Shown: one piece after another, positions 1 through 35,407 of the stretch
Layout of the letters: each line of letters starts with the position of its first letter
Position numbering within the stretch: the first letter of the stretch is position 1
The notes under the pieces: generated by a model
The model's input: only the letters and a program-made list of their open reading frames with translations
The model's database searches: none
Told to the model about the DNA's origin: nothing
Source of the DNA: Deltaproteobacteria bacterium
Lineage (GTDB): Bacteria; Myxococcota_A; UBA9160; UBA4427
Length of the DNA stretch: 35,407 bases
Direction of reading: 5' to 3'
Assembly: GCA_029261855.1 (NCBI GenBank)
Contig: JAJDAN010000018.1
Coordinates: 1-35,407 of the forward strand
Position numbers and translations under genes: made by a program

Positions 1-1245
<1,245 letters not shown>

Positions 1246-1265
1246 TTTGGAAGAAGTCGGAGGGC

Positions 1266-1814
1266 TCACGGGAGGGTCACCACGTTGATCCTGTCGTTGG
1301 TGTAGATGCAGATCTCCGAAGCCACCAGCAGCGCTTCGCGTACGATGTCCTCGGCGGGTAGCGAGGTGTGCCGCAGCAGGGCGCGGCCTGCAGAGAGCGC
1401 GAAGGACCCCCCCGAGCCGATGGCGGCGACGCCGTCGTCGGGCTCGATCACGTCGCCGTTGCCCGAGACCACGAGCAGGCTCTGGGCGTCGCCCACCAGC
1501 AACATGGCTTCGAGGCGGCGCAGCACCCGATCCGTCCGCCAGTCTCGCGCGAGCTCGACGGCGGCACGACGGATCTGCCCGGGGTAGGCCTCGAGCTTCG
1601 CCTCCAGCAGCTCCATCAGCGCAAGGGCGTCCGCGGCACTGCCCGCGAAGCCGACCACGGCCGTTCCGCGCGCCACCTTGCGGACCTTCTCGGCGCCGTG
1701 CTTCATCACGGTGTCGCCGAGGGTCACCTGGCCGTCGGCGCCCATGGCGATGCGGCCGTCCCGCAGCGTGGCGATGACCGTCGTTGCGCGAATCTGCTGC
1801 TCGTGGCCGCTCAT
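1266..1814 (-). CDS. hslV: ATP-dependent protease peptidase subunit HslV
   Basis: Threonine peptidase core of the HslUV complex, 182 aa. Seen: ATTVIA followed by [10 protein letters not shown], the N-terminal nucleophile region in which the first Thr of the TT pair is the catalytic residue; then [16 protein letters not shown] and [14 protein letters not shown], all family hallmarks. The ATG at 1814 leaves a ten-residue leader ([10 protein letters not shown]) ahead of the catalytic Thr, so N-terminal processing is implied. Short leaders of this kind occur in the CodW/ClpQ branch of the family. Its start overlaps the xerC stop by 4 bp (ATGA), and hslU follows 20 bp later. Confidence 0.97.
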
Positions 1815-2809
1815 GATCCCTGCTTCCGTCCCTTTCGCTTCCGCTTGGATTCGGCGGCCCGCGGGTGGGCGCGATCGTACACCTGTCGCAGGTGCTCCGC
1901 AGACACGGCGGTGTACTTCTGGGTGGTCGACAGACTGGCGTGCCCCAGCAGCTCCTGGATCTCGCGAAGGTCCGCGCCCATGTCGAGCAGGTGCGTCGCG
2001 TAGCTGTGGCGCATGCGGTGCGGATGTACGCGGTCGCGAATGCCCGCCGCCAGGCCGCGCCGCTTCAGGACACGGCGGACGTCGCGGTCGCCCAGCCGCC
2101 GCGGCGTCGGGTCCTTGCGCGCGCGCAGCGACACGAAGAGGGGCTCAGCGAGGATGCCCGGACGATTGCGAGCCTCCATCCAGTCAGCCAGGGCTTCCCG
2201 GGAAAGCGCCGGCAAGGGGACCACCCGTTCCTTGCCACCCTTGCCGAGTACGCGGACCTCGCCCGCGCGCAGATCGAGATCGCGCACGTCCAGGGCCACC
2301 AGCTCCCCCACGCGGATCCCGGTGCCGTAGAGCAGCTCGGCCAGGGCCTGGTCCCGCAGCTCCCGCAGCGCGTCCATTCGCAGCTGGGACTCGCTGCGCG
2401 GACGGCTCGGCGCAGGTCCGGGAGCCTTGGCGAGCAGTGCATCGCAGTCGTCTACCGACAGCGGGCGGGGCAATCGGGCCGGCGTCTTGGGCAGCGGCAA
2501 TCCGGCCGTCGGGTCGAGAGGCACCTCGCCCTCGCGCACCAGGAAGCGGAAGAAGGATCGCACGCCTGCCAGCTTCCTCGCCCGGGTCGCCGCGCCGCAG
2601 CCGCGCTGCAGCTCGACGAGCCAGGCACGAATGTGCCGCGTCGTCGTCTTGCACGGCACCTTCGGGCCACGCGTCTCGCCGTCGAGGAAGCTCGCCAGCT
2701 GGCGGACGTCGGAGAGGTACGCGCGCCTCGTGTGTTCCGACTGGTTCCGTTCCGCGCGCAGGAAGATCTCGAAGTCGCGCAGTGCCTTCGTCCACGAAAC
2801 GGAGGTCAC
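1811..2809 (-). CDS. xerC: Tyrosine recombinase XerC
   Basis: Site-specific tyrosine recombinase, expected to resolve chromosome dimers at dif. 332 aa. Seen: a SAM-like N-terminal core-binding domain (about 5-95) and a catalytic domain with the complete catalytic set: Arg166 in GTGIRVGEL, Lys190 in [10 protein letters not shown], His264 and Arg267 in [14 protein letters not shown], His290 in [14 protein letters not shown], and nucleophile Tyr299. The GTG at 2809 overlaps the trmFO TGA (GTGA). It is the only start that leaves a normal N-terminus, because upstream in-frame sequence is out-of-frame trmFO. The C-terminus is a short basic tail (KRKRKGRKQ). A 20-residue Pro/Arg-rich insertion before the [11 protein letters not shown] helix is a minor oddity. 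XerC is chosen over XerD because of the trmFO-hslVU context. Confidence 0.93.
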
Positions 2810-4272
2810 GACGCGGATGTCTCCGGGGGCGCCGCCGCGACCCGCGTCTGGTAGTCGCCCAGGGACGCGAGGGCCCGCGCCGCGATCCGCTCGTTCTTCT
2901 CGCGCTTCGGGAGCTTCTTGCGTCGGCCCCCCCGACGCCGCGAGGCCCTGGCCGATTCGGCCGACACGGGGCCCGGCGCCGCTTCCACCAGACCATCTTC
3001 CACCACACCGCCCTCCACGACCCCTTCCGCCACCGCCGCTTCTGCGAGGGAAAGCGGCGGAAAGAGCCCGTAGTTCACATTCATGGGCTGGAAGCTCTTC
3101 GCGCTGGCGTTCATGAGGTGGGCGATGAGTGCCCCGTGCGCGGTATCCGCAGGCGGCGACTCGTGCGGCTCCCCGAGGACCGCGCGGGCTGCGTTGATCC
3201 CCGCGATGCCACCGAGCGCTGCCGACTCGACGTACCCCTCGACCCCGGCCATCTGGCCCGCGATGTAGAGCCCCGGCCGCGCGCGCAGCTCGAGGGTCTC
3301 TTGCAGCCGCTTCGGTGCGTTGATGTAGGTATTGCGATGGACCGATCCGAAGCGCGCGAACACAGCGTTCTCGAGGCCCGGCAGGCTGCGGAACACATCC
3401 TTCTGGGCGCCGACCCGGAGCTTCGTCTGGAAACCGACGAGGTTGTACAGGACCCCCGCCTTGTCCTCCTGGCGCAGCTGGACCACCGCGTGAGGCCGTC
3501 GACCCGTTCCCGGATCGACGAGCCCGACGGGCTTCATCGGCCCGTACGCGAGGGTCTCGGGACCGCGTCGCGCGATCTCCTCGATGGGCAGACAACCCTC
3601 GAAGTAGAGCGCCGCCTCGAACGCGTGCAGCGGCACGGTCTCGGACCCGAGCAGCCTGGCGACGAAACCCTGATAGCCGTCGCGGTCGAGGGGCACGTTC
3701 AGGTAGTCGCCCTCCCCTTCCTCGTAGCGCGACGCCCGGAAGACGACGTCGTGATCGATCGAGTCCGCATAGACGGTGGGCGCGATGGCGTCGTAGAAGT
3801 AGAGATACTCCTCTCCGAGCATGCGCTGGAGATCACGCGCCAGCTCGGGTGCCGTCAGTGGCCCCGTGGCGAGTATGACCCGCGGATCGTCGGGAACCCT
3901 GGGCACCAGCTCCCGACGTACTTCGATCCCCGGGTGCGCCTCGATCTTCTCGGTGATGAAGCGAGAGAACGCGATGCGATCGACGGCCAGGGCGCGACCC
4001 GCAGGCACGGCGGTTGCGTCCGCGGCCGCGAGGATCAACGATCCCATCCGCCGCATCTCTTCCTTGAGCAGGCCGACTGCGTTGGCGAGGGTGTTGGCTC
4101 GCAGGGAGTTGCTGCAGACCAGCTCCGCGAAGTCCGGGGAGGCGTGGGCGGGCGACATGCGCACGGGCTTCATGTCGTAGAGCACGACGGGAACGCCCCG
4201 ACGGGCGGCCTGCCAGGCGGCCTCGCAGCCGGCGAGGCCGCCGCCGACGACGGTGATCGTTTCGAGCTGCAT
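2806..4272 (-). CDS. trmFO: Methylenetetrahydrofolate--tRNA-(uracil-5-)-methyltransferase TrmFO
   Basis: FAD- and folate-dependent enzyme that makes 5-methyluridine at position 54 of tRNA. 488 aa. Seen: the N-terminal dinucleotide-binding motif [13 protein letters not shown], the family signature [22 protein letters not shown], the [21 protein letters not shown] block and a C-terminal [16 protein letters not shown] second FAD-binding motif followed by [10 protein letters not shown]. The usual family length is about 435-450 aa. The excess is an Ala/Glu/Val/Gly-rich insert followed by a basic [10 protein letters not shown] stretch at about residues 405-455, just before the usual C-terminal RALASL helix. 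ATG at 4272. It is the first gene after the 160-bp spacer and is translationally coupled to xerC. Confidence 0.96.
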
Positions 4273-4432
4273 GCCCTGGGAGCCTTCCCGATGCGCTTTC
4301 TGTCTACGCTCTTCCCGCCCGGCCGGAGGCGGCGGGACCGGGGCGCGTCGTGGGGGCGACTCACCATAGCCTAGTGGTGTGGCCTAGCGCTGCGGCCCAG
4401 CCGCTGCGACCCGTGCTCTGACGCGCTGCGGT

Positions 4433-5512
4433 TCAACCACGCCCGACGACACGCAGCCGCCCGTCCCGGTCGGTTGCGACGAGACCCGCCAGCTCGAGTT
4501 CGAGCAGCGCCACGGCCAGCTCGCCCGGACCGAGGCCCAGGCGAGCCGTCAGCTCGTCCCGCGAGGCCGGGCGACGGGCCAGGCTTTCGACGACGCGACG
4601 GCTGTCGGAACCCAGACGGGCGTCCGCCTTGCCGGACGACTTCCCGCCCCGCCCGGAAGTCCGAGGGAGGCCGAGGATGTCGAGCACATCACCCACCTCG
4701 CAGAGCGGTCGCGCGCCGTCTCGTAGCAGGCGGTTCGGGCCCTGGCTGGTGGGCGCGTCGATGGGACCGGGCACGGCCATCACATCGCGACCCTGCTCTA
4801 GCGCGCGGCGCGCGGTCGAGAGCGATCCACTGCGCTGGCGTGCCTCGACGACGATGACGGCCTCGGAGAGACCCGAGATCAAGCGATTGCGCAGGGGGAA
4901 GTACTGGGGCAGCGGCGGCGTCTCGAGCGGCATCTCTGTCACGACGGCACCTGAACCCGCGATCTCTGCGGCGAGGTCTGCGTGCTCGGCGGGATAGAGG
5001 CTATCGGGACCGCTGGCCGAGAACGCGACGGTGAGCCCCCCGGCGTCGAGCGCCGCGCGATGGGCTGCCGCGTCGATTCCCCGGGCGAGACCCGAAACGA
5101 CGACGACACCCGCGTGCGCGAGGCTCGCGCCCAGACGGCGTGCGACGTTCGTCCCGTACACAGTCGCGGCTCGCGCACCGACCACGGCGACCGCACGCCC
5201 GAGCAAGACGCCGGGCTCGCCCCGAACGAGGAGCAGCGGGGCCGCGTCGGGGAGGGCCCGAAGCGACGCGGGATACAGGTCCGAGGTCCACGGCAAGGCG
5301 CGCACCTGCAGCGCGGCCAGCGCATCGACCTGGGCATCGAGAGCACGGTCGTGCAGCAGCGCCCGACAGCCCGCCCGGTCGAGCACCTGCACCGGGTCCG
5401 GCGATGTCTCGAGCAGTCGGACTGCGTCTTGCGGCGAGAGGTAGAAGGCGCGCTGAAGCGCCAGCCAGGCGCACAGGCTCGAACGCGCGGCAGGGTCCTT
5501 CGGATCGAGCAC
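4433..5512 (-). CDS. dprA: DNA-processing protein DprA
   Basis: Single-strand DNA-binding, RecA-loading protein of natural transformation (Smf/DprA Rossmann-like fold). Seen: VVGARAATVYG, SGLARGIDAAAH, LYPAEHADLA, YFPLRNRLISGLS, RSGSLSTARRALEQGRDVMAVPGP and NRLLRDGARP in the family order, then a C-terminal winged-helix (about the last 60 residues). I chose the GTG at 5512 (359 aa) because GGGGAG sits 6 nt upstream. A TTG at 5563 is in frame but lies within the run of T that follows the terminator hairpin of the upstream LysM gene, and would add 17 Pro/Gly-rich residues. The N-terminal SAM-like segment is present. It is followed by a 160-bp spacer where topA is commonly found. Confidence 0.93.
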   Translation of the reverse strand: MLDPKDPAARSSLCAWLALQRAFYLSPQDAVRLLETSPDPVQVLDRAGCRALLHDRALDAQVDALAALQVRALPWTSDLYPASLRALPDAAPLLLVRGEPGVLLGRAVAVVGARAATVYGTNVARRLGASLAHAGVVVVSGLARGIDAAAHRAALDAGGLTVAFSASGPDSLYPAEHADLAAEIAGSGAVVTEMPLETPPLPQYFPLRNRLISGLSEAVIVVEARQRSGSLSTARRALEQGRDVMAVPGPIDAPTSQGPNRLLRDGARPLCEVGDVLDILGLPRTSGRGGKSSGKADARLGSDSRRVVESLARRPASRDELTARLGLGPGELAVALLELELAGLVATDRDGRLRVVGRG

Positions 5513-5561
5513 AGGACGCTCCCCGGGACCGGGGACGGACCCGAGATAGCAGACCGGACGC

Positions 5562-5591
5562 AAAACGGGGGGCGCAGATGCGCCCCCCGTT
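5562..5591 (-). terminator. Rho-independent terminator of the LysM gene
   Basis: AACGGGGGGCGCA (5564-5576) and TGCGCCCCCCGTT (5579-5591) form a perfect 13-bp inverted repeat (realistically a 12-bp stem with an AGAT-type tetraloop). On the minus strand it is followed directly by a short T run (5565-5562). It begins about 90 bp past the LysM stop codon and just before dprA, so dprA needs readthrough or its own promoter. The stem is symmetric, but the plus strand has only two T after it and there is no upstream plus-strand gene to terminate. Confidence 0.85.
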
Positions 5592-5679
5592 CACCGACTC
5601 TCCGGTCGCGGCGTTCGCCCCCGTCCGGGTACCGGCGTTGTGTCCACGAGCGGCCGAAACCACCCGTTCCGGCTCGCGC

Positions 5680-7218
5680 CTAGTGCGCGGCGAACTGGTC
5701 CGCGGCCATTACGCCGCGCACGTGGTCTCCGATCTCGAGCTCGCGATCGCTCTCGGTGATGTACGCCACCGCGGTCTCGGCCTCGACGTCGACGACGACC
5801 AGCTGGCCGATCACGGTGTCGGGCATCTGCGCCCCATTCTTCACGACGCCGCGGTCGATCGCCTGCATGTGGGTACCGACCTCGACGCCGTGGATGGAAC
5901 CGACGTTGAGGTAGACCGAGTCCGTCTGCCCCCGCATCCAACGGATGCCGGGCGTGAAGACGATCGTGCCGTCGATCTCCTCGAGTGCGTTGCGGACGGC
6001 GACCTCGCGCGGCGGGTGATTCCGCTTGACCAGGTGGTCGCCCCGCTCGATGTCCCCGTAGGCACCATCGATGACGGCGGTGCTCGACTCGCCTTCGACC
6101 TTGGTGATCCGGAGCCAGCCCAGCTCGTCGTAGTGGTATCCGAGTACGGCTCGGGAATCGGTGTCACGGATCTTCACGACGTCCCGGAAGATCTCGTACT
6201 CGTCACCGACCTGGACTTCGCCTTCGCCGAGTGCGAGATAGACCTCGTCGCCCTGGGTCAGGAATGCGCGAATGGTGGGCGCATCGACGATGGTGGGCGC
6301 GTCCTCCAGCAGGTCCACGCTGCCGAAGTTGGCCTCGGGCGCCGCGGGCAGAACGATGATCTCGCCGGTCATCGCATCCTGGGTGGCGAGCGGCACGGTC
6401 ACGGGCAGCTCGGGCTCGTCCTCGACGGACGCCGGAAGCGGCTCGTCGGCGATCAGCTCGTCGTCCTCGTAGGGCTCGGGCTCCGGCTCGAACTCGAAGC
6501 CGTCGTCGGACCCGTCGTCGACGGCGGCCACCATCTGGTCGGCTTCCGCGTCGCTGATGCGGCGCATTTCACTCGACGTGATCCAGATGCGGTTGCCGGG
6601 CTCGATGCGATGCGGGTTGTCGATGGCGCCGTTCTCGTGCCAGACCGAGGGCCACACCCAGGGCGTACCGAGGTAGGCCTCCGAGATGTCCCACAGGGTT
6701 TCTCCCGAGCTGACGGTGTGGATGCGTCCCTCGATGCCGTCTGCGTCGACACCCATCGGACCGAGCGGGATCGCCGCCGCCTTCGCGCTCACCTTGGCGG
6801 CGGGCGCGGATGCAGCTGCGGGCGTGGCCTCGACCGCCTGACTCGGGTCGAAGGTCGGATCCTCGAAGTCTTCCCAGGTCACGGACTCGTCGGGCGCGCC
6901 GGCCTGTGCGACCGGAGCGTCTGCGACGGGCGCCTCCGCCAGCGGTTCCGCTTCCATCGGTTCCGCAGCCAGCGGTTCCGTTTCCGTCGGTTCCGCGGCC
7001 AGCGGTTCCGGATCCGCGGCCAGCGGTTCCGCGGCAACAGCTTCCGGGGCGATGTCGCCGAGCGCGGCGGCATCCTCTGGTGTCAGTGCGTCACCGGAAG
7101 CGACTGCCTCCTGCTGCGAGTCGGCCACCGCCACGGGCGATGCCTCGTCGTTCGCGAACGCCATGCCACCGACAGACCCGGCAACCACTACGGCCAGGAC
7201 GAGCGTCGAGAGCCTCAT
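5680..7218 (-). CDS. Secreted LysM-domain envelope protein with acidic repeats
   Basis: 512-aa exported protein that probably binds peptidoglycan; biological role unknown. Seen: a Sec signal peptide (MRLST, hydrophobic core, cut near AFA-ND at residue 22), an Ala/Pro/Glu-rich low-complexity region with ten-residue EPLAAEP repeats (about 63-100), one LysM domain (166-213, IHTVSSGETLWDISEAYLG to EPGNRIWI), an acidic EPEPEPYEDDE linker, and a C-terminal half of about 250 residues that I do not recognise. The ATG at 7218 has GGAGGG 5 nt upstream. An in-frame extension to 7320 lacks a signal peptide and is rejected. LysM-protein genes beside dprA occur in other deltaproteobacteria. Transcription probably starts in the 223-bp gap upstream and ends at the hairpin at 5564-5591. 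Confidence 0.85.
   Translation of the reverse strand: MRLSTLVLAVVVAGSVGGMAFANDEASPVAVADSQQEAVASGDALTPEDAAALGDIAPEAVAAEPLAADPEPLAAEPTETEPLAAEPMEAEPLAEAPVADAPVAQAGAPDESVTWEDFEDPTFDPSQAVEATPAAASAPAAKVSAKAAAIPLGPMGVDADGIEGRIHTVSSGETLWDISEAYLGTPWVWPSVWHENGAIDNPHRIEPGNRIWITSSEMRRISDAEADQMVAAVDDGSDDGFEFEPEPEPYEDDELIADEPLPASVEDEPELPVTVPLATQDAMTGEIIVLPAAPEANFGSVDLLEDAPTIVDAPTIRAFLTQGDEVYLALGEGEVQVGDEYEIFRDVVKIRDTDSRAVLGYHYDELGWLRITKVEGESSTAVIDGAYGDIERGDHLVKRNHPPREVAVRNALEEIDGTIVFTPGIRWMRGQTDSVYLNVGSIHGVEVGTHMQAIDRGVVKNGAQMPDTVIGQLVVVDVEAETAVAYITESDRELEIGDHVRGVMAADQFAAH
6940..7031. repeat. Short in-frame tandem repeats in the LysM gene
   Basis: The 11-mer CAGCGGTTCCG occurs at 6940, 6970, 7000 and 7021 (spacing 30, 30 and 21 bp, all multiples of 3), with shorter TCGGTTCCG copies between. 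In the protein this is the EPLAAEP-type repeat linking the signal peptide to the LysM region. Because the unit lengths are multiples of three, copy-number change would lengthen or shorten the linker without breaking the frame. Confidence 0.85.
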
Positions 7219-7403
7219 CGATTCCCTCCAGCAGTCCACCCAGGGGCCCGCAGCGCGCAGGCATCCCCTCGCCGAAAGCGCAGGTGGACAGGCCTTGTAT
7301 CGGCGGCCGGGAGGAGGCACTTGACGCCGACTGTGGGGATCGCGCCGCCGACTCCAGAACCCGCCTCAGGGGCCACAACAGCCCAGGAGCAGACCCGGGA
7401 GAA

Positions 7404-7423
7404 GGGTGAGATTCGTCACACCC
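7404..7423 (-). terminator. Candidate hairpin terminator after the prsT-like gene
   Basis: On the minus strand GGGTGTGA-CGAA-TCTCACCC forms an 8-bp stem with one mismatch and a four-base loop, about 20 nt after the stop codon of the TPR gene. The following bases (TTCTCCC) contain only a weak T run, so termination may be inefficient or Rho-assisted. On the plus strand the loop reads TTCG. Confidence 0.35.
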
Positions 7424-7441
7424 GACGACCCGGAGGTGTCC

Positions 7442-9922
7442 TCAGCCGGCGGGCTTGAGGCGGCGCAGCATGTCCCGGACGGGACCCGCCCAGTCGGGCT
7501 CCGTCGGCTTGCCCCCCCCGGCGCGCGCAGTCGCGAGCCGCTGCTCGAGGTCGGCCAGGGAAAATTCCAGGGTTTCGACCGCCTCCGCTCGCTGACCGTT
7601 GGCCTCGTAGGCCAGGGCGAGGTGATGGCGGACGAGGCCGACGTTGGGAGAGTCCGGCTCCATCGAGGCGACGGCTTCCTTCAGGTATCCCACGGCAGCG
7701 GAATGGATCCCGCGCTTGTACAGCACCCAACCCAGGGTGTCGGCGGCATTGCCGCTCTCCGGCATCAGCGCCTTGGCTTCCTGAGCGAGATCGAGGGCGC
7801 GATCGAGGTCGCGACCGGCTTCCGCAAGCAGATAGGCGAGGTTGTTCTTGGCCTGGGCCAGATCGTCGTCCAGCACGATCGCCTTCTCGTACTCGGCCAT
7901 GGCGTCGTCGACCCGGCCAGCGACCTCGTACAGGACGGCGACGAAGTGATGCAGCTGCGCGCTATCCGGACGCTGCTCGAGGGCCTGCTTGTAGGTCTCC
8001 AGGGTCTCGCCCAGACGCCCGGTCGCCTGATACAGGGCAGCGAGCTGCTGGTAGGCCATCATGTTGTTGGCGTCGAGCTCGATCGCACGGCGCAGGCTCT
8101 GCTCGGCACCCGCGACGTCGCGATTCACGAGCGCCAGCGCGCCCCCGAGCCGCGCGATTTCGGAATCGTCCGGGCGCGCCTTCACGGCGGCCTCGATCAG
8201 GACCTGGGTTTGGGCCAGTTGCGGCGTCCCGCGGTCGAGGGCGAGCAGGCTGCCCAGGATCTCCGGGTGATGCGGGGTCGATTCGGCGGCGCGCACCAAC
8301 AGACGACGCCCGGCTTCGGTGTCCCCGGCTCCGAGCGCCATGCGCGCGCGGGCGTACAGCACCTCGGTGTCCCACGCGGACTCCGGAATCCGATTGAGCT
8401 CGATCTGGGCCTCGTCGCGACGACCGATGCGCACCAGGCTCTGCGCCACGAGGATGCGCGTCTTGACGTCGTCCGGACGCGAAGTCAGGTAGAGCCGACC
8501 CTGCTCGACCGCGTACTCGTGCTCTCCCAACGATGCGTGCAGTTTGGCGAGCATCCGCCTCGCTTCGAGCATGGATCCGTCGAGCTCGACCGCGCGCGCG
8601 ATCTCGCCCCGGGCTGCCGTCTGCTCGCCGAGCAGGGTCAGCGCGGAGCCGAGAACGAAATGCGCCTGCGCCCAGTCGGGTCGCGAGTCGAGGGCGCTCC
8701 GCAGCGCGGTCGCCGCGGACTTCGGGTCGCCGGCGGCGAGCTCGAGCTTGCCCTTTACGAACAACCCGTCCGGACTCGTCGGTTCTCCTGCAAGGATCGC
8801 GTCGACGATCTTGCGACTCTCGGCGAGCCGGCCGGCGTCGCCCTGTCGATAGCCGAGATCGACGAGCAGCTCTGCCTTGCGGAGACGCGCCCTCGTGTCG
8901 TCGGGATCGACGGCCAAGGCCGCTTCTGCCGCTTCCAGGGCGCCGTCGAGGTCGCCCTGCCGACCGCGATAGGCGGACAGGATCAGGTGCGGCTTCACGT
9001 CATTGGGCTGCGCGGCGGTGGCGGACTCGATCAGGCGGTCCGCCTCTTCTTCGAGCCCCTGTGCGCGCTTGAAGCGCGCCAGCAGATAGATGAGGTCGAG
9101 CTTGCCGTCGGACTCCGCAGGCGCGTCGGCGATGCCCTGCTCGACGAGCGCAACGGCCTCGTCGGCACGACCGAGCATCTGCCAGTAGCTCGCGAGGTTC
9201 TGGATTCCCGCGACCTGCTCATTGTCGTCGCCCAGCTCGATGGCTTTCTCGAACGCCGCGGTTGCTTCGTCGGACCGACCGCGGTCCTCGGCGAGGTACC
9301 GCCCAAGGGAGCTGTACGACAAGAAGCCCGGCGCGACCTCGGTGAACTGCCGCAGCAGCGGCTCTGCCCGGTCCCGCTCGCGCTGGCGAACGTGGTAGCC
9401 CGCCGTCACGAGCAGGTAGGCCCCCTCGTCCGGCTCGGCCGCGATGGCCGCGAGATAGGACGGCTCGGCCTCATCCCCGCGACCGAGGCGCTCGAGCGCC
9501 TGGCCCTTCAGGATGTGCGCGTTGCCCCGGGACGAATCCGCTTCGATGACCCTCTCGGCCTGCTCCAGGGCTTCGTCGTAGTTCTGTACGAGCAGCGCCA
9601 GACCGCCGAGGGTCAAGCGCGCCTCCAGGTTCGAAGGGGCGAGACGCACGCTCTCGGTCAGCTCCCAGTACGCCTCCTTGCCGCGCTTCTGGTCGAGGTA
9701 CGTCTTGGCCAGCGCGTAATGCGCCTCGGGATTGCTCGGGTCGATCTGCAGGACGTTGCGGTACTCGATGACCGCCTCGTTGAGGGCACCGGCCTCGGCG
9801 TACTCGGCTCCACTCGCGAGGAATGCCTCGATCTTCTCCTCGTCGCTCTGGCACGCGGCCAGCGGCAGGGCGAGGGAGGCAACGAGCAGCAGACGGCGGA
9901 TCTTCGGCGGGGCGAGATGCAT
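7442..9922 (-). CDS. prsT: PrsT-like TPR lipoprotein of the exosortase/EPS system
   Basis: 826-aa tetratricopeptide-repeat protein. Seen: a signal peptide ending in lipobox LPLAAC (Cys24), so probably anchored in the outer membrane facing the periplasm, then about twenty 34-residue TPR units from residue 30 to the end (recurring patterns such as AxxxLGxxLxxxGxxxEAxxxxxxAxxxxP). Large TPR lipoproteins of this layout (PrsT family) accompany PEP-CTERM/exosortase EPS loci. A role as a periplasmic scaffold between the export channel and other EPS machinery is inference from TPR function. ATG at 9922, with a weak ribosome site (CGAGG). It lies 127 bp after the Crp/Fnr gene and may have its own promoter. 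The PrsT assignment rests on context and architecture; a generic TPR protein is the alternative. Confidence 0.78.
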   Translation of the reverse strand: MHLAPPKIRRLLLVASLALPLAACQSDEEKIEAFLASGAEYAEAGALNEAVIEYRNVLQIDPSNPEAHYALAKTYLDQKRGKEAYWELTESVRLAPSNLEARLTLGGLALLVQNYDEALEQAERVIEADSSRGNAHILKGQALERLGRGDEAEPSYLAAIAAEPDEGAYLLVTAGYHVRQRERDRAEPLLRQFTEVAPGFLSYSSLGRYLAEDRGRSDEATAAFEKAIELGDDNEQVAGIQNLASYWQMLGRADEAVALVEQGIADAPAESDGKLDLIYLLARFKRAQGLEEEADRLIESATAAQPNDVKPHLILSAYRGRQGDLDGALEAAEAALAVDPDDTRARLRKAELLVDLGYRQGDAGRLAESRKIVDAILAGEPTSPDGLFVKGKLELAAGDPKSAATALRSALDSRPDWAQAHFVLGSALTLLGEQTAARGEIARAVELDGSMLEARRMLAKLHASLGEHEYAVEQGRLYLTSRPDDVKTRILVAQSLVRIGRRDEAQIELNRIPESAWDTEVLYARARMALGAGDTEAGRRLLVRAAESTPHHPEILGSLLALDRGTPQLAQTQVLIEAAVKARPDDSEIARLGGALALVNRDVAGAEQSLRRAIELDANNMMAYQQLAALYQATGRLGETLETYKQALEQRPDSAQLHHFVAVLYEVAGRVDDAMAEYEKAIVLDDDLAQAKNNLAYLLAEAGRDLDRALDLAQEAKALMPESGNAADTLGWVLYKRGIHSAAVGYLKEAVASMEPDSPNVGLVRHHLALAYEANGQRAEAVETLEFSLADLEQRLATARAGGGKPTEPDWAGPVRDMLRRLKPAG

Positions 9923-9959
9923 GTTGACTGGACCTCGAAGGCGGGACCGCGGGCGGCCG

Positions 9960-9965
9960 AGTATA
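9960..9965 (-). promoter_or_regulatory. Possible -10 element for the prsT-like gene
   Basis: TATACT on the minus strand, 38 nt upstream of the ATG at 9922, lies in the 127-bp gap between the Crp/Fnr gene and prsT. No convincing -35 hexamer is found at 16-18 bp spacing, so this would need an activator. The call is weak and rests on the hexamer and its position only. Confidence 0.25.
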
Positions 9966-10049
9966 CGCCGCCTGGCTGTCCGCGCGCCTTCGACCGCGAA
10001 ACCAGGGCTGGATCAGGAGCGCTGAACCAAGCCGGCTGAGCTGAAAGAC

Positions 10050-10712
10050 CTACGGAACCAGGTATCGCTTGCCGCGCTGCTCGAGCCAGCCGCTCTCCTT
10101 CAGATCCTTGACGGCTCGGGTCACGGTCTCCCGCGACGTTCCGATCATGTCCGCGATCTGCTGGTGGGTGAGCGCCGGTGTGATGCGACGGTCCCCCGCG
10201 CCCTCGGTGCGCGCGATGCGTGCGAACAGGCCCTTGGCCCGGTCCTCGACGCGCTGGAAGGAGACGGAGGTGGCCTGCTCGTCGGTCTCGCGCAGCCGGC
10301 GAGTCAGCTCCTGGATCAGCGACAACCCCAGGTCCGGGCTGTTCTTGAGCAGGTTCATGAAGTCGCGGCGGGACAAGGCCGCCAGCACCGAAGGTTCGAG
10401 GGTCCGGACACTCGCCGAGCGCGGCGCATGATCGAGCAACGCCATCTCGCCGAAGAACGCACCGGCCTCGAGAAAATCCATGATCTTCTCGCGGCCGTCG
10501 TCAGACGCCTTGGTGACCTTCACCCGGCCAGACCGGATGACGTACATGTAGTCGCCGGTCAGGCCTTCCTCGACGATGATGGAGTTCTTCGGGTAGCGGC
10601 GCTCGATCAACAAGGCCGCGATGTTCTCGAGATCGCTCTCCGAGACGCGGGAGAAGAGCGGCACCTGCCGCAACGAATCCAGTACGTCGACGTTGCTGCC
10701 GGACTCGGCCAT
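10050..10712 (-). CDS. Crp/Fnr-family transcriptional regulator
   Basis: 220-aa cytoplasmic regulator. Seen: an N-terminal cyclic-nucleotide-type beta-roll (about 15-125) with GAFFGEMALLDHAPRSASV, which keeps the Glu and Arg-Ser pattern of cNMP-binding pockets, a long dimerisation helix (about 125-155), and a C-terminal winged HTH with LTHQQIADMIGTSRETVTRAVKDLKESGWL. No FNR-type cysteine cluster is present, so a [4Fe-4S] oxygen sensor is unlikely and a nucleotide ligand is more plausible. It lies 51 bp after manC at the tail of the EPS gene set. A role in controlling EPS, for example through cAMP or c-di-GMP, is inference. ATG at 10712 with GAGGGAG upstream. Confidence 0.9.
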   Translation of the reverse strand: MAESGSNVDVLDSLRQVPLFSRVSESDLENIAALLIERRYPKNSIIVEEGLTGDYMYVIRSGRVKVTKASDDGREKIMDFLEAGAFFGEMALLDHAPRSASVRTLEPSVLAALSRRDFMNLLKNSPDLGLSLIQELTRRLRETDEQATSVSFQRVEDRAKGLFARIARTEGAGDRRITPALTHQQIADMIGTSRETVTRAVKDLKESGWLEQRGKRYLVP

Positions 10713-10763
10713 TTCCCACGCTCCCTCTCTCGAAAGATTGCTACTGGCTGCGCGGGCAGGGGC

Positions 10764-11879
10764 TCAGGTGAGGTCCTTCCGCCCGGCGTCGCGCAGCTTC
10801 GCTACCAGACCCCGAACGTCCGATTGGCCGTCGAGCTTGGTGACGAAGATCACATCCTCTGTATCGACCACGACGAGATCTTCTACACCCAGAAGCACGA
10901 CTAGCCGGCCATCCGACCAGACCAGGTTGTTGCGACTGTCTTCCACGAGGGCCTGGGAGCCCTTTCGGCCCTGCACGACGCGGTTTCCGGCATCGCCCCC
11001 GGGGCCCTTGCCGGGACTCCCGACCCCGAGCTCGTCGGCGAGAGACGGCCAGGCGCCGAGATCGCTCCAGGCCCAGCGAACCGGCAGGGTCCACACGCGA
11101 TCGCTGCGCTCCATCACGGCCACGTCCACCGGCCGCGAGGGTGCCCGGCGGTAGGCGGCAAGCACCGCCTTGCGGGTTCGGGCGCCGGGCTTGCGGAAGG
11201 GAGCCAGGGCCCGGTGGATGTCGGGAGCATGCTGCTCGATCTCGTCGAGCAACACCTGTGCCTTCCAGACGAAGATGCCGGCGTTCCAGCGGTAGTCGCC
11301 GCGCTTGAGATAGCGGCGCGCGGTCGCTGCGTCCGGCTTCTCGACGAAGCGCTTCACCTGCTGCAGTCGCGCATAGCCCGGGGCGGCCTTGCCGCTCTGG
11401 ATGTAGCCGTAGCCCGTGTCGGGACGCGTGGGCTCGATGCCGAGGGTGACGAGTGCGTCGGCGCCTGCGGCGGCGCGCGCTGCCGCCTTCATGTCGCGCG
11501 CGAAGGCGCGCACGTCCGGCACGTGGTGGTCCGCAGCCAGGACCGCCATGACGGCACCCGGGTCCACGGACTCGATGCGATGCGCGGCCCAGGCGGCGGC
11601 CATCGCCGTATTGCGCCGTTGCGGCTCGACCAGCACGCGCGAGGCGGGCAAGCCGGATTCCTTGCGGATGGCGGCCGCGTGCTCGTCGCCGCAGACGATC
11701 CAGACACGGTCCTTGCGGGCAAATGCCCGGGCCCGGGCAAGCGTCGCCTCGAGCAGGGTCTGGTCTCCGACTACGCGCAGCAGCTGCTTCGGACGTGCAC
11801 GGCGCGACGCCGGCCAGAAGCGTTCTCCGCTGCCACCCGCCAGGATGACCGCATGCAGGGGGGGCTGCGGTTTCGCCAC
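10764..11879 (-). CDS. manC: Mannose-1-phosphate guanylyltransferase (single-domain)
   Basis: Makes GDP-mannose from mannose-1-phosphate and GTP for EPS synthesis. 371 aa. Seen: the nucleotidyltransferase signature ILAGGSGERFWPASR with PKQLL, VEPQRRNTA, LAADHHV, GYGYIQ, KRFVEKPD, RWNAGIFVWK and WSDLGAW. The C-terminal type-II phosphomannose isomerase cupin of bifunctional ManC/AlgA enzymes is missing; the protein ends after the short LbetaH-like tail, so isomerisation must be supplied elsewhere. The GTG at 11879 starts 2 bp after the ugd stop, and the family N-terminus begins nine residues later. A much longer open frame upstream is antisense-frame overlap with ugd and is rejected. Confidence 0.92.
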   Translation of the reverse strand: MAKPQPPLHAVILAGGSGERFWPASRRARPKQLLRVVGDQTLLEATLARARAFARKDRVWIVCGDEHAAAIRKESGLPASRVLVEPQRRNTAMAAAWAAHRIESVDPGAVMAVLAADHHVPDVRAFARDMKAAARAAAGADALVTLGIEPTRPDTGYGYIQSGKAAPGYARLQQVKRFVEKPDAATARRYLKRGDYRWNAGIFVWKAQVLLDEIEQHAPDIHRALAPFRKPGARTRKAVLAAYRRAPSRPVDVAVMERSDRVWTLPVRWAWSDLGAWPSLADELGVGSPGKGPGGDAGNRVVQGRKGSQALVEDSRNNLVWSDGRLVVLLGVEDLVVVDTEDVIFVTKLDGQSDVRGLVAKLRDAGRKDLT

Positions 11880-11881
11880 CC

Positions 11882-13198
11882 TCAGCGTCCGACAGACACG
11901 TAGTGGAAACCGGCCGCCCGCATACCCGGCGGGTCGTAGATGTTGCGCAGGTCGATCAGGATGGGTTCGGACAGCAGCTGCTTCACGCGTCCCAGATCGA
12001 GCATCCGGAACTCGTTCCACTCGGTGACGATCACCAGGGCGTCGGCGCCGTCGCACACCTCGTAGGCGTCCTTGCAGAGCGTCATCTGCGGGAAGCGCTC
12101 GCCCATCTCCTTCATGGCGGCCGGGTCGTAGGCGCGCAGATCCGCGCCCCGGGCGAGCAGGCCTTCGATGATCACCGACGATGGCGCGTCGCGAACGTCG
12201 TCGGTCTCGGGCTTGAACGAGAGCCCGAGGATCCCGATCCGCTTGCCGGAAACGTCGCCCGAGAGCGCGTCTACGATCTTGTCGACCATGCGCTCTCGCT
12301 GGCGAGCGTTCACCTCGATGGTGGCCTCGACGATCTTGAAGTCGATCCCGAGCTCGCGTGCGAAGAACGCCGCGGAGAGCGTGTCCTTGGGAAAGCACGA
12401 GCCTCCGTAGCCGGGCCCGGCGTGCAGGAACTTCGGGCCGATCCGGCGATCGAGGCCCATGGCGCGGGCCACGTGCTGGACGTTGCCGCCGATCTGCTCG
12501 CACAGGTTCGAGACCTCGTTGATGAACGAGATCTTGGTGGCCAGGAAGGCGTTGGCGGCGTACTTCGACAGCTCCGCCGTCGGCACGTTGCACAGCACGA
12601 AGGGCGTCTCGTTGAGGAACAACGGGCGGTAGAGATCCTTCACGATGGCCAGCGACTGTTCGTCGCCCGGCTCGGTCCCGATCACGACGCGGTCTGGACG
12701 CATGAAGTCACCGATGGCGGCGCCCTCTCGCAGGAACTCCGGATTCGAGGCCATGCTGAAGCGCACGTCCTTGCCCCCTGCGTCCAGCTCTTCCTGGATC
12801 CAGTCGCGGACCTTGCGGGAGGTCCCGACCGGCACGGTGCTCTTGGTCACGACGACCTTGTAGCCGTCCATGTTGCGACCGATCTCGCGTGCCACCGTCT
12901 CGACGAAGGAGAGGTCGGTGCTGCCGTCTTCGGCCGCCGGCGTCCCCACCGCGATGAAGACCACCAGGGCGCCCTGGATCGCCTCCGCGGTGTCCGACGT
13001 GAAGGACAGGCGCCCAGCCTTGACGTTGCGCGCCACGAGCTCTTCGAGACCCGGCTCGTAGATCGGAATCTCGCCGCGGCGAAGGGCCGCGACCTTGTCG
13101 CGGTCGTTGTCGAGACACACGACGTTGACGCCGAACTCGGAAAAGCAGGCGCCAGTCACGAGCCCCACGTAGCCCGTGCCGATGACGGTGCAGTTCAC
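11882..13198 (-). CDS. ugd: UDP-glucose 6-dehydrogenase
   Basis: Oxidises UDP-glucose to UDP-glucuronate in two NAD-dependent steps. 438 aa. Seen: N-terminal Rossmann motif VIGTGYVGLVTG, IYEPGLEEL, VGTP, TKSTVPVGT, NPEFLREG, the central helix region with ELSKYAANAFLATKISFINE, catalytic Cys268 in GPGYGGSCFPKD, and a C-terminal domain with GLSFKPETDDVRDAPS. The length is normal. GTG at 13198 with GGAGG 7 nt upstream. It sits between the epimerase gene (15-bp gap) and manC (2-bp gap). The neighbouring UDP-glucuronate 4-epimerase-like gene supports UDP-glucose over UDP-ManNAc as substrate, although wecB in the divergent operon keeps UDP-ManNAc possible. Confidence 0.93.
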   Translation of the reverse strand: MNCTVIGTGYVGLVTGACFSEFGVNVVCLDNDRDKVAALRRGEIPIYEPGLEELVARNVKAGRLSFTSDTAEAIQGALVVFIAVGTPAAEDGSTDLSFVETVAREIGRNMDGYKVVVTKSTVPVGTSRKVRDWIQEELDAGGKDVRFSMASNPEFLREGAAIGDFMRPDRVVIGTEPGDEQSLAIVKDLYRPLFLNETPFVLCNVPTAELSKYAANAFLATKISFINEVSNLCEQIGGNVQHVARAMGLDRRIGPKFLHAGPGYGGSCFPKDTLSAAFFARELGIDFKIVEATIEVNARQRERMVDKIVDALSGDVSGKRIGILGLSFKPETDDVRDAPSSVIIEGLLARGADLRAYDPAAMKEMGERFPQMTLCKDAYEVCDGADALVIVTEWNEFRMLDLGRVKQLLSEPILIDLRNIYDPPGMRAAGFHYVSVGR

Positions 13199-13213
13199 TG
13201 GGAGACCTCCGAA

Positions 13214-14173
13214 TCAGCTCTTCGCGTCAAGCCAGGCGACGAAGCGGGCGATGCCCTCTTCGAGCTGGACGCGCGGTTCATAGCCCAGGGCTTGCCGCGC
13301 GGCCGTCACGTCCGCCAGGGTCCGCGGCACGTCACCAACCTGCGGGGCCTGGAAATCCTTCTTCGCCTCGACGCCCAGCGTCCGCTCGAGTACCTCGATC
13401 ATCTCGAGCAGGGTCACCGATCGACCCGCACCGAAGTTGAGGATCGCGTAGCCGAGTGAGGTGTCGACTGCCCGCACGAGGCCGTCAGCCACGTCGCCGA
13501 CGAATGTGAAGTCCCGTACGACGCTACCGTCGCCGAAGATGGGGATCGGCTCGCCCGCGCGCATGCGTTCCGCGAAGCGACGGATCGCGAGATCCGGGCG
13601 CTGACGGGGCCCGTAGGCGGTAAAGAAGCGCACGCAGGTCACGTCGAGACCGTGGGCACTGTGGAAGCTGTGTGCCAGGAGCTCACCGGCCTTCTTCGTC
13701 GCCGCGTACGGCGAGATCGGCCGGTCGACGCGGTCGGTCTCGAGGAAGGGGCCGCTCGTCCGCTCGCCGTAGACCGACGATGAAGAAGCGAAGACCATCC
13801 GCGGGCAGTCGTGTCGAACGGCGGCTTCGAGCAACACGGCCGTGCCGTTCACGTTCACGTCCGCGTAGGCGGCGGGCCGCTCGAGGCTGGGGCGCACGCC
13901 CGCGAGGGCCGCCAGGTGCACGATGCAACCGACGCCCGTCTCACCCATCAGCGAATCGACGAGGGCGGCGTCGCGGATGTCGCCTTCCACCAGGCGGAAG
14001 CCCGACGAGCGCATCGCCGCCGCGAGATTTTCGCGCTTCTGCTCTTCGGGGTAGAAGGGATCGAAGGAATCGAGGCCGATCACCTCCCGTCCCTCCTCGA
14101 GCAGCTGATCGACCAGCGTGGACCCGATGAACCCCGCGGCGCCCGTGACGAGGACGGTCTCCGAACGACTCAT
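13214..14173 (-). CDS. NAD-dependent sugar-nucleotide epimerase, UDP-glucuronate 4-epimerase-like
   Basis: 319-aa extended short-chain dehydrogenase. Seen: NAD motif TGAAGFIGS, LDSFDPFYPEEQKREN, LAALAGVRPSLERPAAYADVNVNGT, catalytic SSSSVYG and YAATKK (Tyr-xxx-Lys), RFFTAYGPRQRPDLAI and IPIFGDGSVVRDFTFVGD. The AGVRPS and YGPRQRPDLA patterns are those of UDP-glucuronate 4-epimerases, so with Ugd next door UDP-galacturonate is the likely product. GalE-type 4-epimerase or dehydratase activity cannot be excluded. ATG at 14173 overlaps the end of the WecA-type gene by 4 bp, implying translational coupling. Confidence 0.82.
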   Translation of the reverse strand: MSRSETVLVTGAAGFIGSTLVDQLLEEGREVIGLDSFDPFYPEEQKRENLAAAMRSSGFRLVEGDIRDAALVDSLMGETGVGCIVHLAALAGVRPSLERPAAYADVNVNGTAVLLEAAVRHDCPRMVFASSSSVYGERTSGPFLETDRVDRPISPYAATKKAGELLAHSFHSAHGLDVTCVRFFTAYGPRQRPDLAIRRFAERMRAGEPIPIFGDGSVVRDFTFVGDVADGLVRAVDTSLGYAILNFGAGRSVTLLEMIEVLERTLGVEAKKDFQAPQVGDVPRTLADVTAARQALGYEPRVQLEEGIARFVAWLDAKS

Positions 14174-15279
14174 CCGCCCTCCCCGCGCGCGCTCTTCGAG
14201 CTCGCGGGCGGCGCTTCGGCGCTTGCTTCGGGCTCCTGCAGGGCGAGCAGGCCCAGGTTGCGGAGCAGTCGGAAGGTCAAGACGGTGACTGCCACCAGCA
14301 ATGCGATGGCCCAGACCCCGTCGACGGACCGGAAGGCGACGGCGATGATGCAGAAGCAGGCGGTCAGGAAGTAGAGCGACAGCACTGCCTCGCGCTGGCT
14401 CCCGCCGGACGCCTTCAGCAGGTGGTGGTGCATGTGCATGCTGTCGGCACCCATGATCCGCTTCCGGTCCCGAAACCGTCGGAAGACCGAGAGCGCGGTA
14501 TCGAGGAAGGGCACCGCCAGCGCCATGAGCGGGACGATGAACGTGAGCAGCGCCGCCTTGCGATAGCCCGACAGCGCCACGACGGAGATCGCATAGCCGA
14601 TGAAGTAGGCGCCGGTATCACCCAGGAAGATGCGCCCGGGCGGGAAATTGAAGGGCAGGAAGCCCAGCTGGGCGCCTACCAGGACCACACCGAGCAGTAC
14701 GCCAACGGGGTGACCCGACTCCCAACAGATCACGGTCAGGGTCGTCGCGATGATGGTGCCCAGTCCCGTGGCGAGACCATCGAGCCCGTCCATCAGATTC
14801 ATGGCGTTCGTGACCGCGACGATCCACAGCAAGGTCGCCGGGAAGGCCATCCAGACCGGAAGCTCGTAGGTCAAGTGGTAGAAGGGCTCGGTGATGAAGT
14901 CGAGTCGGAAGCCCGCCCAGAACGCGATCGCCGCCGCCGCGAGCTGGAAGACGAGCTTGATCTTCGCGTCCAGACCGAAGCGGTCGTCGTAGGCGCCGAC
15001 GCCGAGCAGCACCACGCCCCCGGTGAAGAAGCCCGCGAGTCGCAGGGCTTCCGGAGTGCTGAGCTGCCCCAGCAAGAAGGCCGAGACGATACCGGCCATG
15101 CACCCGATCGCGATCGCCAGCCCGCCCAGCAGGGGGATGTTGGGGCGCAGGTTCACCTTTCGCGGGTTCGGCACGTCGACGACGCCGAGAGCCGTCGCCA
15201 GGCGCCCGACGAGGGGCGTCGACAGGGCCGACGTTCCGGCCGCCACGATCAGCGGAGTCACGATCTCCAGCGCTTCCAC
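14170..15279 (-). CDS. WecA/MraY-family undecaprenyl-phosphate sugar-1-phosphate transferase
   Basis: Polytopic inner-membrane enzyme that starts repeat-unit assembly by loading a HexNAc-1-phosphate onto undecaprenyl phosphate. 369 aa, about 10-11 hydrophobic segments. Seen: NPRKVNLRPNIPLLGGLA, GAYDDRFGLDAKIKL (first Asp-rich motif), TNAMNLMDGLDGLA (catalytic Asp region), FNFPPGRIFLGDTGAYFIGY and the cytoplasmic HMHHHLL motif, matching WecA/TagO rather than MraY. The C-terminus is a 30-residue Ala/Glu/Ser tail. The GTG at 15279 has AGGAAG 5 nt upstream. It is separated from the tyrosine kinase by a 115-bp gap filled mainly by a 19-bp tandem array, unlike the tight spacing elsewhere in the operon. 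Confidence 0.9.
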   Translation of the reverse strand: MEALEIVTPLIVAAGTSALSTPLVGRLATALGVVDVPNPRKVNLRPNIPLLGGLAIAIGCMAGIVSAFLLGQLSTPEALRLAGFFTGGVVLLGVGAYDDRFGLDAKIKLVFQLAAAAIAFWAGFRLDFITEPFYHLTYELPVWMAFPATLLWIVAVTNAMNLMDGLDGLATGLGTIIATTLTVICWESGHPVGVLLGVVLVGAQLGFLPFNFPPGRIFLGDTGAYFIGYAISVVALSGYRKAALLTFIVPLMALAVPFLDTALSVFRRFRDRKRIMGADSMHMHHHLLKASGGSQREAVLSLYFLTACFCIIAVAFRSVDGVWAIALLVAVTVLTFRLLRNLGLLALQEPEASAEAPPASSKSARGEGG

Positions 15280-15328
15280 GACTTCCTCACCACTGCATCA
15301 CGCGCCCCCGGACTCGGAGCCTCCGCGC

Positions 15329-15407
15329 GTGCGACGATCAATAGGCATTGCGACGATCAATGGGCGTTGTGACGACCAATAGGCGTTGTGACGATCAATA
15401 GTAGGCG
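15329..15407 (-). repeat. 19-bp tandem array at the 3' end of the tyrosine kinase gene
   Basis: Read on the minus strand, four units follow one another: a 22-bp unit (15407-15386) containing the last codons and the TGA of the kinase gene, then three 19-bp units (15385-15367, 15366-15348, 15347-15329) of consensus CGCCTATTGATCGTCACAA with one to four differences each. The first unit has three extra bases (TAC), which encode one of the terminal tyrosines. The array fills most of the gap between kinase and the WecA-type gene. There are no spacers of different sequence, so it is not a CRISPR array. Confidence 0.93.
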
Positions 15408-16255
15408 TAGCGTTCGTGGCCCATCTCGGCGCCGTTCAGGACGATCCCGATGGCGCGGCGGCGGTCCAGGACCTCGAGGGCCGATTCGACGTCCTCGCGC
15501 GCGGTCTCCCCCGCGCGAACCACCATCAGATAGGCGTCGCACAAGCCCGCCACGATCTTCGAGTCGGGCAGCCCCAGCGTCGCCGGCGTGTCGAGAATCA
15601 CCCGGTCATAGCGACCGCTGACCTCCTCGAGCAGCGCACGCATCTCGGTCGAGCCGAGCAGCTCCGAGGGGTTCTGGGGTTGCATCCTCACGCCGATCAT
15701 CTCGAGGTTGGTTCCCTCGAGCTTCAGGATCGCCTCGTCCGCGGTGCAACGTCCGGTCAGGATCTCCGCGAGTCCATTCTGCGCCTCCATCCCGAGCGAT
15801 CCGCAGATGGTCGGACGCCGCATGTCGCAGTCGATGAGCAGCACACGGCGGCCCACGCTCATCGCGGTCACGACGGCGAGATTGATCGAGACGTTGCTCT
15901 TGCCCTCCCCCGCGTTTGCGCTCGTCACCGCGATCGTCTTGATGGGCGACTCGGCCGACAGCGAATCGAGGCGACCGCGCAGCATGCGGAACTGCTCGGC
16001 GATGAACGAGTCCGGTTCGAGCAACGAGATCCGGCGCTTGTTGGCGTCCGCCGCGGCGTTCCCTGCAGCGGTGGGCCGCTCTCCGCCCGACGCGCGACGG
16101 AACAGTCCGCCGAACTTTCGAGACGCGGCCTTGGAGGCCGGAGCGGTATGCGGCGTGGGATCCCAATCCACCGCCGGCACCTGGGCTGCTCCGCCCTGCA
16201 CCTTCCGCTTGCGCTCTTCTTCCGCGCGTCTGAGTGCTTCGTATACCTTCGCCAT
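15395..16255 (-). CDS. Exosortase-locus tyrosine autokinase (CpsD/BY-kinase family)
   Basis: 286-aa cytoplasmic bacterial tyrosine kinase that works with the Wzz-type protein to control EPS polymerisation and export. Seen: N-terminal MAKVYEALRRAEEERKRK, a Pro/Ala-rich linker (30-85), FRMLRGRL, Walker A' in SANAGEGKSNVSINLA, Walker A-like VLLIDCDMRRP, Walker B VILDTPA, and a C-terminal RYAYY tyrosine cluster. The Walker A' has Ala where Pro is common (PGEGKS). The ATG at 16255 has GGGAG 6 nt upstream; an upstream in-frame start at 16303 would overlap the previous gene and is less likely. The tyrosine tail is unusually short, and its last codons belong to a 19-bp tandem array that continues past the stop. 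Confidence 0.9.
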   Translation of the reverse strand: MAKVYEALRRAEEERKRKVQGGAAQVPAVDWDPTPHTAPASKAASRKFGGLFRRASGGERPTAAGNAAADANKRRISLLEPDSFIAEQFRMLRGRLDSLSAESPIKTIAVTSANAGEGKSNVSINLAVVTAMSVGRRVLLIDCDMRRPTICGSLGMEAQNGLAEILTGRCTADEAILKLEGTNLEMIGVRMQPQNPSELLGSTEMRALLEEVSGRYDRVILDTPATLGLPDSKIVAGLCDAYLMVVRAGETAREDVESALEVLDRRRAIGIVLNGAEMGHERYAYY

Positions 16256-16281
16256 TCGTGCTCCCTCGAACTCCCCCGTCT

Positions 16282-17178
16282 TCAGCGGAAGAGACCCAGC
16301 CATCCTCGCCGCGGCTTCCGGTGTCTGTCGCCGCGCAACTCGTTCCCGAACCCCTCTCCGACGGATTCCTGTCCGTAGAGCTCCATCTCTTCCGCGACCT
16401 CCTGAATCAGGCCCGCGTCCAGCTGTTGCTTCTCGCGCGAATAGGCGAGCAGCAGGGCTGAATCACAGACGCTATTGGCGAGACGCGGGATTCCGCCGGT
16501 CACAGCGTACAGCTCCTTGAGCGCGCCCCTACGAAACAGGCCCTTCCCGGTGTAGCCGGCCCGGGCGAGGCGTTCGTCCACGTACTCGCGAAGCTCGTTT
16601 TCGTCGAACGGACGCAGATGATGGCGCAGACCGATCCGCTGCCGCAGCTGTCGAAGCTCCGGACGGGCCAGGAGCTCCTTCAGCTCCGGCTGTCCAACCA
16701 GCATGATCTGGATCAGCTTGGAGGTCGGTGTCTCCAGGTTCGACAGCAGCCGGATTTCTTCCAGCATCTCGGCGGACAGGTTCTGGGCCTCGTCGACGAT
16801 CAGCAGGGTGGGCTCGTTCTTCTCGAGGCGTTCGATCAAGAACTTGTTCAGCGTGAGCAGGTACTCGGCCTTGGTCCGGCAGGGGGTCTCGATCCCGAGT
16901 TCCTCGAACAGGACGTGGAAGAAGTCGAGGGGCTCGAGACGAGGATTGAAGATGAACGCGCATGCCGTCGCGGAATCGAGCTGTCCCAGAAGCGCGTGCA
17001 ACAGGGTGGTCTTCCCGGTCCCCACCTCGCCGGTGATGAGCACGAATCCCTTCCCGGACTGCACGCCGTAGACGAGCGTCGCCAACCCTTCCCGATGCGC
17101 CTCTCCCAGGTAGAGAAAGGACGGATCGGGCGTGAGCTCGAAGGGTCGCTTCGCGAATCCGAAGTACTCGCAATACAT
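16282..17178 (-). CDS. Exosortase-locus ExeA-like AAA ATPase
   Basis: 298-aa AAA ATPase of the ExeA/GspA group found in PEP-CTERM EPS loci. Seen: N-terminal MYCEYFGFAKRPFELTPDPSFLYL, Walker A GEVGTGKTT (about 50-58), Walker B LLIVDEAQNLS, sensor segment QIMLVGQPEL and GGIPRLANSVCDSALLLAY. The C-terminal 35 residues are basic and unstructured-looking, ending in WLGLFR. Exact role is unknown; ExeA relatives use ATP to help place envelope complexes. ATG at 17178, in a run of genes with gaps of 24-26 bp between the Wzz-type gene and the kinase. Confidence 0.88.
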   Translation of the reverse strand: MYCEYFGFAKRPFELTPDPSFLYLGEAHREGLATLVYGVQSGKGFVLITGEVGTGKTTLLHALLGQLDSATACAFIFNPRLEPLDFFHVLFEELGIETPCRTKAEYLLTLNKFLIERLEKNEPTLLIVDEAQNLSAEMLEEIRLLSNLETPTSKLIQIMLVGQPELKELLARPELRQLRQRIGLRHHLRPFDENELREYVDERLARAGYTGKGLFRRGALKELYAVTGGIPRLANSVCDSALLLAYSREKQQLDAGLIQEVAEEMELYGQESVGEGFGNELRGDRHRKPRRGWLGLFR

Positions 17179-17203
17179 CGTCTGCTACTTCACGCCGCCT
17201 TGC

Positions 17204-18826
17204 CTAGGTCTCATCGCCGGCCGCCGCGGCCGGGTCCACTTCGCCCTCGACGATCGCCGCGAGCCATCCGGGCAGTCCGTTCACGAACGTGTAGGTCACG
17301 GCACCGCCCAGCAGGCAGAACGCCACCACGACCCCCGCCGCGACGAGCTGGCGGAACGCCTTGCGCCGGCTGGCTGAGCGGTCCGATTCGAGCACGATGT
17401 CCGGGATCGCTGCGAGTACCGGAATGGCGAGAGTTCCCTGGGCGTCGCGAGTCGAACGGAACGAGCTGTCCGTCGCCTCCATCAGCACGGCCGCGCCCAC
17501 ACCGAAGGCCAGCCCGACCAGCAGCCCCATCACGATGATCAGGAGACGATTGGGCGAGCTGGGGGTCGGCGCCGGGAAGGCTTGCTCGAGGATCCGGAAC
17601 TGCTCGCCGAGCTGTCGTCGCTCGACATCGACCTGGACCTTGGCCTGCAGCTGTCGCTGGGAGAAGAGCTTCACGTTGTCCCGCAGCTGGCGATCGAGCC
17701 CCTCAAGCCGGTTGAGCTGCTCGGCGACCTTCGGGGTGTCGGCCAGGCGCTTCTCGATGATGTCCGCCGCGCCGCGCAGTCGCTCGACCTCCTTGGCGGC
17801 CATCTCGACTTCCAGGGCGGAACGCTCGCGCTGGGCTTCGGCATTCTGCTGGGCGATGGTCGGCGTGCGGTCCTCGGCGGCTTCGTCTTCGAGCGCCTCG
17901 ACCTGGGACCGCACCTCGGTGATCTCCTGCTTGGCACGAACCACGTCGGGGTGGCGCTCGGTGAAGCCCCGGGCCCGATATTCGGCGAGCTGCAACTCGA
18001 GGATCTGCATCCGCCGCACCGGACTGGCATCGTCACGCGGGTCCGAGATGGCCGCCGCCGACATGACCTGGGTGTCCCAGAAGGCCTTGTTCGAGCGGGC
18101 CGCGTCCAGGACCCGATGCCCCTCACGCATTTCGGACAGGGTTCGGTCGAGCATACGCTGGTTCGAGTTCTGATCCTCGGGCAGGCGGCCGGAATTGGCG
18201 TTCTTCACCCTCGTGATCTGGTCCTGGACCTTGTCGAGTTCGCCGGTGAGCCGGTCGACCTCGTTCTCGATGAACTCGAGGCTCTTGCGCGTCATGCCCA
18301 CGCGTTCTTCGATGTGTTCCTGGACGAAGTCGTTCGCGAGCTTCTGCGCCACCGCGGCCGCCGTGCGCGGATTCTTGTGCGTGAAGGCCACCATGAAGGT
18401 GTTGAGGCCGGGAGAGTCCCGGCGCGACCGGTTCGAGGTCTCCTGGATCGCCTGTTCCACGGGCACGACCTGGATGTGCGTCCGCATGAGGTCGATGACC
18501 TCTTCCCGGAGCATCGTCTTCGACTCGTCCGGGTACAGGCTGAACTCGTCGATGACGCGGGACAGGCGCGGACGACTCAGGATCTCCGACGTCATCAGGC
18601 TGAGGCGGTAGCTCAGGTCATAGGGTGCCACGCCCGACTCGACCAGCTTCTGGTTGATCGCCTGGGGCTCGACGAAGATCGTCGCAGAACTGAGGTAGTA
18701 GTTCGGCAACGCCATGGCGACCCAGTACGCCAGCAGCAGCGCGGCGCCCACGGTGCCGACGACGAGCGCGAGCCGGCGCTGCAGCGCACCGAAGAGATCG
18801 AGTTGGAGTCCGGGATCGACGTTCAT
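17204..18826 (-). CDS. Wzz-type chain-length determinant / polysaccharide co-polymerase
   Basis: 540-aa inner-membrane protein expected to set EPS chain length and to contact the tyrosine kinase. Seen: an N-terminal Wzz domain with a transmembrane helix at about 20-42, a long periplasmic region with extended coiled coil (about 160-400, including a GNVR-like LEGLDRQLRDNVKLFSQR segment), a second membrane helix after SPNRLLIIVMGLLVG (about 425-445), and an extra hydrophobic helix near residues 495-515 followed by an acidic tail. The third helix and the cytoplasmic loop before it resemble the PEP-CTERM-type Wzz subgroup. No kinase domain is fused; the kinase is encoded two genes downstream. ATG at 18826 with AGGA 9 nt upstream. 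Confidence 0.88.
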   Translation of the reverse strand: MNVDPGLQLDLFGALQRRLALVVGTVGAALLLAYWVAMALPNYYLSSATIFVEPQAINQKLVESGVAPYDLSYRLSLMTSEILSRPRLSRVIDEFSLYPDESKTMLREEVIDLMRTHIQVVPVEQAIQETSNRSRRDSPGLNTFMVAFTHKNPRTAAAVAQKLANDFVQEHIEERVGMTRKSLEFIENEVDRLTGELDKVQDQITRVKNANSGRLPEDQNSNQRMLDRTLSEMREGHRVLDAARSNKAFWDTQVMSAAAISDPRDDASPVRRMQILELQLAEYRARGFTERHPDVVRAKQEITEVRSQVEALEDEAAEDRTPTIAQQNAEAQRERSALEVEMAAKEVERLRGAADIIEKRLADTPKVAEQLNRLEGLDRQLRDNVKLFSQRQLQAKVQVDVERRQLGEQFRILEQAFPAPTPSSPNRLLIIVMGLLVGLAFGVGAAVLMEATDSSFRSTRDAQGTLAIPVLAAIPDIVLESDRSASRRKAFRQLVAAGVVVAFCLLGGAVTYTFVNGLPGWLAAIVEGEVDPAAAAGDET

Positions 18827-18835
18827 CTTCTATTC

Positions 18836-20119
18836 CTAGTAGCGAATCGGATCGAACTCGTAGCGGATGCCAGCGAAGGCACGAACCGCTTCGAAGTCCT
18901 CGCCCCGCGAGCGGGGGATGAGGTTGGGAGGGGCGTTGAGGGGATTCGAGACGCTGGTATCCGCGATCTGCTGGCGATAGGAGACATCGACGGTGGCGCG
19001 TAGCCGCCGCATCAGCTGGTAGCCGACCGATCCGGCGATCGTCCAGACCGTCGTATCGTTGGTCGACTTGACCTGAGTCGACGGGTTGCGCGGTGCGTCC
19101 TGGGTGCGCTGCAACCAGCCCGCGCGCAGCGAGACGTTCCAAAAGCGGGCGGGCTTCCAGTTGAGCCTGGCGATGAGATCGTCGTTGATGGTCGTGGTCC
19201 CGACCCCACCAAAACCCTCCGCTCGCTTGTAGCGAAGCGAGGTATCGAGGGTCGGGGTCCACCTGCGCAGCAGCTCACCCTGGGCGAACCAGGTGGTCTG
19301 GTTGACGTCGCGGCGCACGAACACGGACTGGAGCACGTCGCACTGGTAGTCGACGGTCTCGACGCGCGCCGGGCCGGCGCGAACCGTCCCGCTCGTGAAC
19401 TCGTCGTACTGGTAGGCGACGGTCAGGAAGCCGGAGTACGACCGGGTGCGCGAGCCCGGCCCCTGCAGCCCCCCGCAATCACCAGAGCGGTTCGACTCCG
19501 CGTCGAGCGTGCGGTAGGAATACTGGCCGCCGCCGCCCACCGTCAGCTGTTGGGTCAGCGCATAGTTGAGGCCGGTGTAGCCGGAGATGACGTCGCTGTC
19601 CTCGTCCTCGGATCGCTGGAAGCGGTAGATGGTGTAGTCGGCCACCGCATAGAAGCTGGTTCGACGTGTCAGGCTGTGGTTGAAGCTCATGTTCGTGGCG
19701 TTGCGAATCGTCTTGCGGCTCGAGTCCACGATGTTGGAATCCGTCGGGTCCGGCGTCACTTCCGATTCGAGCACCAGCTTCTCGAGGTATGCAAAGTCGT
19801 TCGACGCGTGCACGCTGGTGCGCGGCGAGAAGAGGTAGGTGCCCTCGACGACGCCCCGCTGGTTCCAGGTGTTCTTGGCGGCCTCGTTCCAGAAGAAGGT
19901 CGGCTCGTAGCTGGCCTTGTAGGAACCCCGTTCGAGCTCGTCTTCCGCGGACAGGAAGACCGTGTTCCCCCAGACGGCCGATCCCGTCGCATCCTCGCGA
20001 TTGAATACGTTCGAGTCGTAGCCGAGCCGACTCCAGGCGCCGAGCTTGACGTCGCCCGCCGCCGCGATTCCCGGGACCCAGATCAGGCACGCCAGCCAAT
20101 ATGCCAAGACGCGGCGCAT
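18836..20119 (-). CDS. Outer-membrane beta-barrel protein of the exosortase/EPS locus
   Basis: 427 aa. Seen: signal peptide (MRRVLAYWLACLIWVPGIAAA), then alternating polar/hydrophobic strands rich in Tyr, Thr and Arg throughout, with recurring patterns such as SRLGYDSNVF, GSYKASYEPTFFW, SVGYQLMRRLRATVDVSYRQQ, and an aromatic C-terminus (FAGIRYEFDPIRY) suited to BAM insertion. No catalytic motif was seen. Proteins of this type sit between the Wza-like export gene and the Wzz-type gene in exosortase EPS loci, and I infer an outer-membrane step in polysaccharide secretion. ATG at 20119, 5 bp after the export-protein stop; the ribosome site is weak, consistent with coupling. Confidence 0.85.
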   Translation of the reverse strand: MRRVLAYWLACLIWVPGIAAAGDVKLGAWSRLGYDSNVFNREDATGSAVWGNTVFLSAEDELERGSYKASYEPTFFWNEAAKNTWNQRGVVEGTYLFSPRTSVHASNDFAYLEKLVLESEVTPDPTDSNIVDSSRKTIRNATNMSFNHSLTRRTSFYAVADYTIYRFQRSEDEDSDVISGYTGLNYALTQQLTVGGGGQYSYRTLDAESNRSGDCGGLQGPGSRTRSYSGFLTVAYQYDEFTSGTVRAGPARVETVDYQCDVLQSVFVRRDVNQTTWFAQGELLRRWTPTLDTSLRYKRAEGFGGVGTTTINDDLIARLNWKPARFWNVSLRAGWLQRTQDAPRNPSTQVKSTNDTTVWTIAGSVGYQLMRRLRATVDVSYRQQIADTSVSNPLNAPPNLIPRSRGEDFEAVRAFAGIRYEFDPIRY

Positions 20120-20124
20120 GGCGA

Positions 20125-20721
20125 TCAGTCCGGAACCACGACGGTGTCGCCGGCCTCGAGCACGATGTTCGATTCGGGCTCCTTGCCGGACAGGTAGGCG
20201 TCGTAGTCGAAGCGGTACTCGACGAGGCCCGTCGGCGTCTGGCGCAGGACCTTCACCTGGCTCTTCTTCGCCCAGGTCGTGAAGCCGCCGGCTCGCGCCA
20301 ACGCGTCGAGCACGCGCGTCTCCTTCTGGAGCGGAATCTCACCGTTCCGAACGACACCTCCCATGATCGCGACGGTGTTGCTGTTCATGCCGATCACGAT
20401 GACGGTCACGTCGGGGTTGGTGATGTACTCCGACAACGCCTCGGTGACGACTTCCTTCAGCTCCTCGGCGGTCAGTCCCTCGGCCTGGACGTCGTCGAGC
20501 AAGGGCACGGATACCATGCCGTCCGGCCGGACGACGACGCGGGCGCTCAGTTCGGGATTCTTCCAGACGTTGACCTGCAGCTGATCGGTGACCCCGATGA
20601 CATAAGGCAGTCGCTCGCCGACGCCCGGCGGCGGCGGCGGCGCGGGCGGCGGTTCCACGCAAGCCAGCGCCAGGAACGCCGCGGCGCACAGCACGGCACC
20701 GAGCGACGTGACACCCTTCAT
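20125..20721 (-). CDS. Wza-type polysaccharide export lipoprotein
   Basis: 198-aa outer-membrane polysaccharide secretin family member. Seen: signal peptide with lipobox LALAC (Cys21), a Pro-rich spacer (PPPAPPPPPG), a polysaccharide-export (PES) domain starting YVIGVTDQLQVNVWKNPELS and VVVRPDGMVSVPLLDDV, and one SLBB-type domain (VAIMGGVVRNGEIPLQKETRVLDALARAGG). It is much shorter than E. coli Wza (about 380 aa) and has a single SLBB domain and no C-terminal barrel helix. The neighbouring outer-membrane barrel may provide the pore. The ATG at 20721 has GGAGGAGAGG just upstream, better than the in-frame ATGs further up, and leaves 22 bp after prsR. Confidence 0.92.
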   Translation of the reverse strand: MKGVTSLGAVLCAAAFLALACVEPPPAPPPPPGVGERLPYVIGVTDQLQVNVWKNPELSARVVVRPDGMVSVPLLDDVQAEGLTAEELKEVVTEALSEYITNPDVTVIVIGMNSNTVAIMGGVVRNGEIPLQKETRVLDALARAGGFTTWAKKSQVKVLRQTPTGLVEYRFDYDAYLSGKEPESNIVLEAGDTVVVPD

Positions 20722-20743
20722 CGTCCTCTCCTCCATCAGATGG

Positions 20744-22159
20744 CTAGCGCCCCTCACTGAGTCCGTTCTCCTTCATCTTGTAGAGCAGCGCCTTGTACGA
20801 GATCTGAAGTCGCTCGGCGGCTTCCTTCCGGTTCCAGCGGGTCTGGTGCAGCACCCGCTCGATGACTTTCTTCTCGGCGATCTGTGCGGCACGCTTCGAG
20901 ATCGCCTTGAGGTCGAGGGCCTGCCCGCTCGAGAAGTCGGCGCCCAGGCCTGCGAGGTCGAGCCCTTCGCCGCCCTCTTCTTCGACCGGAGCTTCGCGCA
21001 TGGCGATCTCCTGGAGCACGGCGTCCTCGTTCCCGAGCACGACCATGCGCTTCACCATGTTCTCGAGCTCGCGCACGTTGCCCGGCCAGTGGTAGTTGAG
21101 CATCGCTTCGAGCGTCTTCTCCGTGAGCTGCGGCTGGGTCTTGCCATACTGCTCGTTGTACATGCGGAGGAAGTTGTCGACCAGCAGCGGGATCGTGTCG
21201 AGCCGCTCTCGCAGCGCGGGGATGTGGATCGTCATGACGTTCAGGCGGTAGTAGAGGTCTTCCCGGAACGCGCCCTCTCGAACTGCCTGCTCGAGGTTGC
21301 GGTTGGTGGCCGCGATGATGCGGGTGTCCACCTTGACGTCGCTCTCGCCGCCCAGCCTGGAGAACTCGCCGTCCTGCAGCACCTGCAGCAGCTTCGCCTG
21401 GAGACCGGGGTGCATCTCGCTGATCTCGTCGAGGAAGATCGTTCCGTGGTTCGCATACTCGAACTTGCCGAGCTTGCGCTTCTGGGCGCCTGTGAAGGCA
21501 CCCTTCTCGAAGCCGAAGAGCTCGCTCTCGAGCAACTCGGAAGGCAGCGCCGCGCAGTTGACCTTGACGAAGGGACGACCCCTTCGGTTGGAAAGCTGAT
21601 ACAAACCGCGGGCCACGATCTCCTTGCCGGTGCCGCTCTCCCCGCGAACGAGAACGGTGATGTCCGTGTCAGCCACCTGCTCGATGATCTCCCGGACCTC
21701 CTTCATGTTCGGGCTGTCGCCCAGCAGGCCGAGCGTGTCGGTCTCGGTGCGCACGCGACCACGCAGGGTCTCGACCTCTTCCTTGAGGGCGTGGGTCTCG
21801 AGCGCCTTCTGGAAGGCAAGCTCCAGCTCTTCGACTTCGAAGGGCTTGCGCAGGAAGTCGGACGCGCCGAGGCGCATGGCTTCTACGATGGTGCGCGCTT
21901 GTCCGTGACCCGAGAGCATGATGACCGGAATGTCGGGGATCAGCTTCTTCATTTGTCGGAGGGTCTCGAGCCCGTCCATTCCGGGAAGCACCGCGTCGAG
22001 GGTGACGATGTCGGGACGCGACTCGGACAGGCTGCCGATGGCTTCCTCGCCGTCGGCGGCCACGCTCACCTGGTACCCCTGACGCTCTCCCAGCGCCTTC
22101 AGGTACTCGCGGATGCCGGGGTCGTCGTCGATCACCAGTACTCTGAATCGCTCGACCAT
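20744..22159 (-). CDS. prsR: PrsR-like sigma-54-dependent response regulator
   Basis: 471-aa NtrC/AtoC-type activator. Seen: receiver domain (1-120) with acidic pocket Asp11-13, phospho-acceptor Asp55 and Lys105; AAA+ domain with Walker A GESGTGKE (173-180), the sigma-54 contact loop GAFTGA (220-225), Walker B TIFLDEIS, and a Fis-type HTH at the C-terminus (RWNRKEAAERLQISYKALLYKMKENGL). All motifs needed for sigma-54 activation are intact. Family members (PrsR) occur with exosortase systems and are expected to control EPS and PEP-CTERM protein genes. ATG at 22159; an in-frame GTG at 22204 would add 15 residues before the canonical start. The partner kinase PrsK is not in the window. It is the first gene of the minus-strand EPS operon. 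Confidence 0.92.
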   Translation of the reverse strand: MVERFRVLVIDDDPGIREYLKALGERQGYQVSVAADGEEAIGSLSESRPDIVTLDAVLPGMDGLETLRQMKKLIPDIPVIMLSGHGQARTIVEAMRLGASDFLRKPFEVEELELAFQKALETHALKEEVETLRGRVRTETDTLGLLGDSPNMKEVREIIEQVADTDITVLVRGESGTGKEIVARGLYQLSNRRGRPFVKVNCAALPSELLESELFGFEKGAFTGAQKRKLGKFEYANHGTIFLDEISEMHPGLQAKLLQVLQDGEFSRLGGESDVKVDTRIIAATNRNLEQAVREGAFREDLYYRLNVMTIHIPALRERLDTIPLLVDNFLRMYNEQYGKTQPQLTEKTLEAMLNYHWPGNVRELENMVKRMVVLGNEDAVLQEIAMREAPVEEEGGEGLDLAGLGADFSSGQALDLKAISKRAAQIAEKKVIERVLHQTRWNRKEAAERLQISYKALLYKMKENGLSEGR

Positions 22160-22212
22160 GGACTCTTCTGCCTTCGGCCGACATGCGGCCACTTGGACGG
22201 ACATCCCACCCG

Positions 22213-22229
22213 AGGCACCTTCGGTACCG
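22213..22229 (-). promoter_or_regulatory. Candidate sigma-54 promoter of prsR
   Basis: Minus strand CGGTAC-N6-TGCC places GG and GC at the required 10-bp spacing (TGGCAC-N5-TTGCW consensus; seven of the ten most conserved positions match). It would start transcription near 22203, leaving a leader of about 44 nt before the prsR ATG, which fits self-activation by a sigma-54 regulator. The -24 C to T change and the missing first T of the -12 box make it a weak match. Confidence 0.28.
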
Positions 22230-22363
22230 CGCGGGTGTTGGGATCTTGTCGGGTGCTTCCGGGGTCAGAGCGCCCAGGCTTGCGCAAACAGACGCAGGCG
22301 GGAGGCAACGACCCCGCTGGGTGACACGACGGAAGAGCTTTTACCCAAATCCGCCGGAAACCG

Positions 22364-22432
22364 TTCCCTCAATGTGTAATAGAATTCCTCAAATGAGAAG
22401 AACAATCCCTCTTTAGGAAAGTATGTTCCCTC
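22364..22432 (+). repeat. Four TTCCCTC-like direct repeats at 20-21 bp spacing
   Basis: TTCCCTC (22364-22370), TTCCTC (22385-22390), ATCCCTC (22405-22411) and TTCCCTC (22426-22432); their CTC ends are 20, 21 and 21 bp apart, i.e. two helical turns, so all copies face the same side of the DNA. They lie in the A+T-rich centre of the divergent region, which suggests an array of binding sites for an activator, possibly PrsR. No protein is known to bind this motif as far as I can tell from the sequence. Confidence 0.7.
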
Positions 22433-22544
22433 TTCGGCCAACCACGTGGCAGCCTATTCCACTTTTTTGTTCGCCTGGGTGCGCCGATCACAGGACATAG
22501 CGTCCGAGAACGCCCCCCAGGGGATCGACACTTCACCCGCTGGG

Positions 22545-23729
22545 ATGGCCACCAACGAACCAACTGAGATGGAGAAAGCCCCAGTGGAACGGCCGCAGTC
22601 GCGACCCTCGAAGATCCGCATCCTGGCGGTCGTGGGCGCGCGACCCAACTTCATGAAGATGGCGCCACTGCTGCGCGAGCTGCAGGCCCGTCCCGGAATC
22701 GAGACACTCCTCGTCCACACGGGGCAGCACTACGACGCGGCCATGTCGTCGGACTTCTTCCGCGATCTCGGGATCCGGGAGCCCGACGTGAATCTCGAAG
22801 TCGGCTCGGGCTCGCACGCGGGGCAGACCGCACAGGTGCTGGTCGGCATCGAGAAGCTGCTCGTGGAGCGGGTTCCGGACGCGGTGCTGCTCGTCGGGGA
22901 CGTCAATTCGACCGTTGCCGCCAGCCTGGCTGCCGCGAAGCTACTGATCCCGGTTGCCCATGTGGAAGCCGGACTCCGTTCCGGAGACCGCACGATGCCC
23001 GAGGAGATCAACCGCCTGGTGACCGACTGTCTGTCGACCTGGTGCTTCACGACGGAGAAGACCGGCGACGAGAACCTGATCCGGGAGGGTGTCGACCCGG
23101 CCAAGATCCATCACGTGGGCAACGTCATGATCGACACCCTGCGCGCGAACGAAGAGCGCGCCCGCAAGCTGGACACCCTCGCGGGCCTGGATCTCGCACC
23201 GGGCGGATACGCGCTGCTCACCCTGCACCGCCCCAGCAACGTCGACGATCCGAAGAAGCTGGCGGCGCTGTTCGCGGTACTCGAGGAGATCCACGCCGAG
23301 CTGCCAGTGGTCTTCCCCATCCATCCACGTACGCGCGGCGCCATCGAGAGCCTGCTCGGGGGCCGGTCCCCGGGCCTCCGCCTGCTGCCGCCACAGGGCT
23401 ATCTCGACTTCCTGCGGCTGATGATGGACGCCAAGGTCGTGCTGACCGATTCCGGTGGCATCCAGGAAGAGACGACCGCACTCGGAGTCCCCTGCCTCAC
23501 CCTGCGCGACAACACCGAACGTCCCATCACCGTCGACGAGGGCACCAACATCCTGGTCGGGTCCGACCCGGAAGCGCTGCGCGCGGCAGCGCGGAAGGTC
23601 CTCGACGGACATGCGAAGAAGGGACGCGTCCCCGCCCTGTGGGACGGGCACGCCTCGGCGCGGATTGCAGACGTGCTCGAACGCGACCTTCTCGGTACTC
23701 GTTCGGGCGCGGGCAGCAGCGGCGGATGA
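22545..23729 (+). CDS. wecB: UDP-N-acetylglucosamine 2-epimerase (non-hydrolysing)
   Basis: Interconverts UDP-GlcNAc and UDP-ManNAc. Seen: VVGARPNFMKMAPLL, LLVHTGQHYD, VLLVGDVNST, HVEAGLRSGDRTMPEEINRLVTD (catalytic acidic residues of the family), LTLHRPSNVDDP (catalytic His), PIHPRTR, DSGGIQEE and LRDNTERPIT. The start is uncertain: the ATG at 22545 gives 394 aa, the ATG at 22569 gives 386 aa and sits closer to the conserved N-terminus, and a GTG at 22446 would begin inside the regulatory region. None has a strong ribosome site. First gene of the plus-strand EPS operon; its stop overlaps the exosortase ATG (ATGA at 23726-23729). Confidence 0.93.
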   Translation: MATNEPTEMEKAPVERPQSRPSKIRILAVVGARPNFMKMAPLLRELQARPGIETLLVHTGQHYDAAMSSDFFRDLGIREPDVNLEVGSGSHAGQTAQVLVGIEKLLVERVPDAVLLVGDVNSTVAASLAAAKLLIPVAHVEAGLRSGDRTMPEEINRLVTDCLSTWCFTTEKTGDENLIREGVDPAKIHHVGNVMIDTLRANEERARKLDTLAGLDLAPGGYALLTLHRPSNVDDPKKLAALFAVLEEIHAELPVVFPIHPRTRGAIESLLGGRSPGLRLLPPQGYLDFLRLMMDAKVVLTDSGGIQEETTALGVPCLTLRDNTERPITVDEGTNILVGSDPEALRAAARKVLDGHAKKGRVPALWDGHASARIADVLERDLLGTRSGAGSSGG

Positions 23730-24616
23730 CGGAAGCCGCGGCGGAGACGGGCCTCTCGCGCCGCGCCCGGCTACAGCTGGGGGGCGGGGCGATCGCCCTC
23801 GCCGTTCTCATCTACGCCGAGATCCTCTACCACATGGTCCTGCACTGGAAGATCGTGCCGGACTACTCGCACGGCTTCCTCGTGGCCCCGCTGGCGATCT
23901 TCTTCGCCTGGGAGCGAAAGCACGAGCTGTCGCGTGCGCCGGTAGCCGGTAGCTGGTGGGGGCTGCTGCCGCTTTCGCTCGGGCTGATCGCCCTTGCGAT
24001 CGGGCGTCTCGGCGTCGAGCTCACCGCCATGCGCACGGGCTTCGTCCTGACGCTCATCGGTCTCGTGCTGCTGCTCTTCGGCCGGGAGATCTTTCGCATC
24101 CTGGCCTTCCCGCTGCTCTTCCTCTTCCTGATGGTGCCGCTGCCCCAGTCCCTGGTGAACGTCATCGCGTTCCCGCTGCAGCTCATCGCAGCCAAGGCAG
24201 CGGTCGCCAGCCTGCACGGCCTGGGGATTCCGGCACTGCTCGAGGGCAACATCATCCACCTGGCGAATGCACCCTCGCTCTTCGTGGAAGAGGCCTGCAG
24301 TGGGCTGCGGTCGCTGATGGCGCTGCTCACCCTCGGCGTCGTATTCGCCTACTTCTTCCGCAAGAACCTCGGCGAGCGGCTCCTCCTGGTCGTGTCGACC
24401 ATCCCGATTGCCATCCTGGTGAACGCGCTGCGCGTGGCCCTCACGGGCATCCTCACCCACCGCTTCGGCGAGGACGCAGCGACGGGCTTCATTCACGACT
24501 TCCAGGGTGTGATCACCTTCTCGGTCGCATTCCTGCTGCTGCTCCTCGAGGCAAGCGCCATCGGGTGGCTCCGACGCGAGCGAGGCGCAGACGTATCCGC
24601 AAGGAGACACGCATGA
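23726..24616 (+). CDS. xrt: Exosortase (EpsH/Xrt family), stand-alone
   Basis: Inner-membrane cysteine transpeptidase-like enzyme that processes proteins carrying a C-terminal PEP-CTERM-type sorting tag. 296 aa with about eight hydrophobic helices. Seen: YSHGFLVAPLAIFFAWER near the N-terminus, the MVPLP segment, catalytic Cys191 in EEACSGLRSLMAL, Arg195 beside it, Arg236 in LVNALRV and His257 in GFIHDFQG, the Cys-Arg-His set of exosortases. The EpsI domain, commonly fused at the C-terminus in exosortase A, is encoded by the next gene with an ATGA overlap. The EPS gene set around it is that of exosortase A systems, but the subtype should be taken as tentative. No substrate gene is visible in the window. 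Confidence 0.93.
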   Translation: MTEAAAETGLSRRARLQLGGGAIALAVLIYAEILYHMVLHWKIVPDYSHGFLVAPLAIFFAWERKHELSRAPVAGSWWGLLPLSLGLIALAIGRLGVELTAMRTGFVLTLIGLVLLLFGREIFRILAFPLLFLFLMVPLPQSLVNVIAFPLQLIAAKAAVASLHGLGIPALLEGNIIHLANAPSLFVEEACSGLRSLMALLTLGVVFAYFFRKNLGERLLLVVSTIPIAILVNALRVALTGILTHRFGEDAATGFIHDFQGVITFSVAFLLLLLEASAIGWLRRERGADVSARRHA

Positions 24617-25290
24617 CCAAGGTGGTCGTCGCGCTGGTGTTCCTCGCCCTCAACTTCTACGTCTTCCGCCATCTCGCGAGCGACGAAGTGATCCCGCCGC
24701 GAGAGAGCTTTGCGTCGTTCCCGCTCGCGATCGACGATTGGCAATGCGAAGCACCCGAGGAGATGGACGCCAAATCGCTTCGCATCCTCGGCGCAAGCGA
24801 CTACCTGCTGTGCAACTTCCAAGAGTCGACGAGCCACGAGAGCGTCTCCCTCTACGTCGGCTACCACGAGTCCCAGGTCCGCCAGGGCGGAGGCGGTGGC
24901 GAGACTGCGATCCATCCGCCCGAGCACTGCCTGCCGGGAGCCGGCTGGGCGATCATCGATTCGACGAGCCGGCCGGTGGACTTCGCCGGGTTGCCGGAGG
25001 GTCACGGGATCCGGAACGACGACCGCCTCGCCAAGCGTTTCGTGATCGCAAAGGGAGACGCGCGACAGCTCGTCTACTTCTGGTACCAGGGCCAGGGACG
25101 CGTCATCAGCGCCAACGAGGACGTCATCCTCTATCGCTTCTGGGATCGCGCGACCCGGGGACGAACCGACGGGGCGCTGGTGCGCTTCACGACACCCATC
25201 GTCCGGGGCAATATCGACGCGGCGGAGGCTCGCTTCCAACGCTTCGCGAGCGCCGTCGTTCCCGGCCTCGCCACGTACATCCCCGAGTAG
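24613..25290 (+). CDS. epsI: EpsI-domain exosortase-associated protein
   Basis: 225-aa protein with one N-terminal membrane anchor (about 3-22), the rest probably periplasmic. Seen: the family layout PLAIDDWQC, LLCNFQ, VSLYVGYHESQ, IHPPEHCLPGAGW (Cys106), RQLVYFWYQGQGRVISANE and a C-terminal FTTPI segment. EpsI accompanies or is fused to exosortases and is needed for EPS in Methylobacillus-type systems; its biochemical role is unknown. The strong ribosome site AAGGAGA (24601-24607) and the ATGA overlap with the exosortase stop set the ATG at 24613 and suggest both are made in equal amounts. The next gene follows after 3 bp. Confidence 0.9.
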   Translation: MTKVVVALVFLALNFYVFRHLASDEVIPPRESFASFPLAIDDWQCEAPEEMDAKSLRILGASDYLLCNFQESTSHESVSLYVGYHESQVRQGGGGGETAIHPPEHCLPGAGWAIIDSTSRPVDFAGLPEGHGIRNDDRLAKRFVIAKGDARQLVYFWYQGQGRVISANEDVILYRFWDRATRGRTDGALVRFTTPIVRGNIDAAEARFQRFASAVVPGLATYIPE

Positions 25291-25293
25291 ACG

Positions 25294-26526
25294 ATGCGCA
25301 TCCTCTTCATCAGCCACTACTTCCCGCCCGAGGTGAACGCGCCCGCGAGCCGTACCCACGAGCACTGCCGCGAGTGGGTGCGCATGGGCCACGACGTCAC
25401 CGTCATCACGGGCGTGCCCAACCATCCGCGGGGGGTCCTGTTCGAGGACTACGAGAACCGCCTCTTCCAGGAAGAGACGGTGGACGGCATCCGGGTCATC
25501 CGGACCTGGATGTTCCTGTCGCCGAACGAGGGCTTCGGCGGACGCATCTCGAACTACGTCTTGTTCGCCCTGGCCGCGGTGCTGGCCTGTTTCCGCGCAG
25601 AACGCCCGGACGTCGTCATCGCGACGAGTCCGCAGTTCTTCGCCGGCTTCGCGGGCATGGTGGTGTCGCGTCTGCGAGGCGCGCCGTTCGTGCTCGAGGT
25701 ACGCGACCTGTGGCCCGAATCGATCGTCCAGCTCGGCCAGATGAAACCCGGTCCCCTGTTGCGAACCCTCGAGTGGCTCGAGACCGTCCTTTATCGGTCT
25801 GCGGCCGGGATCGTGGTGAACACCCGCACCTTCATCGACCACATTGCGGCCCGCGGCGTCGCACGCGATCGGATCGATCTGGTCTACAACGGCATCGACC
25901 CCGACCTCTTCCGCCCCCTGCCCCGGGACGACGAGCTGTTGCGCGAGCACGGACTCGAAGGCAAGTACCTGGTGTCGTACATCGGCACCCTGGGACTCGC
26001 CCACGGCGTGTCCACCTTGATCGAGGCGGCGGAGCGACTGGTCGACGAGCCGGACCTCCACTTCCTGATCATCGGCGACGGAGCGGCGCGCGCGGGCCTC
26101 GAAGCCGACATCGCCAGCCGCGGACTCGAGAACGTCAGCCTGCTGGGCCTGCGACCCCGCAGCGAGATCCCGCGCTGGATCGCGTCCATCGACCTGCAGG
26201 TCGTGCTCCTGCGGGACCTCGAGATCTTCACCTCCGTGATCCCTTCGAAGATCTTCGAGTTCTGCGCTCAAGAGCGACCGGTGATCGTCAGCGCGCCGAA
26301 GGGCGAGATCCGCACCCTGGTGGAGGAGGCCGCTGCCGGGGTGGGCCTCGACCCCGAGCAGCCCGAAGCCCTGGCCCGAGCCATCCTGGCCCTTCGCAAG
26401 GACGCCGACGGCACCGCCGAAATGGCGCGACGTGGACGCGTCTGGGTGGAGGCTGGCTTCGTGCGAAACGACCTCGCAAGGCGCATGCTCTGCTTCGTCG
26501 AGCGCTTCGCAGGAGTCGACTCTTGA
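25294..26526 (+). CDS. WbuB-like GT4 glycosyltransferase
   Basis: 410-aa cytoplasmic GT-B glycosyltransferase that adds a sugar during EPS repeat-unit assembly. Seen: N-terminal MRILFISHYFPPEVNAPASRT with GHDVTVITGVPNHP, ATSPQFFAG, LEVRDLWPESIVQLG, VVNTRTF and VYNGID (WbuB-type N-terminal domain), then the C-terminal nucleotide-sugar domain with YIGTLGLAHG, FLIIGDGAAR, LLGLRPRSEIPRW and PSKIFEFCAQERPVI (EX7E-like region). Donor and acceptor cannot be read from the sequence. ATG at 25294, 3 bp after epsI. Its stop overlaps the TTG of the next gene. Confidence 0.9.
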   Translation: MRILFISHYFPPEVNAPASRTHEHCREWVRMGHDVTVITGVPNHPRGVLFEDYENRLFQEETVDGIRVIRTWMFLSPNEGFGGRISNYVLFALAAVLACFRAERPDVVIATSPQFFAGFAGMVVSRLRGAPFVLEVRDLWPESIVQLGQMKPGPLLRTLEWLETVLYRSAAGIVVNTRTFIDHIAARGVARDRIDLVYNGIDPDLFRPLPRDDELLREHGLEGKYLVSYIGTLGLAHGVSTLIEAAERLVDEPDLHFLIIGDGAARAGLEADIASRGLENVSLLGLRPRSEIPRWIASIDLQVVLLRDLEIFTSVIPSKIFEFCAQERPVIVSAPKGEIRTLVEEAAAGVGLDPEQPEALARAILALRKDADGTAEMARRGRVWVEAGFVRNDLARRMLCFVERFAGVDS

Positions 26527-27917
26527 AACCGCTGCTTTCCCAGGTCTATTCCGTGCTTCCGGTCGGGCTCCAGAGCCTCGCCTGCACCGCGGATGGCTAT
26601 CGACGAGCCCTCGGAAGCTTCACCTCCTACTTCCACCAGACCCTCGAGGACTGGGAGCGGCGCATCGACGATCCGGTCGAGGTCCAGCGCGAGCGTCAAT
26701 GGGAGATGCTCGCGGAGCTGATCGAGCGCGCCCGCGCCCAGGCTCCCTACTACCGCTTCCTGCCGCCGGTCGTGGACGCGGGCGACCCGGCGAGCTCGAT
26801 CGAGAAGACCCTCGCGAACATTCCGCCCCTCGAGAAGGCCGTCTACCGGGCGCGCAGCCGCGACTTCGTCGCGCGGGACATCGCGCCGCGGCGACTGCAC
26901 CAGCGCTCGACCAGCGGCACCACCGGCACCGCGTTGCCCGTGTGGCACACGACCGAGCGGATCGCCGAAGGTCTGACCGCGGTCTGGCGGCAGCGACGCA
27001 GCTTCGGCGTCAAGATCGACGACCCCGTCATCAACTTCACGGGCCAGGTGATCGTCCCCCTGAGCCAGCGCAAGCCGCCTTTCTGGCGGCGCGACTACCT
27101 GTCGGGAATGACGCTGTTTTCGATGTATCACCTGTCCGGCCGCAACCTCCCGGACTACATCTCGGCGATCCACGACACCCCGGCGACCTACGTGCACGGC
27201 TACCCGTCGGTCCTGCACCTGGTCGGTCGCGCGATGCTCGAGGCGGGTCGCTGCCTGCCCCCGGGTCGCCTGCGCGGCATCTTCACCCATTCCGAGTCCG
27301 TCCTCGCCTTCCAGCGTGAGACCATCGAGCGGGCCTTCGGCGCTCCTGTCCGCGACTACTACCACTCGACCGAGGAAGCCGTATCGATGACGGCCTGCGA
27401 CCACAATCGCCTGCACGTCGACATGGAGTACGGGATCGTCGAGGTCGAGCCGGTGGAGGAGACCGAGGAATTCGTGCGCGGCCCGTTGCTCGTCACCGGC
27501 CTCGGCACGGCCGCGACGCCGTTCATCCGCTACCGGATCGGCGACGTCGGCACGCGCTTCAAGGGGTCTTGCGAATGCGGACGGCCCGGCGACGTGTTTC
27601 TCGACATCGACGGCCGCATCGAGGACTACGTCGAGACGCCGGACGGTCGACTCGTCGGGCGTCTCGATCACATCTTCAAGGAGCAGTACGAGATCGAGGA
27701 GGCCCAGATCGTCCAGGAACGCGTGGAGGCGATCGAGGTGCTGGTCGTCGCGGGCAGCGGCTTCGGCGAGCGCGACCGCAAGAGCCTCGAACGGGAGGTC
27801 CACGCGCGTCTCGGAGAGGGCATCCAGGTCGACATCCGACAGGTTGCCGCGATCCCGCGCGAGCCGAACGGGAAGTTCCGGGCCGTGAAGTCGTCGGTGG
27901 GAAGGATCGATCCGTGA
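26523..27917 (+). CDS. CapK/PaaK-family adenylate-forming enzyme
   Basis: 464-aa member of the phenylacetate-CoA ligase/CapK branch of ANL enzymes, likely to activate a carboxylic acid as its adenylate. Seen: ATP-binding STSGTTGTALP (129-139), the adenine-binding segment YYHSTEEAVSMTAC, a Cys-rich SCECGRPGD turn, the C-terminal hinge DGRIEDYVETPDGR and FKEQYEIEEAQIVQ, NGKFRAVKS. The TTG at 26523 is chosen because AGGAG (26511-26515) lies 7 nt upstream, it overlaps the previous TGA, and upstream in-frame sequence is a shadow of the glycosyltransferase gene. CapK proteins occur in capsule loci without a proven reaction; acylation or amidation of a sugar is inference. It overlaps the DUF362 gene by 4 bp (GTGA). 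Confidence 0.87.
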   Translation: MKPLLSQVYSVLPVGLQSLACTADGYRRALGSFTSYFHQTLEDWERRIDDPVEVQRERQWEMLAELIERARAQAPYYRFLPPVVDAGDPASSIEKTLANIPPLEKAVYRARSRDFVARDIAPRRLHQRSTSGTTGTALPVWHTTERIAEGLTAVWRQRRSFGVKIDDPVINFTGQVIVPLSQRKPPFWRRDYLSGMTLFSMYHLSGRNLPDYISAIHDTPATYVHGYPSVLHLVGRAMLEAGRCLPPGRLRGIFTHSESVLAFQRETIERAFGAPVRDYYHSTEEAVSMTACDHNRLHVDMEYGIVEVEPVEETEEFVRGPLLVTGLGTAATPFIRYRIGDVGTRFKGSCECGRPGDVFLDIDGRIEDYVETPDGRLVGRLDHIFKEQYEIEEAQIVQERVEAIEVLVVAGSGFGERDRKSLEREVHARLGEGIQVDIRQVAAIPREPNGKFRAVKSSVGRIDP

Positions 27918-29386
27918 TCCGCGCCTCCCTTGCGCGAACCGCGCCGAGCTACGCGGGACTGATGGCGCCCTTCGCGCCCGACAGCGACTATCCGGAACTG
28001 GGAGCGCTCGCGCTCGAGCCCGCCGCGGCTCCGAACTCGGCCTACGCGGCGGTGCGTCAGGCGCTTCGGGGTCTCGGCCTCGACGCGGACCGCTTCGGTA
28101 CCGCCGAGTGGAATCCCCTCGCGGACCTGGCTGCGCCCGGGGCGACCATCGTCCTCAAGCCCAACTTCATCCGCCACTGGAACCCCCAGGAAGGCGAGGA
28201 CGTCAGCTGCGTGATCACCCACGGCGCCGTGCTGCGCGCCGCGGCCGACTACGCCTTCCTGGCGGCGGGCGCCCACGGCCGCGTGATTCTGGCCGAGGCG
28301 CCGCAGATGGACTGCGACTGGGACCGGATTCGCGAGATCGCGGGACTCGACGAGCTGGTCGCGACCCACGCCGCTGCCGGTCGGCGTCTCGAGGTCGTCG
28401 ACCTGCGGCGCGAAGCGGTGCGCTTCGAGGACGGCGTCATCGTGTCGCGGCGTGCGCTACCCGGAGACCCCGCCGGCTACCGTGTCGTCGAGCTCGGAGA
28501 CTGCAGCTTCTTCGAAGGGTCCGGCCTCGATCCGGCGCGCATGCGCGGCGCCGACTACGACCCGGGACCGACGGCCGAGCACCACCGGGACGGGCGCAAC
28601 GACTACCTGCTCTCGGAAACCGTCCTGTCCGCCGATCTGGTGGTCAATCTTCCCAAGATCAAGACTCACAAGAAGACGGGCGTGACGCTTTCCCTGAAGA
28701 ACCTGGTCGGCATCAACGGCGACAAGAACTGGCTGCCCCACCACTGTGTGGGCTCGAGCCACGACGGCGGGGACGAGTTCCCGAACCGCCGTCTCGTGGA
28801 CCGGCTGCGCAGTCGCGCCACGGAATGGGCCCGGCCCCTGCTACAACGCGGACGCGGCATTGCGCTGATCCGCTTCGCCCGCCGGGCCGAACGGGCGACC
28901 CGCGGTGACGACTTCGTCCGGGCGGGCAACTGGTACGGCAACCGCACCACCTGGCGCATGTGCCTCGATCTGAACCGCGCTTTCTCCTACAGCGACGCCA
29001 AGGGTCTGCACCTGGACGCTCCGCGTCCGGTGCGCCGGTCGCTGCACTTGCTGGACGGGATCGTCGCCGGTGAGAACGAGGGCCCGCTGTCGCCGACCGC
29101 CCGCCCTCTCGGTGCAGTGATCGCTTCGACGGACCCGGTCGCCGCCGACCTGGTCGCGGTGCGACTCATGGGCTTCGACGAAGACCAGCTCCCGATCCTG
29201 CGCGAGGCCATGATCGAGCGCGACTGTCCCATCACCGAGGTGCGGACAGCGGACGACGTCGAAGTCGTGGAAGTACAGGCGGACGGCACCGAACCCGTCT
29301 CGCGTCGACTCGACGAGATCCGAAGCTCCCACCCCTTCAGCGCGCATCCCGGTTGGCGGGGCCGCATCGAGAGACGGACACGATGA
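27914..29386 (+). CDS. DUF362-domain protein of unknown function
   Basis: 490-aa protein with a DUF362 domain spanning most of its length. Seen: IVLKPNFIRHW, ITHGAVLRAAADYAFLAAG, RVILAEAPQMD, LPKIKTHKKTGVTLSLKNLVGINGDKNWLPHH (the most conserved family block), LHLLDGIVAGENEGP, and ASTDPVAADLVAVRLMGFD. No ferredoxin-type CxxCxxC cluster is present, unlike many DUF362 proteins, so an iron-sulfur role is not supported here; six cysteines are scattered. No signal peptide, so probably cytoplasmic. GTG at 27914 overlaps the CapK stop, and its own stop overlaps the ATG of the oxidoreductase. The tight coupling to CapK suggests a shared reaction path in EPS synthesis. Confidence 0.85.
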   Translation: MIRASLARTAPSYAGLMAPFAPDSDYPELGALALEPAAAPNSAYAAVRQALRGLGLDADRFGTAEWNPLADLAAPGATIVLKPNFIRHWNPQEGEDVSCVITHGAVLRAAADYAFLAAGAHGRVILAEAPQMDCDWDRIREIAGLDELVATHAAAGRRLEVVDLRREAVRFEDGVIVSRRALPGDPAGYRVVELGDCSFFEGSGLDPARMRGADYDPGPTAEHHRDGRNDYLLSETVLSADLVVNLPKIKTHKKTGVTLSLKNLVGINGDKNWLPHHCVGSSHDGGDEFPNRRLVDRLRSRATEWARPLLQRGRGIALIRFARRAERATRGDDFVRAGNWYGNRTTWRMCLDLNRAFSYSDAKGLHLDAPRPVRRSLHLLDGIVAGENEGPLSPTARPLGAVIASTDPVAADLVAVRLMGFDEDQLPILREAMIERDCPITEVRTADDVEVVEVQADGTEPVSRRLDEIRSSHPFSAHPGWRGRIERRTR

Positions 29387-31518
29387 AGCAGATCCTGCAG
29401 AACGCACGTTCCGGTGACCTCGAGATCGTCGACGTCCCCGCGCCCATGCCGCTTCCCGGCCAGGTGCTGGTACGCAACGAGTACTCGGTGATGTCGCCGG
29501 GCACCGATCGACTGTCGCTCGCGTTCGCGCGCAGCTCGCTGCTCTCGAAGGCGCGCTCGCGACCGGATCTGGTCCGCCAGGTGGTCAGCAAGTGGAAGGT
29601 GGACGGCGCCCTCGCGACCTACCGCACCGTGACCTCCCGCCTCGAGGTGCCCCAGCCCCTGGGATACTCGTCGGCTGGCATCGTAGAGGCCATCGGGGTC
29701 GGCGTGACGGGCTTCGCGCCGGGCGATCGCGTCGCGTGCGCGGGCGCGGGCTATGCGAATCACGCGGAGCTGATCTGCGTCCCGGAAAACCTGGTGGCGC
29801 CGGTCCCCGCCGGCGTGTCCCTCGAGCACGCCGCCTATGCGACGCTCGGCGCCATCGCCCTGCAGTCCGTTCGGGTCGGCGACCCCACCCTCGGTGAGAT
29901 CGTCGCCGTGGTCGGTCTCGGACTGGTGGGACAGCTCGCCGTCCAGCTGCTGCGGGCCAACGGCTGCCGGGTCCTGGGGCTCGACCTGAACGATCTGCGC
30001 GCCAAGCAGGCACTGGACCAGGGCGCCGAGTGGGCGGCGACACCCGCCAGCCTGCCGTCGACCTGGAAGGAGGAAGCCACCGGCGGGCACGGTGTCGACC
30101 TCGCACTCGTCGCAGCCTCGGCCTCGAGCGCAGCGCCCTTGCAGCTCGGCGCAGAGCTCTGCCGGCACAAGGGGCGACTCGCCGTCGTCGGTGCGATGCC
30201 GCTGGAAATCGAACGCCGCGCCATGTACGACAAGGAGCTCGACCTGCGCATGAGCATGTCGTACGGCCCGGGACGCTACGACCGCAGCTACGAAGAGCTC
30301 GGCAACGACTACCCCCTGCCCTACGTGCGCTGGACCGAGAACCGCAACCTGCGCGCGTTCCTCTCCCTGATCGATTCGGGCAGCCTGCACCTCGACCGCC
30401 TGGACACGAAGCTGGCGGACTTCGATCAGGCCGTCACCGCCTACGACGACCTGGTTTCGGGGCGCTCGGAAACCCTGGCCGTGGCGTTCCGCTACGAGCA
30501 GAAGATCTCCCACGAACGGACCCTGTCTCTGCCGACCGGTGAGCGCACACCCACCGACGCCCTCGGCGTGTCCTTCATCGGCGCGGGCAACTATGCCAAG
30601 GCTCTATTGCTGCCGATGCTCGACCGTCGCAAGGACATCCACCGCCTGACCCTGGTCACCGCCACCGGCGCGTCGGCCCGGCGCACCGCCGAGAAGTTCG
30701 GCTTCAGCGGCTGCGGCACCAACCCAGAAGCGGTCTTCAAGGACCCGAACGTGGGTCTCGTCTTCGTCGCGACGCGTCACGACACCCACGTGCCCCTGGC
30801 CATGCGGGCCATGGACGAGGGCAAGGCGGTGTGGGTCGAGAAGCCCGTCGCGCTCACACCGGGAGACCTCGAGGTGATCGCCAGGGAAGTCGTCGATCGC
30901 GACGCCTTCTTCGCGGTCGGCTACAACCGACGCTTCTCGTCCCACGCGCGGAAGGTCCGGAGCTTCTTCGAGAGCCGATCCGGACCCGTCAGCATCCACT
31001 ACAACGTCGCGGCCGGGCCTCCGCCTCGGGACAGCTGGAGCATGGACCCGATCGAGGGTGGCGGCCGCGTGATCGGCGAGCTGTGCCATTTCGTCGATCT
31101 CGCCAACTACCTCGTGGGCGAGCTGTGCAGCTCGGTCTACGCCCGCTTCATGACGGCCGACGCGAACCTCGACGATTCGATGATCGCGGTGCTCGGCTAT
31201 CCCGACGGCTCGAGCTGCACCCTCGAGTACGTCGCACATGCCGACCCGCGCCTGCCGAAGGAACGTTTCGAGGTCTCGGGAGAGGGCAAGACGGCCCGTT
31301 GCACGAACTTCCGGGTGACCGAGCTGTCGGGGCGTCGCCGCTTCCGGAGCCTCAGCCAGGACAAGGGCCAGGCGAACCAGATCCGAGAGGTGGTGGAAGC
31401 GGTGCAGCAGGGCCGCCCGTCGCCGTTCACCATCGACGAGATCGTGAACGTCTCGCGCGTGACCTTCGCGATGTTGGAATCGGCCGCCACCGGCGCGCCT
31501 GTCATCGTCGAGCACTGA
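29383..31518 (+). CDS. Two-domain oxidoreductase (zinc-type MDR + Gfo/Idh/MocA)
   Basis: 711-aa cytoplasmic fusion. Seen: N-terminal medium-chain dehydrogenase-like half (1-370) starting MKQILQNARSGDLEIVDVP, with LGYSSAGIVEAIG, PGDRVACAGAGYANHAE and nucleotide motif VVGLGLVGQLAVQL; C-terminal Gfo/Idh/MocA half (from about 390) with VSFIGAGNYAKALLLPML, VFVATRHDTHVPLA, the EKPVALT catalytic Lys motif (about 486) and GGRVIGELCHFVDLANYLVG. Such fusions are common in EPS and O-antigen loci and probably catalyse an oxidation-reduction on a nucleotide or lipid-linked sugar; the substrate is unknown. ATG at 29383 overlaps the DUF362 TGA (ATGA). The next gene follows after 11 bp. Confidence 0.9.
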   Translation: MKQILQNARSGDLEIVDVPAPMPLPGQVLVRNEYSVMSPGTDRLSLAFARSSLLSKARSRPDLVRQVVSKWKVDGALATYRTVTSRLEVPQPLGYSSAGIVEAIGVGVTGFAPGDRVACAGAGYANHAELICVPENLVAPVPAGVSLEHAAYATLGAIALQSVRVGDPTLGEIVAVVGLGLVGQLAVQLLRANGCRVLGLDLNDLRAKQALDQGAEWAATPASLPSTWKEEATGGHGVDLALVAASASSAAPLQLGAELCRHKGRLAVVGAMPLEIERRAMYDKELDLRMSMSYGPGRYDRSYEELGNDYPLPYVRWTENRNLRAFLSLIDSGSLHLDRLDTKLADFDQAVTAYDDLVSGRSETLAVAFRYEQKISHERTLSLPTGERTPTDALGVSFIGAGNYAKALLLPMLDRRKDIHRLTLVTATGASARRTAEKFGFSGCGTNPEAVFKDPNVGLVFVATRHDTHVPLAMRAMDEGKAVWVEKPVALTPGDLEVIAREVVDRDAFFAVGYNRRFSSHARKVRSFFESRSGPVSIHYNVAAGPPPRDSWSMDPIEGGGRVIGELCHFVDLANYLVGELCSSVYARFMTADANLDDSMIAVLGYPDGSSCTLEYVAHADPRLPKERFEVSGEGKTARCTNFRVTELSGRRRFRSLSQDKGQANQIREVVEAVQQGRPSPFTIDEIVNVSRVTFAMLESAATGAPVIVEH

Positions 31519-31529
31519 GCGGGCGTCGC

Positions 31530-32708
31530 GTGAAGGTGGTCCTCGTCCACCGGGTGCTGCCCCATTGGCGCATCCCCGTCTTCCGACGACTGGCTTCCCG
31601 GCCCGGCATCGACTTCGTCGCCCTGCACGGAAGCGACTTCCCGGGCACCAAGACGGTGAACGGAAGCGACCTCACCGGCTTCGACCACGAGGAAATGTGG
31701 ACCCTGCGGCTGGTCTCGAAGGTCACCGCCGAGCGCGAGATCACCTTCCCGCTGTGGCCCACCCTGCCGTGGCATCTCGTGCGCGAACGCCCCGACGTGA
31801 TCCTGGCGGAGGGCGGATCCAACCTGCCGAGCGCCTTCCTGCTGATCGCTTGTGCGCTGCTTCTGCGGGTGCCCGTCGTGTGGTGGAGCCTCGGAGAAAT
31901 CCCGCATCCCGGGCCGCCCAGCCGATCGCAACGACTCTTCCGCGTTCTCGTTCGCTTCCTCGAGCGACGCTGCACCGCGTATCTCGGCTACAGCAGCCTC
32001 GCGGGGGACTACTTTCGCCGCTGCGGGTACCCGGCCGAGCGCTGCTTCGTCGCCGTCAACTGCGTCGACACCGACGCGGTGAATGCGCGGCTCCCCGAAG
32101 CCCGCCGGGCGGCGCCCGCACTCCGGGAAAAGCTCGCTCTCGAGGGAAAGCGGGTCTTGCTCTTCGTCGGCGCACTGGCGCCGTACAAGCGGGTCGAGGA
32201 CCTCATCTCGGTCTATGCGCGACTGCGCGAGCGACATCCCGACTTGCGACTGCTGATCGTCGGGGGTGGGCCGCACCGCACGGTTCTCGAAGCCCACGCG
32301 CGTGCCGTGGGCGCCGACGACACGATTTTCACCGGCGAGGTCGTGGAAGGGGTCGGCCCCTACTTCGAGCTGGGGGACGTGCTCGTCCTGCCCGGGCTCG
32401 GAGGGCTCGCGATTTCCGAGGCCATGACCCATGGCCTGCCCATCGTCGCAACCCTGGCCGATGGCTGCGAGCTCGACCTGATCGAGGACGGCCGCAGCGG
32501 ACACATCGTCGAGACCGGCGATCTCGCGCAACTCGAACGGTGCCTCGGCGAAATGCTCGCGGGCGACCTTCGACTCGAAGAGATGGGTGCGGCCGGTCGC
32601 CGCATCATCGACGAGCGCCACGACATCGGCAGTTACATGGAGAAGCTGGTGGCGGCCCTGGAGTTCGCCGCCGGCGCCGAACGACGCTGGCGCCCCGGCC
32701 AGAGTTGA
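31530..32708 (+). CDS. GT4-type glycosyltransferase
   Basis: 392-aa GT-B glycosyltransferase. Seen: N-terminal VKVVLVHRVLPHWRIPVFRRLA, PDVILAEGGSNLPSAFLL, SSLAGDYFRRCGYPAERCFVAVNCVDTD, then the C-terminal domain VLLFVGALAPYKRVEDLISVYARLRERHPDLRLLIVGGGPHRTVLE, TGEVVEGVGPYFELGDVLVLPGLGGLAISEAMTHGLPIVAT (family EX7E-like motif) and EDGRSGHIVETGD. Start GTG at 31530, with the conserved first beta strand immediately following; ribosome site weak. Last gene of the plus-strand operon. Its final 18 bp, including the stop, are duplicated immediately downstream. Confidence 0.87.
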   Translation: MKVVLVHRVLPHWRIPVFRRLASRPGIDFVALHGSDFPGTKTVNGSDLTGFDHEEMWTLRLVSKVTAEREITFPLWPTLPWHLVRERPDVILAEGGSNLPSAFLLIACALLLRVPVVWWSLGEIPHPGPPSRSQRLFRVLVRFLERRCTAYLGYSSLAGDYFRRCGYPAERCFVAVNCVDTDAVNARLPEARRAAPALREKLALEGKRVLLFVGALAPYKRVEDLISVYARLRERHPDLRLLIVGGGPHRTVLEAHARAVGADDTIFTGEVVEGVGPYFELGDVLVLPGLGGLAISEAMTHGLPIVATLADGCELDLIEDGRSGHIVETGDLAQLERCLGEMLAGDLRLEEMGAAGRRIIDERHDIGSYMEKLVAALEFAAGAERRWRPGQS

Positions 32709-32727
32709 ACGCCGGGGCCAGAGTTGA
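32691..32727. repeat. 19-bp-period duplication of a gene end including the stop codon
   Basis: 32691-32708 (CGCCCCGGCCAGAGTTGA, the last five sense codons plus TGA of the glycosyltransferase) is repeated at 32710-32727 with 16 of 18 identical bases. The period is 19 bp, so the second copy is in another frame and is not translated with the gene. It sits in the 20-bp gap between two convergent genes and runs to 1 bp before the sulfotransferase stop. Confidence 0.85.
32692..32718. terminator. Candidate bidirectional hairpin between convergent genes
   Basis: GCCCCGGC (32692-32699) and GCCGGGGC (32711-32718) form a perfect 8-bp stem with an 11-nt loop that contains the stop codon of the plus-strand glycosyltransferase. 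It could stop transcription from both sides. There is no T tract on either side, so a Rho-independent terminator is uncertain. Confidence 0.4.
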
Positions 32728-32728
32728 G

Positions 32729-33574
32729 TCAGTCGTAGCCGAGGGCGCCCATCTCATCACCGCAGATCGCGTTGATGCGCGAGAGGTTCTCCCCGAAGAA
32801 CCTGGACCAGTCGACCCCGCTGTCCCCCGGGCGCTGGAAGGGACGGTCGAGCAGGTCATCGATGTCCCGAACAATTGGGACACCGAGCGCGACCGCCAGG
32901 CGCCGGATCTCGCCCTGCTTGTCCGTCTGGAACGCCTCGTAGCGACACAGGCGCATCGTCTCGGGCTGGTCGAGATAGACTCGCGCGCAACGCGCCCAGC
33001 GACCCGCCAGCTGCTCGATGTAGTGGTCGCCCGCGATCCCGAGCCAACGCCCGTCGAGAACCAGACGCCAGGTCGGGTTCAGACGGGCGCGCACCGCCGC
33101 CGTCACGTCGGCCAGGTCTCCCGGGATGGCGAGATTGTCGAGCAGGCTGCGAATCTGGTCGCGCGGGTCTCGCACGACGAACACGATCGGCGACTCCGGA
33201 AACGCCTCCACCAGCCACGGATGGAGCAAGGTCAGGTTCGGCTCCTTCACGATCTCGTGGGAGAACTCCCAGCGATTCATCTCGATGTAGCGCTCGAAGG
33301 ACAAGCTACCGGCGTGCACCTGTTGAAAGTGAGGTCGCTCGATCTCGATCAGCATGTCGATGGAAACCGAGCGCCCGCTAGCTCCAGCCAGCATCCCGGC
33401 GATGGCCGAGGTGCCCGACTTCTGGTTCCCGAGCACGAAGACCGGGCGAGGGTGGACGGTCGCACCCGCATTTCGGATCGCATGCTGCGTCCGGCGGGCC
33501 CAGCGCCCGGCGAAGCGGCTCAGCGGCCGGAGCCTCGCGGGAACCCGTGCGTGGTAGTCGACCCGGGGATTCAC
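32729..33574 (-). CDS. PAPS-dependent sulfotransferase-family protein
   Basis: 281-aa cytoplasmic P-loop sulfotransferase. Seen: 5'-phosphosulfate-binding loop FVLGNQKSGTSAIAGML (about residues 46-62), the 3'-phosphate motif IVFVVRDPRDQIRSLLDNL, and a C-terminal helical segment with YEAFQTDKQGEIRRLAVALG. These are the two PAPS-binding motifs of the family, so transfer of sulfate to a sugar of the EPS is the likely job; other acceptors are possible. The GTG at 33574 overlaps the stop of the upstream glycosyltransferase (GTGA) and has AGAGGGG just upstream. The open frame extends 60 codons further, but only as a shadow of the neighbouring gene. Confidence 0.88.
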   Translation of the reverse strand: MNPRVDYHARVPARLRPLSRFAGRWARRTQHAIRNAGATVHPRPVFVLGNQKSGTSAIAGMLAGASGRSVSIDMLIEIERPHFQQVHAGSLSFERYIEMNRWEFSHEIVKEPNLTLLHPWLVEAFPESPIVFVVRDPRDQIRSLLDNLAIPGDLADVTAAVRARLNPTWRLVLDGRWLGIAGDHYIEQLAGRWARCARVYLDQPETMRLCRYEAFQTDKQGEIRRLAVALGVPIVRDIDDLLDRPFQRPGDSGVDWSRFFGENLSRINAICGDEMGALGYD

Positions 33575-34707
33575 GGCCCCTCTGCAACCCGCTCCAGCAG
33601 GCGCACATAGCGCTCGGTCACTTCCGGCCAGTCTGCGAACTCCTCGCAGCGCTTGCGACCCGCATCGAGGCGTCGATCCATCTCCGCCGGGTCGGAGAAC
33701 GCACCGACGACGGCTTCGAGGATCGAGTCCGCGTCGTGGGGATCGAAATACCACGCCGCCTCATCGCAGACGTCCCGGGCGAAGTCGCGCTGGGACGTGA
33801 AAACGGGCTTGCGATGCGACATCGACTCGACGTAGGTGCCCGAGAACGACTCGAGCACGGTCGGCAGGAGCAGGCCGTCGGAAGCCGCATACAGCGCCGG
33901 TACGTCTTCCATGGGGATCTCCCCGAGATTGACGAGAACGCGCGCGAGCGCGTCGCGCGAGATCGCTTGCAGGAAGTCCGCCGCCGCCGGCCCCTCGTCG
34001 GGTGAGATCGTCGTGAGGATGACGTAGGGAAGGTCCCGATCCCGGATCCGCCGCGCCACCTCCAGCAGGACCGCGTGATTCTTGTGCGGGTAGTAGCGGG
34101 CCAGGCACAGCAGTGCCTTCTTGCCAGGCGGGATCGCGATCTCGGGGAGCGACCACATGGCGTCGTCCGTCGCGCCGGAGGGCAGCGAGACGGCGTTGGG
34201 GACCACCGTCGCCCCGATCCCCCAGTAGCGATCGAGGCGATCCCGAGCGGTCGCCGTCTGCGCCGCGAAGTGGGTCGCGTAACGCGCGCGGCGTCCGAAG
34301 AGCCAGCGCCGAACTCGGCGGCTCGTCCTCTCCCGGGGCTGCATCCGGTCCCAGACCTCGGGTTCGGGGTAGATCGCATAGGGCCAATGGAAGAGCACCA
34401 ACTGCGGCACGCGAGTCGGGTAGGCGATCGAGCCCATGGCGAAGAGCACGTCCGGATCTTCGCGTGCGATCGCACGCCGGAACCAGACGTGGTCCGCCAC
34501 GCCCCGGGCAAAGCCGCGGTGCACCCAGGCGGGGGCGACCTCGACCCGCACTCTGTCGCCGGCCAGCTCTTCGTAGCCGACCCCCGCCGGCGCGTACACG
34601 ACCATCTCGTGGGCGTAGCGGCCTGCGCGATAGCCGCGCAGGAAGTTCAGCGCAACACTGCGGCCTCCCGCCACGCGGCAGGCGACGGCGTTGACGAGCA
34701 GCTTCAT
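33571..34707 (-). CDS. GT4-type glycosyltransferase
   Basis: 378-aa GT-B glycosyltransferase. Seen: N-terminal MKLLVNAVACRVAGGRSVALNFLRGY, DVLFAMGSIAYPTRVPQLVLFHWPYAIYP, TATARDRLDRYWGIGATVVPNAVSLP, then KKALLCLARYYPHKNHAVLLEVARRI, LGEIPMEDVPALYAASDGLLLPTVLESFSGTYVESMSHRKPVFTS (family acceptor/donor motif with Glu pair) and the C-terminal DWPEVTERYVRLLERVA helix. Sugar specificity unknown. ATG at 34707 overlaps the end of the upstream glycosyltransferase by 4 bp, and its stop overlaps the sulfotransferase start, so the three proteins are translationally coupled. Confidence 0.88.
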   Translation of the reverse strand: MKLLVNAVACRVAGGRSVALNFLRGYRAGRYAHEMVVYAPAGVGYEELAGDRVRVEVAPAWVHRGFARGVADHVWFRRAIAREDPDVLFAMGSIAYPTRVPQLVLFHWPYAIYPEPEVWDRMQPRERTSRRVRRWLFGRRARYATHFAAQTATARDRLDRYWGIGATVVPNAVSLPSGATDDAMWSLPEIAIPPGKKALLCLARYYPHKNHAVLLEVARRIRDRDLPYVILTTISPDEGPAAADFLQAISRDALARVLVNLGEIPMEDVPALYAASDGLLLPTVLESFSGTYVESMSHRKPVFTSQRDFARDVCDEAAWYFDPHDADSILEAVVGAFSDPAEMDRRLDAGRKRCEEFADWPEVTERYVRLLERVAEGP

Positions 34708-35407
34708 CGCGACTTCTCCGTTCCGAGCATGTCCTCATAGACCGATCGGTAGCGGTCCGCGATGCTTGAGAACGAGTAGCGATCGACGGCCAGCTGACGC
34801 GCCGCGGCGGCCAGACGGCGGCGTTCGGCCGGGTCGGCGGCCAGCCGGTCCAGATCGGCCGCCAGGCGCGCGTCGTCGTCCAGGGGGACCAGGATGCCGC
34901 CGCCCCCGGACAACACGTCCGCGGACCCCGGGATGTCGCTGGCGACGCAGGGCAGCCCGCTGGCCATTCCCTCGAGCAGGGCGTTCGGCAGGCCCTCGAA
35001 GCGCGACATCAACGCGCACAGGTCGGCGCCGCGCGAGAGCTCGGCCACGGCCTCGGGCGCGAGGGACCCCAGCAACCGGACGGACACCCCCTGCGGCGCC
35101 TCCGCGATGGCCGCATCGAGGTCCCGCAGATAGTCGGCGTCGGGTCCGGGCGGACCCGCCAGTGCGATGCACACGGGACGAGTCTTCATGACCGACGCTG
35201 CGCGAACCAGCGCGATCACGTTCTTGCGCGGATACAGCATCGAGCAACACAGCACCACGAAGGCATCATCCGGCAGGGAAAAGCGTCGGCGCGACGCCTC
35301 GCGCTCCCCCGCCGCGGGCGGACGGAACAACTCGCCGTCCACCCCATTCGGGATCCGGAGCACCCGGGACCGCAACCGGGGATTCGCGCGCAGGTCGTCC
35401 TCGAGAG
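34704..35407 (-). CDS. GT4-type glycosyltransferase (5' end cut by window edge)
   Basis: C-terminal 234 codons or so of a GT-B glycosyltransferase; the frame is open to the window edge, so the N-terminal domain lies outside. Seen: RVLRIPNGVDGELFRP (domain junction typical of GT4), FVVLCCSMLYPRKNVIALVRAA, VCIALAGPPGPDADYLRDL, VRLLGSLAPEAVAELSRGADLCALMSRFEGLPNALLEGMASGLPCVASDIPGSADVL (EX7E motif). An internal TTG at 35375 is not a credible start because the conserved frame continues upstream. First visible gene of the convergent glycosyltransferase/sulfotransferase group. Confidence 0.87.
   Translation of the reverse strand, partial: LEDDLRANPRLRSRVLRIPNGVDGELFRPPAAGEREASRRRFSLPDDAFVVLCCSMLYPRKNVIALVRAASVMKTRPVCIALAGPPGPDADYLRDLDAAIAEAPQGVSVRLLGSLAPEAVAELSRGADLCALMSRFEGLPNALLEGMASGLPCVASDIPGSADVLSGGGGILVPLDDDARLAADLDRLAADPAERRRLAAAARQLAVDRYSFSSIADRYRSVYEDMLGTEKSR

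Follow-up and report, generated by a model that had tools for sequence, protein, structure and literature searches.

What do three overlapping genes, coding for a CapK-type enzyme, a DUF362 protein and a two-domain oxidoreductase, do together in an exosortase operon? The window, i.e. the whole 35,407-nucleotide stretch of Deltaproteobacteria bacterium DNA analysed here, carries all the features below on its forward strand. The operon starts with a UDP-GlcNAc 2-epimerase family gene (22446..23729), an exosortase (23726..24616; PF09721, 245.7 bits), an EpsI-type exosortase-associated protein (24613..25290; PF11984) and a GT4 glycosyltransferase (25294..26526). It continues with the CapK/PaaK-type adenylate-forming enzyme (26523..27917, with the stop at 27917; 464 aa, TTG start), the DUF362 protein with a predicted LarA-type fold (27914..29386; 490 aa, GTG start), the oxidoreductase, in which a zinc-less MDR half is joined to a Gfo/Idh/MocA half (29383..31518; 711 aa, ATG start), and a second GT4 glycosyltransferase (31530..32708). 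AGGAG is located nine bases upstream of the CapK TTG, the TTGA there is common to the stop of the preceding glycosyltransferase and the CapK start, and the next two overlaps are GTGA (CapK/DUF362) and ATGA (DUF362/oxidoreductase). The coordinates, overlaps and start codons that an earlier, sequence-only reading gave for the trio are all correct. Since 4-bp overlaps are found throughout the operon, also at 23726 and 24613, overlap alone does not set the trio apart; its conserved neighbourhood does. Our best explanation, to which we assign a probability of about 0.6, is that DUF362 is a divergent relative of lactate racemase LarA that depends on the nickel-pincer nucleotide (NPN), a rare nickel cofactor used by lactate racemase, and that it feeds CapK in polysaccharide making. 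The fold, the residue match, the conserved neighbourhood, the NPN biosynthesis genes and the larBCE-DUF362 operons on which we draw were all computed here.

The DUF362 protein matches only PF04015 (94.9 bits, gathering cut-off 24), and no match to PF09861 (Lar_N) was found in it or anywhere in its own genome. Its AlphaFold (AF2) model has a pLDDT of 94.2, and every top structural match of this model is a LarA-family entry (Z 15.3–16.3, the next fold being at 5.5); Foldseek also pairs it with a single-histidine LarA homologue (E 1e-5). The solved members of the LarA superfamily (DUF2088, lactate/malate racemase, gluconate epimerase; PDB 5huq, 6d6z and 9eia) have a fold like that of DUF362 at Z about 16. 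As a search of PDB sequences with the DUF362 profile returned three chance-level matches and no LarA, the relation is visible only by fold; DUF362 and DUF2088 are both placed in Pfam clan CL0471 (PMC11770544). The window’s subfamily shares the KPN, KTH-x9-KN and downstream His motifs with generic DUF362 proteins (PF04015; NCBIfam NF052623, the Npun_F2552 family), but has a long conserved segment of its own, NGDKNWLPH...GGDEFP. Other DUF362 proteins have a nested or fused ferredoxin (PMC7955657), and many generic members carry a ferredoxin with CxxCxxC motifs, whereas the window’s subfamily has none: the protein studied here has six scattered cysteines, no CxxCxxC and no nested or fused ferredoxin, in line with the earlier remark that it lacks the iron-sulfur motif.

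Direct alignment of the subfamily with LarA by hhalign is weak (E 0.02–0.2), and we therefore built a generic DUF362 set as an intermediate. The generic profile aligns with LarA over 360 columns (E 0.0014), pairing H252, K262 and H276 with LarA H174, K184 and H200, so the residue correspondence depends on the generic DUF362 proteins as well as on the fold. H252 (28667..28669) corresponds to a catalytic histidine, K262 (28697..28699) to the lysine that anchors NPN covalently and H276 (28739..28741), by way of generic DUF362, to a nickel ligand; each is invariant in 43 of 43 relatives, and the His-to-Lys spacing is ten residues in both DUF362 (H252–K262) and LarA. In the NFIR stretch (residues 84–87; 28163..28174), N84 is invariant (43/43) and position 87 is R or K in 32 of 43 relatives; their pairing with LarA D72 and R75, on the ribose/phosphate side of NPN, rests on a weak local profile alignment. 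The place of H108, the second catalytic histidine of LarA, is taken by Gln131 (28304..28306), with His in 6 of the 43 relatives. H103 was considered as the equivalent and dropped, since the profile alignment puts Q131 there. As judged by these alignments, the protein has the key active-site residues of LarA, His108 excepted. The single-histidine LarA-like enzymes (PDB 9q3j and 9q3k), proposed to act on carbohydrates (PMC12611868), likewise combine the LarA fold with one of the two catalytic histidines, but in reverse: they keep His108 and lose His174, whereas the window’s family keeps His174 and loses His108. DUF362 further differs from LarA in its setting, a polysaccharide operon in which its neighbour is an adenylating enzyme.

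Do the genomes that carry this protein make the cofactor? The window’s genome encodes LarB (278 bits) adjoining LarC, LarE (306 bits) and one DUF362, and LarA was not found in it. Among 49 genomes with the window’s subfamily, LarC is present in 42, LarB and LarE in 38 each (both over cut-off) and LarA in 27. In the LarA-negative genomes of the phylum sample, LarC is found in 50/53 with DUF362 versus 17/87 without (Fisher p 2e-19, over genomes that are not phylogenetically independent), and in 31/31 of those that carry the window’s subfamily. In the control genomes of Synechococcus elongatus and Haloferax volcanii, too, DUF362 and LarC are present and LarA is absent. Like the LarA superfamily, DUF362 sometimes shares an operon with larBCE: in the LarA-less genomes L117 and L118 the order is larB-larC-larE-DUF362, and in L044, which has neither LarA nor another LarC, larE-larB-larC lies directly upstream of DUF362-CapK, all genes of the three operons scoring over curated cut-offs. 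The L044 arrangement is that of one genome, and its LarC is without the C-terminal LarC2 part; no further larBCE-DUF362-CapK operon was found among 274 genomes of the same class, and there was no plasmid match. The LarA fold and key residues, together with adjoining larBCE in related bacteria, make DUF362 a strong candidate NPN user.

Four gut genomes (G035, G037, G040 and G041; three belong to a sample requested at ≥90% completeness) keep the subfamily with its motifs intact, and LarB, LarC and LarE were not found in them; this is a point against our best explanation. Other such points are the replacement of His108 by Gln, the weak direct alignment, the 17 genomes with LarC but neither LarA nor detected DUF362, and the absence of CapK from about one third of the subfamily’s loci. 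The most serious competing explanation, which we regard as unlikely although well worth weighing, is that the subfamily has kept the LarA fold but dispenses with NPN: it would be a sugar-acid isomerase or lyase relying on the His/Lys site alone or on a different nucleotide, and shared ancestry and lifestyle would account for the correlation with LarC. The gut genomes and the lost His108 equivalent speak for it, as does the precedent of LarA groups 12, 13 and 16, which have unconserved NPN residues and were excluded as improbable users of NPN (PMC7583248). In the window’s subfamily, however, the NPN-anchoring lysine and the nickel-ligand histidine are invariant, all 31 LarA-less carriers in the phylum sample have LarC, and the L044 operon places the biosynthesis genes next to DUF362-CapK in a genome with no LarA.

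Are the three genes partners at all? Across 73 homologous loci, CapK matches number 48 within 4 kb of DUF362 versus 0 further out, and oxidoreductase matches 40 versus 3, the comparison for chance being a stretch of matching length in these clusters, beyond 4 kb; the co-occurrence thus exceeds chance, and the three coupled genes are a real, conserved and co-transcribed polysaccharide module. In several phyla the neighbours of this DUF362 subfamily again include CapK and the oxidoreductase, with or without an exosortase, in the orders CapK-DUF362-oxidoreductase, DUF362-CapK-oxidoreductase and oxidoreductase-CapK-DUF362. The triad is not obligatory: at 40 loci with adequate flanks, CapK is present in 26, the oxidoreductase in 22, both in 15 and neither in 7. 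That the trio merely ride along in the transcript of a polysaccharide cluster and belong to no common pathway, as the operon-wide overlaps and the many incomplete triads might suggest, is improbable given these counts and an adjacency that persists while gene order varies. The exosortase setting, part of the original description of the module, is incidental, since the genes keep company across phyla, in varying order, whether or not it is present: exosortase/EpsI lies within 10 kb in 13/20 close loci versus 0/20 distant ones, and we rejected it as a functional partner. Least probable of all is the sequence-only proposal that DUF362 acts after CapK and either transfers an acyl or other group or serves as a scaffold: tight DUF362-CapK adjacency across phyla fits it, but the predicted fold and the invariant polar active site are those of a LarA-type nickel-pincer racemase/epimerase, the genome partners are NPN biosynthesis genes, and in about ten Myxococcota loci DUF362 stands beside the oxidoreductase without CapK.

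CapK itself bears out its earlier assignment as an adenylating enzyme: SGTTG, Y280..E284, D341, R365 and the C-terminal catalytic K451 are conserved in 22 relatives. Only PaaK/F390-synthetase-type models match it, well below cut-offs (for the named PaaK equivalogs at most 73 bits against cut-offs of at least 250, so that the phenylacetate-CoA ligase equivalog score is not reached), and here it lies beside polysaccharide genes. Its profile finds solved PaaK ligases in the PDB (E 9e-36); CapK has the adenylation motifs and the invariant C-terminal lysine in common with PaaK (4r1l), PaaK-like 6siw, AjiA1 (6wuq) and 2-hydroxyisobutyryl-CoA synthetase (6hdw), the last of which is among the solved relatives. 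The oxidoreductase matches ADH_N/ADH_zinc_N and GFO_IDH_MocA. Its MDR half lacks the zinc cysteine of MDR alcohol dehydrogenases, with invariant S35/S38 in its place; EKP and H569/D572 are invariant. The Gfo half is similar to dehydrogenases of inositol and sugars, sharing fold and EKP lysine with scyllo-inositol dehydrogenase (5yab), GenD2 (6nor) and KanD2 (6jw7), although here it is fused to the zinc-less MDR half.

Returning to the NPN-dependent reading, DUF362 would bind the cofactor via Lys262; His276 would be the nickel ligand and His252 the acid/base. Its substrate would be a 2-hydroxy acid or an open-chain sugar acid, inverted (or oxidised and reduced) at the carbon adjoining the carboxylate. 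CapK would then adenylate the carboxylate of the product and hand the acid to a polysaccharide sugar, directly or via a thioester, and the MDR-Gfo enzyme would oxidise or reduce the sugar partner. NPN loading of the window’s DUF362 we hold to be quite likely; for epimerisation of a 2-hydroxyacid or sugar acid we see roughly even odds; the order of steps and an acyl or amide product are tentative.

About 15% of surveyed genomes, ‘including many cyanobacteria’, were reported to have larB, larC and larE but no larA, the NPN-using protein being unknown (PMC11796402), and for Haloferax volcanii the question is posed explicitly (PMC8305020). We found no paper in the open-access literature that proposes this module or NPN use by DUF362. 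DUF362 proteins are strong candidates for the NPN users of organisms without lactate racemase. The chances seem to us evenly balanced that the whole family is the missing NPN-dependent class, explaining LarA-less NPN makers including cyanobacteria and haloarchaea, with the window’s subfamily using the cofactor to fix the configuration of a 2-hydroxyacyl or sugar-acid unit for exopolysaccharides. If true, a large domain of unknown function would acquire both a cofactor and a chemistry, and polysaccharide biosynthesis would include an organometallic step that employs a nickel-carbon cofactor.

In the window, the DUF362 gene belongs to a plus-strand operon (22446-32708) that runs from a UDP-GlcNAc 2-epimerase gene through those for an exosortase, an EpsI-type protein, a GT4 glycosyltransferase, the CapK-like enzyme, DUF362 and the MDR-Gfo oxidoreductase to a second GT4. 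The gene structure put forward by the sequence-only reading is correct, overlaps included: CapK starts at 26523 (TTG, with AGGAG upstream and a TTGA overlap with the preceding GT4 gene), DUF362 at 27914 (GTG) and the oxidoreductase at 29383 (ATG). While the 4-bp overlaps, which had been taken to couple these three genes, fit co-translation in general, they mark no special link among the three, because they occur operon-wide (further ones are at 23726 and 24613). Exosortase and EpsI are encoded separately here, by genes that overlap (23726-25290), even though the best-matching model, XrtD (TIGR04152), describes the two fused. Divergent from this operon lies an exosortase-type EPS operon (7442-22204, minus strand) encoding a sigma-54 response regulator, export protein, chain-length protein, XrtA-type ATPase and tyrosine kinase, undecaprenyl-phosphate sugar transferase, UDP-glucose dehydrogenase and PrsT-like TPR protein. 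A sulfotransferase-family gene (32732-33754, minus strand) faces the DUF362 operon and adjoins glycosyltransferases; given this gene, the polysaccharide may be sulfated.

Scanning the DUF362 protein against 85,000 prokaryote species yielded 73 loci: many from Myxococcota/Deltaproteobacteria at 55-79% identity, and relatives at 37-49% in records that carry labels such as Chloroflexi, Acidobacteria, Planctomycetes, Verrucomicrobia, Hydrogenedentes and Proteobacteria. Beside DUF362, the CapK and oxidoreductase genes turn up repeatedly, in the order CapK-DUF362-oxidoreductase in Myxococcota, DUF362-CapK-oxidoreductase in most distant loci and oxidoreductase-CapK-DUF362 in two loci. Over equal lengths of the same clusters, 48 CapK matches fall within 4 kb of DUF362 versus 0 beyond, and 40 oxidoreductase matches versus 3. 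Flanks reach 4 kb or more on each side in 40 loci; of these, CapK is present in 26, the oxidoreductase in 22, both in 15 and neither in 7, all seven being distant loci; since each partner is missing from some loci, the module's parts are partly separable. The sequence-only reading placed the module inside an exosortase operon, which is true of the window, but the link is incidental: exosortase/EpsI lies within 10 kb of DUF362 at 13 of the 20 close loci and at none of the 20 distant ones, so that this is a polysaccharide module rather than an exosortase module.

Many polar residues are invariant in the alignment of 43 DUF362 relatives, a pattern that marks the protein as a probable enzyme. The 12 best solved-structure matches to its AlphaFold2 model (pLDDT 94.2) are entries resembling the lactate racemase LarA (Z 15.3-16.3; best unrelated structure, Z 5.5), and Foldseek also matches the model to a LarA-type structure. 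Pfam places LarA (DUF2088) and DUF362 in one clan, CL0471, and DUF362 has been used as the outgroup of the LarA tree (PMC11770544). In LarA1, Lys184 covalently carries the nickel-pincer nucleotide (NPN), His200 completes the nickel coordination, the phosphate is bound by Arg75, and the acid/base residues are His108 and His174 (PMC11770544, PMC7583248). The LarA motif EPH(174)-x9-K(184) resembles KTH(252)-x9-K(262)N of DUF362. Because direct profile alignment of the subfamily with LarA is weak (E 0.02-0.2), we infer the residue matches from the fold and from an intermediate profile built on 14 generic DUF362 proteins. This profile matches the window subfamily with E 4.6e-40; its alignment to LarA (E 0.0014, 360 columns) pairs the His and Lys of the two motifs, and a downstream DUF362 His with His200. 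H252, K262 and H276 are invariant (43/43 relatives); the place of LarA His108 is taken by Gln131 in the window protein and by His in 6 of 43 relatives. The window DUF362 is in this respect a variant with one histidine, a mirror image to LarA homologues that lose His174, for which action on carbohydrates has been proposed (PMC12611868).

The window's genome (98.6% complete) encodes exactly one DUF362, that of the window, and no LarA was found in it; its larB (278 bits, cut-off 175) directly precedes larC, and larE (306 bits, cut-off 150) lies apart. LarC occurs in 42 of the 49 genomes with the subfamily and LarA in 27; LarB and LarE each exceed the cut-off in 38. In a sample of 283 genomes from the phylum, selected for at least 90% completeness, LarC is present in 118/121 with both LarA and DUF362, 21/22 with LarA only, 50/53 with DUF362 only and 17/87 with neither. 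The DUF362-LarC association in LarA-negative genomes (p 2e-19) persists for generic DUF362 only (19/22 vs 17/87, p 9e-9). Close relatives are not independent, yet LarC also differs between genomes with and without DUF362 inside single families (f17, f18).

Operons link the genes directly. On the Sulfuritalea contig L044, larE (7552), larB (8409), larC (9070), DUF362 (ending at 11401), CapK (11421-12803) and then UDP-GlcNAc 2-epimerase genes share one strand. Its LarE, LarB and LarC1 exceed curated cut-offs; LarC (9070-9891) is the LarC1 part only, with no LarC2 domain detected and no space for one ahead of DUF362, and neither LarA nor a second LarC was found in that genome. Two other LarA-less genomes, both from the window's phylum, have larB-larC-larE-DUF362 in direct succession on a single strand (L117:4356-8952, minus; L118:2138-6813, plus). 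Both encode generic, Npun_F2552-like DUF362 from another branch, and the larBCE link is therefore wider than the window's subfamily. A carotenoid-oxygenase-type RPE65 gene follows the L117 operon.

We put the probability of NPN dependence near 0.7, and no higher, because four gut genomes (G035, G037, G040, G041; three from a sample selected for at least 90% completeness) carry the subfamily with its motif intact and larB, larC and larE were not found in them. These represent one gut lineage, without CapK neighbours at DUF362; either the cofactor is acquired otherwise in this branch or NPN use has been lost. In a 21-genome sample of that lineage's phylum, six genomes have DUF362 without LarC and none has LarC without DUF362. 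At the gut loci (L059, L062, L065, L067), the gene after DUF362 encodes an unknown protein of 900 residues.

NPN users in larA-less genomes have been stated to be unidentified (PMC11796402); in the open-access literature DUF362 figures as an outgroup or as unknown, and we found no paper there linking it to NPN. As for the partners, relatives of CapK with as little as 32% identity all share its adenylation core and catalytic lysine, and its solved relatives are PaaK-type ligases, among them a 2-hydroxyisobutyryl-CoA synthetase. The MDR half of the oxidoreductase lacks zinc ligands (S35 and S38 are found there), and the Gfo half, which resembles inositol dehydrogenases and aminoglycoside-sugar dehydrogenases, retains EKP and H569. 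Speculatively, going beyond fold and cofactor, DUF362 with NPN would take a hydride from a hydroxyl-bearing carbon beside a carboxylate and give it back on the opposite face, CapK would adenylate the resulting acid for attachment to the glycan, and the oxidoreductase would prepare the sugar.
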